Positions 1 to 64,000 of a stretch of 64,000 bases of DNA are shown one piece after another. Source of the stretch: Telmatospirillum siberiense (lineage in GTDB: Bacteria; Pseudomonadota; Alphaproteobacteria; Rhodospirillales; Magnetospirillaceae). The notes under the pieces are model-generated. The model saw only the letters and a program-made list of their open reading frames with translations. It did not search any database and had not been told where the DNA came from. Each line of letters begins with the position of its first letter. Positions within the stretch are counted from its first letter, which is position 1. The stretch spans positions 62,001 to 126,000 of the forward strand of contig NZ_PIUM01000010.1 of assembly GCF_002845745.1 (NCBI RefSeq), written 5' to 3'. The position numbers and the translations under genes are program-made.

Positions 1-1022
1 CCCGTTTCCTCGGGCGAAAATATGCCGTGGCGGTGGCCAGCGGCGGCATCGGCATGACCCTGGTCCTGAAGGCGTGCGGCATCGGGGCCGGCGACGACGT
101 GGTGGCGCCGGCCTATTCCTGGCGCGAGGCGGCGCATGCCATCGCCCATGTCGGGGCTTCGCCCGTGTTCGCCGATATCGACTACTGGGCCGGAACCCTG
201 TCGCCCGAGAAGGCCGAAGCGCGGATGACGCCGCGAACCAGGGCCATCATCGCCGGCAACACCAACGGTCATCCGGCCGCCTGGGGGCCGTTGCGCGATT
301 TGGCCGACAGACGGGGGGTCCGGCTGATCGAAGATTCGAGCGAAGCCATCGGCTCGACCTACCGGGGGGCGCCCGTCGGCAGTTTCGGCGACTGCTCGGT
401 GTTCGATTTTTCACAGCCGGGACCGCTGGTCTGCGGCGTCGGCGGCATGGTGGTGACCGACGACGGCGATCTCGCCGCCGGACTGAAGCGCCTGCGCGGC
501 CGGCGCCCCGATGAACGGTTTTCGGTGGTGTTGGGCGCCACCCCGCATTTTCATGCCGGCATGAGCGATCTGGCCGCTGCCCTGGGGCTCGTCCAGCTTG
601 CCCGGCTCGATCGTATTCTGGAGCGCCGCAAGCAGGTGGAACGCTGGTATTATCAGCACATCCAGTCCTTCGAAGGGATCAAGGATCCCTATATCGCGCC
701 CGAGGTCGACGAGGTTCACTGGTTCCTCTACATCGTCCATCTGGGAACCCGCTTCTCGCCTTCGAGCCGCGACGCCATCATCGACGATCTGCAGACCGCC
801 GGCATCGAGGCCGCCGCCTATTGCCATCCCCTGCATCTGCAGCGCCACTACCTGGATCGCGGCTATCGGCGCGGCAATCTCTTCGTCACCGAAAAGGTCG
901 CCGATCGCGCCGTCGCCCTGCCGTTCCACACCCATCTCGGCGAGGAGCGGATCTCCTTCATCGTCGAGACCATGAAGGACGCCTCGATCAATGTCGGGGC
1001 TGGAAGCGCGATCTATTTGTAA
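1..1022 (+). CDS. DegT/DnrJ/EryC1/StrS-family PLP protein lacking the catalytic lysine (5' end outside window)
   Basis: The frame is open from the window edge; the upstream codons read RFLGRKYAVAVASGG, the usual N-terminal PLP-pocket region of DegT sugar aminotransferases, so the true start lies before base 1. Family features seen are LIEDSSEAIGSTYRG (the Asp that contacts the PLP ring nitrogen), VGSFGDC, GVGGMVVTD and the C-terminal HWFLYIVHL and YCHPLHLQ blocks. Where family members have the Schiff-base lysine (for example FSFHAIKNITCAEGG), this protein reads FDFSQPGPLVCGVGG, so the lysine is glycine, codon 420-422. The rest of the fold looks intact and the frame is undisturbed, so this is not ordinary pseudogene decay. 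It may be a non-transaminating, sensory or sugar-binding derivative. A 2Fe-2S ferredoxin follows after 42 bp. Confidence 0.85.
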   Translation, partial: RFLGRKYAVAVASGGIGMTLVLKACGIGAGDDVVAPAYSWREAAHAIAHVGASPVFADIDYWAGTLSPEKAEARMTPRTRAIIAGNTNGHPAAWGPLRDLADRRGVRLIEDSSEAIGSTYRGAPVGSFGDCSVFDFSQPGPLVCGVGGMVVTDDGDLAAGLKRLRGRRPDERFSVVLGATPHFHAGMSDLAAALGLVQLARLDRILERRKQVERWYYQHIQSFEGIKDPYIAPEVDEVHWFLYIVHLGTRFSPSSRDAIIDDLQTAGIEAAAYCHPLHLQRHYLDRGYRRGNLFVTEKVADRAVALPFHTHLGEERISFIVETMKDASINVGAGSAIYL

Positions 1023-1064
1023 CGGATGAACAGTGTTCAGGATTAACGGAAAAGGAGACTGAAA

Positions 1065-1370
1065 ATGCCATTGGTCACGGTCAATCCCTCGGGCAAAAGC
1101 GTCAGCGTGGCGGAAGGCGCAACGATCCTGGAGGCCATCCTGGCCGCCGGAGAGAAAAGTCTGGGCAAGTGCGACGGCAAGGGCCAGTGCGGGGGATGCC
1201 ACGTCTTCATCCACGACGGGCGCAAGTCGTTGTCGAGGATTCAGCGCGAAGAGAACGAGCGGTTGGACAGCATCGTCGGCGTCGGTTCGAAGTCCCGATT
1301 GGCCTGTCAGGCGAAATTGGGCGCGGAGAACGCCACGGTGGAACTGCTGGGCTTTTCCTCGGGGATCTGA
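1065..1370 (+). CDS. 2Fe-2S ferredoxin (adrenodoxin/plant-type fold)
   Basis: A 101-residue protein with the beta-grasp ferredoxin pattern. Cluster ligands are visible as C-x5-C-x2-C (KCDGKGQCGGCHVF) with the fourth cysteine in the SRLACQAKL segment. The C-x5-C spacing is that of the adrenodoxin/FdxB type rather than the C-x4-C of photosynthetic ferredoxins. It should be a soluble one-electron carrier for an oxygenase, biosynthetic or Fe-S enzyme that cannot be identified here. AAGGAG lies 8 bases before the ATG. It sits between the lysine-less DegT protein and a SIR2-like protein on the same strand, so the three may be cotranscribed, although 139 bp separate it from the latter. Confidence 0.88.
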   Translation: MPLVTVNPSGKSVSVAEGATILEAILAAGEKSLGKCDGKGQCGGCHVFIHDGRKSLSRIQREENERLDSIVGVGSKSRLACQAKLGAENATVELLGFSSGI

Positions 1371-1509
1371 CCCGCAATCCCTTGGGGGCTATCAGGCGCT
1401 GTCGGGTGGGCGAGGCGTTTTCCGCCTGCCCCGGACCGCGCTGGCCGCCCCGCAGTCGGGTGACCGGACGTGAGCCTTTCCGTCCGGAATCGCAGAGGAG
1501 TTCTCTCGC

Positions 1510-2334
1510 ATGCTTGAGCAAATCCTTTCCTCCCTCGGCGAAGGCCGGATCATTCCCTATCTCGGACCCGGTGTGCTCGGTTTGGCCGACACGCCTTCCG
1601 ATCTGCCCGCCTCGCCGCTGGCCCTGGTCGGCCATCTGACGGCCAGGGCCAGCGTTCCTCACAAGATCCGCAACAATCTGACCGCCGCCGCTCAGTTCAT
1701 CGAGAATTTCAAGCACAGGAAGACGGTGACGGCGGCGATGACGGAAGCCTTCCGGTCAGATGCGCCGCCGACGGCGTTGCATCGCTATCTGGCATCGCTT
1801 CCCGGATTGCCTCTGCTGGTCCATGCCTGGTACGACGATCTGCCGCAAAAGGCGTTGGCCGGCCGCCGGGACTGGGGATCGGTCCAGGGCGTCAGCCAGG
1901 CGGAGCATTTCGGCCAGTGGGTGCACTATTTCGACGCGGACGGCGCCAAGACGGCGGGCTCCACCGCCGAAACCCTGCCGGACGATTGGCAAACCCTGCT
2001 CTATCAGCCCTTCGGCTCCATCGGGCCGGCGGGGAACTTCCTGGTCTCCGATTCCGATTTCGTCGAGGTCCTGACCGAGATCGATATCCAGACGCCGATT
2101 CCGCAACCGGTGCAGGAGTTGCGGCGGGGGCGGAATTTCCTGTTTCTCGGCTGCCGCTTCGCCAATCAGTTGGAACGCTCCTTCGCCGGCCAGATCATGA
2201 AGCGCTCGTCGGACCTGCATTGGGCGGTTCTGCCCGAAGAGCCGACACGCAACGAGGCCCGTTTCATGGAGCGCCAGAACATCCGGCGGCTGGACATGCC
2301 CCTGGCCGACTTCATGACCGCCATGGTGCACTGA
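1510..2334 (+). CDS. SIR2-like domain protein
   Basis: A 274-residue soluble protein. The N-terminus (GRIIPYLGPGVLGLA) resembles the NAD-binding glycine-rich start of SIR2-like domains. The C-terminal part (NFLFLGCRFANQLERSF, later LHWAVLPEEP and IRRLDMPLADFM) matches the conserved FLGYS-like and wAvl blocks of bacterial SIR2_2 proteins. Such domains hydrolyse or bind NAD; some act in defence, others in unknown housekeeping roles. The catalytic histidine cannot be assigned confidently by eye. GAGGAG lies about 9 bases before the ATG. Neighbours are a ferredoxin and a lysine-less DegT protein, not a recognisable defence effector or Argonaute, so a defence role is not supported. It ends the first gene group. 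Confidence 0.7.
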   Translation: MLEQILSSLGEGRIIPYLGPGVLGLADTPSDLPASPLALVGHLTARASVPHKIRNNLTAAAQFIENFKHRKTVTAAMTEAFRSDAPPTALHRYLASLPGLPLLVHAWYDDLPQKALAGRRDWGSVQGVSQAEHFGQWVHYFDADGAKTAGSTAETLPDDWQTLLYQPFGSIGPAGNFLVSDSDFVEVLTEIDIQTPIPQPVQELRRGRNFLFLGCRFANQLERSFAGQIMKRSSDLHWAVLPEEPTRNEARFMERQNIRRLDMPLADFMTAMVH

Positions 2335-2385
2335 TCGTTAAACAAGGTGCCGCTTTCGGAGGCGAAGCGATGATCGAGAGGAAAG

Positions 2386-2426
2386 GTGAACCACCAAGGC
2401 ACCAAGACACCAAGGCACCAAGGCGT
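2386..2426 (+). repeat. Short tandem repeat of CACCAAGG
   Basis: The bases run as successive near-copies of CACCAAGG/CACCAAGA (about five units) in the 156-bp gap between the SIR2-like gene and the convergent old yellow enzyme gene. The first units also read as part of a short open frame, but no coding signal supports one. No stem or T-run is present, so it is not a terminator. Confidence 0.75.
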
Positions 2427-2490
2427 CGCCCGAAAGAGCGGTCCGCCGATTCGGCCGAGGCGCCACAGGCATTCGTTCGGTCACCCGGCC

Positions 2491-3606
2491 TTACTCTTCC
2501 TTGCCGAGATCGAAAAGGTGGCGAAGCTGGCGCGGTTGGCAGCGCAGATACTGATTGGAGGCCTTGACCCGGTCGCCGAAATGGGCGGCGGCGTGCCAGG
2601 GCCAGCGGGGGTCGTAAAGGATGCCGCGGGCCAGGGCGATCAGATCGGCGTCGCCGGTGCCGACGATGGCTTCCGCCTGTTCATAGTCGGTGATCAGGCC
2701 GACGGCGACCACCGGCATTGATGTCGCGGCCTTGACGGCGCGGGCCAGCGGGACCTGATAGCTGGCGCCGACCGGAATTTTCTGCGCGGGCGTCAAGCCG
2801 GCGCTGGAGACGTGAATGGCGTTGCTGCCACGGGTTTCCAGGGCCTTGGCAAAGGCGATGGTTTCCTCGACATTCCAGCCACCCTCGGCCCAATCGGTTC
2901 CGGAAACCCGCACCGTCACCGGCCGTTCGGCCGGGAAGGCCGCCCGGACCGCGTCGAAGATCTCAAGCGGGAAGCGCAGGCGGTTTTCCAGAGATCCGCC
3001 GTAGTCGTCGGTTCGCCGGTTGGACAAGGGCGACAGGAACTGATGCAGCAGATAGCCGTGCGCGGCGTGGATCTGCACCGCGTCAAGACCGAGCCTTCCG
3101 GCACGCCGGGCGGCATTGGCGAAAGCGTCGCGAATCCGCTCGAGGCCGGCCTGATCGAGCGCCGCCGGTGGCGCCTCGCCCTCGGCGAAGGGGGCCGCCG
3201 AGGGAGCGACGGTCTGCCAGCCGTTTGCATGGCCGGGTGGGAGTTGCGCGCCGCCCAGCCAGGGCAGGTTGGTGGACGCCTTCCTGCCGGCGTGCCCCAG
3301 TTGCAAGGCGATGGGCATGCTCGACCAGCGCCGCACGCCTTGGAGCGTCCGCGCCATGGCGGCCTCGGTCTCGTCCGAATAAAGGCCGACATCGGCAAAG
3401 GTGATGCGTCCCTCGGGGGCTACGGCGGTGGCCTCGATGGTGAGCAAGGAGGCGCCGGACTGCGAGAGAGTGCCGAGATGCATGAGATGCCAATCGGTCA
3501 TGCAGCCGTTTTCGGCCGAGTATTGGCACATCGGCGCGATGACGATCCGATTGTCCAGTTCAAGAGAACCGAGACTGATCGGGGTAAAGAGTTTGGCCAT
3601 GCTCAT
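2491..3606 (-). CDS. NADH:flavin oxidoreductase, old yellow enzyme family (YqjM/XenA-like)
   Basis: A 371-residue FMN-dependent ene-reductase. Seen in order: LFTPISLGSLELDNRIVIAPMCQY (flavin-binding N-terminus with the Cys and Tyr of the thermophilic-like YqjM class), LQLGHAGRKAS, VQIHAAHGYLLHQFLSP (H-x-x-H substrate-anion site), SNRRTDDYGGS and the C-terminal phosphate-binding GLITD and ALARGILYDPRWPW. It would reduce activated C=C bonds of unsaturated carbonyls or nitro compounds with NAD(P)H in the cytosol. The ATG at 3606 is chosen because AGGAG lies 7 bases upstream and the family N-terminus begins there; an upstream extension to 3654 looks non-coding. It is monocistronic, and 278 bp without a gene separate it from the divergent methyltransferase gene. 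Confidence 0.92.
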   Translation of the reverse strand: MSMAKLFTPISLGSLELDNRIVIAPMCQYSAENGCMTDWHLMHLGTLSQSGASLLTIEATAVAPEGRITFADVGLYSDETEAAMARTLQGVRRWSSMPIALQLGHAGRKASTNLPWLGGAQLPPGHANGWQTVAPSAAPFAEGEAPPAALDQAGLERIRDAFANAARRAGRLGLDAVQIHAAHGYLLHQFLSPLSNRRTDDYGGSLENRLRFPLEIFDAVRAAFPAERPVTVRVSGTDWAEGGWNVEETIAFAKALETRGSNAIHVSSAGLTPAQKIPVGASYQVPLARAVKAATSMPVVAVGLITDYEQAEAIVGTGDADLIALARGILYDPRWPWHAAAHFGDRVKASNQYLRCQPRQLRHLFDLGKEE

Positions 3607-3884
3607 CGGGGGGCTCCTGGTGGGGGAAGGGCGGGTGCGGCGGAACCGGCACATCTTTTTGTCGGGGACGTCGCCGGAACATCCGGCGTATCTTCCAAAT
3701 AAAGGGGACGATCCGCCCGATGCAATGCCTTGGCCCCATTTGGTTGCCAGGGCCGTCGAAACCCCTTAAGAACGCGCATCTGCAAGCTTGATCGCCGGCA
3801 AGTCACCGTCTGATGCCAGCGAGCCACCGAGGTGACTCGCCGGTATGATCCCGGTACATACCTCTTTTTCGGAGCACCTCGTCC

Positions 3885-5198
3885 ATGACCCCCGAAGGCC
3901 GCCTCGCCACCGTCGTCGAATTGCTGGAGGAGATCGCCCACCAAGCCCGTCCGGCCGATCTGGTCGCCGGGGCTTTCCTGCGGGCCCGGCGTTATATCGG
4001 GGCCAAGGATCGGCGGGCCGTCTCGGACCGGCTGTGGGGAATTTTGCGGCGCAGGGCGCGCATCGACTGGATCCTGACGGAATGCCGGGTCGAGCCTTCG
4101 CCCCGCCGTCGTCTGCTGGCCGATCTCGTGCTGGCCGACCGCACGACACCAGAGGAGGTGGGGAAGCTTTGCACCGGCGGAGCCCGTGGGCTGGAACCGC
4201 TGTCGCCGCAGGATTGGGCGCTGCTGCAGCAATTGAGCGGGCGGGATCTGTTCCACCACGACATGCCGGCCTGGGTCCGGGGTGAATATCCCGAATGGAT
4301 CGAACCACGTCTCGCTCAGGCGTTCGGCGAGACGCTGGCCGCCGAGATGGGGGCGCTGCGCGACGAGGCCCCGGTGGATCTCAGGGTCAACACGCTGAAG
4401 GGCGACCGCGAGGCGGCGCTGGCCGCGCTGGCCGCCGAAGGGCTGCAGGCGCAGCCGACTCCGTTTTCGCCATTGGGATTGCGTCTGCCGGCCCGTCTTG
4501 CGCTGACGGCGCAGGGCGCCTTCCGTGACGGATTGGTCGAGGTGCAGGACGAAGGCTCGCAACTTCTCGCCCTGCTGACCGACGCGCGGGCCGGGCAAGC
4601 GGTGGTCGATTTTTGCGCCGGGGCCGGCGGCAAGACCCTGGCGCTGGCGGCCGCCATGCAGAACAAGGGGCGCCTCATCGCCTGCGACGTCAATCAGCGC
4701 CGCGCCGAACAGGCGACCCTGCGTCTGCGCCGCGCCGGCGCGCACAATGTCACCCGGCGGATCCTGGAGAGCGAATCCGACAAATGGGTGAAACGCCATG
4801 GCGGCAGTTTCGATCGGGTGCTGGTCGACGCGCCTTGTTCGGGAACCGGAACCTGGCGGCGCAATCCCGACGCCAAATGGCGGCTGACGCCGGAAGGCAT
4901 CGACCATCTGGTCGAATTGCAGGGCAAGATCCTGGACAGCGCGCAGCGGCTGGTGCGTCCAGGCGGACGGCTGGTCTATGCCACCTGTTCCCTGCTGGCC
5001 GAGGAGGACGAGCGTCAGGCCGAGGCGTTCCTGGCCCGGCATGAGGATTACCGCCTGCTGCCGGTGGGCGAAATCTGGGCCGCCACCATCGGCGGCGAAT
5101 GCCCCTGCGACGGTCCCTATCTGCGTCTGTCGCCGGCTAGCAACAATACCGACGGCTTTTTCGCGGCCATCATGGAGCGACAGGGAAGCGCTGTCTGA
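3885..5198 (+). CDS. RsmB/NOP-family 16S rRNA (cytosine-5) methyltransferase
   Basis: A 437-residue protein with an N-terminal NusB-like helical region and a C-terminal SAM-dependent methyltransferase. Motif I is DFCAGAGGKTLAL (about residue 241). The motif IV cysteine is in DAPCSGTGTWRRNPD (about 315) and the motif VI nucleophile in YATCS (about 364), which is the two-cysteine signature of RNA m5C methyltransferases. The expected target is a cytosine of 16S rRNA, as in E. coli RsmB (C967), but the exact base cannot be read from sequence. The ATG follows GGAGCACCTCGTCC. Downstream is a 384-bp repeat-rich gap. Confidence 0.92.
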   Translation: MTPEGRLATVVELLEEIAHQARPADLVAGAFLRARRYIGAKDRRAVSDRLWGILRRRARIDWILTECRVEPSPRRRLLADLVLADRTTPEEVGKLCTGGARGLEPLSPQDWALLQQLSGRDLFHHDMPAWVRGEYPEWIEPRLAQAFGETLAAEMGALRDEAPVDLRVNTLKGDREAALAALAAEGLQAQPTPFSPLGLRLPARLALTAQGAFRDGLVEVQDEGSQLLALLTDARAGQAVVDFCAGAGGKTLALAAAMQNKGRLIACDVNQRRAEQATLRLRRAGAHNVTRRILESESDKWVKRHGGSFDRVLVDAPCSGTGTWRRNPDAKWRLTPEGIDHLVELQGKILDSAQRLVRPGGRLVYATCSLLAEEDERQAEAFLARHEDYRLLPVGEIWAATIGGECPCDGPYLRLSPASNNTDGFFAAIMERQGSAV

Positions 5199-5332
5199 TA
5201 AACGGTTGCCATGGTCAGGCGCGATCCGCGTATTCGGTTGTTTTAATTATTCGTCATCACCGGGCTTGATCCACGGCTGTCCGGCACGGACCGCGCTTCG
5301 CTTCTATTCGAGTGGCGATCAGAACTAAAAAC

Positions 5333-5432
5333 CGTCATTGCCGGGCTTGACCCGGCAATCGATGATTGCGCGGAGCGACCGACCTCATTGGAGGCGGGCA
5401 CGTGGATGGCCGGATCAAGTCCGGCCATGACG
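5333..5432. repeat. Dispersed palindromic element of about 100 bp, copy 1
   Basis: The outer ends are inverted: CGTCATTGCCGGGCTTGACC at the left pairs with a right end finishing GTCCGGCCATGACG. The same architecture and length recur at 29865-29962 and 53701-53800. The centre is variable. A related half-unit (CGTCATCACCGGGCTTGATC) lies just upstream near 5253, followed by CCACGGCTGTCCGGCACGGA, which also recurs near 53630. This is a non-coding REP/MITE-type element in the gap after the rRNA methyltransferase gene. Confidence 0.85.
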
Positions 5433-5454
5433 AATAATTATGATGAATTCCCCC

Positions 5455-5520
5455 TTAGGGCCTGTTCATAAATTATCGAATCAACAGGCCCTCAAGCCGG
5501 AGCGGCGTTTGAGCCCGCCG
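5455..5520. repeat. Inverted-repeat element related to the 53550 palindrome
   Basis: GGGCCTGTT and AACAGGCCC are 9-bp arms around an AT-rich loop containing AAATTATCGAATC, followed by CTCAAGCCGGAGCGGCGTTT. The loop is the inverse of the loop at 53550-53631, and the flank matches that element's outer arm (GAGCGGCGTTTGAGC), so this is a degenerate copy. It lies between the rRNA methyltransferase and recQ and could help end transcription. Confidence 0.75.
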
Positions 5521-5543
5521 TAGCGGAGCGCAGGTGTCATATG

Positions 5544-5586
5544 GAATCTTAGGGTTTGGAGCGATAATTTCGCGACAAGCCCTTAG
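5544..5586. repeat. Dispersed hairpin repeat overlapping the recQ stop codon, copy 1
   Basis: The sequence runs from GAATCTTAGGGTTTGGAGCG to GACAAGCCCTTAG and matches 39209-39253 at most positions. In both places the CCCTTA arm supplies the TAA stop of the minus-strand gene (recQ here). The hairpin is imperfect in this copy and perfect over 10 bp in the other. It is probably a mobile or REP-like unit now used at gene 3' ends. Confidence 0.8.
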
Positions 5587-7385
5587 CCTTCGAACAGGCT
5601 GATCACTTCCAGGAAGGATTCGCCGTATTTGTCGAGCTTGGCCTGTCCGACGCCGGACAGTTGCGACAACTCGTCCAGGCCGCCGGGACGTTCGCGGGCC
5701 ATGTCGAGCAGCGTGGTGTCGTGGAAGATGACATAGGGCGGGACGCCCTGTTCGCGGGCCAGTTCGAGGCGGAGCGTGCGCAGCGCCTGGAACAGGGCTT
5801 CGTCGCCGGGGGCGGCCAGCGTTTCCGCGCCGCGCCGGCCTCTCGACGCCGTCTTTTTCGCCACCGCGTCGCGGCGCAGTGAAATGGTCTTCTCGCCGCG
5901 CAGCACGGCGCGGCAGGATTCGGTCAAGGCCAGTCCGCCATGGCCGGCGACATCGACGCGCAGCAGGCCGGCGGCGACCAGCTGGCGGAAGATCGAGCGC
6001 CATTCCTCCTTGCCGAACTCCCGGCCGATACCGAAGGTCGACAGTTTGTCGTGGCCGAGCGAGGTCATGCGTTCGGTTTCGGCGCCCATCAGCACGTCGA
6101 TCAGATGGCCGGCGCCGAAACGCTGGCCGGTGCGATAGACGCAGGACAGGGCCTTCTGGGCGGCGACGCTGCCGTCGAAGCTCTCCACCGGTTCCAGGCA
6201 GGTGTCGCAATTGCCGCAGGGCTCGCAATGGTCGCCGAAATATTCCAGAACCACCTGGCGCCGGCAGCGGGTGGTTTCGCAAAACCCCAACAGGGCATCG
6301 AGCTTGCGGTGTTCCAGACGTTTCTGCGCGTCGGGCGCGTCGGACCCCTCGACCATCTGGCGCAGGCGGGCGACGTCCTGCATGCCGTAGACCATCCAGG
6401 CGTCGGCCGGCAATCCGTCGCGGCCGGCGCGGCCGGTTTCCTGGTAATAGGCCTCCAGGCTCTTCGGCAGATCGAGATGGGCGACGAAACGGACGTTGGG
6501 TTTGTCGATGCCCATGCCGAAGGCGATGGTCGCGACCATGATCACGCCTTCCTCCTTGAGGAAGCGGTCCTGATTGGCCGCGCGCACCGATTTGTCGAGG
6601 CCGGCATGATAGGGAAGGGCGTTGAACCCCTGTTCCTGGAGCCACTGCGCGGTTTCATCGACCTTGGCGCGCGACAGGCGGTAGACGATGCCGGCGTCGT
6701 TTGCATGATCGCCGCGGATGAAATGCAGCAATTGATTGCGCGAACTGCTGCCCTTCGGCGCCACCCGGTAGCGGATGTTGGGACGGTCGAAGCCGGCGAC
6801 GAACTGGCGTCCGTCCTCCAGACTCAATTTCTCGACGATCTCGTTCCTGGTCGGACCGTCGGCGGTGGCCGTCAGCGCGATGCGGGGGACCTCGGGGAAA
6901 CGCTGCTGGAGCGCCGCCAGTTTCAGATATTCCGGGCGGAAATCATGGCCCCACTGACTGACGCAATGGGCTTCGTCGATGGCGAACAGGGCCAGTTGGC
7001 AGCGCTCCAACTGGGTGAGGAAACTGTCGGTCATCAGACGTTCGGGCGCGACATAGATCAGGTCGATCTCGCCACCGCGCATCCGGCGCTCGATCTCCAC
7101 CTGTTCACCGTAGGCAAGGCTGGAATTGAGCGCCGCCGCCTTGATGCCCAATTGCCGGAGCGCCGATACCTGATCCTGCATCAGGGCGATCAGCGGCGAG
7201 ACCACCACGGCGACCCCGGGACGGCACAGCGCCGGCAACTGATAGCAGAGGGATTTTCCGCCGCCCGTCGGCATCAGGACCAGGGCGTCGCCGCCATTGA
7301 TCACATGTTCAACGATTTCGGCTTGGGCGCCGCGGAACCGGTCATAGCCGAAAACGGTGCGGAGGATCTCGAGTGGGCGGGACAT
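5583..7385 (-). CDS. recQ: ATP-dependent DNA helicase RecQ
   Basis: A 600-residue 3'-5' helicase of recombination and repair. Walker A MPTGGGKS lies at residues 38-45, FAIDEAHCVSQWGHDF carries the DEAH box and RecQ aromatic loop, ALTATAD is motif III, and QETGRAGRDGLP is motif VI with its arginine finger. The zinc site follows as a cysteine cluster (FCETTRCRR, then CEPCGNCDTC), then the winged helix, and a C-terminal HRDC domain (residues about 520-600). This is the full-length three-domain form. The ATG at 7385 matches the family N-terminus (MSRPLEILRTVFGYDRFR); the Shine-Dalgarno is weak. It is divergent from the AsmA-like gene, and its TAA lies inside a dispersed repeat. Confidence 0.96.
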   Translation of the reverse strand: MSRPLEILRTVFGYDRFRGAQAEIVEHVINGGDALVLMPTGGGKSLCYQLPALCRPGVAVVVSPLIALMQDQVSALRQLGIKAAALNSSLAYGEQVEIERRMRGGEIDLIYVAPERLMTDSFLTQLERCQLALFAIDEAHCVSQWGHDFRPEYLKLAALQQRFPEVPRIALTATADGPTRNEIVEKLSLEDGRQFVAGFDRPNIRYRVAPKGSSSRNQLLHFIRGDHANDAGIVYRLSRAKVDETAQWLQEQGFNALPYHAGLDKSVRAANQDRFLKEEGVIMVATIAFGMGIDKPNVRFVAHLDLPKSLEAYYQETGRAGRDGLPADAWMVYGMQDVARLRQMVEGSDAPDAQKRLEHRKLDALLGFCETTRCRRQVVLEYFGDHCEPCGNCDTCLEPVESFDGSVAAQKALSCVYRTGQRFGAGHLIDVLMGAETERMTSLGHDKLSTFGIGREFGKEEWRSIFRQLVAAGLLRVDVAGHGGLALTESCRAVLRGEKTISLRRDAVAKKTASRGRRGAETLAAPGDEALFQALRTLRLELAREQGVPPYVIFHDTTLLDMARERPGGLDELSQLSGVGQAKLDKYGESFLEVISLFEG

Positions 7386-7510
7386 GGGGCTGGTTTTAGT
7401 ATAGCCGGCCGGCGGGGGACAGCGAAAAACGGGGTCACCCGTCGGATGGGCGGTTGCCCTGCCGCGCCTACAGATCCTACACTGTCGATCCATCGACAAA
7501 GGGAGGCAGC

Positions 7511-10500
7511 GTGACACGGAAAGGTGTGGGCATTCTCGCCGGGATTATCGTCGTCCTGTCGGGAGCCCTGGTGGCGAGCCCCGCCCTGATCGATTGGACC
7601 CGTTTCAAGGACGATTTGGCGGTCAAGATGGAAGGCGCGCTGGGGCGCAGGCTTTCCATCGACGGAAAGGTGTCGTTCTCCTTCCTGCCGGCGCCGTCCT
7701 TCGCCGCCGAAGGGGTGCATCTGAGCGGCGGCGACGGGACGGACGGCGATATGGTCGTCAGTCTGCCCAAAATGGAAATACGCCCCCGGCTGCTGCCTCT
7801 GCTGACCGGCCGGCTGGAAATCGCCTCCCTGGTCCTGGTCTCGCCCGATATCCGCCTGACCCGGCCGCCACGCTCTCCCCTGATGGCGCCGGTCGACGCC
7901 CCGGTGTCCCCCGGGGTACCTGGCGCACCGGTGGTTCAGGCGCCATCCGAGGTTTCGGCGCCGCGAAGCGCGCCGATCGACCGCATCACCATCGAAAACG
8001 GCAGCATCACCTATCTGCCGCCCGGGCGCGCGCCATGGCGCTTCGAAAAGGTCGGCGCCAGCGTCATCGCCCAGTCGGGCGGTGGGGGGCGGTTGGTCGG
8101 CTCGGCTCGGCTGGCCGGTCTCGACATCGGTTTCGACGGGGTTCAGGGCTCGGCGTCGGGCGGTCAGCCCGTTCCGGTCAATTTCACCGTCACCAGCGCG
8201 GCGGGCGCCGGCGCCTTGCGTCTCGGCGGTCAGATGTCCGGCAGCGGCGCCGAGCGCCGGTTTGCCGGAAAGCTGTCGTTCAAGGCCGGCGATCTGTCGC
8301 GCATCGCCGCCGCTCTGGCCGGTGGCGACGGCATTGCTCTTCCGTTGGGAAACGTCGGTCTCGAAGCGGCGGTGAAGGGTTCGGCCCGCGAGATCGATCT
8401 GGACGGACTGATCGTGACGCTGGGCGGTGTCGAAGGAACCGGAAACGCCAGCCTGTCCCTCGACGAAACGCCGCAGGCCGACGTGAAACTGGCGTTCGGC
8501 CGCTTCGATCTCGATTCCCTGCTGGCCGGGTTGCGCAATGCGGGTGCCGGCGGGATCGGCGGAACCTCTTCCTCGTCCCCTCCATCATCGCCGCCCGTCG
8601 AACCGGCCCGGGCTGCCGGAATCGTTCTGCCGGGCGGCTTTTCCGCAACGGTGGACCTGGGGGCCGAGGTGACGGTCTTCCATGGCGGTCTGCTCCGCGG
8701 CGTGCACGTGAACGCGGCCTTGGTCAATGGCGAGGTGACGATCAATCAGGCCAGCCTGTCGTTGCCCGGAAACAGCGAGGTCAATCTCTTCGGCTTTCTG
8801 GTCTCGCCGGACGGCGTTCCCAGCTTCGAAGGATCCTTCGAGGCGGCGAGCGACGATCTGCGCGGCCTGCTCGATTGGCTGAAGGTTGATACGAAAACGG
8901 TGCCGGCCGATCGCCTGCACGGGGCGCGGTTGGCCAGCAAGCTGCGGGTTCGTCCGGGAGAGATCGTCCTCGATGGAACGCAGATCCGCCTCGATGGCGC
9001 GCGAATCGACGCGGCGGCGATGATCCGGTTGGGCGAGCGGCCGGCCGTGGGTGCCTCCTTCGCCGTCGATTCGCTCAATCTCGATGCCTATTGGCCATCC
9101 CTGCGGCAGGATCCGCCGGCGGCATCGGGCGGCGACGGACAGACGACGGGCGCGCCGGTTTCCGCGACGCTACCCGATCTCTCCTGGCTTGGGCAAATGG
9201 ATGCCAACGTCAAAGGGCGGATCGGGCAGATGACGGTCCGGGGGACGACCGTCCGCGAGGTCAGCGTCGATGGCGCCTGGCAGGGGGGGCGGTTGACCGT
9301 CGCCGACCTTTCGGCCGCCGACGTGGCCGGGGCCGATATGCATCTGGATGGCGCGGTGGACGGTCTGGCCGAGGGGAACCCGGTCCTGCACGCCGTGCAT
9401 TACGGCTTGCGCAGCAAGCAACCGGATCATCTGATCCGGCAACTGGGACTGCCGGGACCTGTGGATGCGGGACGGCTCGGTTCCGTCGCCCTGTCGGGAA
9501 CGCTCGACGGCGGCTTGGATGGGCTTTCCATCGACAGCCGTAACGAGGTGGCCGGCGGCGTGGTTTCGCTGTCCGGTAAAATCGCCCAGCCTCTTCTGTC
9601 TCCCCATTTCGACGGGACGGTGGAGATCACCCATGGCAATGCCTTGCAGGTGATCGGACTTTTCGCCCCCGCCTACCGGCCGTCCGGCAACCTCGGGGGA
9701 TTGTCCGTCAATGCCAGGGCGGGGATCGACGCCGGTGGGGCGCAGTTGTCCGATCTGCGCCTTAAAGCCGGCCCGCTGGCCGTCAGCGGCAACATCCGCT
9801 TGGCCCTGGCCGGCAAACCGCGCATCGAGGCCGCGCTGAGCGCCGGGGACATCCCCCTCGACGTCCTGCTGCCGTCATCCCGGCCGGAGCGGCGCGCGCT
9901 TCCGGCGCCCCCGGCCCCGAAGGAGGAACCTCGTCATGGCGTTCCCGCCGTGGCGACCGACAAGGTCAGCGCCGCGCCTCGCGCCGTCGTGGCCAGCGGG
10001 GCGATCCCCGATCGCTGGTCGAGAAATCCCTCCGATCTGTCGTGGCTGAACAGCGTCGACGGCACCATCAAGATCGACGCCAAGTCGCTGAGCTTCGGCC
10101 GTAACCGGATCAACGGCTTTTCCATTGGACTTGATCTCGCCAATGCGACGCTCAGCTTGCAACGTCTGGGCGGACAGCTCTACGGAGGAGACTTGTCGGG
10201 CGGCGGTCGTCTGTCAGCGGACGGCAAGCTGGCCCTGCAGGTCGCGCTTGCTCATGCCCAGGCGCGGGACGCCCTGCTGGGGGTGGCCGATATCGATGTG
10301 GCCGAGGGCGGTCTGGACGCCGACGTCGCCCTGAATACGTCGGGGCTTTCCTCCGCCGAATGGATCGGCCGCCTGGCCGGCAGCGGAAAGTTCTCGATCC
10401 GCGACGGCGTGATCCGCGGCTTCGACCTGAAGGCGGTTGACGACCGCTTGCGCGCTCTCGACGGCCCCGCCGGTCTTCTGGCCCTGCTGCAGGCCGGGCT

Positions 10501-10837
10501 GACCGGCGGACAAAGTCATTTTTCCAGCCTGTCCGGCAGTTTTCACGCCGGCAACGGCCTGATCGCCACCGACGATGTCCGGTTGATCGCCGACGGCGGC
10601 GGGGCGAACGCCTCCGCGCAGATCAATCTGCCCGCCTATGTCATGGACGCGCGCGCCGAATTCCATCTGGCCAGCGCTCCGTCCGGGCCGCCGCTCACCA
10701 TGCGGCTGTCCGGGCCGCTCGACGGTCCGCGCCGTTTTGTCGATATCAACGAGATCCAGCAATGGCTGGTCAGCCGCGGCAAGGCCGTCAAGCCCAAGGA
10801 TGTGGTGAAGGGGCTGCTGAAGTCCTTCGGGCGCTGA
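7511..10837 (+). CDS. AsmA-family large envelope protein
   Basis: A 1108-residue protein with one N-terminal membrane anchor (ILAGIIVVLSGALVASPALI), then IDWTRFKDDLAVKMEGALGRRLSIDGKV, the diagnostic AsmA N-terminal block. A long beta-rich periplasmic region follows, ending in the AsmA C-terminal repeat (LSWLNSVDGTIKIDAKSL through FSIRDGVIRGFDLKAVDD). AsmA/TamB-like proteins form hydrophobic grooves that move phospholipids between the inner and outer membranes. The GTG start at 7511 is preferred because GGGAGG lies 5 bases upstream and the anchor follows directly; an in-frame ATG 57 bases earlier lacks a ribosome site. It is divergent from recQ. Its TGA is immediately followed by the stop of the convergent ribbon-helix-helix gene. 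Confidence 0.9.
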   Translation: MTRKGVGILAGIIVVLSGALVASPALIDWTRFKDDLAVKMEGALGRRLSIDGKVSFSFLPAPSFAAEGVHLSGGDGTDGDMVVSLPKMEIRPRLLPLLTGRLEIASLVLVSPDIRLTRPPRSPLMAPVDAPVSPGVPGAPVVQAPSEVSAPRSAPIDRITIENGSITYLPPGRAPWRFEKVGASVIAQSGGGGRLVGSARLAGLDIGFDGVQGSASGGQPVPVNFTVTSAAGAGALRLGGQMSGSGAERRFAGKLSFKAGDLSRIAAALAGGDGIALPLGNVGLEAAVKGSAREIDLDGLIVTLGGVEGTGNASLSLDETPQADVKLAFGRFDLDSLLAGLRNAGAGGIGGTSSSSPPSSPPVEPARAAGIVLPGGFSATVDLGAEVTVFHGGLLRGVHVNAALVNGEVTINQASLSLPGNSEVNLFGFLVSPDGVPSFEGSFEAASDDLRGLLDWLKVDTKTVPADRLHGARLASKLRVRPGEIVLDGTQIRLDGARIDAAAMIRLGERPAVGASFAVDSLNLDAYWPSLRQDPPAASGGDGQTTGAPVSATLPDLSWLGQMDANVKGRIGQMTVRGTTVREVSVDGAWQGGRLTVADLSAADVAGADMHLDGAVDGLAEGNPVLHAVHYGLRSKQPDHLIRQLGLPGPVDAGRLGSVALSGTLDGGLDGLSIDSRNEVAGGVVSLSGKIAQPLLSPHFDGTVEITHGNALQVIGLFAPAYRPSGNLGGLSVNARAGIDAGGAQLSDLRLKAGPLAVSGNIRLALAGKPRIEAALSAGDIPLDVLLPSSRPERRALPAPPAPKEEPRHGVPAVATDKVSAAPRAVVASGAIPDRWSRNPSDLSWLNSVDGTIKIDAKSLSFGRNRINGFSIGLDLANATLSLQRLGGQLYGGDLSGGGRLSADGKLALQVALAHAQARDALLGVADIDVAEGGLDADVALNTSGLSSAEWIGRLAGSGKFSIRDGVIRGFDLKAVDDRLRALDGPAGLLALLQAGLTGGQSHFSSLSGSFHAGNGLIATDDVRLIADGGGANASAQINLPAYVMDARAEFHLASAPSGPPLTMRLSGPLDGPRRFVDINEIQQWLVSRGKAVKPKDVVKGLLKSFGR

Positions 10838-11071
10838 TCACCCGGCGTCCCTGGCTTCCACCTTGGCCCGGAGATCTTTCAGCACATGCAGCCGCAGGGC
10901 GCTGGACAGGTTGCCGGTGCGTTCGGAATCGATGGCCGCCACCAGGGCGTTGAGCGAAAGGCCCCGGGTTTCCGCGATGACCTTCAAGGCGTCCCAGAAT
11001 TCCGCTTCCAGCGAAATGCTGGTGGCGTGACCGGCGATGACCACCGAACGTTTGCGGATGTCGCCGCTCAT
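10838..11071 (-). CDS. Ribbon-helix-helix domain protein (RHH_4 type)
   Basis: A 77-residue protein: KRSVVIAGHATSISLEAEFWDALKVIAETRGLS forms the beta strand and first helix of an RHH fold, and SLNALVAAIDSERTGNLSSALRLHVLKDL continues the domain. This type is common in alphaproteobacteria, where its DNA target is generally unknown. It could repress its own gene. Its stop abuts the asmA-like stop (TGATCA shared at 10835-10840), so the two genes converge with no spacer. The ATG at 11071 is the first in frame. Confidence 0.82.
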   Translation of the reverse strand: MSGDIRKRSVVIAGHATSISLEAEFWDALKVIAETRGLSLNALVAAIDSERTGNLSSALRLHVLKDLRAKVEARDAG

Positions 11072-11107
11072 CAGGCGCTTTTCCTCGTAGAGGCGTCGCC
11101 GCCGTGC

Positions 11108-11137
11108 AAACCCTCCCCCAATCGCGGGGGAGGGTTT
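11108..11137. terminator. Strong GC hairpin terminator after the fumarase gene
   Basis: AAACCCTCCCCC and GGGGGAGGGTTT are 12-bp perfect arms around AATCGC, followed by TTTTTT on the plus strand and preceded by the complementary A-run. It is 13 bp past the fumarase stop on the minus strand and upstream of the RHH gene, so it most likely ends fumarase transcription. The shape would work in both directions. Confidence 0.85.
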
Positions 11138-11149
11138 TTTACGGGCGAA

Positions 11150-12772
11150 TTAATGGTTCAGGTCGGCGTAGAAGTCGTTGCCCTTGTCATCGACGATGAT
11201 GAAGGCCGGGAAGTCCTGGATCTCGATGCGCCAGACCGCTTCCATGCCGAGTTCCGGATATTCCAGCACTTCGACCTTCTTGATGTGATGCTTGGCCAGG
11301 CCCGCCGCGGCGCCGCCCACCGATCCCAGATAGAAGCCGCTATGCTTCTTGCAGGCGTCGGTGACCACCTTGGCGCGGTTGCCCTTGGCGACCATCACCA
11401 TGCTGCCGCCGTGGCTCTGGAACAGATCGACATAGCTGTCCATGCGGCCGGCCGTGGTCGGGCCGAAGGAGCCCGAGGCATAGCCTTCGGGAGTCTTCGC
11501 CGGACCCGCGTAATAGACCGGATGGTCCTTGAAATATTGCGGCAGGCCTTCGCCGCGGTCGATGCGTTCCTTCAGCTTGGCATGGGCGATGTCGCGGGCG
11601 ACGATCATCGGGCCGGAAAGCGCCACCCGGGTCTTGACCGGATACTGGCTGAGGATCTTGCGGATCTGTTCCATCGGCTGGTTCAAATCGATCCGCACGA
11701 CGTCGCCGGCCAGCTGCTTGTGGTCGATCTCGGGCAGATATTTCGCCGGATCCTTCTCCAGAGTCTCGATATAGATGCCGTCGCGGGTGATCTTGCCCTT
11801 GGCCTGGCGATCGGCCGAGCAGGAGACGCCGATGCCGACCGGGCAGGAGGCGCCGTGACGCGGCAGGCGGATGACGCGGACGTCATGACAGAAATATTTG
11901 CCGCCGAACTGCGCGCCGATCCCCATGCGCTGCGTCATCTCGAGGATCTTGGCTTCCATCTCCAGGTCGCGGAAGGCATGGCCGTATTTGCTGCCCTGGG
12001 TGGGCAGATGATCGAGATATTTGGCCGAGGCCAGTTTCACCGTCTTCAGGTTCATCTCGGCCGAGGTGCCGCCGATGGCGATGGCCAGGTGGTAGGGCGG
12101 GCAGGCCGCGGTGCCGAGCGTGCGGATCTGCGCGTCGAAGAACTTCATCAGCGCTTCGGGATTCAGCAGGGCTTTCGTCTGCTGGTAGAGGAAGGTCTTG
12201 TTGGCCGAGCCGCCGCCCTTGGCCATGAAGAGGAATTTATAGGCGTCGCCTTCGGTGGCGTAGAGGTCGATCTGGGCCGGCAGATTGTTTCCGGTGTTGA
12301 CCTCCTCATACATATCGAGCGGCGAAACCTGGCTGTAACGCAGGTTGAGTTCCGTATAGGCGCTGGCCACGCCCTTGGTCAGGGCCGCCTCGTCGCCGCC
12401 GCCGGTCCAGATCTTCTGGCCTTTCTTGCCCATGACGATGGCCGTGCCGGTGTCCTGGCACATCGGCAGGACCATGCCGGCCGAGATATTGGCGTTCATC
12501 AGCAGGTCGAGGGCGACGAACTTGTCGTTGGCCGAGGCTTCCGGATCATCGAGGATGGTCCGCAACTGCTTCAGATGGGCCGGGCGCAACAGATGGGAAA
12601 TATTGCGAAAGGCCTCGCGGGCCAGCAGGGTCAGGGCCGCCGGCTCGACCGTGATCAGCTCCTTGCCGCCGACGGAAGTAACGCCGATATGTTCGGAGGA
12701 GAGCTTCGTGTAAGGAGTGTCATCCCCGGAAAGCGGGAACATATCGGCGAAAAGCGCAAAATCTGCTGTCAT
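11150..12772 (-). CDS. fumA: Class I fumarate hydratase (4Fe-4S)
   Basis: A 540-residue TCA-cycle enzyme that interconverts fumarate and L-malate. The three cluster cysteines of class I fumarases are visible: MCQDTGT (Cys105, the same position as in E. coli FumA), GTAACPPYH and [21 protein letters not shown]. The N-terminal alpha domain and C-terminal beta domain ([20 protein letters not shown], then [15 protein letters not shown]) are fused in one chain as in proteobacteria. The ATG at 12772 ([14 protein letters not shown]) fits the family; the longer upstream frame is not conserved-looking. It is 91 bp downstream of sspB on the same strand, and a strong hairpin follows its stop. Confidence 0.96.
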
Positions 12773-12863
12773 GGGAAAGCCCCGTCGGTTGTCAATTGGG
12801 CAGGCGATTACGGGCCCCGCATGATTAGGACTTCCGGAAATGGACCGGCGGGGCTCGGGGAAA

Positions 12864-13361
12864 CTACTTCTTGCGAAAGGCGTCCAATGCGATGACCTGC
12901 CCACCGGCTTCGGCCGGTGCCGGCGCCGGAGTGGGCGCGATCTCCTCGGCTTCGGGCTCGGCGCTGATAAGCTCGCTTTCGCTTTCCGGCCCTTCCGTTT
13001 CGATGCTGGTGTCGGCCTGGAACTGCAATCCGAATTTCGCGGATGGATCGGCAAAGGCGGTCACGGCGGCGAAGGGAATGTGCAGGCGCTCATTCACCCG
13101 ATTGAAGGACAGGGTTACCTCGAACCATTCGGGGGTCACTTCCAGCCCCCAATACTGATGCTGCAGGACGATGGTCATCTCATCCGGGTAGCGGCCCCGG
13201 ATATGCTCGCTGATGTCGACGCCCGGATGCCGAGTACGGAAGGTGATGTAGAAATGATGGTCGCCTGGAAGGCCATCCTGACTGGCGATCAGGGAATCGC
13301 GCAGAACGCCGCGCAGGGCGTCTTCCACCATTTTGTCGTATCTGAGAACCGTTTTCGCCAT
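12864..13361 (-). CDS. sspB: ClpXP adaptor SspB, alphaproteobacterial type
   Basis: A 165-residue protein with the SspB-alpha fold: [36 protein letters not shown] and [22 protein letters not shown] form the ssrA-tag-binding domain. An acidic, Ala/Pro-rich flexible linker (about residues 118-150) leads to a C-terminal [13 protein letters not shown], the short ClpX-docking (XB) peptide. It delivers ssrA-tagged and other substrates to ClpXP in the cytosol. All parts are present and the length is normal. It lies upstream of fumarase on the same strand, and 294 bp without a recognisable gene lie behind it. Confidence 0.94.
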
Positions 13362-13655
13362 TTTTCCAGGACATCCTTAAGACTTGCTCTCGCCTTTCGA
13401 CGAGTGAGGAGCTTCTGTTGCCCGGTACCCCCCGCACCGCGCGCGCCGATCCAGCCTCGCCCCCTTTCCGCCGTCCTCCGGACAGTGTCCGGCGATGATC
13501 GAATGTGGAGGCGCCTGGTCCGCAGCGCTCAATTCAATATGGCGTGTCGCGCCGTAGCCGGCCAGCCGGCGCAATCAATATAGAGCGTTGCCGGGTATTC
13601 TGCCAGAAGAGGAATCGTCATTGAAGCAAAATAACCATGTTTTTTTTGTGGGTGT

Positions 13656-14177
13656 TTATCGTGGCTGGTCTCCCGTGAAATCGCCGGAGGCGATCCGCCG
13701 TTCGACCTCGCGGCGAAGCTCGCTCCGGTAGCCCAGGTGGAAAGCCGCCTCGCCGGCCAGGAAAATCGGCGCGGCGAAAATCTGGAAGATGTTGTCGAGC
13801 AGCGCCGGCCGATTGCCTTCAATCCGATGGCCGAGCAATTGGAAGGCCCAGCCGCCCAGGAGAAGGCCGGCGGATATGATAAGCGCCATTTCGCCGTCGC
13901 GTGCGGCCAAGCGGTCGGCCATCCACAGCATGGGCAGGATGACCGCCGCCAGAGCCAGGGCGAGGGCGGCATCGAGCGCGAGATAGTAGGCAAGCGCGCC
14001 GGCGATGAAGATCTCGGCCGCCGTCAGCGTCATTCCGCCGATGGTGAGGCGGGCCAGCGACATGGCGATCAGAAGGGCGAAAATGATCAGGGGCACCCCG
14101 ACGAAGTGGGTGAGCCGGTTGCGCCGGTCGCGATGATAGCGTCCGTAGGACGCCATTCGCTTTGCCAAAGATGTCAT
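13656..14177 (-). CDS. DUF962/Mpo1-like membrane protein
   Basis: A 173-residue integral membrane protein. RMASYGRYHRDRRNRLTHFVGVPLIIFAL carries the Y-H-x(n)-N-x-x-x-H-x-x-G signature of the Mpo1/YGL010w family, and the C-terminal FQIFAAPIFLAGEAAFHLGYR carries further conserved residues. There are about four hydrophobic segments. Yeast Mpo1 is an Fe(II) dioxygenase that shortens 2-hydroxy fatty acids by one carbon; the bacterial role is untested. It is the last gene after the oxygenase and PLP-like pair on the minus strand, 97 bp away, so cotranscription is possible but not shown. Confidence 0.82.
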   Translation of the reverse strand: MTSLAKRMASYGRYHRDRRNRLTHFVGVPLIIFALLIAMSLARLTIGGMTLTAAEIFIAGALAYYLALDAALALALAAVILPMLWMADRLAARDGEMALIISAGLLLGGWAFQLLGHRIEGNRPALLDNIFQIFAAPIFLAGEAAFHLGYRSELRREVERRIASGDFTGDQPR

Positions 14178-14274
14178 CCTTGCCGCCTCCCTTTATTCGT
14201 TATTCGTCGGTCATCTGAGAACTCGGACCGGGAAAACAACGGGGGCAGATCTTTTGGCCAGGCAGACGGTCCGG

Positions 14275-15486
14275 TTACGCCGCCGAGCGGTCCAGCGCCT
14301 GTTTCAAATCGGAGCCGACGTCCTCGGGATGTTCAAGCCCGATCGACAGAAGGATGGTTCCATCGGGCGATTCGGCGGAAAGGCTCGCCGCGCTGCGTAT
14401 CGATCCCGGTTCGCCGGATGGGCGGATCATTTCAAGGGCGTCCAGAAACCTGCGGGCACGGCTGATGCCGCCGGTCGGCAGGAACGAAAGCAGGCTGCCG
14501 ACGCCCGGATAGCAGATCGTCCCGACATCGGTGCGTTTTTTGAGGATTTCCGCTGCCCGGAAGGCATTTTCCGTATGTGTCCGCATGCGCAGGGGCAGGG
14601 TCTCCACGCCCTGGGCCAGCATGAAGACGTCGAAGGGCGAGACGGTATCGCCGAAATCCCGGAGCAGGCGCATGCGGGCGCGCATCAGATAGGCGAGCGG
14701 TACCTTGAAGCGCGCCGCCACCTCGGTCCATATCTCGCCGTGGTAACTATCGTCGGGAGCGGTCAGGGCGGGGAAGCGTCCGGCATGGTCGGTCCAGGCA
14801 AAGGTGCCGGCGTCGATTAAAACACCGGGCGATACCGTGGAATGTCCCACCAGGGGGCCCGCCGTCCGATAGATGACGATCGCTGCCCCCGACTCGATGG
14901 GGCGTACCAGGATCGGCAAGGCCGAATTGTCGATGATGAGGGGAATTCCGGCTCTATCGGCGGCACGGGCCACATCCCGGATCGGAAACAGGACGAGGTC
15001 GCGCAAGGGCAGCGTTTCGGCAAAATAGACCCTGGTGTTCCCATCCGTCGCCCGGAGAAATCCCTCGGCATCCGGAGATGCCGCCCATCGCGGTTCGATC
15101 CGGAAGCGGGTCAATTGCTCGGCCAGGACGTCGGCGCCGGCGATATCGCGGGAAAGGACGATGTTGTCGCCGGCCTGGGCCAGGTTGAGCAGGGCGTAGA
15201 GTCGGGCCGAGACCCCGGAGGCGACGATCAGCGCGCCGGCGCCGCCTTCCAGGGCGGCGAGCCGGCGTTCAACGATGTCGCGGGTCGGGTTGCTCGTGCG
15301 GGTATAGGTGTAGCCGACCTGTCGGAGCGCGAACAGCCGTTCCGCCTCCGCCGTATCGCGGAATTGATAAGAGGTGCTTTGGTAGATCGGAACCGCGACG
15401 GCCCCACTCGCCGGGTCTGAACGGAAGGTGCCTCCATGGAGCGCCAATGTGGCGGAATAGGGGGGCGCTTTGATGGTGGCGGTCAT
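14275..15486 (-). CDS. O-acetylhomoserine sulfhydrylase-like (Cys/Met PLP family) protein lacking the catalytic lysine
   Basis: A 403-residue protein clearly of the Cys/Met-metabolism PLP family: LALHGGTFRSDPASGAVAVPIYQSTSY, YTYTRTSNPT, ALEGGAGALIVASGVSA, LLNLAQAGDNIVLS and a DNS in place of the DNT Asp motif. Family members carry the Schiff-base lysine in S-A-T-K-F-I-G-G-H; here the aligned segment is R-T-A-G-P-L-V-G-H, so Lys is Gly (codon 14857-14859). The PLP-stacking Tyr (usually YGGT) is also Ala (IAGAD). The frame is intact and full length, arguing for a retained non-canonical function. The upstream neighbour, 37 bp away on the same strand, is an isopenicillin-N-synthase-like oxygenase, so they probably act together. 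Confidence 0.85.
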   Translation of the reverse strand: MTATIKAPPYSATLALHGGTFRSDPASGAVAVPIYQSTSYQFRDTAEAERLFALRQVGYTYTRTSNPTRDIVERRLAALEGGAGALIVASGVSARLYALLNLAQAGDNIVLSRDIAGADVLAEQLTRFRIEPRWAASPDAEGFLRATDGNTRVYFAETLPLRDLVLFPIRDVARAADRAGIPLIIDNSALPILVRPIESGAAIVIYRTAGPLVGHSTVSPGVLIDAGTFAWTDHAGRFPALTAPDDSYHGEIWTEVAARFKVPLAYLMRARMRLLRDFGDTVSPFDVFMLAQGVETLPLRMRTHTENAFRAAEILKKRTDVGTICYPGVGSLLSFLPTGGISRARRFLDALEMIRPSGEPGSIRSAASLSAESPDGTILLSIGLEHPEDVGSDLKQALDRSAA

Positions 15487-15523
15487 GACGTGGTCTTTCT
15501 TGCGGGTTTCGTCGCCGGAGGGA

Positions 15524-16582
15524 TTAATAGGCGGACGCGGAGGTCTGACGGTTCTGCTCGTCGAGGGACAGCAAGTCGGCGTGATGGCGCCGGGCGACGT
15601 CGGGATGGGAGCGGAGCCGGCCTTTCAACACGTTGCGGCCGACCTCGCGGAACAGCGGATTCAATGGGTCTGCGGTAAGTCCCCGGCATTTCGCCCGCAA
15701 GGGTTCGGGCAGTTCGACGAGCGGGATTGTCGCGTCGAGGCGGGCGCCCAGGAAGAATGCCACCGAGAACCGCTCGGAACCGGCGGGGGGCGATATCACG
15801 TCATGGATGTCGGCACGGACGAATCCATTGGTGGCCATTTCCAGCAACTCGCCGGTATTGACGACGAAGGTTCCGGGAATGGGCGGAGCATTGAGCCAGA
15901 CGCCCTCTTCGGTACGGACGCGCAGTCCTTCGACGGTGTCCTGGAGCAGGATGGTCACCAGGCCGCCATCCTTGTGGGGGCCGACGCCTTGAGCGCTCGT
16001 CGTCTCCTGGCGGCCCGGATAGCGGATCAGCTTGAGCAACTGGGTGGGCAATGGCTCGTAGACCTCCCGGAAGACGTCGTCGTCCTGGCCGAGGGCAGCC
16101 GCGATGGCTCTGAGCACGGTGATGGCCACCCGCGTCGCTTCGGCCTGATAGGCGAGGAGCAATGGCCGCAGTTCCGGGAGCGCCGAGGGCCATTGGTTCG
16201 GTCCCGATAACCGGCGCCACGGCGGGTCATCTGGAGAGAGGGGGACGGCTTCTGTTTCGCTGTTGACGTCGAGTTGTTCCCGCCAATCGCGTTCTCCCCG
16301 CGTGTATTCCCATCCCGGGCGGGTGTAGCCGCGGAAGTGAGGCGAATGGATCATATCGATGGTCAGCTTCTCGGCGTCCGGCAGGGCGAAGAAACGTCTG
16401 GCGCCCATCAGCACATCGTCGATGAGCTGTGGGGCGACCCCGTGACCGGTAAGATAAAAAAAGCCGTGATCGTGAAGGATTCGACGAAACGCGTTCAGAA
16501 ACTCGCCGCGCTCCGGTCCCTTGGCGGTGAAACGGGAAATGTCGACGAAGGGAAGAGAGTTTATGCCCGGTTGCTCGGTCAC
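15524..16582 (-). CDS. Isopenicillin-N-synthase-like 2-oxoglutarate/Fe(II) oxygenase
   Basis: A 352-residue non-haem iron oxygenase. The DIOX N-terminal block is LPFVDISRF and HDHGFFYLTGHGV. The iron facial triad is in GPHKDGGLVTIL (His-x-Asp) and RADIHDV (distal His), and ERFSVAFF supplies the R-x-S that binds 2-oxoglutarate or substrate carboxylate. The substrate is unknown; relatives include isopenicillin N synthase, ACC oxidase and gibberellin oxidases. The start is taken as GTG at 16582 (VTEQPGINSLPF), with an AAGGGG-like site about 10 bases upstream; no ATG fits the family N-terminus. It is followed at 37 bp by the lysine-less PLP-family gene and preceded by an AT-rich promoter region. 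Confidence 0.88.
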   Translation of the reverse strand: MTEQPGINSLPFVDISRFTAKGPERGEFLNAFRRILHDHGFFYLTGHGVAPQLIDDVLMGARRFFALPDAEKLTIDMIHSPHFRGYTRPGWEYTRGERDWREQLDVNSETEAVPLSPDDPPWRRLSGPNQWPSALPELRPLLLAYQAEATRVAITVLRAIAAALGQDDDVFREVYEPLPTQLLKLIRYPGRQETTSAQGVGPHKDGGLVTILLQDTVEGLRVRTEEGVWLNAPPIPGTFVVNTGELLEMATNGFVRADIHDVISPPAGSERFSVAFFLGARLDATIPLVELPEPLRAKCRGLTADPLNPLFREVGRNVLKGRLRSHPDVARRHHADLLSLDEQNRQTSASAY

Positions 16583-16661
16583 GGCGTCGGTATCCCCTTG
16601 CGACTCCCGCCGGCCTGACGAAATGACGGGGCTCGTGTGCCGGCGATAAAATAAACATATA

Positions 16662-16678
16662 AATAATGTGTTATTATT
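16662..16678. promoter_or_regulatory. AT-rich palindrome upstream of the oxygenase gene (possible operator)
   Basis: AATAAT-GTGTT-ATTATT is a perfect dyad in a markedly AT-rich stretch (about 16645-16725) between the oxygenase start and the end of the phosphatase gene. It lies about 80 bases upstream of the GTG, a normal place for an operator or UP-type promoter element. No regulator is adjacent, so its binding protein is unknown. Confidence 0.35.
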
Positions 16679-16732
16679 GTATAATACGCGAAACATCAAT
16701 TCAAATGCATTAATTATACTGGATAGGTGTGT

Positions 16733-18025
16733 TTATTCGCCGTCCGACGATGCGGAGAGGCAGCCGGGGTCAATTCTTCCGGTCAGGCGGTTGGTGAAGG
16801 CGCTCAAACGGCAAAGCCCCTGCGGACCGTCGCAGCCGGCGACGGGAATGATCAACGATTCCGCCAACCGTCCCGCATGGAGATCGTCGGTGCGGTGACG
16901 CAATTCCTCCAGCGTTTGATAATGGACGACGAGACGGACATAACGCTCGCCCTTGGCCCCGTCGCGCCAGACCTCGAAGGCCATGGCGGTATCGGGGGCG
17001 GTCTTATCGGGCTGGTCGGGCAACGTCCAGTCGACGTCGAGCAATCCGGCGAGGTTGGAAAGATTGGTGTCATGTCCGACGAAGGTGGCCATGCGGGGCT
17101 GCCCGGCCCGTGGGGTTTCGGCAAGCAGATCGGCGATCCGCCGGACCAGCAGGGCGCTGTGGCGCGACGCGATGTGGGGCGTGCGCCGCATCAGGTCGGC
17201 GTAAAGATCGTGCAGGGGCATGATCGCCGCCAGGATTTCGGGCGAGGCCGCGCGGCCCCAGCCGACCGCTCCCGCCGGAAATCCCTCGGCATATTCGAGC
17301 AGGATGCTTTCGCTGATGGTAGCGCCGATGGCCAGGGGGCCTTCCATCCGGATGTTGCCGTTGGTGGCGCGCAAGCTGTTGGCCGCCGTCACCATGAAGC
17401 ATTTCGCGCCATCTTGGCCGGTGCAGGACGCCTGGGTGGCGTCGGGGAACAGAACCTGCTGCAAGGCTTGGCGGGCCTTGTCGTAATCGGGTCCCGGCCG
17501 GTCGAGATCGCCGCCGCTTCGCGCCAGGATCTCGGCTTTGGCCCGTTCGGCGTCGATCGCGCAAAGCTGCCGGCGGTTCGATGAGAAAAGCGGATCTTCG
17601 GTTCCCGCCGGCGCATGCTCGGCCGACAGGCCGCAGCCGGGGGCCGCCCCGCCGGCGAGGGCGTCTCCACTGGCGCGAGTCCGCTGGTCGGCGCTGTCGG
17701 CCCGGAAGAGGAGCGAGCGGCGGTCGGGGCAGCCCCGGGCGGGAAGCAATCCCGCCGCCGCGTAGCGTTGGCGCAGGTAAGCGCCCATTCGGGCGGTTAC
17801 GCGGGCGCCATGCGCGGTCAGTTCGCCGGGCCCGACGGTCCAGGACGGCCATGTTTCGGCGGCGTATCTCGACAGTTCCTCGGTGTTCTTGGTCGGGGAG
17901 CGAATACCGTGCCGGATCAGGATGACCACTTTTTCAAGCCGGAGATCGGGAGCCGCCCGGGCGGGAGTCGCGGCGACGGCAAGCCCGGCCAGCAGGATGC
18001 CGAGAATCTTGGTTTTCCTGGTCAT
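16733..18025 (-). CDS. Secreted histidine acid phosphatase (phytase/AppA-like)
   Basis: A 430-residue protein with a cleavable signal peptide (ILGILLAGLAVAATPARAA). The catalytic RHGIRSP motif (nucleophilic His, phosphate-binding Arg pair) lies at about residues 38-44 and the proton-donor GHDTN near 320, the two-part signature of branch-2 histidine phosphatases. Several cysteines suggest disulfides of the AppA type. It should hydrolyse phosphate monoesters such as phytate or sugar phosphates in the periplasm. AAGGA lies 8 bases before the ATG. It is the last gene of a minus-strand series of TonB-dependent receptor, exbB, exbD and tonB; its start is 55 bp after the tonB stop, so it is probably cotranscribed. 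Confidence 0.93.
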   Translation of the reverse strand: MTRKTKILGILLAGLAVAATPARAAPDLRLEKVVILIRHGIRSPTKNTEELSRYAAETWPSWTVGPGELTAHGARVTARMGAYLRQRYAAAGLLPARGCPDRRSLLFRADSADQRTRASGDALAGGAAPGCGLSAEHAPAGTEDPLFSSNRRQLCAIDAERAKAEILARSGGDLDRPGPDYDKARQALQQVLFPDATQASCTGQDGAKCFMVTAANSLRATNGNIRMEGPLAIGATISESILLEYAEGFPAGAVGWGRAASPEILAAIMPLHDLYADLMRRTPHIASRHSALLVRRIADLLAETPRAGQPRMATFVGHDTNLSNLAGLLDVDWTLPDQPDKTAPDTAMAFEVWRDGAKGERYVRLVVHYQTLEELRHRTDDLHAGRLAESLIIPVAGCDGPQGLCRLSAFTNRLTGRIDPGCLSASSDGE

Positions 18026-18080
18026 GACGAAATCCTTCCTGATCTTTGGTGTCTTTTGAGGGCTGGCGACCCGGATGGGG

Positions 18081-18800
18081 TCAGTAGCCCTTCTTGAGAA
18101 ATTCGACCCAGACCGTCAGATGCAGCGTCTGATGCCGCAAATGGGCCGGAGCCGGGGGATAGTCGGCTTCTTCCACGGCCGCCGCCGCCGCCGTGTCGAA
18201 AGGCGGGAAGCTTCCGGATTCGACGATATGGATGGCGCTGACGCGGCCGTCCTCGAAATCGAACCCGACGCGGACCCGGCCCTGCCGGCCCATGGCCTTG
18301 GCCGCCGCCGGAAATTTGGCCGCCGCCTGGACGGCCGCCCGCAGCAAGGTTTCAAACCGGACCGCCTCCTGCTGCTGGGCCGGGGTCGCCGTCGCGGCGG
18401 CCTGGGCGGCGGGTTCCCGGGCGGCGGGGGCCGGCGTCACGCTTTCGATCGGCTGCGGAGGGGCGGAGACGGTCTCGGCCGCCGCGGCCGGCTCGGCTCG
18501 CGGGACCGCTATCGCCCGTGCCGGTTTGGGCGGGGCGGGCTTCGGCGCCACGGCCTTCGGCGGGGCGGGGGCAGGCGTCGGCGGCGGATCCCTTGGCACC
18601 GGCACGGGGACCGGCGCCGGTTCGGGAAGATCGACGTGATTGACCTGCATGACGACCGTCGGCTGGGGTGTCAGCGCGGCCGGCTTTTGCGGCCGTCCGG
18701 TGACGATGCTGAAGATCATGACCTCGATCGCCACGGCGATGGCGAAAGCCAGGGGCAGGGGCATCCGCCGCGACGGCCGGCGCTCGGCGCGTGCCGTCAT
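18081..18800 (-). CDS. tonB: Energy transducer TonB
   Basis: A 239-residue protein with a basic N-terminus, one membrane segment (LPLAFAIAVAIEVMIFSIV), a long Pro/Ala/Lys-rich rod (about residues 45-135) and a TonB C-terminal domain (RVRVGFDFEDGRVSAIHIVESGSF, ending LHLTVWVEFLKKGY). It spans the periplasm and couples the ExbBD proton channel to a TonB-dependent receptor. One base separates its ATG from the exbD stop (TGACATG), so the genes are translationally linked. Because exbBD, tonB and the receptor are adjacent, this is likely a dedicated rather than global TonB. Confidence 0.92.
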   Translation of the reverse strand: MTARAERRPSRRMPLPLAFAIAVAIEVMIFSIVTGRPQKPAALTPQPTVVMQVNHVDLPEPAPVPVPVPRDPPPTPAPAPPKAVAPKPAPPKPARAIAVPRAEPAAAAETVSAPPQPIESVTPAPAAREPAAQAAATATPAQQQEAVRFETLLRAAVQAAAKFPAAAKAMGRQGRVRVGFDFEDGRVSAIHIVESGSFPPFDTAAAAAVEEADYPPAPAHLRHQTLHLTVWVEFLKKGY

Positions 18801-18801
18801 G

Positions 18802-19197
18802 TCAATGCGCCTCTTGCGCGGCGATGCCGACCTGGGTGATGCCGGCCAGACGGCAGGCGTCCATCACCGCCAGCAATCCCTGCAAGGTGACCGTCCTGGC
18901 ACCGGCGATGGTGACCGTGGTCTTTTCCGGTTCGGGTTGCCGACGCAGCGTCTCGGTCAGATCGGCCGGCGACAGGCGCCGCTGGTCGATTTCCATCGCG
19001 TCATCGGACAGCAGGGTGATGACCAGCTTGGGATGGGGCAGTTCCTGCGCCGTGGCGCTTTGCGGCAATTGCGAGGCGATGCCGTTGGCCGGGATCATGC
19101 GCAGCGTCACCATGACGAAGAAGACCAGCAGGAAGAACATGATGTCGATCATCGGGATGATCTCGATCCGGGCCTTGCGTCTTTCGAAATACCGCAT
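18802..19197 (-). CDS. exbD: ExbD/TolR-family proton-channel subunit
   Basis: A 131-residue protein with a short cytoplasmic tail, one membrane helix carrying the essential aspartate (IIPMIDIMFFLLVFFVMVTL, Asp18) and a periplasmic domain. It forms the pmf-driven motor with ExbB and energises TonB. The start at 19197 gives the family N-terminus (MRYFERRKARIEIIPM). A longer frame extends upstream, but it overlaps exbB and lacks family similarity. The start lies directly after the exbB stop. Confidence 0.93.
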   Translation of the reverse strand: MRYFERRKARIEIIPMIDIMFFLLVFFVMVTLRMIPANGIASQLPQSATAQELPHPKLVITLLSDDAMEIDQRRLSPADLTETLRRQPEPEKTTVTIAGARTVTLQGLLAVMDACRLAGITQVGIAAQEAH

Positions 19198-19199
19198 GA

Positions 19200-19892
19200 T
19201 CAACCTTTCGCGGCGGCTGTGGTCAGGCCGTGGAGCGGGGCGGACGCGACGGACGCATGGGCCTGGACGGCGTGCCTGGGCGCGTCCATCCGGTTGACCA
19301 GGGTCACCTTGATCCGGTCGAGTTGATGGATCACCAGGCGGACGGCATTGTTCAGTCCGTTGAAGAAGACCAGGCCGACGATGGCGATGAACAGGCCGCA
19401 GGCCGTCGCCACCAGGGCTTCGGCGATGCCGCTGGTGATCTCGGTGGGGGCGCTGCCCGGTTTGCCCAGCACTTCGAAGGAGTTGAACATGCCGATGATG
19501 GTGCCCAGGAGGCCCAGCAGCGGAGCCAGGGTGACGATGGTGTCGAGCATCCACATGCGCCGGTCGATATGCGGAGCCTGGGCCAGGATGGCCTCCTCCA
19601 GCAGTTCGGACAGGCGGTGCGGATCGGATATTTCAGGAAAATCGAGGGGAACCGCCAGAATCTCTCCATGTGGATCGTCGACGGCGCGGTCCTTGAGCTC
19701 GCGGATGGCGGAGGGATCCAGATGGCGCAACCGCGACAGCTCGCCAAGCAGCATGTCTCCCTTGCGGATCAGACGGCCGAGGAACCAGCTCCGCTCGATG
19801 ATCACGCCGAGCGCCACGGTCAGCAGAAAAGCCATGATGTAGAGAATGCCGCCCGATTCGGTGGCGAGATGAAGCAGATAGGCGGTCGTCAT
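19200..19892 (-). CDS. exbB: ExbB/TolQ/MotA-family proton-channel subunit
   Basis: A protein of about 230 residues with three membrane segments: residues near the N-terminus (GGILYIMAFLLTVALGVIIE), then two after the cytoplasmic loop (WMLDTIVTLAPLLGLLGTII and ALVATACGLFIAIVGLVFF). TLAPLLGLLGTIIGM is the signature of the family. It assembles the ExbBD motor in the inner membrane. The ATG at 19892 (MTTAYLL) is preferred since GGAG lies 9 bases upstream; another ATG five codons earlier has no ribosome site. It lies 67 bp after the receptor gene on the same strand. Confidence 0.93.
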   Translation of the reverse strand: MTTAYLLHLATESGGILYIMAFLLTVALGVIIERSWFLGRLIRKGDMLLGELSRLRHLDPSAIRELKDRAVDDPHGEILAVPLDFPEISDPHRLSELLEEAILAQAPHIDRRMWMLDTIVTLAPLLGLLGTIIGMFNSFEVLGKPGSAPTEITSGIAEALVATACGLFIAIVGLVFFNGLNNAVRLVIHQLDRIKVTLVNRMDAPRHAVQAHASVASAPLHGLTTAAAKG

Positions 19893-19959
19893 GAGCGGAT
19901 TCTCCATGCGCTGATGTCGGGGAGGGGGGAGGGGGCGGCGTTTTCCCGCCGCCCCCTCG

Positions 19960-22275
19960 TCAGAATTTGACCGAGACGGAACCGAAGAAGCCCCGGCCCG
20001 GATTGGTCCACCACAGGGGCACCGTGTTGGCCGAGGAATCGGAGGTGGTTCCCGCCAACCCGACGATGCTGTGGTTGTCGAACAGATTGGTGACTTTCAG
20101 GCTGAGGCCGATTTCCCGCAGGAAGGCGGGCACCCCTTGTTCGGCCTTCAGCGTGTAGCCGACGGCGAGGTCGGCATACATGTAGGAACCGATGGCATAT
20201 TGGTCGGCGAGGTCGGTGGTCGTGGCGTTCTGCCCGAACTGCGGGCCGACGAACTTGCCGATCAGCGAACCGTAGAAGCCCCTCTTGTCGTTGTAGATCA
20301 GGCCCAGGGCGGCGGTCTCCTTGGGGGCCTGGGCGACGTAGGTGCCGGTCCGGGTGTATTTGGCGCTGTTGAGCGAGCCGTTGGCGTAGGCGCTGACGCT
20401 GTGGCCGAGATAATAGGTGCCTTCGACCTCGACGCCTTGATAGATGGCTCCGCCGGCCTCGGTGAAGACGGTGTTCTTGGTGGTGGCGTCGGTGGTTTCG
20501 AAGAAGTAGTTGGTGAAATCGATGTAGTAGACATCGCCGGACAGCGCCAGCCGGTCGGTCTGCCAGGCCGTTCCCACCTGGAAGTTCCACGTCTTGGTGG
20601 AATCGACGGACGCCGCCTTGCCATTGGTGTAAAGGGCGTCGAGCGGCGGCGCCTCGAAGCCCTTGGCGACCTGGGCATAGGTCGTCCAGCCGGGCTGCAG
20701 GACATAATTGGCCTGAATGGCCGGCAGCACCGACATCCAGGTGTGCCCCTCGTTGGCCGGCAGGCCGGTGTTCTTGTCGATGGTGGCGTCGACCGTGCGG
20801 CGGACCACGGCGTATTTCACGCCCGGGGTGATGGTCAGGCCGGGAATCGGCTTCCAGTCCATCTCGACGTAGGGCTCGGCGGTGTTGAGCCAGTCCTGCA
20901 TCAGATAGGAATAGGCCGAGCCCGTCGCGCTCGTGGTGTAGGTGGTTCCGCCCTTGCTCCAGTCGACGTTGTAGCTGGAATAGTTGTTGGTGGCGCGGTC
21001 GAACCAGATGCCGGTTTTCAGCTGCGAGGCGCCGACGTCCTTGGACAAGCGGAAGATATCGCCATAGGACCGGTATTTCTGCTCGGAGACCTTGCCGGGA
21101 ACGTCGTTGTTCAAGGTGGTCAGAACGCCGTTCAGGTAATAGGACTTGGTGGGCGTGTAGCCGCAGACGGCGGCGCCCAGGGATTTCGAGCACAGATAGC
21201 TCGATCCCTGGGTCCCGGCCGCCGCTCCGTTCACATCCTTGCCCTGGTAGCCGACCTTGTAGAAGGAGTTGGTATAGAGTTTGTTGTCGATCCCCCAGCC
21301 GTCGCCCAGGTCGGACACCAGTCCGATATATTCGAAATCGGTGTTGTAGGTGCCGTAGTTGGTGGCGTAGTAGCCCTGGTCGCGGGCGTTGGTCGACAGG
21401 CCGTGATCGGCGCCGTACTGGGCGATCTGGGCCGCCGTCGAGCCGGTCGGGATATGCTGGAAGGTGTCGTTGTACATGCCGACGACGGTCAAGGCCGTGT
21501 TGGTGTTGAGCGGGCTGACCACCTTCATATAGCCGTTGGCCCGCCGGCTGCTGGCGTTGGTCAGGTAGCCGTCCGACGTCTCATGGGAGAAATCGGCGAT
21601 GATGGCCGCGCCGTTGGCGGCCTTGACGCTGCCCGAGTCCACCTCGGTGCCCCAGATGGCCGTGTTGAAGCTGCCGAAGCTGCTGTAGGTGTTGATCGTC
21701 GGCAGTTCTTCCGGGTCGCGCGATTTCAGCGAGACGGTGCCGCCGAAGGTGGCGACGCCGATGGTCGAGGCCGATCCCGGGCCGCGATCGACTTCGACCG
21801 AGCCGATATCATGCTGGGTGAAATAGACCGCCGACTGATGGTGGAAGTCGGTGGGCGAGCCAAGCCAGGGAATGCCGTCGAAGATGATGTTGTATTGGCC
21901 GTCCTGGAAACCGCGGATGGTGATGATCTTGCTTTCCTGCAGACCGGGCCCGTTCGGTTCGACATTGGAAAGGCTGGGCGTGAATTTGATCGCGTCGTCG
22001 TAGTTGCCGCTGGAAGGCACGCTGTTTTCGATGAAGTGCTGGCTGACCAGCGAAGTGGGCTGGCCCACTTCGAGAGGCGTCCTGCTGGGAGCCTGATAGG
22101 GCGCCGTTTCGATTTCGGCGTCACTGCTGGAACCGACACCGCGCGCGGCGTCCGACGTCGCCTGCACCGTGCCGAGATCGAGGTTTTCGGCGGCTTCGGC
22201 GGTGATGCCGGTGGATGCCGCGCAGGCCCCCAACAGGGCCGCCTGGACCACCCGCAGAACTTTCGGCTTCGTCAT
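19960..22275 (-). CDS. TonB-dependent outer-membrane receptor
   Basis: A 771-residue receptor with a signal peptide (VVQAALLGACAASTGITAEA) and a plug domain at about residues 60-190 (GFQDGQYNIIFDGIPW, VEVDRGPGSASTIGVATFGGTV). A 22-strand barrel ends GRGFFGSVSVKF with the terminal aromatic required for BAM insertion. NLFDNHSIVG is the conserved late-barrel NLFD motif. The ligand is not evident from the receptor itself. The downstream phosphatase suggests an organophosphate, phytate or its metal complex. It is the first gene of the exbB-exbD-tonB-phosphatase unit. The ATG at 22275 starts the signal peptide. Confidence 0.95.
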   Translation of the reverse strand: MTKPKVLRVVQAALLGACAASTGITAEAAENLDLGTVQATSDAARGVGSSSDAEIETAPYQAPSRTPLEVGQPTSLVSQHFIENSVPSSGNYDDAIKFTPSLSNVEPNGPGLQESKIITIRGFQDGQYNIIFDGIPWLGSPTDFHHQSAVYFTQHDIGSVEVDRGPGSASTIGVATFGGTVSLKSRDPEELPTINTYSSFGSFNTAIWGTEVDSGSVKAANGAAIIADFSHETSDGYLTNASSRRANGYMKVVSPLNTNTALTVVGMYNDTFQHIPTGSTAAQIAQYGADHGLSTNARDQGYYATNYGTYNTDFEYIGLVSDLGDGWGIDNKLYTNSFYKVGYQGKDVNGAAAGTQGSSYLCSKSLGAAVCGYTPTKSYYLNGVLTTLNNDVPGKVSEQKYRSYGDIFRLSKDVGASQLKTGIWFDRATNNYSSYNVDWSKGGTTYTTSATGSAYSYLMQDWLNTAEPYVEMDWKPIPGLTITPGVKYAVVRRTVDATIDKNTGLPANEGHTWMSVLPAIQANYVLQPGWTTYAQVAKGFEAPPLDALYTNGKAASVDSTKTWNFQVGTAWQTDRLALSGDVYYIDFTNYFFETTDATTKNTVFTEAGGAIYQGVEVEGTYYLGHSVSAYANGSLNSAKYTRTGTYVAQAPKETAALGLIYNDKRGFYGSLIGKFVGPQFGQNATTTDLADQYAIGSYMYADLAVGYTLKAEQGVPAFLREIGLSLKVTNLFDNHSIVGLAGTTSDSSANTVPLWWTNPGRGFFGSVSVKF

Positions 22276-22424
22276 AACCTTAACCCCCCAACTTCTGGCC
22301 ATAACCGATGAATGGGGCCGGTGTACCCGTGGGCTTGGGGGACGTCTTGACGGCAACCTGACGAAAATTTAATCGATTTGGGAAAAACATGTGTTTTGAA
22401 ATACTTGTTGCCATGAAGTGTGGG

Positions 22425-22445
22425 TTTTAAGTTTTTATGACAATC
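22425..22445 (-). promoter_or_regulatory. Candidate Pho-box-like half site upstream of the receptor-phosphatase unit
   Basis: On the minus strand the bases read GATTGTCATAAAAACTTAAAA. The TTGTCATAAAA half matches the 11-bp PhoB repeat (TGTCAT plus an A/T tract), while the second half is weak. It lies 150-170 bp upstream of the receptor ATG in an AT-rich intergenic region. It would fit phosphate-starvation control of a phosphatase operon, but a single half-site is thin evidence. Confidence 0.25.
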
Positions 22446-22537
22446 TTTTCCAAGAATGGTTGTTTGATGATGGCCGTGACATAACGGTGTGGTCACCTTG
22501 CTTATGAAGTTTTCTCATTAATGACTGTTTCAATAAC

Positions 22538-23251
22538 GTGACTGCGACGCTCCTTCTTGGTTTTTCCGGTGAAAAAATTATCGGTGATTATCCGGAACAC
22601 TTTCGTCGCGATGGTTTCGTCGTTCGTTTGAGTCTTGGCCGGTTCCTGGGGGCGGCGATCAGGGAAGGCCGCTTCGACGCGGCCGTGTTGCTGGCGGACC
22701 GGCCGGCATCCATTTCCACCCTGTTGGCGCCGGCCATGCCCGGCGACCGGCCGGTCATCTGTCTGACGCCGGCATCGAGGGAGGAGGAGATCGCGCTGTT
22801 GGAGGCGGGGGTCAGCCTTTGCCTGCCGGCGGATGCCGCCCCCGCCGTTCTCTCGCTGTGGATGCGTCATTTGCTGGCTTTGGCCGGACGGGTCCGGCCC
22901 GCCGGTTTCGAATTCGATCCCCTGGCCAGACGGGCGCGTTACGAAGGGATGGAACTGCCCCTGCGGCCGATCGAATTCGACATTCTTCTCTACCTGGCCC
23001 GCCAGGCCGGTCATCCCTGCGACGCCCATGACCTGCTGCGGCGGTTCTGGCCCGGACGCTCTTCCTCGCCGCAAAGATTGGCGGTGACCATGCATGGCGT
23101 GCGGAGCGTGCTGGCCGCCGTCGGTGCCGGCGCCTTTCTGCGGACGGTTCCGGGGATGGGATATCTTTTCTCATCCGACGGTGTGGTCGCGTCGCGCCAT
23201 CGGCCGTCCGACTTGCGAGGCGGAAGAGGGGAAAAAGGCCGGGCTTCATAG
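22538..23251 (+). CDS. OmpR-type winged-helix regulator with a degenerate receiver
   Basis: A 237-residue protein. Residues 1-110 have the length and hydrophobic pattern of a receiver domain but lack the key residues: FDAAVLLADRP has Leu where the phospho-Asp should be, and SLCLPADA lacks the conserved Lys. The C-terminal domain (FEFDPLARRARYEGMELPLRPIEFDILLYLARQAG through LRTVPGMGYLF) is a typical Trans_reg_C winged helix. It probably binds DNA without phosphorylation. The start is GTG at 22538 and no better Shine-Dalgarno is present. It is divergent from the TonB-dependent receptor gene (262-bp spacer) and may regulate it. A paralogue with a similar design follows at 24017. Confidence 0.82.
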   Translation: MTATLLLGFSGEKIIGDYPEHFRRDGFVVRLSLGRFLGAAIREGRFDAAVLLADRPASISTLLAPAMPGDRPVICLTPASREEEIALLEAGVSLCLPADAAPAVLSLWMRHLLALAGRVRPAGFEFDPLARRARYEGMELPLRPIEFDILLYLARQAGHPCDAHDLLRRFWPGRSSSPQRLAVTMHGVRSVLAAVGAGAFLRTVPGMGYLFSSDGVVASRHRPSDLRGGRGEKGRAS

Positions 23252-23340
23252 TTTTTTCCCTCGCCCGCAAGGGGCTGCGGCATTCACATATCGTAAATTT
23301 TGTATTTTTTTATCAGTGCTTTGCCTGCTGTGAATAGAAC

Positions 23341-23789
23341 AGTGGCACCGGCCTCCGTGCCCATATGCGCTAGCTTAAGCCCTCTCCCGCGTCAGCGGGA
23401 GGGCGGGCAAGATCCGAAGCGAAAACCAGATGGAGAACACTGTCTCCCAACGCCTTTCCAGAGAAACACAGATGAACGGGATGAACACAGATAAGCACAG
23501 ATGAGCTTTTTCTTTATCTGTGCCCATCCGTGTTCATCTTGTTCATCTGTGTTCCCGATAATGGCGCCACGGATCCAGCAAGATGCGGGATGCGCCCCCC
23601 TCTCTCCCGCTTGTCCGCGGGTGAGGGGGGCTTAGCGTCGGCGCGACATAAAGACTTGCTTGTTTCTGCACACTTTTTCCGCGCTCCCGCGCGTAACTCC
23701 CCTCACCCAACTCGCTTCGCTCGTCCCCTCTCCCGCAAAGCGGGCGAGGGCTTATGCTAGCGCATATGGGCGGGGACGCCGGTGCCACT
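23341..23789. mobile_element. 449-bp MITE-like element with 34-bp terminal inverted repeats
   Basis: The left end is AGTGGCACCGGCCTCCGTGC followed by CCATATGCGCTAGC. The right end is its inverse complement, starting GCTAGCGCATATGGG, with 31 of 34 positions matching. Further in, both ends continue into TTAAGCCCTC/ATAAGCCCTC and a CCCGC-GCGGG mini-hairpin. The centre (23463-23555) is another imperfect inverted repeat of about 41-bp arms built of ACACAGATGAAC-like words. No gene or transposase is inside and no target duplication is evident. It fills the space between the two winged-helix genes. Confidence 0.75.
23463..23555. repeat. Nested inverted repeat of ACACAGATGAAC words
   Basis: The left arm has three successive words (ACACAGATGAAC, ATGAACACAGATAAG, CACAGATGAG). 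The right arm (TTTATCTGTGCCC through GTTCATCTGTGTTC) is its inverse with a few mismatches, and TTTTTC lies between them. It could form a long cruciform or act as an unusually strong terminator after the first winged-helix gene. Confidence 0.75.
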
Positions 23790-24016
23790 CGTCGGATTGC
23801 TTCGTTTTTGGCTGGCAAACGACTGATTTTTCTCCGCCGAAAAAGCAAAGATGTGTGAATCCGCGAGGGGGGAAGGGCTTTTGCTCTGCGACGGAACCGG
23901 AGGCGACGGCCGTCGTTTACAGGTCTAGGTAGTCGCCCGGATATCCTCCTCGTGGAGGGTTTTCTATGCTGGTGTCCTGATCTCGGTGGATGGCGGGTTG
24001 CGGAGGGCGCTGGAGC

Positions 24017-24685
24017 ATGCGGGCATATCTTTGGGGCGATCGGACGCCACATCTGCTTCGCGTCGAGCGGATTTTCCAGGAGCGCGGCTGGCAGGTGGAT
24101 CATGGCGTCTCCCCGGCCGGACAGGGCTATGAGATCGCGATCATCGAATGCGACGGCGTCGACCGGTCGACCCGGGCGCGGATCGCCGAGTTGCGCCGGG
24201 CCGTCGAGGCCGAACTGGTTCTGGTGCTCGGCGATTTTTCCGCCGCCGAGCGGGGGCGGGGCCTGTCCCTGGGGGCCGACGACGTCATTGAGAGGGATGC
24301 TCCGGCCGCCCTGGTGATGAGTCGCGTGATGGCGTTTCTGCGGTTGCGTCTGGGGCGGTTCCAGGACAGCTATCAGATCGGCGAGTTGACCGTCGATCTT
24401 TGCCGCCGCCGCGTCCGTCGCCGTGGGCACGACATTTTGCTCTCCCAGCGGGAATTCCAGCTTTTGGTGCTGCTGGCCCGCGACGCGGGATGCCCGCTGC
24501 CGCGCAGCGCGATCATCGAGTCCTTGTGGGCCGGCGATCTTGGCGTCGGCGACAATGCGGTGGACGCCTTGGCGTCCCGGCTGCGCCGGCGTATCGATGG
24601 ACCTTTCGACGGCAAGATGCTGCGGACCGTGCGCGGTGTCGGATATTGCCTGGCGGCGGACCGGGATCTGCTCCTGGCGTCCTGA
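24017..24685 (+). CDS. OmpR-type winged-helix regulator with a Glu-substituted receiver
   Basis: A 222-residue paralogue of the 22538 gene. In the receiver-like half YEIAIIECDGVD places Glu at the phospho-Asp position, and GADDVIERDAP lacks the conserved Lys. The winged helix is intact (IGELTVDLCRRRVRRRGHDILLSQREFQLLVLLAR through LRTVRGVGYCLAA). A Glu at that site may mimic phosphorylation, so the protein could be always active; this is inference. The ATG at 24017 has GGAGG 10 bases upstream. An ATG at 23990 is possible but has no ribosome site. It converges on the FixJ-type regulator gene 42 bp downstream. Confidence 0.82.
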   Translation: MRAYLWGDRTPHLLRVERIFQERGWQVDHGVSPAGQGYEIAIIECDGVDRSTRARIAELRRAVEAELVLVLGDFSAAERGRGLSLGADDVIERDAPAALVMSRVMAFLRLRLGRFQDSYQIGELTVDLCRRRVRRRGHDILLSQREFQLLVLLARDAGCPLPRSAIIESLWAGDLGVGDNAVDALASRLRRRIDGPFDGKMLRTVRGVGYCLAADRDLLLAS

Positions 24686-24727
24686 TCCCGAACAATGTTC
24701 GGTGTTGCTTGGGCCGGCGAGCGGGAT

Positions 24728-25369
24728 TCACCCCGGACGCCACGCATCCTCGTCCGCGGACTGCGTCATTCGCAAGATCAGATGGATGAGCGCCGACAGA
24801 TTATCGCAGCGCATCTTCTCCATCACCTTGGCGCGATGGTTTTCCACGGTGCGCGTGCTGATGTTCAGGTGGATGCCGATGATCTTGTTGGGATGGCCGG
24901 CGACCATCAACTCCATCACTTCCCGCTCGCGCGCGGTCAATAGTTCCAGGCAGGATCGGGTTTCGCTCAGCCTGTTCCGAGTGCGCCGCAGATGATCCTC
25001 GCGGTTCAGCGCTTCGTGGACCGCCTTCAGCAAGGTCTCGGCGCTGAACGGCTTTTCGATGAAATCGACGGCGCCGGCTTTGAGGGCCTCCACCGCCTTC
25101 GGGACGTCGCCCTGCCCGGTGATGACGATGACCGGAAGCCGGACGCCGCGTTCGCTCAGGTCGCGTTGAAGGGCAAGGCCGGTGAGGCCCGGCATATGGA
25201 TATCGACGATCAGGCAGCCGGCGTCGCGTTCGACCTTTGCCGCCAGAAAGTCCTCGGCCGAGTCGAAGGGGCGCGCGGCGATCCCCTCGGCCCGCAACAG
25301 TTCGCCAAGACCGTCGCGGACGGCTTCGTCATCGTCGACGATGAAGACGGTCGGCGGCGTTCCGTCCAT
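24728..25369 (-). CDS. FixJ/NarL-type two-component response regulator
   Basis: A 213-residue protein. The receiver (VFIVDDDEAVRDGLGELL, acceptor Asp in LIVDIHMPG, ITGQGDVP, then KPF) is complete. The LuxR-type helix-turn-helix follows (LTAREREVMELMVAGHPNKIIG, ISTRTVENHRAKVMEKM), with the FixJ-like linker between them. It should be phosphorylated by the adjacent MASE1 kinase and then activate promoters. ATG at 25369 is preferred, with GGAG 7 bases upstream; a GTG two codons earlier overlaps the kinase TGA. The pair faces away from the aryl polyene cluster, which is an obvious candidate target. Confidence 0.93.
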   Translation of the reverse strand: MDGTPPTVFIVDDDEAVRDGLGELLRAEGIAARPFDSAEDFLAAKVERDAGCLIVDIHMPGLTGLALQRDLSERGVRLPVIVITGQGDVPKAVEALKAGAVDFIEKPFSAETLLKAVHEALNREDHLRRTRNRLSETRSCLELLTAREREVMELMVAGHPNKIIGIHLNISTRTVENHRAKVMEKMRCDNLSALIHLILRMTQSADEDAWRPG

Positions 25370-25371
25370 AG

Positions 25372-27423
25372 TCACGCTCCCGCCGCCGGAACGGTGAACG
25401 TGAGCGTCGCTCCCCGCGTGTCCTGCGGCGTGGCGAGCCAGAGCCGTCCTCCGTTGGCCTGGATCAGCGAACGGCTGATGGAAAGTCCCAGTCCCATGCC
25501 GTTGCGCCGCGTCGTCGCGAAGGGGCGGAAGAGGTCTTCCGTCACCTCCTGCGATATCCCCGGACCGTTGTCAGCCACCGAAATCGCGATCATGCCGTCG
25601 CCGGCCGGTTGCGCCGTGATCCGCACCCGGCGGTCTTCATCGTCGAGAGCGTCCATCGCATCCATGCTGTTGCGCAGCAGATTGATCAGGACCTGCTCGA
25701 CCTGCAGCCGGTCGATGCGCGCCGTCAATTCCGGGGGCACCGACAGGTCGAATTCGGCTTCGCGCCGCGCCGCCTCGTCGGCCAGCAGCAGCAGGACCTC
25801 CCCGATCAGGTCGGTCACGGCGACCGTCTCGGCCTCGACCGTCGCGTTGCGGAAGAATTCGCGCAGCCGCCGCAGCACATGGCCGGCCCGTTCGGCCTGG
25901 GCGGCGGCCTTGGACAATTGTTCGCGGGCACGCGGCGGAATGTCTGTGCCAGCCAGGGTCCGCTGGCAGGCACCGGTATAGGTGATGACGGCGGCCAGCG
26001 GCTGATTCAGCTCGTGGGCGAGGGCGGCCGCCAATTCCTCGGTCAGGTTGCTGCGGGACGCCGATTCCAGTTCGGCCCGGCGCTGGCCCAGGCGGACGGC
26101 GGCGCGGCGGCGGGCGCTGATATCGCGCACGGCCACGACTTGTGTGAGGCGCTCGCCGATTTCGATGGTCGAGGTCGAGGTCTCCACGGGGACCTGCGTC
26201 CCGTCGGTACGGTGCAGCGTCCGTTCGCCGTCGCCGGCCAGGGCGGGCAGCGACAGCACCGATTCGAGCGGTCTGCCGAGAATGGCGGTGGCCGGCGTCG
26301 CCGAAAGGGCTTCGAACTGCCGGTTGATCATTTCGATGCGGCCCTCCTCGTCGACCAGCGCCATGCCGTCGGGAGCCATGTCGATGATCGCCTTCAGGCG
26401 CGCCTGGCCCTGGATGACCGAGCGCCTGGCCCGTTCCCGTTCGGAAATGACGGCTCCCAGCAGCAATCCGGTGGCGGCGAGGGACAGCATCAGGATTTGC
26501 AGTTTGACGATCTGGTTCGGAGCGAGGTCCAGAATGGCGATGCAGCCGGCGAACGCCGCCTGGATGGGCAACAGGACGCTGGCGGCTCCGCTCAGGCCGT
26601 AACGCGCGGCGATCCAGACCAGGGGGATGAACATGGGATAGAAGCGCGAGCCGACGGTCCGCGGAAAAATGATGTAGAGAATGCCGCCGACAAACGCCGC
26701 CAGCGCCAGGCACTCCCATGACAGTAACGCCTTCAGCCGCTCCGGGTGATGCAGGGTTTGGCGATTCACCAGCAGGAAGGGACCCATGACCAGGCCGCCC
26801 ACCATGTCCGCCACCCAATAGTGAAATACTGCCGCCGGCAGTTGCCCGGCCGGAACCTGGGCCGACATCCATAGGGCAAAGACATAGGTCATGGCCATCA
26901 GGGCGGCGGCGGCGGCGATGACGCCGATGAAACGAAAGACATCGTCGAAGCCGCCGAGATCCGGGTCGACGCGCAGCCGGCGTTTCAGCAACCATGCCGC
27001 TCCGCTGTAAATGCAGGCTTCGGTCAGGGCCGTCAGGCAGCCGGGAACCGCGCCGGCGGTTCCGGTTTTCGGCAGAAGGACCGTGGCCAGGGCGCCGGCC
27101 ACCAGCCAGGGCATCCAGGAGAATCCGCCCAGCAACAGTAACGCCAAGGCGATGGCCGGCCGCGGATTCCATGGCGGAATGCCCAGCATCTCGTGAGGAT
27201 GAAAGCCGGCGAGCCAGTCGACGGCCAGATAGGCCGTCAGATACAGAAGTCCGATGCTCAGGCGTTGCGGGGAAAGGGTCAAGGATGGGGCCGCCGTGCC
27301 GACCACGATGCCGTCGCGGTGGAAGAGTTGCACCGCCCACCTCTCTGTAATTTTGGTTAATTCGGATGAAATATATCCGAAGGAGATGAATGGATAGTGA
27401 TATTTCAAATAACCATGATTCAT
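25372..27423 (-). CDS. MASE1-PAS sensor histidine kinase
   Basis: A 683-residue membrane kinase. Residues about 45-330 contain eight or more hydrophobic helices of a MASE1 sensor (LLYLTAYLAVDWLAGFHPHE, WMPWLVAGALATVLLP, FHYWVADMVGGLVMGPFLL). A PAS domain follows (ARLKAIIDMAPDGMALVDEEGRIEMIN), then HisKA with the phospho-His in LAHELNQPLAAVITYT and a HATPase (LINLLRNSMDAMD, ISVADNGPGIS, GMGLGLSISRSLIQANGG). The architecture from PAS onward resembles FixL/DctB-type kinases. The signal is unknown. The start is placed at ATG 27423; a TTG three codons earlier is less likely. Its stop overlaps the alternative GTG of the response regulator gene. Confidence 0.92.
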   Translation of the reverse strand: MNHGYLKYHYPFISFGYISSELTKITERWAVQLFHRDGIVVGTAAPSLTLSPQRLSIGLLYLTAYLAVDWLAGFHPHEMLGIPPWNPRPAIALALLLLGGFSWMPWLVAGALATVLLPKTGTAGAVPGCLTALTEACIYSGAAWLLKRRLRVDPDLGGFDDVFRFIGVIAAAAALMAMTYVFALWMSAQVPAGQLPAAVFHYWVADMVGGLVMGPFLLVNRQTLHHPERLKALLSWECLALAAFVGGILYIIFPRTVGSRFYPMFIPLVWIAARYGLSGAASVLLPIQAAFAGCIAILDLAPNQIVKLQILMLSLAATGLLLGAVISERERARRSVIQGQARLKAIIDMAPDGMALVDEEGRIEMINRQFEALSATPATAILGRPLESVLSLPALAGDGERTLHRTDGTQVPVETSTSTIEIGERLTQVVAVRDISARRRAAVRLGQRRAELESASRSNLTEELAAALAHELNQPLAAVITYTGACQRTLAGTDIPPRAREQLSKAAAQAERAGHVLRRLREFFRNATVEAETVAVTDLIGEVLLLLADEAARREAEFDLSVPPELTARIDRLQVEQVLINLLRNSMDAMDALDDEDRRVRITAQPAGDGMIAISVADNGPGISQEVTEDLFRPFATTRRNGMGLGLSISRSLIQANGGRLWLATPQDTRGATLTFTVPAAGA

Positions 27424-27821
27424 TTTTCTCAAAAAAAGTGCCTCTTATGTCATATTATTGTAACATGTTCTGTGCGGCCGATCCTCCGGCCTCACGGGAT
27501 GCGGCTGACGACACCTGATCACCGAGACGGTTCGATATTCGGGGCCCTGTAAATTTTTAAAATAATTGAAAATATATTTTGGGCTGGAACCACCTGTTTC
27601 GGTGGACTTTTTCCTCTCGCGGATTGAGCCGGTGATGAAAACAATCATCTCCCTTTCGTCCCCATGTTTATGATAACTTCTGCGTTATATCGGATGGGGG
27701 GGCCGGGGTGCGGCGCCGATAGAGGGTCTGATTGAGGTCTAGTGTGGGGAACATGGTGAAGGCGCCTGCGTCTTCGCTCCGCGGCGAAGCTGGGGCGTCG
27801 CGGAATGGCGGCAACGATTCC
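27424..27821. promoter_or_regulatory. Intergenic region between the kinase and the aryl polyene cluster
   Basis: These 398 bp hold the two divergent promoters. The part at 27540-27590 is AT-rich (TTTTTAAAATAATTGAAAAT). No convincing -35/-10 pair, operator dyad or small RNA could be fixed by eye. Codons 27753-27821 are in frame with apeC and could encode a short N-terminal extension. Confidence 0.4.
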
Positions 27822-28538
27822 ATGGCACCAATTTTTTTCCATGTCGTGAATTGGCAAGCTTGGTCGCCGGAACGGCCGACGGCGGAGGCGTGGCGTCTCT
27901 GGGCTGGAACAGGCTCGGACACGGGCCCGGGTCCGGCCGACGGTTCGGCGCCCGTGCCCATGCTTTTGCGCCGCCGTGTCGGCGCTCTGGGACAGCAGGC
28001 GTTGCGCGCCGCCTGGAGCATGCCGCAATCCGCCTCGGCGAGACTGGTATTCGCCTCTCGCCATGGCGAGTTTCCTCGCACGCTCTCGATTATGGACAGT
28101 CTGGCGGCGGGAGAGCCGGTCTTGCCCGCCGACTTCACTCTTTCGGTTCATCATGCCCTGGCCGGATTGCTTTCCATCGCACGGTCCAACCACCATGGAC
28201 ATACGGCGATCGCCGCCGGCCGCGACAGTTTCGGCTGCGGTCTGCTGGAGGCCGCCGCCTGTCTGGCTGAAAAGCCGGACGAGCCGGTGCTGTTCGTCTA
28301 TTACGACGAACAGCTGCCGTCGCCGTTTTCCGATTTCGACGAGGATGGCGCCCCTCTCGCCGTGGCTCTGACGCTGGCTGCCGGCGGTGGTTCCTCCATC
28401 GGGCTCACCCTCTCGGCGCGTCCGGCCGATATGCCGGTTTCCAGGACGCCGGCCGAGGACTTCCTGCGTTTTCTGTTGGATAGGGCGCCATCGGCGGCAA
28501 GTCCGGGGGAACGCCATCTGTGGCGTTGGACCCGATGA
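27822..28538 (+). CDS. apeC: Aryl polyene chain-length factor (ketosynthase-like, ApeC)
   Basis: A 238-residue ketoacyl-synthase N-terminal-like protein of the chain-length-factor type: IFFHVVNWQAWSPERPTAEAWRLWA is the typical N-terminus, and MLLRRRVGALGQQALRAAW plus FASRHGEFPRTLSIMDSL follow. It has no catalytic Cys-His-His set, as expected for a factor that pairs with an active ketosynthase (ApeO) and sets polyene length. Start 27822 gives the family N-terminus. ATG 27753 (with GTGGGG close upstream) would add 23 low-complexity residues and cannot be excluded. It is first of the cluster and overlaps apeD by 4 bp (ATGA). Ape letters here and below follow the published cluster order as I recall it. 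Confidence 0.87.
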   Translation: MAPIFFHVVNWQAWSPERPTAEAWRLWAGTGSDTGPGPADGSAPVPMLLRRRVGALGQQALRAAWSMPQSASARLVFASRHGEFPRTLSIMDSLAAGEPVLPADFTLSVHHALAGLLSIARSNHHGHTAIAAGRDSFGCGLLEAAACLAEKPDEPVLFVYYDEQLPSPFSDFDEDGAPLAVALTLAAGGGSSIGLTLSARPADMPVSRTPAEDFLRFLLDRAPSAASPGERHLWRWTR

Positions 28539-29299
28539 TGCGCAGGCTCGACTACTCATGGCGGCTGTTCGCCACCGGCAGCGCGTTCGCTTTCATCTTT
28601 TTTGGGGGCGGTTTGCTGGCGGTGACGGTGTTGCCGCTTCTTTCCCTGCTGCCGGGACGGAAGCGCCGGCGCGCGCAAATGATCGTCCACCGCCTGTTCC
28701 GGCATTACATCTGGATGCTGCGGCATCTGGGTCTTTTGACTCTGCAGACCGAGGGGCTCGACAAGTTGGCGGCACCCGGCGGGCGACTGGTGGTGGCCAA
28801 CCACCCTTCGTTGCTCGACGTGGTCATCTTGATGGCCTTCATTCCGAAAGCCCAGTGCATCGTCAAGCATCAACTGTGGGACCATAAACTCCTGGGGCCG
28901 CTGGTGCGCCGCGCCGGCTATATCCGCAACGACCTGGATCCCGAAACCCTGGTGGCCGCCTGCAAGACGGCCCTGGATCAGGGAAACAGCCTGATCATCT
29001 TTCCGGAAGGCACCCGCAGCCTGCCGGGAGTCCCTCCGCAGATGCGCCGCGGTTTCGCCAATCTGGCCACGCTGACGGGGGCGTCCATCCAACTCGTCGT
29101 CATCACCTGCGATCCGCCCACCTTGATCAAGGGCGAGCCGTGGTGGCGCATTCCCCCTCACAAACCCTCGTTCCGCCTCGTCGTTGACGAGGTATTGGAC
29201 GCGAGCACCTATCTCGACCACCAATGCCGCAGTCTGGCGGCGCGGCATCTGGTTCGGTTCGTTGAAACTTACTTCGCAGAAAAGCTTGGATATGTCTGA
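28535..29299 (+). CDS. apeD: Aryl polyene lysophospholipid-type acyltransferase (ApeD)
   Basis: A 254-residue 1-acyl-glycerol-3-phosphate acyltransferase-like protein with one N-terminal membrane segment (SAFAFIFFGGGLLAVTVLPLL). The active-site NHPSLLD (H-x4-D) and substrate-binding FPEGTRS are intact, and GLLTLQTEGLDKL precedes them. In APE pathways it is thought to help move the aryl polyene or a fatty acyl chain onto the membrane anchor. ATG 28535 overlaps the apeC stop. The gene overlaps the first ACP gene by 8 bp, indicating translational coupling. Confidence 0.9.
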   Translation: MMRRLDYSWRLFATGSAFAFIFFGGGLLAVTVLPLLSLLPGRKRRRAQMIVHRLFRHYIWMLRHLGLLTLQTEGLDKLAAPGGRLVVANHPSLLDVVILMAFIPKAQCIVKHQLWDHKLLGPLVRRAGYIRNDLDPETLVAACKTALDQGNSLIIFPEGTRSLPGVPPQMRRGFANLATLTGASIQLVVITCDPPTLIKGEPWWRIPPHKPSFRLVVDEVLDASTYLDHQCRSLAARHLVRFVETYFAEKLGYV

Positions 29300-29555
29300 C
29301 ATCGAATATGAAGTGAAGAAGATGATCATCGAGTCCCTGAAACTCGAAGACATCACGCCCGAGGACATCAACAGCGAGGAACCGTTGTTCGGCGAGGGGC
29401 TGGGGCTCGATTCCATCGATGCCCTGGAACTCGGCGTGGCGATCCGCCAGCGTTTCGGGATCAAGCTGGAAACGGTCAGCGACGAGGTGAGGGCCTATTT
29501 CGCCAATGTGCGCAGCCTGTCCCGCTTCATCGGTCTGCAGCAGGGAGCGCAGTGA
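29292..29555 (+). CDS. apeE: Acyl carrier protein 1 of the aryl polyene pathway (ApeE)
   Basis: An 87-residue acidic ACP. GEGLGLDSIDALELG carries the serine that takes 4'-phosphopantetheine. It begins inside the end of apeD (8-bp overlap) and its TGA overlaps the next ATG by one base. By analogy with characterised APE clusters, one of the two ACPs carries the growing polyene and the other the starter; sequence alone cannot tell which. Confidence 0.93.
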   Translation: MSDIEYEVKKMIIESLKLEDITPEDINSEEPLFGEGLGLDSIDALELGVAIRQRFGIKLETVSDEVRAYFANVRSLSRFIGLQQGAQ

Positions 29556-29818
29556 TGGCTTCCCGCGACGAGCTTTACCAGAAATTGACCGAATATCTGG
29601 TTGAACTCTTTGAAATCGAACCGGGGAAGATCACGCCGGACGCCAAGCTGTTCGAGGAATTGGATCTGGACAGCATCGACGCCGTCGATCTGGTGGTGAA
29701 GTTGCAGGAATATACCGGCCGGCGGGTGAAGCCCGAGGAGTTCAAGGCGGTCCGGACCGTCGGCGACGTGGTCGACTGCCTGGAAAGACTGCTGAAGACG
29801 CATGACCTTCCGGCCTAG
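29555..29818 (+). CDS. apeF: Acyl carrier protein 2 of the aryl polyene pathway (ApeF)
   Basis: An 87-residue ACP with the 4'-phosphopantetheine serine in FEELDLDSIDAVDLVVKL. The ATG at 29555 shares a base with the apeE stop (TGATG) and has GGGAG 9 bases upstream. It differs from apeE enough (VVKLQEYTGRRVKPEEFKAV) to suggest a different partner enzyme. After it the tight coding run is broken by 188 bp containing a dispersed repeat. Confidence 0.93.
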   Translation: MASRDELYQKLTEYLVELFEIEPGKITPDAKLFEELDLDSIDAVDLVVKLQEYTGRRVKPEEFKAVRTVGDVVDCLERLLKTHDLPA

Positions 29819-29864
29819 GGCGTGTCGTCAGTTGCCGGGATATCGTGCTGATGGCCCCAAAAAC

Positions 29865-29962
29865 CGTCATGGCCGTGCTCGACACGGCTATCCACGTGGT
29901 GGGAGCGAACGGCGGAGACTTGTTCGGGGGCGTGGATGCCCGGCTCAAGGCCGGGCATGACG
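29865..29962. repeat. Dispersed palindromic element of about 100 bp, copy 2, inside the aryl polyene operon
   Basis: It starts CGTCATGGCCGTGCTCGACA and ends CAAGGCCGGGCATGACG, the same inverted ends as the copies at 5333 and 53701. It splits apeF from apeG in an otherwise overlapping gene series. A hairpin here could lower transcription of or protect the upstream message. Confidence 0.82.
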
Positions 29963-30006
29963 TCTTTTGATTGAATCGCCAAACCAAAATACCGGAAGAG
30001 CGGTAA

Positions 30007-30579
30007 ATGACGACAGGCCCTAGAAATCCCTGGTTGGTTCTTGCGGTTCTGGGCGGGCTGGCCTATCCCCTGATTGTCTATTCGAGCTTTTCCCGGATAC
30101 CCCCCCTGTTCCTGGTGTGTCTCGGCCTGGGGTTGATCGCCTTGCGGCTGGTCGGCCTGCGCCGTGTCGTCCGTTCCAGGACCTGGACGGCGGCTCTGCT
30201 CACCGCCGCCGCCGGCCTGATCCTTTTGTCCATGGTGGCCCCGGGATTGGCGGCGCGGGCCTATCCGGTCCTGGTCAGCCTGAGCGTGGCCGGCGTCTTC
30301 GCCGTCTCGATGCGCCATCCCCCCACGGTGATCGAGCGCTTCGCCCGGATGACAGAGCCCGATCTGCCGCCCGAGGGTGTGGCCTACACCCGTAAATTGA
30401 CGGTGGTCTGGATCGTTTTCCTGGTTGCCAATGCGGGGATCTCGGCGGCGACCGCTCTTTGTGGGTCGTTGGCCCTCTGGACGCTTTGGAACGGCCTTTT
30501 ATCCTATCTCGCCATGGGCTCGCTGTTCCTGGGCGAGCTGCTGGTCCGGCGGATGGTCAGGGGACGGGCCGGGACATGA
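30007..30579 (+). CDS. apeG: Aryl polyene cluster membrane protein (ApeG, COG4648-like)
   Basis: A 190-residue polytopic protein with about five to six hydrophobic segments (WLVLAVLGGLAYPLIVYSSF, LFLVCLGLGLIALRLVGL, AYPVLVSLSVAGVFAVSM, LTVVWIVFLVANAGISAATA, LSYLAMGSLFLGELLVRRMV). HPPTVIERFARMTEPDLPPEGVAYTRKLT is the characteristic soluble loop. The biochemical role is unknown, but it is a constant part of APE clusters. GGAAGAG lies upstream of the ATG, and its TGA overlaps the apeH start (ATGA). Confidence 0.86.
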   Translation: MTTGPRNPWLVLAVLGGLAYPLIVYSSFSRIPPLFLVCLGLGLIALRLVGLRRVVRSRTWTAALLTAAAGLILLSMVAPGLAARAYPVLVSLSVAGVFAVSMRHPPTVIERFARMTEPDLPPEGVAYTRKLTVVWIVFLVANAGISAATALCGSLALWTLWNGLLSYLAMGSLFLGELLVRRMVRGRAGT

Positions 30580-31889
30580 TCGTCGGTCCGCTGGCAGCCC
30601 TCTTCACCGGCCCCGGTACCGGCTCCCGGCCGGTCGCCTTGCGCGGCGGAAATCCCGTCGATTTCGCCGAGTTCCGCGCGGATGTGGCGAGGGTGGCGCA
30701 TGCCTTTTCCGGCTGTCCCCGGGCCGCTCTGTTCTGCCGGGACAGCTACGTTTTCGCGGTGGGGCTGTTCGGGCTTTTGCATGCCGGCGCCAAAGTCATC
30801 TTGCCGCCCAACGGGCAACCGGGCCTGCTGGCCGCGTTGTCGGATCGCTTCGATCGTCTGATCGGCGACGATCTGCTGGAGCGGGCCGGCGGGGCCGGTG
30901 CCGACCTCGATTCCCTCCCCACCGGGGAACCCCTCCTGCACTTCTTCACGTCCGGTTCCACGGGCGAAGCGAAATGCGTCGTCAAATCCCTGGGCATGAT
31001 GGAGCAGGAACTCCACGTCCTCGAGTCTCTGTGGCCGGCCGGCGACGGCCCGGTCCTGTCCACGGTCAGCCATCAGCATCTCTACGGCCTGACCTTCCGG
31101 ATTTTGTTGCCATTGGCCGTGGGACGTCCGTTCACTGCCGAAACTCACGAATTGTGGGAGACGCTGCTGGCGGTCCTTCCCGCCGGCGCGGTGGTGGTGT
31201 CCAGTCCCGCGCATCTCGGTCGCACGGGCGGTCTCGCGCCGGTGCCGCCGGCTCGCAGGCCGGCCTGCGTCATGTCGGCCGGCGCGCCACTGTCGGCCGT
31301 CGCGGCGCGGCAGTCCGCCGCCATTCTCGGACCTCTGCCGACGGAAATCTTCGGCAGCACGGAAACCGGCGTGATCGCGACGCGCCGGCAGGAAAGGGGG
31401 GACGAGGACTGGTCTTTGTTGCCCGGTGTCGAAATGCGGACCGAGGCCGATGGCCGGCTTTCGCTGAGGGCCCCTCACATGGGGAGCGGTTGGGTGGCGA
31501 CCGGCGATCAGGTCGCCCCCGTTCCCGGCGGCTTTCGTTTTCAGGGACGGATGGATCGGATCGTCAAGATCGAAGGCAAGCGGATCGATCTCAAGGATGT
31601 CGAACAGGCGCTGCTGCGTCTGCCCTGGGTCGCCGCCGCCGCCGTCGCCCTGCTGCCGGGGGATCCGGCGCGTCTGGCCGCCGCGGTCGTTCCCAGCCCG
31701 GCCGGCGCCGAACGCCTGGCTCAGCTGGGATCGTTCCGTTTCGGCCGGCTGCTGCGCCGCGACTTGTCCGATACTCAGGAGCCCGCCGGCATGCCCCGGA
31801 TGTGGCGTTTCGTCCCCGCTTTGCCGGATGCGGATATGGGCAAGCGGCGCCGGGCCGATATCCAGGCCCTGTTCGGAGATCGGGGATGA
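30576..31889 (+). CDS. apeH: Aryl polyene AMP-dependent aryl-ACP ligase (ApeH)
   Basis: A 437-residue member of the acyl-adenylate-forming family, shorter than the usual 500-550. FFTSGSTGEAKCVVKS is the ATP-binding P-loop. TEIFGSTETG is the adenylate motif, VATGDQV the ribose-binding Asp, FQGRMDRIVKIEGKRI the hinge, and MGKRRRADI carries the catalytic C-terminal lysine. It should activate the aryl starter (4-hydroxybenzoate-type acid) and load it on an ACP. The ATG at 30576 overlaps the apeG stop by 4 bp, and its stop overlaps apeI in the same way. Confidence 0.9.
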   Translation: MIVGPLAALFTGPGTGSRPVALRGGNPVDFAEFRADVARVAHAFSGCPRAALFCRDSYVFAVGLFGLLHAGAKVILPPNGQPGLLAALSDRFDRLIGDDLLERAGGAGADLDSLPTGEPLLHFFTSGSTGEAKCVVKSLGMMEQELHVLESLWPAGDGPVLSTVSHQHLYGLTFRILLPLAVGRPFTAETHELWETLLAVLPAGAVVVSSPAHLGRTGGLAPVPPARRPACVMSAGAPLSAVAARQSAAILGPLPTEIFGSTETGVIATRRQERGDEDWSLLPGVEMRTEADGRLSLRAPHMGSGWVATGDQVAPVPGGFRFQGRMDRIVKIEGKRIDLKDVEQALLRLPWVAAAAVALLPGDPARLAAAVVPSPAGAERLAQLGSFRFGRLLRRDLSDTQEPAGMPRMWRFVPALPDADMGKRRRADIQALFGDRG

Positions 31890-32224
31890 CCATTCCGGAC
31901 ATCGTCTCGTGTCAGCGCCCCGATGAGAGCTCGGTCGTTCTCGCCTTTCGGCTGTCCGCCGGGGCGGCCGCGTTCGACGGGCATTTCCCCGGCCACCCCA
32001 TCCTGCCCGGCGTGCTTCAGCTCGATTGGGCGCTTCGCCTGGCCGAACGGTATTTCGGTTTGGAGCCGGCGGTGGGCCGGGACTTTCAGATAAAGTTCCG
32101 TCATGCGATCCTGCCCGAGGCGGATGTGATCTTGTCGCTTCGCCTGGATGCCGGTCGCCGCCTGGACCTGGAATACCGTGTCGGCGAGGTGGTCGCCTCG
32201 ACGGGCCGGGTGCGTTTGGGATGA
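31886..32224 (+). CDS. apeI: 3-hydroxyacyl-ACP dehydratase, hotdog fold (ApeI)
   Basis: A 112-residue FabA/FabZ-like protein. FDGHFPGHPILPGVLQLDWALRLA contains the active-site His in the HFPGHPILPG motif. Dehydration gives the conjugated double bonds of the polyene. In characterised clusters ApeI works in complex with a second dehydratase, ApeP, which is also present (41256). A long frame upstream on the same strand is a shadow of apeH; the ATG at 31886 overlaps the apeH TGA. Confidence 0.9.
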   Translation: MTIPDIVSCQRPDESSVVLAFRLSAGAAAFDGHFPGHPILPGVLQLDWALRLAERYFGLEPAVGRDFQIKFRHAILPEADVILSLRLDAGRRLDLEYRVGEVVASTGRVRLG

Positions 32225-32228
32225 GACG

Positions 32229-32978
32229 ATGAAAATTTGCGCCGTCGTTCCCAGCCACAATCATTGGACCGCCCTCGCCGGCGTGATCGGGGGTCTTCGG
32301 TCCGCCGGCCTGCCGGTTTTCATCGTCGATGACGGCAGCGCGGAGCCGGCGCGGAGCGCCATCGCCCGCCTGCACGCGCCGGAAGACGGGGTGCGCGTTC
32401 ATCGCCTGGCGGTCAACCGGGGCAAGGGCGTGGCGGTGGTCGAGGCCTTTCGGCTGGCCTGGGAGGCGGGATTCACCCATGCGCTTCAGATCGATGCCGA
32501 CGGTCAGCATGATCTGGACGCCGTGCCCGGCCTGCTGGCCCTGGCCGGACGGCATCCCCAGGCCCTGGTGACCGGCCTGCCGCGGTACGACGCGTCGATT
32601 CCCCCGGGACGCAGGATCGGGCGCTGGGTTACCCATGTCTGGGTCTGGGTCGAGACGCTTTCCTTGCGGATTTCCGACAGCATGTGCGGTTTCCGCGTCT
32701 ATCCGCTGGCGGCCGTGCATGCCTTGCTCGGGCGCCATAAGGTGGGCCGCCGCATGGACTTCGACACCGAAATCATGGTTCGGCTGTTCTGGGAGGGAAC
32801 GCCGGTTCTGGGCCTGCCGGTGCGGGTGACCTATCCGCCCGGCAATATTTCGAATTTCGATCTGCTGCGCGATAATTGGCGGATCAGCGTGATGCACAGC
32901 CGGCTGGTGCTGACCATGCTGATCCGCCTGCCCTCCATCCTGGCCCACCGTCCGCAATTTCCCGAAGAGGTATCATGA
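32229..32978 (+). CDS. apeJ: Family 2 glycosyltransferase (single-domain ApeJ)
   Basis: A 249-residue GT-A protein: MKICAVVPSHNHWTAL, FIVDDGSAEP, NRGKGVAVVEAF and IDADGQHDLDAVP (D-x-D metal site) form the nucleotide-sugar domain. FRVYPLAAV and RMDFDTEIMVRLFWEG follow, as in dolichol-phosphate-mannose-like enzymes. It may add a sugar to the lipid anchor of the polyene. As I recall, apeJ homologues in other clusters are often fused to an LpxL-like acyltransferase; here the protein ends after the glycosyltransferase, and such a domain is instead at the C-terminus of the exporter at 33990. Its stop overlaps apeK by 4 bp. Confidence 0.87.
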   Translation: MKICAVVPSHNHWTALAGVIGGLRSAGLPVFIVDDGSAEPARSAIARLHAPEDGVRVHRLAVNRGKGVAVVEAFRLAWEAGFTHALQIDADGQHDLDAVPGLLALAGRHPQALVTGLPRYDASIPPGRRIGRWVTHVWVWVETLSLRISDSMCGFRVYPLAAVHALLGRHKVGRRMDFDTEIMVRLFWEGTPVLGLPVRVTYPPGNISNFDLLRDNWRISVMHSRLVLTMLIRLPSILAHRPQFPEEVS

Positions 32979-33379
32979 TTTCCGCCGAAGTGGTGATTAA
33001 GGCCCAGTTTTACGATCTCGATCCCATGCAGGTCGTCTGGCATGGCAATTACGCCCGTTTCCTGGAACAGGCCCGCTGCGCCCTTCTCGACCGTATCGGC
33101 TACAATTACCCGGAAATGGAGGCCAGCGGCTATGTCTGGCCGGTCGTCGACATGCGGATCAAATATGTCCGGCCGATCCGCTTCAACGACGAGGTGGTGG
33201 TCACCGCGACCCTGGTGGAGTACGAAAACCGCCTGAAGATCGATTACCGCATCCACGATGCCACCGGCCAGATCGCGACCAAGGGGCAGACCATCCAGGT
33301 GGCGGTCCGCGCCGATACCGGCGAGATGTTGCTGGAAAGTCCGCCGGCGTTTACCGAAAAAGTGAAGGCGGCCCTCTGA
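32975..33379 (+). CDS. apeK: Acyl-CoA/ACP thioesterase, 4HBT hotdog family (ApeK)
   Basis: A 134-residue thioesterase. YDLDPMQVVWHGNYARFLEQAR is the 4-hydroxybenzoyl-CoA thioesterase signature with the catalytic Asp, and KYVRPIRFNDEVVVTATL is the second conserved strand. In APE pathways it probably removes stalled or wrong acyl groups, or releases product from ACP. The ATG at 32975 overlaps the apeJ TGA, and its own TGA overlaps the apeL ATG by one base. Confidence 0.9.
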   Translation: MISAEVVIKAQFYDLDPMQVVWHGNYARFLEQARCALLDRIGYNYPEMEASGYVWPVVDMRIKYVRPIRFNDEVVVTATLVEYENRLKIDYRIHDATGQIATKGQTIQVAVRADTGEMLLESPPAFTEKVKAAL

Positions 33380-33993
33380 TGCGCCGCTTGCTCGTCCTTC
33401 TGCTGATCGTCCTGGCACCCTTGTCCCCGGCATGGTCCGCCGGCCCCAGCCAGACCATGGAACCCGGGCAGGTCTTGCGGGGGCGTTTCGTGCAGGAACG
33501 TCATCTCAGCGGATTCGGCGCGCCTTTGCGGACCGAGGGGCGTTTCGTCCTGGTGCCGGGGCGCGGATTGATCTGGCAGGCCGAGACGCCCTTCGCCGTG
33601 ACCACCGTCATCACCGCGGCGGGTCTGGTTCAGACGGCCGGCGGCACGGAGACCATGCGGCTTCCGTCGGCCCGCTTGCCGTTCCTGTCGCGTCTCTATG
33701 ATATGCTGGGCGGTGTTCTCGGCGGCGATTGGCGGGCGATGGAGAGCGATTTCGCCACGACCCGTTCCGGTGACGACGGAAACTGGCGGATGGAGCTGGT
33801 CCCGCGCCGGGCGCCCGACCAAGTCTCCATGCCCTTCCGGTCCATCGTCGCCAAGGGCGGGCGTTTCCTGGACGAGGTGGTTCTCGCCAAGGCCGACAGC
33901 GAAGACTTCGATCGCCTGAGTTTCCTTGACCAGAGTCTGTCGCGCGATTCGCTGACGGGCGCCGAGGCGAGCCTGCTCGACTCTTCGCGATGA
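33379..33993 (+). CDS. apeL: LolA-like periplasmic lipid carrier (ApeL)
   Basis: A 204-residue protein with a signal peptide (LLVLLLIVLAPLSPAWSAG) followed by an open-barrel LolA-type domain: GQVLRGRFVQERHLSGFGAPLRTEGRFVLV and GLIWQAETPFAVTTVITAAG match the lipoprotein-carrier fold. It presumably ferries the hydrophobic polyene-lipid across the periplasm from the exporter to the outer membrane. It is coupled on both sides (TGATG with apeK, ATGA with apeM). Confidence 0.89.
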   Translation: MRRLLVLLLIVLAPLSPAWSAGPSQTMEPGQVLRGRFVQERHLSGFGAPLRTEGRFVLVPGRGLIWQAETPFAVTTVITAAGLVQTAGGTETMRLPSARLPFLSRLYDMLGGVLGGDWRAMESDFATTRSGDDGNWRMELVPRRAPDQVSMPFRSIVAKGGRFLDEVVLAKADSEDFDRLSFLDQSLSRDSLTGAEASLLDSSR

Positions 33994-36900
33994 GCCGGCT
34001 GTTCGCTCTCGCCTGGCTGGCCGTGGTGCTGCTGGCCGGTGCCCACCTGGTCTGGAGAGCCGCCGAGGGTCTGCATTTTCAGACCGATCTGACGGCGCTT
34101 CTGCCGCGCGAGGAGCGGGATCCCGCCTTGCAGCGGGCCAACGACGTGGTGACCAACGGCCTGGCGAAACATGTTGTCCTGCTGTTCGGCGCCGACGATC
34201 GGGAGAAGGCGCGGGCGGCGGCGGCCGACATCGCCGGGCGTCTTGCCGCCGAGGGGCTGGTGAGCGTGGCGACCGGCGGACTGGACAAGAACCGCCTGCA
34301 GTCCCTGGGGCGCCTTTACTTTCCCTATCGCCGCGGATTGTTGAGCGAGGACGACCGGCGCCGTCTGCTGGACGGGCGGGCCGGCGATATCGCCAATCGG
34401 GCGCTGTCGCAGATCTATGGTTTCGTCGGGATGGCCGACGCGCGATTGCTGCGGCAGGATCCCTTCCTGCTGATGCCGGCTTTTTTCTCCAGCCTGCCCA
34501 TACCGATGTCGCGCCTTGCCGTCGACGACGGCATGATGTCGCTCCAGCAGGACGGCATGACCTGGGTGATGGTGGCCGGACAGCTGAACGGCGGACCTTA
34601 CGCCCTTGATGTCCAGCGGCGCCTTGCCGCCCTTCTCGATGAGGGTTCCCTGCGGGCGGCTCGTCCGGGCGTCGAACTGTTGCGTCTGGGGGCGGTGTTC
34701 TATGCCCGGGCCGGTGCCGAGCAGGCGATGTCCGAGACCTCCGAGATCGGTCTCCTGTCCACCCTGGGCACCATTTTGCTGGTGTTGCTGGTCTTCCGCG
34801 CCTTGTCGGCGCTCTGGCTCAGTCTTCTGGTCATCGGAACCGGGGTGATGACGGCTTTGTCGGCCAGCCTGTGGCTGTTCGGCGAATTGCATGTGGGGGC
34901 CCTGCTGTTCGGGGTCAGCCTGATCGGCGTGGCGGTCGACTACAGCTTGCAATATTGCACGGAGATTTTCGGCGCTCCGGCGTCGCCGGCACTACGGCTG
35001 CGCCGGGTGCGGGCCGGCGTCACCCTGGGCGCGGCGACCACCGTGATCGGCTATCTGACCTTGTTTTTCGCCCCGTTCCCCGGACTGCACCAGATCGCCA
35101 TCTTCTCGGCGGTGGGCCTCGTGGCGGCATGGGCGACGGTGATCCTGTGGCTGCCGCTTCTCGATCGCAGCGCCGTTCCCCGGCATGGGCGCCGGTTGCT
35201 GGCATTCGGCGCCGGACTGGCCTCCCTGTGGGAGGATCGGCGCTATCGACGTCCCCGCCGGGCCGCGGCGATTCTTCTCGGGGTGGCCGCTCTGGCCGGC
35301 GTGCCGCGATTCCATGTCGATGACGACGTGCGGCATATGCAGGCCCTGTCGCCGGACCTGCGCGTCCAGCAGGAGCATATTCTGCGTCTGATCGGCGACA
35401 CCGCGGGCAGCCGTTTCTTCGTGATCGAAGCCGCCGACGAGGAGGGCGCCCTCGAGAGGGAGGAGGCCCTGGCCGATGCGTTGCGTCCGCTGGTGGCCGA
35501 CGGCGCCTTGCGCAATTTCCAGGCGCTGGCCCGCTATGTTCCCTCCGCCGCGCGGCAGCGGGACAATCGCCGTCTGCTGCGCCGCCTCCTCGAGGAGCCG
35601 TTGCTGGAGGGACATCTTCGCCAGCTTCAGCTGGAATTGCCGCCGATGCCCACGGCGGATCAGGACGAGGCCGGGCCGGCGCTGACGCCGTCGCAGGTCC
35701 TTTCCGGCGACGGCCCCCTGGCCTCCCTGGCGATGCTGGACATGGGACGGGTCAATGGCGTGGTGACCCATGTGGTGACCCTGGAAGGGGTGGCGGACGT
35801 CGAGCGCGTGGCGCGCGCGGCCGGCGGTCTCGAGGATGTGCGGTTCGTCGATCCGACGGAAAGCTTCACCCTCCTTCTCGGCAAATATCGGTACCGGGCG
35901 TTGCTTCTGACCGGTCTCTCGGCGGTTTTGATGGTGCCCCTCGTCATGGGGCGCCATGGCGTGGGAGGGTTGCGTCTGCTGGTGCCACCACTTCTGGCGG
36001 TGATTCTGACGCCGGCGCTCAGGGCTTTGGGGGGCGCCGCCTTCACTTTTTTCGACGCCATGGCCCTGGTTCTGGTGCTGTCGGTCGGGGTGGATTATGC
36101 GGTCTTCTGCGCCGAGAGCCGGGGTGAGCGCCGCCAGGTCACGCTTCTGGCCGTCGCCCTGGCCGCCTGTACGGCCTTGATGTCCTTCGGTATGCTGGCT
36201 TTGAGCGGCGTCGCCGCCGTGCACGCCTTCGGTTCGACCATGAGCCTCGGCATTCTGTTGGCTTTTATCCTGGCTCCGATGGCGTGGGCGGACGAACCGG
36301 GCGGCCCGGCCGACGGTCACTGGGCGCGATTGGCCGAGCGGGGGACGTGGCTCGGGATGCGTCTGATCCTTCTGCTTTACAGGATCGCTGGGCGGCGCGG
36401 ATGCGTGTTCCTGTTGTGGCTGATCGTTCCCTACTTCTATCTCACCGACGGCCGGCGGCGGCGGCACTCGCTCGACTTTCTGGGCCGCGTTCGCGCGTTT
36501 CGAGGGGAAAAGCCTCCCGGATGGCGGGATGGCCTCATCCATTTCATGTCATTCGCCGAAAAGGCGCTCGACACGGTCATCGCCTGGTCCGCGCCCCAGC
36601 GAACCGGAGCCATCCGTATGGTGGGCGCGGAGGCCATCCGGCAAGTTGCCGCCGAGGGCCGGGGCGGCCTGCTCATCGTGTCTCATCTCGGCAATGCCGA
36701 CATGTGCCGGGCCCATCAGGCCAAGCTGTTCGGGCGGCCGCTCAACGTCCTTCTCCATACCCGTCATGCCGTTCACTACAACCGGATCCTGCGGGCCATT
36801 CATCCGGACGTGGAGGCACGGACGATCCAGGTCACCGAAATCGGTCCCGAAACGGCGATCGACCTCAAGGAGCGGGTGGAACGGGGCGAATGGATCGCCA

Positions 36901-37220
36901 TCGCGGGAGACCGGATTCCCGTTCTCAGCCGGACGCGGATCAGCCGGGTCTCCTTTCTGGGGCATCCCGCAGCCTTCTCCCAGGGGCCGTTTATTCTGGG
37001 GGCCTTGATGGATTGCCCGGTCCATCTGATGTTTTGTCTGCGCGAGGGTGCGGGCTTTTCCATGTATTTCGAGACGTTTGCGGAAAGAAGGTTGGAAATA
37101 CAGCGAAAATCGAGAGAGCAGATTCTGGGGGATATGTGCCAGTCATATGCTCATATCCTTGAGAGGTATTGTCTCAAGGCGCCAAGTCAGTGGTACAATT
37201 TTTTTGATTTTTGGGCCTGA
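33990..37220 (+). CDS. apeM: MMPL/RND exporter fused to an LpxL-like acyltransferase (ApeM fusion)
   Basis: A 1076-residue fusion. Residues 1-770 form an MMPL-type RND exporter: an N-terminal helix, TDLTALLPREE, and two hexa-helix groups (LLFGVSLIGVAVDYSLQYC and LVLVLSVGVDYAVFCAESR carry the GxxxDY motif of proton-driven family members). After a short linker (WADEPGGPADG, near 36290), residues about 790-1076 are an LpxL/HtrB-like acyltransferase (COG4261-like) with the H-x4-D motif VSHLGNADM and GDRIPVLSRTRIS. I read through the junction and see no frameshift or stop. A permease joined to a lipid acyltransferase would couple export to acylation of the anchor. The last gene of the coupled series, it ends 9 bp from a convergent beta-lactamase-fold gene. 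Confidence 0.88.
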   Translation: MSRLFALAWLAVVLLAGAHLVWRAAEGLHFQTDLTALLPREERDPALQRANDVVTNGLAKHVVLLFGADDREKARAAAADIAGRLAAEGLVSVATGGLDKNRLQSLGRLYFPYRRGLLSEDDRRRLLDGRAGDIANRALSQIYGFVGMADARLLRQDPFLLMPAFFSSLPIPMSRLAVDDGMMSLQQDGMTWVMVAGQLNGGPYALDVQRRLAALLDEGSLRAARPGVELLRLGAVFYARAGAEQAMSETSEIGLLSTLGTILLVLLVFRALSALWLSLLVIGTGVMTALSASLWLFGELHVGALLFGVSLIGVAVDYSLQYCTEIFGAPASPALRLRRVRAGVTLGAATTVIGYLTLFFAPFPGLHQIAIFSAVGLVAAWATVILWLPLLDRSAVPRHGRRLLAFGAGLASLWEDRRYRRPRRAAAILLGVAALAGVPRFHVDDDVRHMQALSPDLRVQQEHILRLIGDTAGSRFFVIEAADEEGALEREEALADALRPLVADGALRNFQALARYVPSAARQRDNRRLLRRLLEEPLLEGHLRQLQLELPPMPTADQDEAGPALTPSQVLSGDGPLASLAMLDMGRVNGVVTHVVTLEGVADVERVARAAGGLEDVRFVDPTESFTLLLGKYRYRALLLTGLSAVLMVPLVMGRHGVGGLRLLVPPLLAVILTPALRALGGAAFTFFDAMALVLVLSVGVDYAVFCAESRGERRQVTLLAVALAACTALMSFGMLALSGVAAVHAFGSTMSLGILLAFILAPMAWADEPGGPADGHWARLAERGTWLGMRLILLLYRIAGRRGCVFLLWLIVPYFYLTDGRRRRHSLDFLGRVRAFRGEKPPGWRDGLIHFMSFAEKALDTVIAWSAPQRTGAIRMVGAEAIRQVAAEGRGGLLIVSHLGNADMCRAHQAKLFGRPLNVLLHTRHAVHYNRILRAIHPDVEARTIQVTEIGPETAIDLKERVERGEWIAIAGDRIPVLSRTRISRVSFLGHPAAFSQGPFILGALMDCPVHLMFCLREGAGFSMYFETFAERRLEIQRKSREQILGDMCQSYAHILERYCLKAPSQWYNFFDFWA

Positions 37221-37228
37221 TTTTTTAT

Positions 37229-38419
37229 TTATTCAGACTGGATTTTTGGGGGCGTTGCCAAAAGCAGCATCAGTTTGTGGCCGAGGCTGTAATCCCAGTT
37301 GAAGGCGTTTTGCAGAACGACCACGGCGGTGCCGTTGGTCTCGTTGACGGCGAGATAGCTGGTGTAACCGGCGATCAGGCCGACCTGGTAGAGGATGCGG
37401 GTATCGCCCACGTCGTCCGCAATCCAGGCGATGGCCGCCGCTTCGCGCGGCCGAGCGAAGCGGATCCGCAAATTTCCAGCCAGCGCGCTGCTCAAGGGAG
37501 AGCCATCCTTTCTGACATGGGCTCCGGCGAAGTTCAGAAGATCGCGGGCGGTGGAATAAATCGCCGCCGATCCGCGCATGATGCCGGTCATCCGCCAATC
37601 GGGGACGGGCTCGCCTCGCCGGATGAACTTCGGCTGATCTCCGGCATGCCCGATGGCCCGCGAGGCATATCCCGGCAGTTTTTCGGGGTCGTAGCCGGTA
37701 TGGGGCAGGCCCAGCGGCCCCGTGATGCGTTGGGCCAGCAGTTCGTCGAGCGTCTGGCCCGTTCTCCGTTCGACGACGTCGCCCAGGATGCCGTAGCCGA
37801 TATTCGAATATTGCGGGTTCGGATCGGACGGCGCGGAAAAGTCCGAGAGATAGTCCAGGACGGTGTCGCGGTCGAGATGGCGGTAGAAATTGTCGCCGGT
37901 GAACAGATATTCGACGAAGTAGGCCAGCGTCCTGAGGGTGGCGGGCTGACGCGGCAGGCCCGAGGTGTGGGTGGCGAGCTGCTCCAGGGAAATCCGGGCG
38001 GCATCGGAACTGAGCGGCGTTCCCGGCGGCAGGAGCGCCGGCAGGGTGTCGGACCAGGACAGCCGCTTCTCCTGCACCAGCGTCGCCGTGATTCCGCCCA
38101 GAAAACCCTTGCTGAGGGATCCGACGGCGAACAGGGTGTCCGGGCCGGGTGTTTCGCCTCCGCCGGATGTGGTACTGCCATAACCGAAAAACCGGCAGGA
38201 CCCATCGGGTAGCAGAAGACCGACGATCAAGCCGGGTGTCTGGCCCTGACGGGTCAAAGGGCCGGCGAGGGACTCCACTTCCTGCGGAAGGTTTGAGAGA
38301 TCGGGTTCGATCCGCTCTTTCGGCGGCTCCGCCTCCCAGGTCGACAAGGTGCCACAGGCGTTCAGTGTCAGCGAAATGACGATCGCCGCGATGAACGATC
38401 TCAATAATTCACGTTTCAT
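37229..38419 (-). CDS. Beta-lactamase-fold serine hydrolase lipoprotein
   Basis: A 396-residue protein with a lipoprotein signal (FIAAIVISLTLNAC, Cys22). Class C/esterase-type motifs: S-x-x-K in VGSLSKGF (Ser101, Lys104), Y-x-N in YSNIGYG (about residue 203), and a VGLIAGYTS C-terminal segment in place of KTG. Members include D-aminopeptidases, esterases and AmpC-like enzymes. It may be a membrane-anchored peptidase or esterase that acts on the polyene lipid or cell wall. It lies on the opposite strand, between apeM and apeN, so it is transcribed separately from the cluster; the two 3' ends are 9 bp apart. Confidence 0.9.
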   Translation of the reverse strand: MKRELLRSFIAAIVISLTLNACGTLSTWEAEPPKERIEPDLSNLPQEVESLAGPLTRQGQTPGLIVGLLLPDGSCRFFGYGSTTSGGGETPGPDTLFAVGSLSKGFLGGITATLVQEKRLSWSDTLPALLPPGTPLSSDAARISLEQLATHTSGLPRQPATLRTLAYFVEYLFTGDNFYRHLDRDTVLDYLSDFSAPSDPNPQYSNIGYGILGDVVERRTGQTLDELLAQRITGPLGLPHTGYDPEKLPGYASRAIGHAGDQPKFIRRGEPVPDWRMTGIMRGSAAIYSTARDLLNFAGAHVRKDGSPLSSALAGNLRIRFARPREAAAIAWIADDVGDTRILYQVGLIAGYTSYLAVNETNGTAVVVLQNAFNWDYSLGHKLMLLLATPPKIQSE

Positions 38420-38610
38420 GGTTTCGCTTGTGGTCTGGAAATTTTAAAACCGGTAATAGAGAAGATGTCTTTTCGCATGAAAGCGGGAAATCTCAAACCG
38501 TAGTTTCCGGGGTCCGAGATTTTCTGCCGGAGGAGTCTCTCGAATACTTTTTCATCGCTCGAATTCGTGTATTGTCCGGTCACGTTATTCCAAAATGAAG
38601 GGGTGTTGAG

Positions 38611-39195
38611 TTGAGTATTCGAGCGATCATTGGCGCCGCGCTCATGTCAATCCTGGCTGCTTGCGCCAGCGAGCCGGCGCCCGTGGCGCCGGTCAAGGTC
38701 GCGCCCGATCTGTCGCTGACCTTGCCTCGGCTCAACGATCTGGGCCGGCGCGTCGAGGCAAGCCAGATGCTCATTGCCCATTATGGCGAGCAGTCCTACC
38801 CCTTCGAAGGGCGCCTGAGTGCCACGCCCGAGCGTTTCCTCATGGTCGGACTGGATCCGATGGGCCGTGAACTGTTGCGCATCACCTGGACACCCGGCGG
38901 CGTCGAATATTCTGCCGCTCCCTGGGTGCCGAACTCCATGCGGCCGGAAAATATCCTGGTGGATATCGTTTTGCTTTACTGGCCCGAAGACGTCGTTCGC
39001 GCGATGTTGGTAAGAGCGGGGGCAACCCTGGAGAGCGGCCCCCGCAGCCGGTCGATCCTGGCCGGAGGACGGGAAGTCATGCGAGCCGATTATCAACCGG
39101 TCTCGGGAGACTCTCCTTGGACAGGGCGGTTGCATTACAGCAATCTCGCCTGGGGATACTCGCTGGATATTCAGACGGTCGAGACGCGCCCCTGA
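38611..39195 (+). CDS. apeN: DUF3261 lipoprotein of the aryl polyene cluster (ApeN)
   Basis: A 194-residue lipoprotein with an LAAC lipobox (Cys18), followed by PRLNDLGRRVEASQMLIAHYGEQSYPFEGRL and FLMVGLDPMGRELLRITWTPGGVEY, as in DUF3261. Such lipoproteins accompany APE exporters and probably act at the outer membrane with ApeL, like LolB with LolA. The start is TTG at 38611, with AAGGGG about 8 bases upstream; the next in-frame ATG would destroy the signal peptide. A 191-bp spacer to the divergent hydrolase gene holds its own promoter, so the cluster has at least two transcription units on this strand. Confidence 0.82.
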   Translation: MSIRAIIGAALMSILAACASEPAPVAPVKVAPDLSLTLPRLNDLGRRVEASQMLIAHYGEQSYPFEGRLSATPERFLMVGLDPMGRELLRITWTPGGVEYSAAPWVPNSMRPENILVDIVLLYWPEDVVRAMLVRAGATLESGPRSRSILAGGREVMRADYQPVSGDSPWTGRLHYSNLAWGYSLDIQTVETRP

Positions 39196-39213
39196 GCGCG
39201 GCGTCATCTGAAT

Positions 39214-39253
39214 CTTAAGGGCTGGAGCGATTGTTTCGCGGCAAGCCCTTAAG
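39214..39253. repeat. Dispersed hairpin repeat overlapping a stop codon, copy 2
   Basis: CTTAAGGGCT and AGCCCTTAAG are perfect 10-bp arms around a loop that contains a second short stem (GCGA-TCGC). The element lies between the convergent apeN and lipoprotein genes, whose TAA (39249-39251) is inside the right arm. It matches 5544-5586, which holds the recQ stop in the same way. It could serve as a bidirectional terminator. Confidence 0.85.
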
Positions 39254-39659
39254 AAAGGGCCAGCCTGATGATCTGGCGGTCGATGTCGGACTCGAACTGG
39301 TGAATCCATTTGTTATAGGTGGTGTGAATCAGCCCATCGCTCGTCGCCAGAAGATTGGCGCTGGTTACATAGCTGATGGAATAATTGCCGGTGGTGAACA
39401 GGACTTCGATGTCGGCGCTGTGCCCATTGTGATCGATATGTCCTTTCAGATGTCCGGGCTCCACGGGGACAAGGGTCCAGCCCCGATCCGTTCCGGCCAG
39501 AACGATCGCCCTCTGCATGTCGGGCAGGGAGATCTGCGTGACGGCCGCGGGAATGGGATGGCTGACGACGTTGTAGACCGGTTGCTGGCGGGAGCAGCCC
39601 ACCACGACCAAGGCCAAGCCGCCGGCAACGATGATGTTCCTCGCCATCTTTAAAATCAT
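39249..39659 (-). CDS. Small lipoprotein of unknown function
   Basis: A 136-residue protein with a lipoprotein signal (NIIVAGGLALVVVGC) and a compact domain: YNVVSHPIPAAVTQISLPDMQRAIVLAGTDRGWTLV, then GHIDHNGHSADIEVLFTTGNYSISYVTSANL and HTTYNKWIHQFESDIDRQII. I do not recognise a named family. The fold may bind a small ligand in the periplasm. ATG 39659 is chosen because GGGAG lies 8 bases upstream; a TTG two codons earlier is less likely. It is on the strand opposite to the aryl polyene genes, between apeN and apeO. Confidence 0.75.
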   Translation of the reverse strand: MILKMARNIIVAGGLALVVVGCSRQQPVYNVVSHPIPAAVTQISLPDMQRAIVLAGTDRGWTLVPVEPGHLKGHIDHNGHSADIEVLFTTGNYSISYVTSANLLATSDGLIHTTYNKWIHQFESDIDRQIIRLALS

Positions 39660-40071
39660 TCTCAATACTCCCTGCGAGACAAGGGGGGCTCATCCCCTAC
39701 CAGAAGAAATAAAAGCCTGTGGATTATCCACGGAAAAGGTATGCCAATCTTTAACGGGGTCGCCCATAAAGAAATCGTATGTTTTTCAATAATCGTCCTT
39801 TGGGGCGACCGCGCGCGGAACATTGGGCGCACCTTCAACCAGCCCTCGGCTGACCGCCGGTGACGCGGTACGCGCAAGGGTTATCTGGTTACTTTCCGGT
39901 AGGGCTTTTTGGTGTATTGTCCGCCGGCATCTTGGATCGAAAGGTTGGGTATTTGGTCGTCCGCGCGGTGGTTTCTGTTGTCTTCCCGTCGGCGAGGGCC
40001 GTTTGCGGCGGCGCCGCGACGGCTTCCGATGCGTCGGCCGGATTCGATGTTCCGGCGGTGAGGGTGTGGCC
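39660..40071. promoter_or_regulatory. Intergenic region upstream of apeO
   Basis: These 412 bp separate the small lipoprotein from apeO. The first 150 bp are relatively AT-rich; the rest is GC-rich. In-frame codons before the apeO ATG do not look like ketosynthase sequence. This spacer must contain the promoter of the apeO-apeP-apeQ-apeR run, but no clear box could be fixed by eye. Confidence 0.4.
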
Positions 40072-41256
40072 ATGAGGCTTTACCTGAACGATTGCGGCGT
40101 CGTCTGTCCCTTGGGCCGGGGTCGGTCCGCCGTTGCCCGGGCCTTGTTCTCCGGGGCGTCCCATGCCTTTCGCGAAGACGCGGTCTCGATTCCGGAGCGG
40201 AGCGTCCAGGTTGGCGCGATCGACGGAGAGTTTCCGCCACCGCCTCCGGTCGCGGCGGCCTATGACTGCCGCAACAACCGGATGATGTGGGCGGCGCTGG
40301 CCGAGATCCGTCCGGCGGTGGAGGCCTGCGCCGCCCGTTACGGCGTCCACAGGATAGCGGTGGTGTTGGGCAGCAGCACCTCGGGCATCGCCGAGGGCGA
40401 GATTGCTCTGTCCGCCTACCGGAGTGGCGGCGTATGGCCCGGAAGCTACCATTACCGGCAGCAGGAACCCGGTACCCTGGCCGTTTTCGCCGCGCGCGCC
40501 CTGGGACTGGAGGGGCCTGCCTATACGGTGGCCACCGCCTGCTCGTCGAGCGGCAAGGTTTTCGCCTCCGCCCGCCGGTTGATCCGGTCCGGGCTGGTCG
40601 ACGCCGCCGTGGTGGGCGGGGCGGATTCGCTCTGCCGGATGACCTTGAACGGCTTCCATTCGTTGGAGGCGCTGTCAAAAAGCCGTTGCAATCCCTTCAG
40701 CGCCCATCGCGACGGCATCACCATCGGGGAGGGGGCCGCCGCTTTTCTGCTTTCCGCCGAGCCCGGTCCGGTGGAGTTGCTGGGGGTGGGCGAAAGTTCG
40801 GATGCCCATCACGTCACCGCGCCCGATCCCGAAGGCGAAGGCGCGCGGGCGGCCATGGCGATGGCGCTGTCCGACGCCGGCCTGACTCCCGCCGACATCG
40901 CCTATGTCAATCTGCACGGCACGGCGACACCGCTCAACGACGCCATGGAGAGCCGCGCCATGGCGGCGCTGTTCCCGGCGTCGACGCCCTGCAGTTCGAC
41001 CAAGGGCATGACCGGACATATGCTGGGGGCGACCGGCGGCGTCGAGGCCGCGTTCCTATGGCTTACCCTCAATCCGGAAACCAATGCCGGATTGCTGCCG
41101 CCCCATCTGTGGGACGGCTGCTTCGACGACGCCTTGCCCCGGCTCAATCTGATCGCTCCGGGCACTCCGCTGGTTGAACGGGGGCGCTCGGCCATGCTCA
41201 GCAATTCCTTCGGGTTCGGCGGCAGCAACGTTTCCCTGGTTCTGGGGCGGGCCTGA
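40072..41256 (+). CDS. apeO: Beta-ketoacyl-ACP synthase (ApeO)
   Basis: A 394-residue condensing enzyme with a complete Cys-His-His triad: TACSSSG (active-site Cys), VNLHGTATPLNDAMES and STKGMTGHMLGATGGVEA. The glycine-rich C-terminus SNSFGFGGSNVSLVLGR is normal. By cluster position it corresponds to ApeO, the active partner of the chain-length factor ApeC in the polyene ketosynthase heterodimer. ATG 40072 follows GTGTGGCC and begins the family N-terminus (MRLYLNDCGVVCPLG). Its TGA shares a base with the next ATG, the start of a tightly coupled run of four genes. Confidence 0.91.
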   Translation: MRLYLNDCGVVCPLGRGRSAVARALFSGASHAFREDAVSIPERSVQVGAIDGEFPPPPPVAAAYDCRNNRMMWAALAEIRPAVEACAARYGVHRIAVVLGSSTSGIAEGEIALSAYRSGGVWPGSYHYRQQEPGTLAVFAARALGLEGPAYTVATACSSSGKVFASARRLIRSGLVDAAVVGGADSLCRMTLNGFHSLEALSKSRCNPFSAHRDGITIGEGAAAFLLSAEPGPVELLGVGESSDAHHVTAPDPEGEGARAAMAMALSDAGLTPADIAYVNLHGTATPLNDAMESRAMAALFPASTPCSSTKGMTGHMLGATGGVEAAFLWLTLNPETNAGLLPPHLWDGCFDDALPRLNLIAPGTPLVERGRSAMLSNSFGFGGSNVSLVLGRA

Positions 41257-41717
41257 TGGGCGGCGCCTTTCCTTCGCCCGGCGATCTCCTACCGCACCGT
41301 CCGCCGATGGTGTTGCTGGACGAGGTGCTGGACTATGGCGAGGCCATGGCGAAGGCATCCCTGACCATTCATGCCGGGACAGCGTTTTTCGAGCCCGATC
41401 TGGGCGTGCCCGCCCATGTCGGCATCGAATGGATGGCCCAGACCTGCGGCATTTTCGCCGGCCTGGAGGCCAGGGCCGCCGACCGTCCGATCCGCTTGGG
41501 CTTTCTGCTTGGCACCCGACGTTACCAGTCGATGCGCTCCTGGTTCGCCTTGGGGGAACGGCCGGTGATTTCCGTCGATCTGGCGTTTCGCGAAGAGGGG
41601 ATGGCGGTTTTCGACTGCCGGATCGCGGTTGCCGATGCTCCCGTCGCCACCGCGCGGTTGACCCTCTATCAACCCGATGGCGAAGCGCCATCGACATCCG
41701 ACCAATCCATGGAGTAG
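41256..41717 (+). CDS. apeP: 3-hydroxyacyl-ACP dehydratase-like hotdog protein (ApeP)
   Basis: A 153-residue hotdog protein: LLPHRPPMVLLDEVLDYGEAMAKASLTI is the FabZ-like N-terminal block with the His of the active site. VPAHVGIEWMAQTCGIFAGLEAR is the central helix, with Glu where FabZ also has Glu. It pairs in other clusters with ApeI to form the polyene dehydratase. It starts at TGATG with apeO. The gap to apeQ is 6 bp. Confidence 0.88.
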   Translation: MGGAFPSPGDLLPHRPPMVLLDEVLDYGEAMAKASLTIHAGTAFFEPDLGVPAHVGIEWMAQTCGIFAGLEARAADRPIRLGFLLGTRRYQSMRSWFALGERPVISVDLAFREEGMAVFDCRIAVADAPVATARLTLYQPDGEAPSTSDQSME

Positions 41718-41723
41718 CGGGTT

Positions 41724-42449
41724 TTGGACAGAACGATCCTGGTCACCGGCGCCAGCAAGGGTATCGGTCGCGCCGTCGCCTTGAGACTGGCCCGCGATGG
41801 TTTTCATGTCGCGGTTCACTACGGTTCCGATCAAGCGGGGGCCGAAGCCGTGGCCGCCGCAATCCGCGAGGCCGGCGGCACCGCCCGCATCTTGTCCTTC
41901 GATATCGCCGATCGTGCCGCCTGCCGCGCGGTTCTCGAAGACGAGATCGCGCGACATGGCGCTTTCTACGGTGCGGTATTGAACGCCGGCATCACCCGCG
42001 ACGCGGCTTTTCCCGCCATGGAGGGCGAGGATTGGGATCGCGTGTTGGGGACCAATCTCGACGGTTTTTATAATGTCTTGCACCCCGTCGTCATGCCGAT
42101 GGTGTCGGCGCGGCGCGGCGGTCGCATCGTCAGCCTGTCCTCCGTTTCGGGATTGGCCGGAAATCGCGGACAGGTGAATTACAGCGCCTCGAAGGCCGGC
42201 ATCATCGGTGCCACCAAGGCCCTGGCCATCGAACTGGCCAAGCGCGCCATCACCGTCAATTGCGTGGCGCCCGGCATCATCGAAACTCAAATGATCAAGG
42301 ATCTGCCGCTCGATGAAATCGCCAGGATGGTGCCGCTGCGCCGGGTCGGCCAACCCGAGGAGGTGGCCGCGGCGGTGGCCTTCCTGTGTTCCGACGAGGC
42401 GGGATACATCACGCGGCAGGTGATCTCGGTGAATGGAGGGATGATCTGA
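41724..42449 (+). CDS. apeQ: 3-oxoacyl-ACP reductase (ApeQ, FabG-like SDR)
   Basis: A 241-residue short-chain dehydrogenase. TGASKGIGRA binds NADPH, LNAGITRD is the NAG motif, SLSSVSGLAGNRGQVNYSASKAG provides the catalytic Ser, Tyr and Lys, and the C-terminus is typical of FabG (YITRQVISVNGGMI). It reduces the beta-keto group after each condensation. The start is TTG at 41724 (LDRTILVTGASKG), since no in-frame ATG precedes the glycine-rich motif. Its stop shares a base with the apeR ATG. Confidence 0.92.
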   Translation: MDRTILVTGASKGIGRAVALRLARDGFHVAVHYGSDQAGAEAVAAAIREAGGTARILSFDIADRAACRAVLEDEIARHGAFYGAVLNAGITRDAAFPAMEGEDWDRVLGTNLDGFYNVLHPVVMPMVSARRGGRIVSLSSVSGLAGNRGQVNYSASKAGIIGATKALAIELAKRAITVNCVAPGIIETQMIKDLPLDEIARMVPLRRVGQPEEVAAAVAFLCSDEAGYITRQVISVNGGMI

Positions 42450-43672
42450 TGCGCCGCGTCGTCGTCACCGGCATGGCCGGACTGACCGCCCTGGGCGAGG
42501 ACTGGCCGGTCATCCGGAGCGCTTTCGAACAGGGGCGCACCGGCATCCGTTTCATGGAGGAATGGGCGCGGTTTACCGAGATAAATACCCGTCTCGCCGC
42601 ACCCGTTCCCGGTTTTTCGGTGGCGGAACGCTATCCGCGCAAGAAAACCCGGACCATGGGACGGGTGTCGCAGATGGCCGTCTATGCCACCGAGCGGGCC
42701 CTGCGGCATGCCGGCCTGCTGGGGGATCCGGTATTGACCGGCGGTCGGACCGGGGTCGCCTATGGCTCGTCCTTCGGAACTCCGGATGCGGTGCTGGGAT
42801 TCTACGAACTGAAAAAGGACGGCGCCTCACGCCATTTGAACGCCACCAGTTACATCCAGATGATGAGCCACACGGCGGTGGTCAATATCGGTCTGTTTTT
42901 CGGCATCACCGGCCGCATCATTCCGACGTCGAGCGCCTGCACCTCGGGCAGCCAGGCCATCGGCTACGCCTTCGAATCGATTCGCTACGGCAAGGCCGAC
43001 GTGATGATCGCCGGCGGCGCCGAGGAATTGGACATCACCGATTCGGCCGTGTTCGATACCCTCTACGCCACCAGCACGAAAAACGACACGCCGGCCACGA
43101 CGCCGCGTCCCTATGACCGGGATCGCGACGGATTGGTCATCGGCGAGGGGGCGGGCTCCCTGATTCTCGAGGAATACGAGCACGCCCGCGCCCGTGGCGC
43201 CCATATCTACGCGGAAGTCGTCGGCTTCGGCTGCAATTCGGACGGCAACCACGTCACTCAGCCGCAGGCCGAAACCATGGCCGGAGCCTTGCGGCTGGCC
43301 CTGGACGACGCCGGTCTGCCGGCCTCGGCCGTGGGTTTCGTCTCCGGGCACGGCACCGCCACCGAATGGGGCGATATCGCCGAGACCAAGGCGACGAACC
43401 TGGTCATGGGCGCCACCGCGCCCATTCATTCGTTGAAGGGATATTTCGGGCACAGCCTCGGGGCTTGCGGCGCCATCGAGGCGTGGCTGTCCATCGAGAT
43501 GATGCGCGACGGCTGGTTTTGTCCGACCGCCAACCTCGTTCATCTGGACGAACGCTGCGGCGAACTGGATTATGTCATGCAAGAGCCGCGACGCCTGGAG
43601 GTGGACCATCTGATGTCGAATAATTTCGCCTTCGGAGGGATCAATACCTCCCTCATCCTGCGCCGGCTTTGA
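42449..43672 (+). CDS. apeR: Beta-ketoacyl-ACP synthase (ApeR)
   Basis: A 407-residue condensing enzyme of the FabF type: [13 protein letters not shown], active-site Cys in [11 protein letters not shown], His in [12 protein letters not shown] and [16 protein letters not shown], and [17 protein letters not shown]. The triad is intact. By position it is ApeR, the second ketosynthase of APE pathways, thought to act early in chain growth or on the starter. It ends the cluster, and thyA begins 11 bp later, so read-through into thyA-folA is likely. Confidence 0.92.
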
Positions 43673-43682
43673 GGAGGGGACG

Positions 43683-44477
43683 GTGAGGCAATATCTCGAT
43701 CTGATGCGCCATGTGCGGGAAAAGGGCGTCTTCAAGCAGGATCGCACCGGCACCGGAACCCATAGCGTGTTCGGCTGGCAGATGCGGTTCGATCTGTCGG
43801 ACGGTTTCCCGGTGGTGACCACCAAGAAGCTGCATCTGCGTTCGATCATTCACGAACTGCTGTGGTTCCTGAAGGGCGACACCAACGTCGCCTATCTGCA
43901 TGCCAACAAGGTGTTCATCTGGGACGAATGGGCCGACGCCGAGGGAAATCTGGGTCCCGTCTACGGATATCAGTGGCGGTCCTGGCCGACGCCCGACGGC
44001 GGCGCCATCGACCAGATCGGCAATCTGCTCGCGCAGATCCGCAAGAATCCCGATTCCCGGCGGCTGATCGTCTCGGCGTGGAACCCGGCGGACGTCGATC
44101 GCATGGCTCTGCCGCCCTGCCATTGCCTGTTCCAGTTCTATGTGGCCGAGGGGCGGCTGTCCTGCCAGCTCTATCAACGCTCGGCCGACATCTTCTTAGG
44201 GGTGCCCTTCAACATCGCCTCCTACGCCCTGCTTACCATGATGATTGCCCAGGTGAGCGGATTGCAGCCCGGCGAATTCGTCCACACCTTCGGCGACGCC
44301 CATCTTTATGCCAATCATCTGGAGCAGGCCGATCTGCAATTGTCGCGCACGCCTAAGCCCTTGCCGGTCATGCGCCTCAATCCCGAAGTCAAGGATCTGT
44401 TCGCCTTCCGCTACGAGGACTTCACCCTGGAAGGCTATGATCCCGATCCCCATATCGCCGCGCCGGTGGCCGTCTGA
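43683..44477 (+). CDS. thyA: Thymidylate synthase
   Basis: A 264-residue enzyme of normal size that methylates dUMP to dTMP with 5,10-methylene-THF. [36 protein letters not shown], catalytic Cys in [11 protein letters not shown], then [22 protein letters not shown] and [15 protein letters not shown] are all canonical. The start is GTG at 43683 with GAGGAGGG just upstream. Its TGA shares a base with the folA ATG, so the two enzymes of the thymidylate cycle are coupled. Confidence 0.97.
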
Positions 44478-44959
44478 TGCTGTCGCTGATCGTCGCCGCG
44501 GCGGCCAATGGCGTGATCGGCCGGGACAACCAGCTTCCCTGGCATAACCCCGAGGATCTTCGCTATTTCAAGCGGGTGACCATGGGCAAGCCGCTGGTGA
44601 TGGGGCGCAAGACCCATCAGTCGATCGGCCGGCCGCTGCCCGGCCGGCCGAATATCGTGGTGACCCGCGATCCGGCCTGGACGGCCGAGGGCGTCCACAT
44701 CGCCCATTCCCTCGAGCAGGCTTTGGACATGGCCGGGGCGTTGGCGGCCGGCGGCGAGATCATGGTGATCGGCGGGGCCGAGCTGTTCAACGCCGCGCTG
44801 GACCAGGCCGATCGTCTTTATTTGACCGAGGTGCACCGGGATTACGAGGGCGACGTCTTCTTCCCGATGCCCGATCCGGCGTCCTGGCGGGAAGTGAGCC
44901 GCGAGGAGCATCCGGGCGATCCGGCATACGGTTTCGTCGTTCTGGAACGGCGGCGCTGA
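44477..44959 (+). CDS. folA: Dihydrofolate reductase
   Basis: A 160-residue enzyme that regenerates tetrahydrofolate for Thy[30 protein letters not shown] contains the substrate Trp and the acidic active-site residue in the PEDLRYFK helix. [17 protein letters not shown] and [12 protein letters not shown] are the NADPH-binding segments. The start is at TGATG with thyA. A large palindromic hairpin follows 43 bp after the stop, before the convergent LysR gene. Confidence 0.97.
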
Positions 44960-45002
44960 CCACGGCTTCCCGGTCGGGAAAGTAGCTCTGGCAGGGACAC
45001 CT

Positions 45003-45072
45003 ATAGGCGTTCGGATAAGCCCTCGCCCGCTTTGCGGGAGAGGGGAGATTTTTTTCTTATCCGAACGCCTAT
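45003..45072. terminator. 70-bp hairpin between folA and the LysR gene
   Basis: ATAGGCGTTCGGATAAG and CTTATCCGAACGCCTAT are perfect 17-bp arms. Inside is CCCTCGCCCGCTTTGCGGGAGAGGGG (a nested stem), then TTTTTTT. The inner part from ATAAGCCCTC to GAGGGGA also occurs inverted in the MITE-like element near 23720-23755, so this is a dispersed repeat now placed as a bidirectional terminator for two convergent units. Confidence 0.8.
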
Positions 45073-45113
45073 GGACGTCACTGCCGGTGGAGGGATTCCT
45101 TTCCACCCGTCTC

Positions 45114-46067
45114 TCAGGCCTCCACCGCCTCGCCCTCGCTCTGGATGGCGCCGGCGTTTGCGCGGTCCTGCTCGCGGCGGCGGACTTCCTGGCGCAGCAG
45201 GGCGATGAAATCGAGCGTGGCCGGCGAGAGCGAGGCGCCTGCCCGGCGGACCACGCCTAAGGACCGGCGGAAGGCCGGCACCAGCGGACGCCAGACCAAT
45301 CCCGATTCCGCCATCAAGGGCACGGTCAGGCCGGGCAGGGCGGTGATGCCGAGGCGGGCGTCGACCAGGGCCCGCGCGGTGGCCAGAAAGCCGCATTCGA
45401 ACAAGGGCGCCACCGCCATTCCCTGCTGCAGGAAGGCGGCGTCGGTGATGGCGCGCACGCTCGACCCGCTGGACATGGCGATGAAGCGCCGGTCGGCGAA
45501 AACGTCCCACCCCACGCTCTCTCCCGCCGCCAGGGGATCGTCACGCCGGCAGACCAGTCCGAATTCGTCGCTGAGCAAGGGGTGATAGACCAGGTCGCGG
45601 TCGGGATTGGGGCGCGCCGTCAGGCCTATTTCGGCCAATCCCTCGGCGATGTCGTCCTCCACCGACATGGAGTGGGCGTCGATAATCTGGAAATCGACAT
45701 CGGGCCGGGTTTCGCGGAAACGCACGATGGCGCCGGGCAGCAGGACGGCGGCCATCGAGGGCAAGGTGGCGATGGTGACGCGGCCGCGCCGTCCGGTGAT
45801 GAAACGGGAAAGCTCGCTGAAACTGTTGTCGAACTCGCGCACGATTCGCAGGGCGATCGGCTTCAATTCATGGCCGGCCGGCGTCAGGGCGACGTTGCGG
45901 GTGTCGCGGTCGAACAGGCGCGCGCCCAATGTCTCCTCGACCATGCGGATGGTGCGGCTCAATGCCGGCTGCGAAACCGACAGACGCAACGCGGCCTCGC
46001 TGAAACTTCCGGTTTCGGCCACCTTGAGAAAGGCCGAGAGCTGTTGCGGGGTAACATTGATGCGCAT
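45114..46067 (-). CDS. LysR-family transcriptional regulator
   Basis: A 317-residue regulator. The N-terminal helix-turn-helix is MRINVTPQQLSAFLKVAETGSFSEAALRLSVSQPALSRTI followed by LGARLFDRDTRNVALTPAG. The C-terminal substrate-binding domain has GRVTIATLPSMAAVLLPGAI and the effector-pocket segment SSGSSVRAI. It is divergent from the CitMHS-AtuA-CoA-transferase unit (163-bp spacer with T-rich DNA), and LysR proteins usually regulate such a neighbour with its substrate as coinducer. Confidence 0.92.
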   Translation of the reverse strand: MRINVTPQQLSAFLKVAETGSFSEAALRLSVSQPALSRTIRMVEETLGARLFDRDTRNVALTPAGHELKPIALRIVREFDNSFSELSRFITGRRGRVTIATLPSMAAVLLPGAIVRFRETRPDVDFQIIDAHSMSVEDDIAEGLAEIGLTARPNPDRDLVYHPLLSDEFGLVCRRDDPLAAGESVGWDVFADRRFIAMSSGSSVRAITDAAFLQQGMAVAPLFECGFLATARALVDARLGITALPGLTVPLMAESGLVWRPLVPAFRRSLGVVRRAGASLSPATLDFIALLRQEVRRREQDRANAGAIQSEGEAVEA

Positions 46068-46230
46068 GCGAAGCCTTCCGGAACCCGATGACGGGCAGGA
46101 CGATAGCTTGATTTATGTGAAATGTGAATGAACTTATCAATTATATATTTTTGACGCATTAATCGAAAACGGCGAGGCTTTCACGAAAGAACAAAAAAGC
46201 ACAACGCAACCGTGTGGGAGGATTTCTTTC

Positions 46231-47526
46231 ATGTTGGCTATATTGGGTCTCCTGGTGATCGGCGTCATGCTGGTCGCCATCCTGCGAAACTGGATCTCGC
46301 CCCTGGTGGCGCTGATCCTCATTCCCATCGCCGGCGCCTTGCTCGGCGGCTTCGGCCTGGAGACCGGCAAGTTCGTCATCAAGGGCATCGCCGCCATCGC
46401 TCCGACCGCCGGCATGTTCGTCTTCGCCATTCTCTATTTCGGCATCATGACCGATGCCGGCATGCTCGATCCGATCATCAACGCCATCCTGAAGCGCGTC
46501 GGTCTGCGCCCCGCCCGCATCACCTGCGGAACCATGCTGCTGGCCGGCCTCGTCCATCTTGACGGGTCGGGCGCGGTGACCTTCCTGGTGACCATTCCGG
46601 CGATGTTGCCGCTTTATGAGCGGCTGGGCATGGACAAGCGCATCCTGGCGCTGTGCGCCTCGCTGGCCGCCGGCGTCAACTTCCTGCCCTGGACCGGTCC
46701 GGTCATTCGCGCCGCGGCGGCGCTGCATGTTTCAACCACCGACATCTTCAATCCGCTGATACCCGTTCAGGTTGTCGGCTGGGCCTTCTCCTTCGGTATC
46801 GCCTTCTGGCTGGGCAAGCGCGAGGAGCGCCGTCTCGGATTGGCCGAGATCGCCGACGCGCCGGCCCTGAAGCGTGAGCTTTCCGCCGCCGAACAGGAAC
46901 TGCGGCGTCCGAAGATGTTCGTTCCCAATCTTTTGCTGACCGTCGTCATCATGACCATCATGATCGCCGGTTGGGTCGACCCGGTCGTCATGTTCATGCT
47001 GGGCACCGTGCTGGCGCTGATGATCAATTATCCGCAGGTCAACGATCAGAAGAAGCGCATCGACGCCCATGCCAAGGCGGCCCTGATGATGGCTTCGATT
47101 CTGCTGGCCGCCGGCTGCTTCACCGGCATCATGTCCGGCACCGGCATGCTGAAGGCCCTGGCCACCGCCGCCGTCGCCTTCGTGCCCCCCAGCATGGGCC
47201 AGCATCTGCCAGTGGCCCTGGGTCTCGTCTCCATGCCGCTCAGCATGCTGTTCGATCCGGACAGCTTCTATTTTGGCGTCCTGCCGGTGATCACCGAGGT
47301 CGCCAAGAATTTCGACGTGCCCGCGCTTGCCATGGGTCAGGCCGCCGTTCTCGGCCAGATGACCACCGGCTTCCCGGTCAGCCCGCTCACTCCCGCCACC
47401 TTCCTGGTCGTCGGCTTGTCGCAGATCGAACTGCGCGACCACCAGAAATACGCATTCAAATATCTGTTCGGAGCCTCGGTCGTCATGACGATCGCCTCGG
47501 TCGCCTTCGGCATCATCCCGCTCTGA
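46231..47526 (+). CDS. CitMHS-family citrate/divalent-metal:H+ symporter
   Basis: A 431-residue transporter with about 11-12 membrane helices. The CitMHS N-terminus [29 protein letters not shown] is followed by [24 protein letters not shown] and [29 protein letters not shown]. It should import a metal-chelated di- or tricarboxylate such as citrate or a related acid. GGGAGG lies 9 bases before the ATG. It heads the unit with the AtuA-like pair, CoA transferase and thiolase, so its substrate is probably an organic acid activated to a CoA ester rather than citrate itself. Confidence 0.9.
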
Positions 47527-47557
47527 ACACCCCCCCATGGTACGAAAGAAGAGTGTC

Positions 47558-48898
47558 ATGAAAACCATTCGAATCGGATCGGGCGCCGGTTATTCCGGCG
47601 ACCGCATCGAACCAGCCGTCGAACTCGTCGAGAAAGGGGATATTTCCTATCTCTGCTTCGAATGCCTGGCCGAACGCACCATCGCCATCGGCCAGCAGGC
47701 GAAGCTGGTCAATCCCGGTGCCGGTTTCGACGCCCTGCTGGAAGCCCGGATGCGGGCCGTTCTGGCCCAGGCCAAAGCCAAGGGCATCCGGATCATCACC
47801 AACATGGGCGCGGCCAATCCGGCCGCCGGTGCCGCCAAGATCGCCGAGGTCGCCCGCTCCCTGGGGCTGGAAAAGCTGCGGATCGCCGCGGTCTATGGCG
47901 ATGACGTCCTGGAGGCGCTTCTGCGCGGCGATCATCCCATCACCGAAACCGGCCGTTCGGTCTCGGAAATGAAGGATAAGCTGGTCTCGGCCAACGCCTA
48001 TCTGGGGGTGGCGCCGATCGTCGAGGCGCTGAAGGGCGGCGCCGACGTGGTGATCACCGGCCGCGTCGCCGATCCGGCATTGTTCCTGGCCCCCCTGATC
48101 CACGAGTTCGGCTGGGCGATGGACGATTGGGAAAAGCTCGGCAAGGGAACCGCCGTCGGCCATCTGCTGGAGTGCGCCGGACAGGTCACCGGCGGTTATT
48201 TCGCCGATCCCGACGTCAAGGATGTCGCCAACCTGGCCCGTCTGGGCTTCCCCATCGCCGAAGTGGGCGAGGACGGCTCGACGCTGATCACCAAGGTCGC
48301 CGGTTCGGGCGGACGGGTGACCACGGCCACCTGCAAGGAACAGCTTCTCTACGAAATTCACGATCCCAAGGCCTATTACACGCCCGACGTGATCGCCGAT
48401 TTCTCGAACATCACCGTCACCGAGGAAGCCTTCGACCGGGTCAGGGTCAGCGGAGTCGGCGGCCGCAAGCGGCCCGACACATTGAAGGTTTCGGTGGGAT
48501 ACAAGGACGGCTTCATCGGCGAAGGGCAGATGTCCTATGCCGGAACCGGCGCGGTGAAGCGCGGTCGCTTGGCGCTGGCCATCGTCGAGGAGCGCCTGAA
48601 GCTGACCGGCGTGAAGACGACTGAACAGCGTTTCGACCTGATCGGCGTCGATTCCATCCATGGAGCCGGCATCGCCGAAGGCGCCCCCGATCCGCATGAG
48701 GTCCGCATCCGCGTGGTCGGCCGCACCGACAGCTTGGCCGAGGCCGTGCGCATCGGCAACGAGGTCGAGACCCTTTATACCAACGGCCCGGCGGGCGGCG
48801 GCGGCGCCACCAAGTCGGCGCGGCCGGTGGTTGCCATGATGTCGGCGTTGCTGCCTCGCCAAGAGGTCGCTCCGACCGTCGAATTTTTCGAGGTGTGA
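47558..48898 (+). CDS. AtuA-family (DUF1446) protein, main domain
   Basis: A protein of about 446 residues. MKTIRIGSGAGYSGDRIEPAVELVEKGDISYLCFECLAERT is the family N-terminus; ITNMGAANPAAGAAK, VVITGRVADPALFLAPL and LLECAGQVTGGYFAD are further signature blocks. Founders act in acyclic terpene utilisation (atuA); the exact reaction is unknown. ATG 47558 is preferred over 47537 because AAGAAGAG is correctly spaced. In this unit it lies with a separate small AtuA C-terminal-type gene, a CoA transferase and a thiolase. Confidence 0.9.
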   Translation: MKTIRIGSGAGYSGDRIEPAVELVEKGDISYLCFECLAERTIAIGQQAKLVNPGAGFDALLEARMRAVLAQAKAKGIRIITNMGAANPAAGAAKIAEVARSLGLEKLRIAAVYGDDVLEALLRGDHPITETGRSVSEMKDKLVSANAYLGVAPIVEALKGGADVVITGRVADPALFLAPLIHEFGWAMDDWEKLGKGTAVGHLLECAGQVTGGYFADPDVKDVANLARLGFPIAEVGEDGSTLITKVAGSGGRVTTATCKEQLLYEIHDPKAYYTPDVIADFSNITVTEEAFDRVRVSGVGGRKRPDTLKVSVGYKDGFIGEGQMSYAGTGAVKRGRLALAIVEERLKLTGVKTTEQRFDLIGVDSIHGAGIAEGAPDPHEVRIRVVGRTDSLAEAVRIGNEVETLYTNGPAGGGGATKSARPVVAMMSALLPRQEVAPTVEFFEV

Positions 48899-48899
48899 G

Positions 48900-49229
48900 A
48901 TGAAGCTTCGTGACATCGCGCATTCGCGCACCGGCGACAAGGGCGATATTTCCAATATCTCCGTCATCGCTTTCGACGAGAAGAATTTCCCGGTTCTGGA
49001 GGCGTGGATCACGCCGGAACGGGTGAAGCAGCACTTCTCGGGCATCGTCAAGGGCGAGGTGGTCCGCTACACCATCCCCAGCCTGGGCGCCATGAACTTC
49101 GTGATGCAGCAGGCACTGGGAGGGGGCGTCACCCGGTCCCTGGCTCTCGACGCGCACGGAAAATGCCTGGCCTCGGCCATTCTCGACATGGAAATCCCCG
49201 ACGACGCGCTTTCCCGACGGAAGTCTTAA
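48900..49229 (+). CDS. AtuA C-terminal-type small protein
   Basis: A 109-residue protein: MKLRDIAHSRTGDKGDISNISVIAFDEKNF, WITPERVKQHFSGIVKGEVVRYTIPSLGAMNFVMQQALGGGVTRSLALDAHGK. This is the domain that in many AtuA homologues is fused to the C-terminus of the main protein. Here it is a separate gene, one base after the upstream stop, so the two products probably form a complex. Confidence 0.85.
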   Translation: MKLRDIAHSRTGDKGDISNISVIAFDEKNFPVLEAWITPERVKQHFSGIVKGEVVRYTIPSLGAMNFVMQQALGGGVTRSLALDAHGKCLASAILDMEIPDDALSRRKS

Positions 49230-49302
49230 AGGCACGCGCATCGCTCCGGCGGAAGGTGACCGTCCTTCCGCCGGCCCCGTGGGATTTTTTCTAGGAACCA
49301 TC

Positions 49303-49965
49303 ATGAAAAGCATCATCACACCCGCGGCCGCGGCCGCCTTGGTGCCGGACGGCGCCGTGCTCATGATCGGCGGCTTCATGGGGGTGGGCACCCCGGAGCG
49401 ACTGATCGACGCCCTGGTTCTCGCCGGACGGCGCAATCTGACCGTCATCGCCAACGATACCGCCCGTCCCGGCGTCGGTATCGGCAAGCTGATCGACGCC
49501 GGTCTGGTCGCCAAGGTGATCGCCAGCCACATCGGCACCAACCCCGAAACGCAGCGTCAGATGATCGCCGGCGCCATCGCAGTCGAACTGGTGCCGCAAG
49601 GGTCTCTGGCCGAACGCGTGCGCTCCGGCGGTTATGGCCTGGGCGGCGTACTGACGCCGACGGGTCTCGGCACGCCCGCCGAAGAGGGAAAGACCAAGCT
49701 GGAACTGGAGGGCGTCACCTATCTGGTCGAGCGGGCCCTGAAGGCGGACTTCGCCTTGATCGCCGCCAAGCACGCCGATTACGACGGCAATCTCGACTAT
49801 GCGTTGACCGCCCGCAATTTCAATCCGCTGATGGCGATGGCGGCGGCCACGGTGATCGTGGAACCCCAGGAAATCGTGCCGGTCGGTACCCTGACCCCGG
49901 ACATGGTCGTCACCCCCCATGTGCTGGTCGATCATCTTGTCGGCAAGGAGAAGCGCCATGGATGA
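49303..49965 (+). CDS. 3-oxoacid CoA-transferase subunit A
   Basis: A 220-residue alpha subunit of family I CoA transferases (AtoD/ScoA/PcaI-like). AVLMIGGFMGVGTPERLIDAL is the glycine-rich N-terminal block, NTGARPGVG-like NDTARPGVGIGKL and IGTNPETQRQM are the CoA-binding segments, and GVLTPTGLGTPAEEGKTKLELEG is the signature block before the C-terminal NLDYALTARNFNPLMAMAA. AGGAACC lies upstream of the ATG. Its end overlaps the subunit B start by 8 bp. The acid activated (acetoacetate, 3-oxoadipate or another) is not evident. Confidence 0.92.
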   Translation: MKSIITPAAAAALVPDGAVLMIGGFMGVGTPERLIDALVLAGRRNLTVIANDTARPGVGIGKLIDAGLVAKVIASHIGTNPETQRQMIAGAIAVELVPQGSLAERVRSGGYGLGGVLTPTGLGTPAEEGKTKLELEGVTYLVERALKADFALIAAKHADYDGNLDYALTARNFNPLMAMAAATVIVEPQEIVPVGTLTPDMVVTPHVLVDHLVGKEKRHG

Positions 49966-50608
49966 CAAAAGCCTGATCGCCCGCCGTGTCGCCCTGGAAC
50001 TCAAGGACGGCATGCTGGCCAATCTCGGTATCGGCCTGCCGACCATGGTCGCCGGCTACCTGCCCGCCGGGGTGACGGTCTCCTTCCAGTCGGAGAACGG
50101 CATCATCGGCATGTGTCCGGTCCCCGCCGATGGTCTGGTCAATGCGGATCTGACCGATGCCGGGGGCAGCCCGATCGGCGCCCTTCCCGGAGCGTCGGCC
50201 TTCGACAGCGCCTTTTCCTTTGGTCTCATCCGTGGCGGTCATCTCGATGTCACCGTGCTGGGTGGCCTTGAGGTCGACGAGGCGGGGCATCTCGCCAACT
50301 GGATGGTGCCGGGCAAGATGGTGCCGGGCATGGGCGGCGCCATGGATCTGGTGACCGGCGCCCGGCGGGTGATCGTCGCCATGACCCACACCGCCAAGGG
50401 GGCCGCCAAGATCGTACCCTGCTGCACCCTGCCGCTCACCGCGCTGCGTCGCGTCGATCTGGTGGTCACCGAGCTTGCGGTGATCGAGCCCACCGCCGAA
50501 GGGCTGGTGCTGCGCGAGGTGGCGCCGGGCGTTTCCATAGCACAGGTCATCGCCGCGACCTCCGCCCGTCTGATCGTGCCGGAGCATGTGCCGGAAATGG
50601 TGCTTTAA
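49958..50608 (+). CDS. 3-oxoacid CoA-transferase subunit B
   Basis: A 216-residue beta subunit. [26 protein letters not shown] is the family start, and the catalytic Glu is in [35 protein letters not shown] and [15 protein letters not shown] follow. AAGGAG lies 8 bases before the ATG, which lies inside the end of subunit A. With the thiolase it would convert a 3-oxoacid to acyl-CoA pieces for central metabolism. Confidence 0.93.
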
Positions 50609-50624
50609 ATTGGGAGGACTTCTC

Positions 50625-51797
50625 ATGGACGTGGTTATCATCGGAGCGGCCCGGACGCCGATCGGATCCTTCGCCGGAACCTTGGCCACCGTTGCCGCCT
50701 CTGAACTGGGGGCCATCGCGGTGGGTGCCGCACTTTCGCGCGCCAAGGTCGATCCGGACGAAGTCTCGGACGTGGTGCTGGGCCATGTGCTCACCGCCGG
50801 GCTGGGACAGAATCCCGCCCGTCAGACGGCGCTGGCCGCCGGATTGCCGCAGGAAAGCACGGCGATCACCATCAATCAGGTCTGCGGGTCGGGCTTGCGG
50901 GCCGTCGCCTTCGGCGCCCAGGCCATCGCGCTGGGCGACGCCGACATCGTCGTTGCCGGCGGTCAGGAAAGCATGAGCCTTTCCGCCCATGCCCTGCATC
51001 TGCGTTCGGGCGTCAAGATGGGGGCGGCCGAAATGGTCGACACGATGATCAAGGACGGCCTGTGGGACGCCTTCAACGATTACCACATGGGCCTGACCGC
51101 CGAGAATGTCGCGGCGCGTCACGGCATCTCCCGCGAGGCGCAGGACGCCTTCGCGCTGGCCTCCCAGCAGAAGGCCGCGCAGGCGATGGCGTCGGGCCGG
51201 TTCGCCGAGGAGATCGTGCCGGTCACCGTCCGGGGGCGCAAGGGCGACACCGTCGTCGGGACGGACGAGCATCCGAAACCCGCCACCACCCTTGAGGGGT
51301 TGGCCAAGCTGCGCCCCGCCTTCAGGAAGGATGGCACGGTGACGGCCGGCAACGCGTCGGGTCTCAACGACGGCGCCGCGGCCCTGGTGCTGACCTCGTC
51401 CGCGGCCGCGGCGGCCCGCGGCGTCGAGCCCCTTGCCCGCATCGTTTCCTGGGCGACGGCGGGTGTCGATCCGGCCATTATGGGCACGGGACCGATTCCG
51501 GCTTCGCAGAAGGCGCTTGCCAAGGCCGGCTGGACCATCGACGATCTCGACCTGATCGAGGCGAATGAAGCTTTCGCCGCCCAGGCTTTGGCGGTGAACG
51601 CCGGTCTGGGATGGGATACGTCCAAGGTCAACGTCAATGGAGGGGCCATCGCCCTCGGTCATCCGATCGGCGCCTCCGGCGCCCGTGTGCTCGTCTCTCT
51701 TCTTCATGAGATGGGGAAGCGGAATGCCAAACGTGGCTTGGCCACCCTGTGCATCGGTGGTGGCATGGGAATCGCCGTCTGCGTGGAGAGAAACTGA
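50625..51797 (+). CDS. Acetyl-CoA acetyltransferase (thiolase)
   Basis: A 390-residue thiolase of PhaA/AtoB type. Catalytic Cys87 is in [12 protein letters not shown]; the other active-site elements are [29 protein letters not shown] and [14 protein letters not shown] (second Cys). It cleaves 3-ketoacyl-CoA (acetoacetyl-CoA by preference in this subclass), or the reverse. GGGAGGA lies 7 bases before the ATG, and 16 bp separate it from the CoA-transferase subunit. Confidence 0.94.
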
Positions 51798-51833
51798 CCG
51801 CCGCCGGGCGGTCAAAGCGGGAGTTGGAGCGAA

Positions 51834-53525
51834 ATGGGACTTTTCGAACGGATGAGCATCAAGGCGAAGTTGCTTTTGGTTCTGCTGATTGCGCTTTTCG
51901 CCATGATCGCCCTCATCGCCGTTTCCGGTTTCCTGTCGCGCCAGCGCATGATGGAAGACCGCCAGGCGCAGGTCCGCTCAATCGTCGAATCGGCCATTTC
52001 CCTGGGTGAGGGCCTGGACAAGGACGTCCAGGCCAAACGCCTGACCCGTGAAGAGGCCGAAGAGCGTTTCCGCGGTATCCTGCACACTCTGCGTTTCAAC
52101 AACGGGGCGGATTATCTGTTCGCCTACGACCTGAACGCCATTTCCTTCGCCAATGCTTCCAACCCGAAGGCGGTGGGGCAGGACCGCTCGCAGTTGAAGG
52201 ACGCCAACGGCAAGCTTTTCGTCAAGGAGATCATCGACGTCGTGCGTGCCCGGGGCAGCGGCGTGGTGACCTATTGGTGGCCGAAGCTGGAGGCCAAGGT
52301 GGCCTCGCCGAAACTGGTCTTCGCCGCCAAATTCCCGGCCTGGAACCTGGTGATCGGCAGCGGCGTCTATATCGATGACATCGACGACGACTATCAGGAT
52401 TTCCTGGTCCGGCTGGGTCTGGTCGCGGCCGGCCTCGTTCTGCTGGCCGGGCTGGTCGTGCTGATCATTCGTCGCGATGTCGTCCGTTCGCTGGATTCAT
52501 TGAGGCAGCGCATGGGGCGCTTGGCCGACGGCGATCTGTCGGTGGATTTCGCCGAGGCCCGCCATTCCCATGAAATCGGCGCCATGGCGAAAGCCGTCGC
52601 GGTATTCAAGGAAAACGCCCTGGCCAAGCGGCGCCTGGAGGCCGATCAGGCCGCCATGGCGGAACGGGCGGAAAGCGATAAGCGCGAGGCGATGCAAAAG
52701 ATCGCCGGAACCTTCGAAGCCTCGGTGGGGGGGATTCTGGGCGATGTCGGCCGGGGTGCCAAGGAATCCGAGGTCAAGGCCAGCCAGATGTCCGACGCCA
52801 CGCGTCAGACCAAGGACCGTGCCGTCACGGTCGCCGCCGCTATGCAGCAGGCGTCGGCCAATGTGCAGACGGTGGCTTCGGCATCCGAGGAACTGGCCGC
52901 CTCGATCCGCGAAATCGGCCAGCAGGTGTCTTCCTCCACCCGGGCGACCTCGGAAGCCGTCGTGCTCGCGCAAAAGGCCAACGAAAAGGTGCAGAGCCTG
53001 TCGGATGTCGTCGAGCGGATCGGCTCCATCGTCCAGTTGATCAACGATATCGCCAGCCAGACCAACCTTCTCGCCTTGAACGCCACCATCGAGGCGGCTC
53101 GGGCTGGCGAGGCGGGAAAGGGATTTGCCGTGGTGGCGGGCGAGGTCAAGCAATTGGCCAACCAGACCGCCAAGGCGACCAACGACATCGGCGAACAGGT
53201 GCGCAATGTGCAGGCGGTGACCAGCGAGGCCGTCGAGGAGATCCAGGGCGTCAATCAGGTGATCCTGCGTCTCGACGAGACTTCCGCCGCCATCGCCGCG
53301 GCGGTCGAGGAACAGGGCGCCGCCACCGCCGAGATCTCGCGCAACATTCAGGAGGTTTCGGGCGGCGTCGATCAGGTCTCGGCTCATATCGAGGGAGTGC
53401 GCGCGACGGCGGAGGCCAACGGCACGACGGCCGAGGCCATGTTTCAGACCGCCCATCATCTGGCCGTCCAGGCCGATCGCATCAATCAGGAAGTCTCATC
53501 CTTCCTGGCCACCATTCGCGGGTGA
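51834..53525 (+). CDS. Methyl-accepting chemotaxis protein with sCache sensor
   Basis: A 563-residue chemoreceptor. TM1 ([21 protein letters not shown]) is followed by a periplasmic single-Cache domain ([47 protein letters not shown]), TM2 ([21 protein letters not shown]), HAMP, and a long signalling coiled coil with the CheA/CheW hairpin ([39 protein letters not shown]). sCache domains bind small organic acids. It is 37 bp after the thiolase on the same strand, so it may sense the substrate that the upstream genes use. Confidence 0.93.
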
Positions 53526-53549
53526 CCCCGCCTCTCTTCCGCTTCAGCG

Positions 53550-53631
53550 GGCTCAAACGCCGCTCGGGCTCAAGGTCCTGTTGATTCGATAATTTATCAA
53601 CAGGACCTTGAGCCCGAGCGGCGTTTGAGCC
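53550..53631. repeat. Perfect 36-bp inverted repeat with 10-base loop
   Basis: The left arm begins GGCTCAAACGCCGCTCGGGC and ends CTGTTGAT; the right arm (53596-53631) is its exact inverse complement. The loop is TCGATAATTT. It starts 25 bp after the chemoreceptor stop and could act as its terminator. A degenerate relative is at 5455-5520, so it is a dispersed element rather than an ordinary terminator. Confidence 0.92.
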
Positions 53632-53700
53632 ACGGCTGTTCGGCACGGATTTTGTCCCCGATATTCAGGAAAAATTACGCCAGGGTTATCCACCAAAAGT

Positions 53701-53800
53701 CGTCATGCCCGTGCTTGACACGGGCATCCACGCGCCCGCTTCAAATGACGTCGGCCGATCTATGCAGTCATGGATTGCCGGATCAAGTCCGGCAATGACG
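53701..53800. repeat. Dispersed palindromic element of about 100 bp, copy 3
   Basis: It begins CGTCATGCCCGTGCTTGACA and ends CAAGTCCGGCAATGACG, matching the ends and length of the copies at 5333 and 29865. A partial, related unit follows at about 53865-53911 (GCGTGACCCGGCGATCCATG, GGATCAAGTCCGGGGGCGAC). With the 36-bp palindrome, repeats fill most of the 451-bp gap between the chemoreceptor and mrp genes. Confidence 0.85.
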
Positions 53801-53976
53801 GTTTTGGTTGCAGCTATTGCTCAAATGCGAGCAACGCACAAACTGTGCCGGATAGCCGTGGGCGTGACCCGGCGATCCATGGGCCCCCGGATCAAGTCCG
53901 GGGGCGACGGAAAATGGCGATGATTCAAGGCGGCCGCCATTCAATGGGGCGGACCACTAGCCGAAGGCAGGAGCCC

Positions 53977-55161
53977 TCACTGCATGACGATCTTCGGGCC
54001 CTTCTTGGCGCTCTGCAGCAACTGCACCTTGTCCCACAGCTTTTCGGCGATGGCCTTGTAGGCCAGGGCCAGCGGGCCGTCCGGCTGGCTGACGACGATC
54101 GGACGGCCATCGTCGGACGTGGTGCGGATATCGATGTCGAGGGGCAGTTCGCCCAGGAAATCGGTGGAGAGCCGCACCGCTTCGAACTTGGCGCCGCCAT
54201 GGCCGAAGATGTGGGCCTCATGGCCGCAGTTTGGGCAGTTGTAGTAGCTCATGTTCTCGATGATGCCGAGAACGGGGACATTGACCTGGCGGAACATGTT
54301 GAGGCCCTTGCGGGCATCGAGAAGCGCGATGTCCTGCGGGGTCGAGACGATCACCGCGCCGGTCAGCGGCACGCGCTGGGTCATGGTCAGTTGGGTGTCG
54401 CCGGTGCCGGGCGGCATATCGACGATGAGAACGTCGAGTTCGCCCCAGTTCACCTGACGCATCATCTGTTCGAGGGCGCCCATGACCATCGGTCCGCGCC
54501 AGACCACCGGCGAGTCCTCGGGCACCAGGAAGCCGATGGACATCACCTTCATGCCATAGGCCTCGACGGCTTCCATGCTCTCGCCGTCCTTGGACACCGG
54601 CTGCGCACCAGAAACGCCCAGCATGCGCGGCTGCGAGGGGCCGAAGATGTCGGCGTCGAACATGCCGACCGAAAGTCCCCGGCTTTTCAAGGCGAGCGCC
54701 AGATTGACCGCCGTCGTCGACTTGCCGACGCCGCCCTTGCCCGAGGCCACGGCGATGATGGTTTTGACACCCGGCATCAAAGGCTCTTCCTGCCCCGGCG
54801 CCGGGCCGCGTCCGCCGTGCCCGCCATGGGCATGACCATGACCGCCGTGTCCGTGGTCATGGTCATGGTCATGGTTGTGACCGTGATCGTGACCGTGGCC
54901 GGCGTGCCCGTCGCGTTCGGCGGTGAGAACCACCGATACCGTCAGCACGCCGGGCAGGGCGTCGACGGCCTTTTCCGCCGCCTTGCGCAGCGGTTCGAGG
55001 CGGGGTCCCCGTTCGGCGTCGACTTCGATGGCGAAGGAGACATGTCCGCCCTTCAGCGTCAGTCCGGACACCATGCCGAGGCTGACGATGTCCTTTTTCC
55101 GATCGGGATCGGCCACCGTGGCCAGTGCCCCTAGGACGTCTTTTTCGGTTACCTCGGCCAT
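53977..55161 (-). CDS. mrp: Mrp/ApbC-family Fe-S cluster carrier ATPase with a histidine-rich linker
   Basis: A 394-residue protein. An N-terminal DUF59/MIP18 domain (residues 1-80) is followed by a very histidine-rich linker (14 His in residues 86-115) and a P-loop ATPase with the deviant Walker A VASGKGGVGKST and MFDADIFGPSQP. The Fe-S-binding C-x-x-C is in NMSYYNCPNCGHE. It binds and transfers Fe-S clusters to apoproteins in the cytosol. The ATG at 55161 (MAEVTEKDVL) starts the DUF59 domain; upstream codons look non-coding. It is divergent from hflK (180-bp spacer). Confidence 0.94.
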   Translation of the reverse strand: MAEVTEKDVLGALATVADPDRKKDIVSLGMVSGLTLKGGHVSFAIEVDAERGPRLEPLRKAAEKAVDALPGVLTVSVVLTAERDGHAGHGHDHGHNHDHDHDHGHGGHGHAHGGHGGRGPAPGQEEPLMPGVKTIIAVASGKGGVGKSTTAVNLALALKSRGLSVGMFDADIFGPSQPRMLGVSGAQPVSKDGESMEAVEAYGMKVMSIGFLVPEDSPVVWRGPMVMGALEQMMRQVNWGELDVLIVDMPPGTGDTQLTMTQRVPLTGAVIVSTPQDIALLDARKGLNMFRQVNVPVLGIIENMSYYNCPNCGHEAHIFGHGGAKFEAVRLSTDFLGELPLDIDIRTTSDDGRPIVVSQPDGPLALAYKAIAEKLWDKVQLLQSAKKGPKIVMQ

Positions 55162-55341
55162 TCTCGATTTCTCCAGACTTTCAGTGATCGAACTGCGATG
55201 TTGTTGGCCCGCCCGCATTGCGTGATCGGGCAGACTGTCATATAAGGCCCAGTACCTCCGTTGCAAAGCTGAATAAGCATCGGATCCGGGTCAAGGTAAT
55301 GACGATCCGGGCAATGCCGAAATCGGGAAAGGGAAAATACC

Positions 55342-56502
55342 ATGCCGTGGAACACGCAGGGTGGTGGCGGTGGCGGACCCTGGGGCGGGGGCCAGGGACC
55401 ATGGGGCCGCGGGTCTGGTGGATCCGGTGGCGGCGGCACGCCCCCCGATCTCGAAGAGCTGTTGCGCAAGAGTCAGGAACGTTTCCGGCAGTTCATGCCT
55501 GGCGGCTTCGGCGGCGGGCGCGGCATCGCGCTGGTGGCGCTGGTGGCGCTGGCGCTGTGGGGAGCGACCGGTTTCTATAAGGTCAATCCCGAGGAGGTCG
55601 GCGTCGTCCTGCGCTTCGGCCGTTTCGTCGGCCTGACCCAGCCGGGCCTCAATTACCATCTGCCCAGTCCGATCGAGACGGTCATCACGCCGGCGGTGAC
55701 CCGCATCAACCGGGTCGAGCTCGGCTACCGTTCGGGCGGCGTCGAAAGCCGCCGCGTGGCCGGCCGCAGCGAGACCGCCGAGGAAAGCCTGATGCTGACC
55801 GGCGACGAGAACATCATCGACATCAATTTCTCGGTGTTCTGGAAGATCGGCGACCAGCTCAACGATCCCGAAAAGTACCTTTTCAACATCCGCGATCCCG
55901 AGGGCACGGTGAAGGTGGTCGCCGAATCGGCGATGCGCGAGATCATCGGCCAGTTGCCGATCCGCGCGCCCCTGTTCGAGAATCGGCAATCCATCGGCGA
56001 CCGCACCAAGGTCCGCATGCAGGAACTGCTCGATTCCTACGGCGCCGGCATCAAGGTGACGCAGGTTCAGCTTCTGAAGGCCGACCCGCCGCATGAGGTG
56101 ATCGACGCCTTCAACGACGTGCAGCGGGCCAAGGCCGACCAGGAACGCCTGCGTAACGAGGCCGAAGCCTACCGCAATGACATCATTCCCAGGGCGCGGG
56201 GCGATTCCGAGCGGATCATCCAGGACGCGCAGGCCTACCGCGAACAGGTGCTCAATCTGGCGCAGGGCGAGGCCAAGCGCTTCACCTCGGTCTATCTGAC
56301 CTACAAGGCGGCGCCGGAGGTTACGGCGCGGCGTCTTTACATCGATGCCATCGAGGACGTGCTGAAGGGGGCGACCAAGGTGATGATCGATCCGCAAGCG
56401 AAAAGCGTCGTTCCCTATCTGCCGTTGCCGGAACTGGGTAAGGCCAAGCCTTTGGTCACGCCGGCACCGGCCCCGTCCGCCAATCAGGGAGCCAGCCGAT
56501 GA
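55342..56502 (+). CDS. hflK: FtsH-regulator subunit HflK
   Basis: A 386-residue SPFH/prohibitin-family membrane protein. The N-terminus is Gly/Trp-rich (MPWNTQGGGGGGPWGGGQGP), then one membrane helix (GIALVALVALALWGATGFYK) and the SPFH domain (VNPEEVGVVLRFGRFVGLTQPGLNYHLPSPIE) with a long helical coil rich in Ala/Glu/Arg (EVIDAFNDVQRAKADQERLRNEAEAY). With HflC it forms a periplasmic cage around FtsH and restrains proteolysis of membrane proteins. It overlaps hflC by 4 bp (ATGA). Confidence 0.96.
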   Translation: MPWNTQGGGGGGPWGGGQGPWGRGSGGSGGGGTPPDLEELLRKSQERFRQFMPGGFGGGRGIALVALVALALWGATGFYKVNPEEVGVVLRFGRFVGLTQPGLNYHLPSPIETVITPAVTRINRVELGYRSGGVESRRVAGRSETAEESLMLTGDENIIDINFSVFWKIGDQLNDPEKYLFNIRDPEGTVKVVAESAMREIIGQLPIRAPLFENRQSIGDRTKVRMQELLDSYGAGIKVTQVQLLKADPPHEVIDAFNDVQRAKADQERLRNEAEAYRNDIIPRARGDSERIIQDAQAYREQVLNLAQGEAKRFTSVYLTYKAAPEVTARRLYIDAIEDVLKGATKVMIDPQAKSVVPYLPLPELGKAKPLVTPAPAPSANQGASR

Positions 56503-57386
56503 ACCGTACAGCTCTTGGAGTAGCCGGCATCGCCCTGCTGGTGCTGCTGGTCGTCGCCTCGTCCTCGCTGTTCGTCGTCCACCAGGCCGAACAGGCCCTG
56601 GTGCTGCGTTTCGGTGCCGTGGCCGATCCGGAAAATCCGATCAAGGGGCCGGGGCTGCACATGAAGAAGCCCTTCATCGAGGACGTGGTTCGCTATGATA
56701 CCCGTCTGCTCGATGTCGACCCGCCGGCCGAGCAGGTGATCCTGGCCGATCAGAAGCGCATCGAGGTCGATACCTACGCCCGTTTCCGCATTGCCAATCC
56801 GTTGCTGTTCTATCAGGCCGTGCGCACGGAGGACGGTGCGCGGGCGCGTATTCGCGAGATCGTCAATAATTCGCTGCGTCAGGTTCTCGGCAATGTCAGC
56901 CTGCCCAGCGTGCTGTCGGCGGAACGCGAGCAGATCATGCACGAAATCCAGCAGCAGGTCAGTGAAACGGCCAAATCGCTGGGGGTCGTCGTGGTCGATG
57001 TGAGGATCCGCCGGGCCGATTTGCCGCCCGAGACCAGCCAGGCGATTTATCGCCGGATGGAATCCGAGCGTCAGCGTGAAGCCGCCGAGGCCCGCGCCCA
57101 AGGCTATGAACGCGCCCAGCAGATCCGGGCGTCGGCCGACCGCGAGCGGACCATCCTGCTGGCCGAGGCGCAACGTCAGGCGCAGATCCTGCGCGGTCAG
57201 GGCGACAGCGAGGCCAACAAGGCTTATGCCGAGGCTTTCTCGGCCGATCCCGCCTTCTTCGCCTTTTACCGTTCGCTGACCGCCTATCGCCAGGTGCTGG
57301 CCGACGGCAATACCACCTATGTGCTGACGCCCGAGTCCGACTTCTTCAAGTTCTTCCACAATGCGCCGGGTGCCGGCAAACCATGA
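56499..57386 (+). CDS. hflC: FtsH-regulator subunit HflC
   Basis: A 295-residue partner of HflK with an N-terminal membrane helix (ALGVAGIALLVLLVVASSSLFVV), SPFH domain (VHQAEQALVLRFGAVADPENPIKGPGLHMKKPFIE, VDTYARFRIANPLLFYQAV) and coil (EAARAQGYERAQQIRASADRERTILL). The C-terminus FYRSLTAYRQVLADGNTTYVLTPESDFFKFF is typical. Translation is coupled to hflK. A DUF2065 gene and a Do protease gene follow, as is usual in this class. Confidence 0.96.
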   Translation: MNRTALGVAGIALLVLLVVASSSLFVVHQAEQALVLRFGAVADPENPIKGPGLHMKKPFIEDVVRYDTRLLDVDPPAEQVILADQKRIEVDTYARFRIANPLLFYQAVRTEDGARARIREIVNNSLRQVLGNVSLPSVLSAEREQIMHEIQQQVSETAKSLGVVVVDVRIRRADLPPETSQAIYRRMESERQREAAEARAQGYERAQQIRASADRERTILLAEAQRQAQILRGQGDSEANKAYAEAFSADPAFFAFYRSLTAYRQVLADGNTTYVLTPESDFFKFFHNAPGAGKP

Positions 57387-57432
57387 GGGAACGGGTGGGG
57401 AACGGATTGGGTCATCGCCGGGGACTGGACGG

Positions 57433-57630
57433 ATGAGAGATTTTCTGACGGCCGTCGCCCTGGCGCTGACCTTTGAAGGCGTGCTTTACGCCCTGTTCCC
57501 CAACGGAATGAAGCGAATGTTGGCTTTGATGCTGACCAGGCCGGATCAGTCCCTGAGATGGGCCGGCCTGATCGCCGCCATCGCCGGAGTGGCCCTGGTG
57601 GCCCTCATCCGTCGGGGTGGAATGGCTTGA
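57433..57630 (+). CDS. DUF2065 small membrane protein (YjeT-like)
   Basis: A 65-residue protein with two membrane segments: MRDFLTAVALALTFEGVLYALFPNGMKRM and WAGLIAAIAGVALVALIRRG. FLTAVALALTFEGVLYALFP is the DUF2065 signature. Homologues sit beside hflKC in many proteobacteria, suggesting a small accessory of the FtsH-HflKC complex; no mechanism is known. The ATG at 57433 begins the signature. A longer in-frame start would overlap hflC. Confidence 0.9.
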   Translation: MRDFLTAVALALTFEGVLYALFPNGMKRMLALMLTRPDQSLRWAGLIAAIAGVALVALIRRGGMA

Positions 57631-57739
57631 CGGGGCGATCGCTTCACCAGATCATTCGGGCGGCTTGATCGAGCGTTGATAAAACCTAAATAGCATAAGC
57701 CTTTATGGCTTGCGTCGTTAAATTCGAGGAGTCAATTCG

Positions 57740-59290
57740 GTGATCATCAGACGTCCCGTCCGCGCCCTGAGCCGCGCCGTCAGCCGTCCATCCCTGCCGC
57801 CCCTCCAATGGCTGCTTACCGGGCTGGTCGCCGTCATGATGATGACGGCGGGAATGGCTGCCAATGCCGCGCCAGCACCGGACAGTTTCGCCGATCTCGC
57901 CGAGCGGTTGCTGCCGTCGGTGGTCAACATCTCCACCACCCAGACTTTGAAGAACGCCGACAAGGGGCTCGACATGCCCCAGTTTCCGCCGGGTTCGCCC
58001 TTCGAGGACTTCTTCAAGAATTTCATGGATAAGCACGGGGGTGGCAACAATCCCGATGCGGCGCCCCGGCGGGCCACCGCCCTTGGGTCGGGTTTCATCA
58101 TCGATCCCGCCGGCCTGGTGGTGACCAACAATCACGTCATCGCCGACGCCGACGAGATCACCGCCATCCTCCAGGATGGTCAGGCCTACAAGGCCGAGAT
58201 CGTCGGTCGGGACACCAAGGCGGATCTCGCCCTGCTGAAGATCAACGCGCCCACCAAGCTTCCGGCGATCAGCTTCGGCAATTCCGATGAAATGCGGGTC
58301 GGCGACTGGGTGCTGGCCATCGGCAATCCCTTCGGGATGGCCGGTTCGGTGACCGCCGGCATCATCTCGGCCCGGGCTCGCGATATCAATGCCGGCCCCT
58401 ATGACGATTTCCTCCAGACCGACGCCGCCATCAACAAAGGCAATTCGGGCGGCCCCCTGCTCAATCTGAAGGGTGAGGTGATCGGCATCAACACCGCGAT
58501 CTTCTCGCCTTCCGGCGGGTCCATCGGCATCGGTTTCGCCATCCCGGCCAACCTCGCCAAGCCGGTGATCACCGATCTCCAGAAATATGGCAAGGCCCGC
58601 CGCGGCTGGTTGGGCGTGCGCATCCAGTCGGTGACGGATGAGATCGCCGAGAGCCTGGGGTTGAAGGAGCAGCGCGGTGCCCTGGTCGCCGATGTCAGCC
58701 CCGGTGGTCCGGCGGCCAAGGCCGGGATCAAGAAGGGCGACGTCATCACTCGTTTCGACGGCCGCGATGTCAGCGAAATGCATCGCCTGCCCCGCATCGT
58801 CGCCGAAACGCCGATCAACAGGGAGGCCGAGGTCGTCCTCTGGCGCGATGGCAAGAAGCTGACCGTTCGGGCCGTCGTCGGCGAATTGAGCGATGCCGAG
58901 GAAACCGAGCAGGCCAAGGCCGCGGAAAAGCCGTCGGCCAAGCAGGATGCCGGTCAGACCGCCATCGCGGGCCTCGGCCTGTCGGTGGCGCCGCTGTCGC
59001 CGGCGCTCCGCGAACGTTATGATCTCGGCAATGACGCCAAGGGTGTGGTGGTGACCGAGGTCAAGCCCACCGGCGCCGCCGCCGACAAGGGCGTCCGGCC
59101 CGGCGATCTGATCATCGAAGTCTCGCAGGAGGCGGTGAAGTCTCCCGCCGATCTCGCCGCCAAGATCGACGCGGCCCGCAAGTCCGGCCGCAAGTCCGTG
59201 CTGCTGCTGGTGCAGAGCGAAGCCGGCGTTCACTTCGTCCCGCTCAAGATCGACGCCACCTCCTCGTCGAAGAAGGACGGCGGACAGTAA
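57740..59290 (+). CDS. degP: DegP/Do-family periplasmic serine endoprotease
   Basis: A 516-residue HtrA protease: signal segment (WLLTGLVAVMMMTAGMAANA), then the trypsin-like domain with His in VVTNNHVIADADEI, Asp in DTKADLALLKI and Ser in NKGNSGGPLLNLKGE. Two PDZ domains follow (RRGWLGVRIQSVTDE and ATAIAGLGL-like TAIAGLGLSVAPLSP). It degrades or chaperones misfolded envelope proteins. The start is GTG at 57740, with GAGGAG 8 bases upstream. It ends the hflK-hflC-DUF2065 series but has its own 109-bp spacer, so it may be separately stress-regulated. Confidence 0.95.
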   Translation: MIIRRPVRALSRAVSRPSLPPLQWLLTGLVAVMMMTAGMAANAAPAPDSFADLAERLLPSVVNISTTQTLKNADKGLDMPQFPPGSPFEDFFKNFMDKHGGGNNPDAAPRRATALGSGFIIDPAGLVVTNNHVIADADEITAILQDGQAYKAEIVGRDTKADLALLKINAPTKLPAISFGNSDEMRVGDWVLAIGNPFGMAGSVTAGIISARARDINAGPYDDFLQTDAAINKGNSGGPLLNLKGEVIGINTAIFSPSGGSIGIGFAIPANLAKPVITDLQKYGKARRGWLGVRIQSVTDEIAESLGLKEQRGALVADVSPGGPAAKAGIKKGDVITRFDGRDVSEMHRLPRIVAETPINREAEVVLWRDGKKLTVRAVVGELSDAEETEQAKAAEKPSAKQDAGQTAIAGLGLSVAPLSPALRERYDLGNDAKGVVVTEVKPTGAAADKGVRPGDLIIEVSQEAVKSPADLAAKIDAARKSGRKSVLLLVQSEAGVHFVPLKIDATSSSKKDGGQ

Positions 59291-59368
59291 CCTCCCTCGC
59301 CCCGCCTCTCTGGTGGGGCGGGAACCTATTTCCGGCGGGCGTTGGCATCGTCGGTTGTTTCATCCGAA

Positions 59369-59407
59369 AAAAGAGCGTGGTCCGAGACGATCGGGCCACG
59401 CTCTTTT
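59369..59407. terminator. Bidirectional hairpin terminator between degP and the autotransporter gene
   Basis: AAAAGAGCGTGG and CCACGCTCTTTT are perfect 12-bp arms around a 15-base loop, with A-run before and T-run after. It lies midway between the convergent degP and autotransporter stops and would terminate both. Confidence 0.9.
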
Positions 59408-59431
59408 CGTTCCGTTCGCGCGTGCTTGACG

Positions 59432-62400
59432 TCAGAACGGCGTGCTGAGATGGACGCGCAGCGTGTGATCGGTTTCTCCCTGATTGGAGAAGCTCGTCTC
59501 ATAGTCGAGGGACAAGGTGGTGGCGGAGATGCGCAGATCGGCCCCGACGCCGAGCAGGGCATGGTTGTGGTTCGACGGCGTGGTGGTCGCGCGGTAGGTG
59601 GTGGCGAGATCGGACGCGTAGGACAGGGTGGCGGTGCTGCTTCCCGCGAAGTCGTGGACATATTCGACGCGGCCGCGCGGACCCAGCAAGCCCCAGGCGG
59701 TGGAAACGTCATAGCTGCCCGTGAGGCCGAGGGCCGAGGAGACGGTGTCGACAGATTGGCTCGAGAACGCCAGGGCATAGATGCCCCCCGTGCTTTCGGT
59801 GAAGCCGTCGAGCCGCGAGAGAGAGGCGTCGAGGCGTCCGTAGGGTGCGATCTTGAGGCCATCGTCGGACCAGGCATGCGAACCGGTGACCGAACCGAAG
59901 AGCTGTTGCCCATCGCGGTGGCCCAAGGCGAAATCGGTACTGCTGGCAAGGGCCCGCCGGCTATCGAAGCCGAGGGTTCCTCCCCCGCCGATGATATCGA
60001 GATAGGTCGCTTCGAACGGAGTGAATGTGCCATAGAGCGCCGCGGTATAGCCCGCCGCGATATTGCGGCTGTCGGTGCCGCCGATATCGGCCGTCTCGCG
60101 GTTATAGCCGAAGGCAATGCCCAGCAGCGTTGTTGGGCTTGGCCGGTAGTCGACGCCGAAGGTGACGCCAAGGGTGGTGTGGGCGTTGCCGAGACGGCTG
60201 GAGGTGCTGCCGAGGCGGCCGAAATTGGCGGCGCCGCCGGTCCAAAAGGCCAGGTCGGACGGCTGCCGAAGCTGGTCGATCCACTCGGCGTCGGGACTGG
60301 CCGCTGCTTTGGTCTCAGCCTGGAATGATCCGGCCTCGGCGGAGGCTTGCGTCTCCTGCCGCCGATCCTCGGGCAGTCCGTCGTGCGGGTGATGGGAAGA
60401 CTGATCGCCGAAGCCTAGATGCAGGTTGTTGCTGAAGGTCGCTCCGGTGCGGCCGTGCATTGCTTCAAGACGTCGCTGGACGTTCGAGATCTGCGTCTGT
60501 GCGAAACGCTTCGCCGCCTCGACCTGGGCGGTGAGCAGGCCGATCACGGTGGCGTCGGACGATGGATCCTCCGACGGGGCGCCGACCGTGATGAACAGGT
60601 TGGCCGCCACCGAGGCGCCCGATGTGCTGGTCAGGGACACGCTGAGATCGGCCAGGCCGCGAAATCCGGCGGCCGGCGTGAAGGTCAGCACGAAGCCCTG
60701 GCCCGATGAACTGTCGGCGAAGGCCGGTTTGACGCCGATCATCTCGGCGAGCCAATGCGAGGACGGATCGGCGAGCGAGGCCTGTGTCGTCGTTTGGACG
60801 ATGGTGACGGTCCCGGCATTGGGCGGCGACAATCCGGCCAATGTCGCGGACTGATAGCTATCGGTCGGCACGATCGAGGTGAGGGTGATCGATTTTGGCG
60901 TCTGGGTCGGGGTGGTGAACGAGGCGGCGCCGTTGCGCAGGGTCTGCGCCGCGACATTGACCGTGATCGCCGCGGTCACTGGGGTCGAGCTGCCGAACGT
61001 GTTGGCCAATGTGTAGGTGAGGCTGTCCGAACCGGTAAAACCGGCTTGCGGCGTGTAGAGGATCTGCAAGCCGCTGACGGTCGCGGTGCCATGGGCGGGA
61101 TTGGTGGTCAGCGTCACGCCGGTGAAGGGCGCGCCCTGGGCCGTCGCGGTGGCGACGAGGGCGACCGGCGTATTGGTCGTCGTGGTGACGGTCAACCCTC
61201 CCGCCGTGGGGACCGCCAGCGGGGTGACCGTCACGGTGACGGTGGCCGCCGCCGAGGTGCCGCCGGGCCCGCTTGCCTTGTAAGTGAAGCTGTCGGTGCC
61301 GAAAAAGTTGGTGGCCGGGGTGTAGAGGACGGTCAGTCCATTGACGGCGGCGGTCCCATGCGTCGGTCCGCTGGCCAGGGCGACGCTGGTGATCGGATTG
61401 GCGTCGTTGGCGGTTACCGCGATGCTCACCGCCTGATTGGCGGCGGTGGTTGCCGTGTCGGCCGTTGCGACCGGCGCGGCCTGCCCGATGGTGAGGCTGT
61501 AACTTTGGGTTACGGCGAAGGGGCCGCTTCCGGTGCTGCTGTCCTGCGCCCTGACCGTGAAGGAATAGGTGCCTGCGGCGGTGGGCGTTCCCGCGAGGAC
61601 GCCGGCGGTCGAGAGGGCGAGCCCGGATGGCAGGGCGCCGGCGGAAAGACTGAAACTGTAAGGCGCGGTGCCGCCGGTTGCCGTGAAAGTCTGGCTGTAG
61701 GCCGTGGCCACGGTTCCTGCCGCAAGGGAGGTGGGTGACAGCGTGATCGACGGCGCGCCGACCGTGATCGTCACGGTTGCCGCCGCCGAGGTGCCTCCGG
61801 GTCCGGTGGCGGTATAGGTGAAGCTGTCGGATCCCGCATAGCCCGATGTCGGCGTATAGGTCACGGTGGTGCCGCTTGCCGCGGCCGTTCCATGACCGGG
61901 TCCGGTGACAACGGTGACGGAGGTGGCCGGCCCGCCGGTAATCGCCGCGCTCAAACTGATGGTTGCCGCCGTGTTGTAGGTCGTCGTCACGCTTTTGGCG
62001 CCGGCAATTGGGGCCTGGGCGCCGATGGTGATGGCGATCGTGGCGCTGGTGAAGGTTGCCGGACCCGAGCCCGTGCTGCTGTCGGTGCCGCTGACGGTGA
62101 AGCTGTAGCTGCCGGCCGTGGTCGGCGTGCCGGAGACAAGGCCGGTTGCGGACAGGCTCAAGCCCGGCGGCAGGGCGCCGCTTGCCACGGTGGTGGAGAA
62201 GGAATAGGGCGACTTGCCGCCGCTGGCGGTCAGCGTCTGGCCGTAGGCGGTCGCCACGGTTCCCGCCGCAAGGGTTGTGGGCGAAACGGCGATCGACGGC
62301 GCGCCGACCGTGATCGTCACGGCTGCCGCCAACGAGGTGCCTCCCGGTCCGGTGGCGGTGTAGGTGAAGCTGTCCGCGCCGTAATAGCCGGTGGTCGGGG

Positions 62401-63748
62401 TATAGGTGATGGTCGTGCCGCTGGCCGCCGCCGTTCCATGGCCGGGGGTGGCCGCGATGGCGACCGAGGTGGCGGGCCCGCCGGTGATGACGGAGCCGAG
62501 ATCGATGGCGGTGGCGGCGCCATAGGCGGCGGCGACGCTTTTCGTGCCGGCCACCGGGGCTTGCGCGGCGATAGTGAGGCTGTAGGCCCGGTCTACGGTG
62601 AAGGGGCCGCTTCCGCTGCTGCTGTCCTGCGCCTGGATGGTGAAGGAAAAGGTTCCCGCGGCCGTGGGCGTTCCGAAAAGCGTGCCGCCGGCGGTCAGGG
62701 ACAGTCCGGCGGGCAGGGCGCCGGCGATCACGCTGTAGCTGTAGGGCGCGGCGCCGCCACTCGCCGAGGCGGACTGGCTGTAGGCGGCAGCCACCGTTCC
62801 CGTCGCAAGGCTGGCGGGCGCAAGCGACAGCGTCGGAGCGCCGACGCTGAGCGAGACGGTGGCCGGTGCCGAGGTGCCTCCCGGGCCTGTCGCCGTGTAG
62901 GTGAAACTGTCGGAACCCGCATAACCCGTTGCCGGGGTATAGGTGATCGTCGTGCCATTGACCGAGGTGGTGCCATGGCCGGGGCCGGCCGCCACGGCCA
63001 CGGAGGTGGCCGGGCCGCCGGTGATGACCCCACTGACATCGATGGTCGTCGCCGTGTTGTAGGCGGTCGCGGCGGTTTTGGCGCCGGCCACCGGTGGGCC
63101 GTAGATGGTGAGCGAAAGGGTGCCGCTGGTGAAGGAGACGGGGCCGCCGCCGGTGCTGCTGTCGGTGCCGCTGACGGTGAAGCTGTAAGTGCCGGCCGTG
63201 GTCGGCGTGCCGGAAAGAACCCCGCCGCTGGAGAGACTTAAGCCCGGCGGCAGCGACCCGCTCGCCACGCTGGTTGCGAAGGAATAGGGCGCCATGCCTC
63301 CGCCGGCGATGATGGTTTGGCTATAGGCGGTACCGACCGCCCCGGCGGTGAGGCTGGTCGGCGAGACGGTAATGGTCGGCGGGAGGATGGTGAGCCTCAC
63401 CGTTGCTAAATTGCTTATGTTGAGATTGCTGTCTTCGCCGTAATAGGTGAAGCTGTCTGATCCGTAATATCCAGCTGTTGGTGTATATGAAATACTATAG
63501 TTATTATCTCCAGTAAAATCCAGTGACCCATGTTTTAAGTCTGAATTGTACATTCCGAGTCCTGTGACTGTTCCTCCACTGAATCCAGATAAGAGACTTA
63601 ATACTGTTGAGGCGTTCCCAGTCGAATTGTATTGCACAGTGAAATTGAGATCGCTGGCGGTCAGCCCGGCCATGGCCGTTGTCGGGAACAAGATGCCCAA
63701 CCCGAACGAAAGCAGGACGAGCGAAAGGGTCGGGAGAAAACGGATCAT
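59432..63748 (-). CDS. Large autotransporter with tandem Ig-like repeats
   Basis: A 1438-residue outer-membrane protein. Residues 1-27 are a signal peptide (LSLVLLSFGLGILFPTTAMA). A passenger follows with four tandem units of about 178-182 residues (125-303, 304-482, 483-664, 665-842), each a putative-Ig module (PPGLSLSSGGVLSGTPTTAG) and a cadherin/VCBS-like module (TYTPATGYAGSDSFTYTATG), then partial units to about 1040. A helical stretch (VIGLLTAQVEAAKRFAQTQI) leads to a C-terminal autotransporter beta domain (about 1160-1438) ending in HTLRVHLSTPF with the terminal Phe. It probably acts as a surface adhesin. Within-protein repetition at DNA level spans 61223-63376. It is convergent with degP. 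Confidence 0.9.
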   Translation of the reverse strand: MIRFLPTLSLVLLSFGLGILFPTTAMAGLTASDLNFTVQYNSTGNASTVLSLLSGFSGGTVTGLGMYNSDLKHGSLDFTGDNNYSISYTPTAGYYGSDSFTYYGEDSNLNISNLATVRLTILPPTITVSPTSLTAGAVGTAYSQTIIAGGGMAPYSFATSVASGSLPPGLSLSSGGVLSGTPTTAGTYSFTVSGTDSSTGGGPVSFTSGTLSLTIYGPPVAGAKTAATAYNTATTIDVSGVITGGPATSVAVAAGPGHGTTSVNGTTITYTPATGYAGSDSFTYTATGPGGTSAPATVSLSVGAPTLSLAPASLATGTVAAAYSQSASASGGAAPYSYSVIAGALPAGLSLTAGGTLFGTPTAAGTFSFTIQAQDSSSGSGPFTVDRAYSLTIAAQAPVAGTKSVAAAYGAATAIDLGSVITGGPATSVAIAATPGHGTAAASGTTITYTPTTGYYGADSFTYTATGPGGTSLAAAVTITVGAPSIAVSPTTLAAGTVATAYGQTLTASGGKSPYSFSTTVASGALPPGLSLSATGLVSGTPTTAGSYSFTVSGTDSSTGSGPATFTSATIAITIGAQAPIAGAKSVTTTYNTAATISLSAAITGGPATSVTVVTGPGHGTAAASGTTVTYTPTSGYAGSDSFTYTATGPGGTSAAATVTITVGAPSITLSPTSLAAGTVATAYSQTFTATGGTAPYSFSLSAGALPSGLALSTAGVLAGTPTAAGTYSFTVRAQDSSTGSGPFAVTQSYSLTIGQAAPVATADTATTAANQAVSIAVTANDANPITSVALASGPTHGTAAVNGLTVLYTPATNFFGTDSFTYKASGPGGTSAAATVTVTVTPLAVPTAGGLTVTTTTNTPVALVATATAQGAPFTGVTLTTNPAHGTATVSGLQILYTPQAGFTGSDSLTYTLANTFGSSTPVTAAITVNVAAQTLRNGAASFTTPTQTPKSITLTSIVPTDSYQSATLAGLSPPNAGTVTIVQTTTQASLADPSSHWLAEMIGVKPAFADSSSGQGFVLTFTPAAGFRGLADLSVSLTSTSGASVAANLFITVGAPSEDPSSDATVIGLLTAQVEAAKRFAQTQISNVQRRLEAMHGRTGATFSNNLHLGFGDQSSHHPHDGLPEDRRQETQASAEAGSFQAETKAAASPDAEWIDQLRQPSDLAFWTGGAANFGRLGSTSSRLGNAHTTLGVTFGVDYRPSPTTLLGIAFGYNRETADIGGTDSRNIAAGYTAALYGTFTPFEATYLDIIGGGGTLGFDSRRALASSTDFALGHRDGQQLFGSVTGSHAWSDDGLKIAPYGRLDASLSRLDGFTESTGGIYALAFSSQSVDTVSSALGLTGSYDVSTAWGLLGPRGRVEYVHDFAGSSTATLSYASDLATTYRATTTPSNHNHALLGVGADLRISATTLSLDYETSFSNQGETDHTLRVHLSTPF

Positions 63749-64000
63749 CAGTCAAATATCCCCTCATCGGCGCCCGGTCGCCTTGTGCGAGGCGAAAACC
63801 GACGGCCCGTCGAAAAAAACGGCGAACAGGTAATTCCAACAAGAGGACGGGGCGGTTAGGAAATGCCCACGCGTAATCGTTTTATTCAGACATAAAGGCC
63901 CTATCGCGGGGTCTTGATGCCTGAACTACTATAATTCCAAAGAATGAATGAGACTATCGACCGGCGTTGATAAAGGGATCTTGTCGGCTCTCTTTATGGA
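63749..64000. other. Upstream region of the autotransporter gene, window end
   Basis: These 252 bp contain the presumed promoter of the autotransporter gene. The distal half is fairly AT-rich (CTACTATAATTCCAAAGAAT). No open frame with a convincing start is present, and the next gene lies outside the window. Confidence 0.4.

Follow-up and report, generated by a model that had tools for sequence, protein, structure and literature searches.

An in-frame fusion of an ApeM-like exporter to an LpxL-like acyltransferase in a predicted aryl polyene cluster of Telmatospirillum siberiense

The closest described counterpart of the locus studied here is the aryl polyene (ape) cluster of E. coli CFT073, in whose gene table ApeJ is entered as a glycosyltransferase / acyltransferase and ApeN as LolB-like (PMC8253772). 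According to extracts of the same paper, ApeM is the proposed exporter, and deletion of apeD or apeJ leaves partial pigment and late intermediates. The initial annotation of our locus had spoken of an unknown step that anchors aryl polyenes, which is partly out of date, as those extracts assign ApeD and ApeJ to attachment; it holds in so far as the paper still calls the anchor unknown. Lipid enzymes or carriers also meet MmpL pumps in mycobacteria, where extracts report cytoplasmic binding of AcpM to MmpL5 (PMC11633376) and a requirement of MmpL10 for Chp2 activity (PMC4183827). Here we examine a 64,000-nucleotide stretch of the T. siberiense genome (the window), in which an exporter and an acyltransferase are encoded as a single polypeptide.

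One reading frame for an exporter and an acyltransferase

Positions 33990-37220 of the window form one ATG-to-TGA frame of 1076 residues, the start of which is overlapped by the ApeL stop, and are confirmed as a genuine in-frame fusion of exporter and acyltransferase (Table 1). The frame, domain, and fold evidence all bear out the initial annotation, which had read it as an exporter joined to an H-x4-D acyltransferase and had placed the junction at about 36290; residue 766 begins at 36285. Neither the stop nor the frameshift that could have been hidden at this junction is present in the window sequence, and the linker stops directly ahead of the H-W conserved at the start of ApeJ-type acyltransferases.

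Residues 1-765 resemble ApeM-type exporters from other genomes and group in trees with the exporters of ape-type clusters. Their predicted fold is that of an RND protein, with Foldseek E-values of 1.2e-16 to HpnN (6wu0) and 1e-14 to 1e-10 to MmpL4, MmpL5, and MmpL3 among the best 50 of 464 matches, none of which has an acyltransferase in its description. Family profiles are less specific: the NCBIfam HpnN model (TIGR03480) scored 63.8 bits against a cut-off of 751.85 and HAE3 28.7 bits, while the Pfam MMPL domain had no match at E<=0.01 in the window protein or the four other fused proteins described below. DY pairs of the type that forms the proton relay in MmpL3 sit in the membrane core (D317-Y318 and D702-Y703) and are retained in 27/27 and 26/27 aligned rows. 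By homology and predicted fold, this half is the ApeM of aryl polyene clusters, with a putative role in export.

The C-terminal half matches Pfam PF03279 (Lip_A_acyltrans) over residues 866-1071, with 24.1 bits against a gathering cut-off of 22.3; three of the four other fused proteins also pass (29, 29.1, and 25 bits), and L237 falls below (17.8). Its H899-x4-D904 motif is retained as H-x4-D/E in all 23 aligned acyltransferases, and profile matches were obtained to a lipid A acyltransferase chain (5kn7, E 4.6e-5) and a phosphatidylinositol mannoside acyltransferase (5oce, E 0.005). The score against the NCBIfam lipid A lauroyl acyltransferase equivalog was 29.9 bits, below its cut-off of 273. 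As judged by these similarities, the domain is the C-terminal half of the ApeJ glycosyltransferase-acyltransferase of other clusters, and the fused gene itself is the single match to this type of acyltransferase in the window's genome at E<=0.001.

The full-length protein was modelled, with a mean pLDDT of 91.9, as two well-folded regions joined by a linker that is disordered, with pLDDT <50 at residues 769-782. Because of this disorder and a pTM of 0.73, the placement of the acyltransferase relative to the pump in the model is not reliable; the acyltransferase half modelled alone, without an alignment, had a mean pLDDT of 39. Some free acyltransferase could also be translated from an in-frame ATG inside the gene at 36357 (residue 790), although this product would be missing the conserved H-W...E-R-G start.

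Table 1. Features of the predicted ape cluster, in window positions
Feature	Position	Strand	Evidence
ApeC-like ketosynthase/chain-length factor	27732..28538	+	PF13723 E 2.5e-52
ApeD-like PlsC-type acyltransferase, the cluster's other acyltransferase	28520..29299	+	PF01553 E 6.4e-17
Acyl carrier protein 1	29304-29555	+	PF00550 E 2.1e-9
Acyl carrier protein 2	29552-29818	+	PF00550 E 2.4e-13
ApeG-like membrane protein	30007-30579	+	Position; homologues at same place in other ape clusters; no Pfam match
ApeH AMP-ligase	30576-31889	+	PF00501 E 5.6e-12
ApeI dehydratase	31886-32224	+	PF22818 E 6.4e-10
Glycosyltransferase family 2, ApeJ N-terminal half alone	32229..32978	+	PF00535 E 4e-12; GT2 profile 390 bits
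ApeK-like thioesterase	32975..33379	+	PF13279 E 2.7e-14
ApeL, LolA-like carrier	33379..33993	+	PF19574 E 1.2e-9
ApeM-like RND/MMPL exporter half, residues 1-765	33990..36284	+	Match to ApeM-type exporters, fold
Linker, residues 766-776	36285..36317	+	pLDDT <50; same place in five fused proteins
LpxL-like acyltransferase half, residues 777-1076, H899-x4-D904	36318..37217	+	PF03279, profile matches, alignment
ApeN, DUF3261	38611..39195	+	PF11659 E 1.4e-26
ApeO ketosynthase, ApeP dehydratase, ApeQ ketoreductase, ApeR ketosynthase	39823..43672	+	PF02801 E 1.9e-26, PF22817 E 4e-16, PF13561 E 3.1e-56, PF00109 E 1.1e-35

The surrounding cluster and the position of the acyltransferase

Ape genes C to R were sought and found in the window. 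The interval 27732-43672 holds the biosynthetic core identified by Pfam (ketosynthase/chain-length factor, ApeI, ApeP, ketoreductase, acyl carrier proteins, and AMP-ligase), and Pfam and fold evidence together identify the export set (LolA-like protein, RND exporter, and DUF3261 protein), so that the locus is a predicted aryl polyene cluster. ApeJ does not carry both of its domains in one chain here: a profile search found no acyltransferase domain in the GT2 frame (32130-32975), and the acyltransferase sits on the exporter. The glycosyltransferase is likewise without an acyltransferase in all five fusion genomes. Since the local glycosyltransferase lacks this domain, domain comparison shows that the C-terminal half of ApeJ has been relocated in the fusion, a rearrangement within a known pathway that adds no extra enzyme.

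Among 66 mapped loci, the acyltransferase was joined to the GT2 in 41, separate in 23, and fused to the exporter in 2. These counts agree with the earlier expectation of a separate acyltransferase or one on the glycosyltransferase, and they answer the concern that the fusion might already be common in the family. The fusion is a rare and novel form of a system already known, and no published exporter-acyltransferase fusion was found among the matches listed in a search of titles and abstract starts that had bioRxiv and most subscription journals outside its scope.

Recurrence and ancestry of the fusion

The search for the same fusion that the initial annotation had proposed found it in frame in four further genomes, at 53-74% identity to the window protein. 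All five fused proteins (window, L060, L131, L236, and L237) are joined at one place through a linker of ~10-13 residues, and L236 carries the same ape gene set around the fusion, with parts of the set on the sequence pieces L131 and L237. For the closest pair (window and L060), dN/dS was 0.235 in the exporter and 0.212 in the acyltransferase. Across all 10 pairwise comparisons among the five fused genes it ranged from 0.21 to 0.60 with pS of 0.37-0.67, the larger values being rough because synonymous differences are high. These values suggest purifying selection on both halves. A chimeric assembly or a missed stop might be suspected given that at least two of the five fusion genomes are binned (from the record titles of L125 and L131) and that the L060 genome is listed at 8% contamination. 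However, the listed values for the window's assembly are 100% completeness and 0.19% contamination, the structure model is confident through both halves, and the same junction lies in frame in five genomes, which argues that the fusion is not an assembly artefact; together with the intact frame and the dN/dS values, this recurrence rules out such an origin for practical purposes.

Other candidates for the fusion were rejected. A distant full-length match in L059 (G515; 28-1075) has two internal stops and represents two separate genes. Matches were present in 35 plasmid records (20 of the 35 among the matches listed), with one place covering at least 80% of the query in three, each of which consists of two pieces spread over 4.2-4.3 kb compared with a query of 3.2 kb.

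The two halves differ in their relationships. In the exporter tree the fused proteins group with L061 and L062 (support 100/99), whose related exporters (62 and 65% identity) are not fused, showing that such clusters can persist without the tether. In the acyltransferase tree the fused domains cluster with Azospirillum, Bosea, L238, and L239 (support 100/98), away from the same-family L061 and L062; given this other branch, the fused domain may have another acyl preference. In Azospirillum and Bosea, apeJ is likewise gone from its usual place. In L061 and L062, a tblastn search (E<=1) downstream of the exporter gene found no acyltransferase remnant. Single-origin AU tests gave p 0.062 (acyltransferase) and 0.041 (exporter) with three fused rows, and 0.22 and 0.42, respectively, with five. 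One ancient fusion followed by loss in L061 and L062 is consistent with the five-row test, which does not reject it.

The conflict between the trees, together with the lower GC of the acyltransferase half (61% vs 68%), could also be read as horizontal replacement of the native ApeJ acyltransferase by an Azospirillum/Bosea-type enzyme that uses a different acyl donor or acceptor, with the fusion arising as a by-product. We regard this as unlikely, as the catalytic motifs and the surrounding cluster are unchanged and an ancient fusion with later loss is not rejected, and such a replacement can in any case be compatible with acylation tethered to the exporter. It is also conceivable, if somewhat doubtful, that a chance joining to ApeM left the enzyme working as it does in ApeJ, gaining only co-expression and membrane placement with no hand-over to the pump. 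The short linker, disordered in the model, would suit such an arrangement, as would the occurrence of ape acyltransferases in fused, separate, and GT2-borne forms and the persistence of same-family clusters without the fusion. It accounts less readily for a fusion that spans wide divergence in five genomes with both halves under purifying selection.

A proposed route and comparison with known systems

The reading that we favor, at a probability of roughly 60%, is that the protein is a bifunctional ApeM-acyltransferase that ties the final cytosolic acylation step of the pigment glycolipid to its export pump. The stand-alone glycosyltransferase would supply the sugar head group and ApeD one acyl chain, after which the tethered LpxL-like domain, working at the inner leaflet, would transfer either a polyene or a fatty acid from acyl carrier protein as the late acyl chain. 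The adjacent exporter would then load the finished glycolipid and drive it to the periplasmic side, from which the LolA-like ApeL and ApeN would carry it to the outer membrane. We infer the substrates, which of the two acylations comes first, and that the product passes directly to the pump. RND exporters have their C-terminus in the cytosol, LpxL-type enzymes use acyl carrier protein and act on that side of the membrane, and Chp2 belongs to another family than these enzymes. It is therefore very improbable that the fused acyltransferase acts after export in the manner of mycobacterial Chp2, even though extracts describe MmpL-linked acyl transfer on the periplasmic side (PMC4183827).

Under tethered acylation, the fused domain is probably the one that attaches a fatty chain to a yellow, protective pigment lipid, and its position suggests that this is the last cytosolic step of the pathway. 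That acylation and export occur at the same site, as initially proposed, is a reasonable inference: with the usual partner lacking the domain, the glycosyltransferase, acyltransferase, and exporter steps are probably co-located. More tentatively, the ApeJ acyltransferase may be a mobile module of a glycosyltransferase-acyltransferase-exporter membrane complex that either partner can hold, and the fused form may load acyl-carrier-bound polyene onto the glycolipid beside the exporter entry, making synthesis and flipping one channelled reaction. A 2020 bioRxiv preprint on aryl polyene lipid structure reportedly describes the lipid as galactosamine-phosphoglycerol carrying a polyene and a fatty acid, which makes the anchor less unknown than had been assumed. 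As a rare natural rearrangement in a few alphaproteobacteria, the fusion points to the making and export of a lipid at one spot, a coupling that is equally in question for mycobacterial MmpL pumps, and it offers a ready single chain for structural work and a straightforward way to test whether lipid synthesis and export are coupled.

Compared with known systems, the window exporter shares the RND fold and the core DY pairs of HpnN and MmpL3/4/5, but lies far below the HpnN family cut-off (63.8 vs 751.85 bits). Its acyltransferase shares PF03279 above the cut-off, H-x4-D/E, and the 5kn7 profile match with LpxM/LpxL and PatA, yet falls far below the NCBIfam equivalog cut-offs and is part of a transporter. 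The MmpL5-AcpM and MmpL10/Chp2 pairs, as described in extracts (PMC11633376; PMC4183827), similarly place a lipid enzyme or carrier at an MmpL pump or make it dependent on one, as proposed for the fusion, except that they are separate proteins handling different lipids, whereas the window has one polypeptide. The ape-like cluster of L059 also has a glycosyltransferase alone, with an acyltransferase gene directly 3' of the exporter gene, but the two are unfused (exporter end 6720, acyltransferase start 6781) and very distant (24% identity in the acyltransferase). The E. coli CFT073 cluster contains matching gene types, arranged H-I-J-K-L-M-N, with ApeM as the transporter (PMC8253772), and the window differs from it in having the acyltransferase half of ApeJ on ApeM and an ApeJ that is a glycosyltransferase alone.

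Fused gene and its ape cluster

The initial annotation had described an MMPL exporter and an LpxL-like acyltransferase in one reading frame, and indeed both lie in a single stop-free ATG-to-TGA frame of 1076 residues (see table). The first part of the fused protein scored 63.8 bits with the NCBIfam HpnN-like model and 28.7 bits with the HAE3-like model, both far below cut-offs, and the Pfam MMPL model did not match the protein at E<=0.01. The MMPL label therefore stands on orthologues and the predicted fold, but not on the Pfam model. In an AlphaFold2 model built on 45 aligned rows (mean pLDDT 91.9, pTM 0.73), the final exporter helix is predicted to stop at residue 765, disorder spans residues 769-782, and the helices of the acyltransferase begin at 786. 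The best solved structures found with Foldseek were HpnN (6wu0, 5khn, 5khs), followed by MmpL4 and MmpL5, with MmpL3 lower. The GC content of the acyltransferase half is 61% versus 68% for the exporter half. At third positions, GC is lowest in the last 50 codons (0.52), compared with 0.72-0.84 in the other acyltransferase-half blocks and 0.82 in the exporter half.

The surrounding aryl polyene (ape) cluster, searched for ape genes from C to R, encodes in order an ApeC-like ketosynthase, an ApeD-like acyltransferase, two acyl carrier proteins, an ApeG-like membrane protein, the ApeH ligase, ApeI, a glycosyltransferase, an ApeK-like thioesterase, ApeL (LolA-like), the fused protein, ApeN (DUF3261), ApeO, ApeP, ApeQ, and ApeR. 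This order agrees with the E. coli CFT073 ape table of PMC8253772, which lists ApeJ as a 'glycosyltransferase / acyltransferase' and ApeM as an RND family transporter. The consecutive glycosyltransferase, thioesterase, LolA-like, and fused genes are joined by overlaps of 1-4 bases, and the glycosyltransferase ends ~8 residues beyond its domain, without an acyltransferase. The fused acyltransferase matched only itself in this genome (E<=0.001). Two further PF03279 members of the genome (214 and 173 bits) are presumably lipid A enzymes. A serine hydrolase gene separates the fused gene from apeN; in L131 and L237, two other regions with the fusion, the fused frame overlaps at its end with that of apeN.

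Coordinates of the features discussed (window positions unless another region or residues are named)
Feature	Position	Strand	Observation
ape cluster	~27.7-43.7 kb		
Fused gene	33990-37220	+	exporter and acyltransferase
Lip_A_acyltrans (Pfam) match	residues 866-1071		24.1 bits, cut-off 22.3
Last 50 codons of fused gene	37068-37217	+	
Serine hydrolase	37229-38419	-	beta-lactamase fold, PF00144, E 5.4e-45
L063 multidomain frame	L063:4540-12837 (G155:C1:404000-420000)		1832 residues: AMP-ligase, ApeI, GT2, acyltransferase, aromatic amino acid lyase, thioesterase
L059 exporter and acyltransferase genes	L059:2912-7680 (G515)		adjacent, same frame, two stops between

Frequency and conservation of the fusion

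Five domain profiles were mapped on the window and 65 regions fetched from other genomes, which were hand-picked from match lists rather than random. The acyltransferase shared a frame with the exporter in two (the window and L060), shared one with the family 2 glycosyltransferase (GT2) in 41 (including L086, whose piece lacks an exporter), and stood alone in 23, although contig ends hide the layout of two of these (L071, L090). An acyltransferase-alignment scan of genome contigs, with at least 527 of 592 stretches confirmed, kept 80, comprising 57 GT2-acyltransferase frames, 21 lone acyltransferases, and two fusions, in L125 (the contig of L060) and L131 (from an uncultured Acetobacteraceae bacterium). 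When whole genomes were searched with the full-length protein, one stop-free match spanning both halves counted as a fusion; the denominators are genomes with a match, and the genome sets overlap. Fusions were found in 2/60 genomes of the order (317 searched), 1/29 of the class (385 searched), and, among the matches listed, 1/88 of the phylum (398 searched), the single case being the window itself in the latter two; the relatives of L131's genome yielded 3/12 (195 searched), those of G1182 1/8 (147 searched), and the order of G1066 1/2 (220 searched). The fusion occurs in 2 of 66 mapped loci and in five distinct genomes in all: G000 (the window's own), G002 (L060), G1059 (L131), G1066 (L237), and G1182 (L236). 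It is real and rare, yet extends past a single genus.

All five fused proteins can be aligned over their whole length, and their linkers fall at the same position. H-x4-D/E is present in all five and in 23/23 acyltransferase rows, and the core DY pairs of the exporter in 27/27 and 26/27 rows. Between the window and L060, dN/dS was 0.235 for the exporter (76% identity) and 0.212 for the acyltransferase (68%); over all 10 pairs it ranged from 0.21 to 0.60, the distant pairs being rough because synonymous differences are high.

A literature search, with bioRxiv and most subscription journals outside its reach, found no paper on an exporter-acyltransferase fusion among those listed. Both protein families and the pathway are already known, and the arrangement constitutes a rare variant. 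Other arrangements were seen: the L063 frame is a much bigger ape-gene fusion than that of the window, is followed by an 898-aa frame joining LolA and exporter, and lies on a single 4.35 Mb contig. In L059, from a 1.5 Mb genome of the window's class, the acyltransferase gene directly follows the exporter gene and the glycosyltransferase is alone.

Histories of the two halves

The tree of exporters places the fused proteins in one group (100/99) with L061 and L062, unfused loci of the same genus and the same family. In the acyltransferase tree, however, they cluster (100/98) with Azospirillum, Bosea, L238, and L239, while L061 and L062 fall among standard ApeJ acyltransferases. Since the trees disagree, the two halves seem, by phylogeny, to have different histories. 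Throughout the fused-type acyltransferase branch, the domain is displaced from its usual spot in every cluster with a mapped layout. It sits on ApeM in the window, L060, L131, L236, and L237. In the Azospirillum regions L244 and L246 and the Bosea region L245, the entire GT2-acyltransferase gene lies past apeR, on the opposite strand and outside the ape operon. L238 and L239 have a lone glycosyltransferase in the operon and a free acyltransferase gene at the opposite end on the opposite strand, a layout that may resemble a pre-fusion state. A single fusion origin with later loss was not rejected by the AU test with five fused rows (p 0.22 and 0.42), and was borderline in a smaller set with three (p 0.062 and 0.041).

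Possible coupling of acylation and export

LpxL-like acyltransferases act at the cytosolic face with acyl carrier proteins as donors, and the C-terminus of RND exporters is cytosolic; therefore, the tether is topologically sound. In E. coli, pigment is still produced and late intermediates appear when apeD or apeJ is mutated (PMC8253772), which points to a role in attachment for both acyltransferases. As the acyltransferase is seen on either the glycosyltransferase or the exporter, it would be simplest if the three proteins worked side by side, with acylation by this acyltransferase as the final step preceding export; the substrates, the order of steps, and the hand-over to the pump are inferred. 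Against such coupling, close relatives have an ape cluster in which the two are not fused, and the model gives no reliable orientation of the domains. Among known systems, two mycobacterial studies describe the coupling of an MmpL pump to a lipid enzyme, MmpL10 with Chp2 (PMC4183827), and to a carrier, MmpL5 with AcpM in the cytoplasm (PMC11633376).
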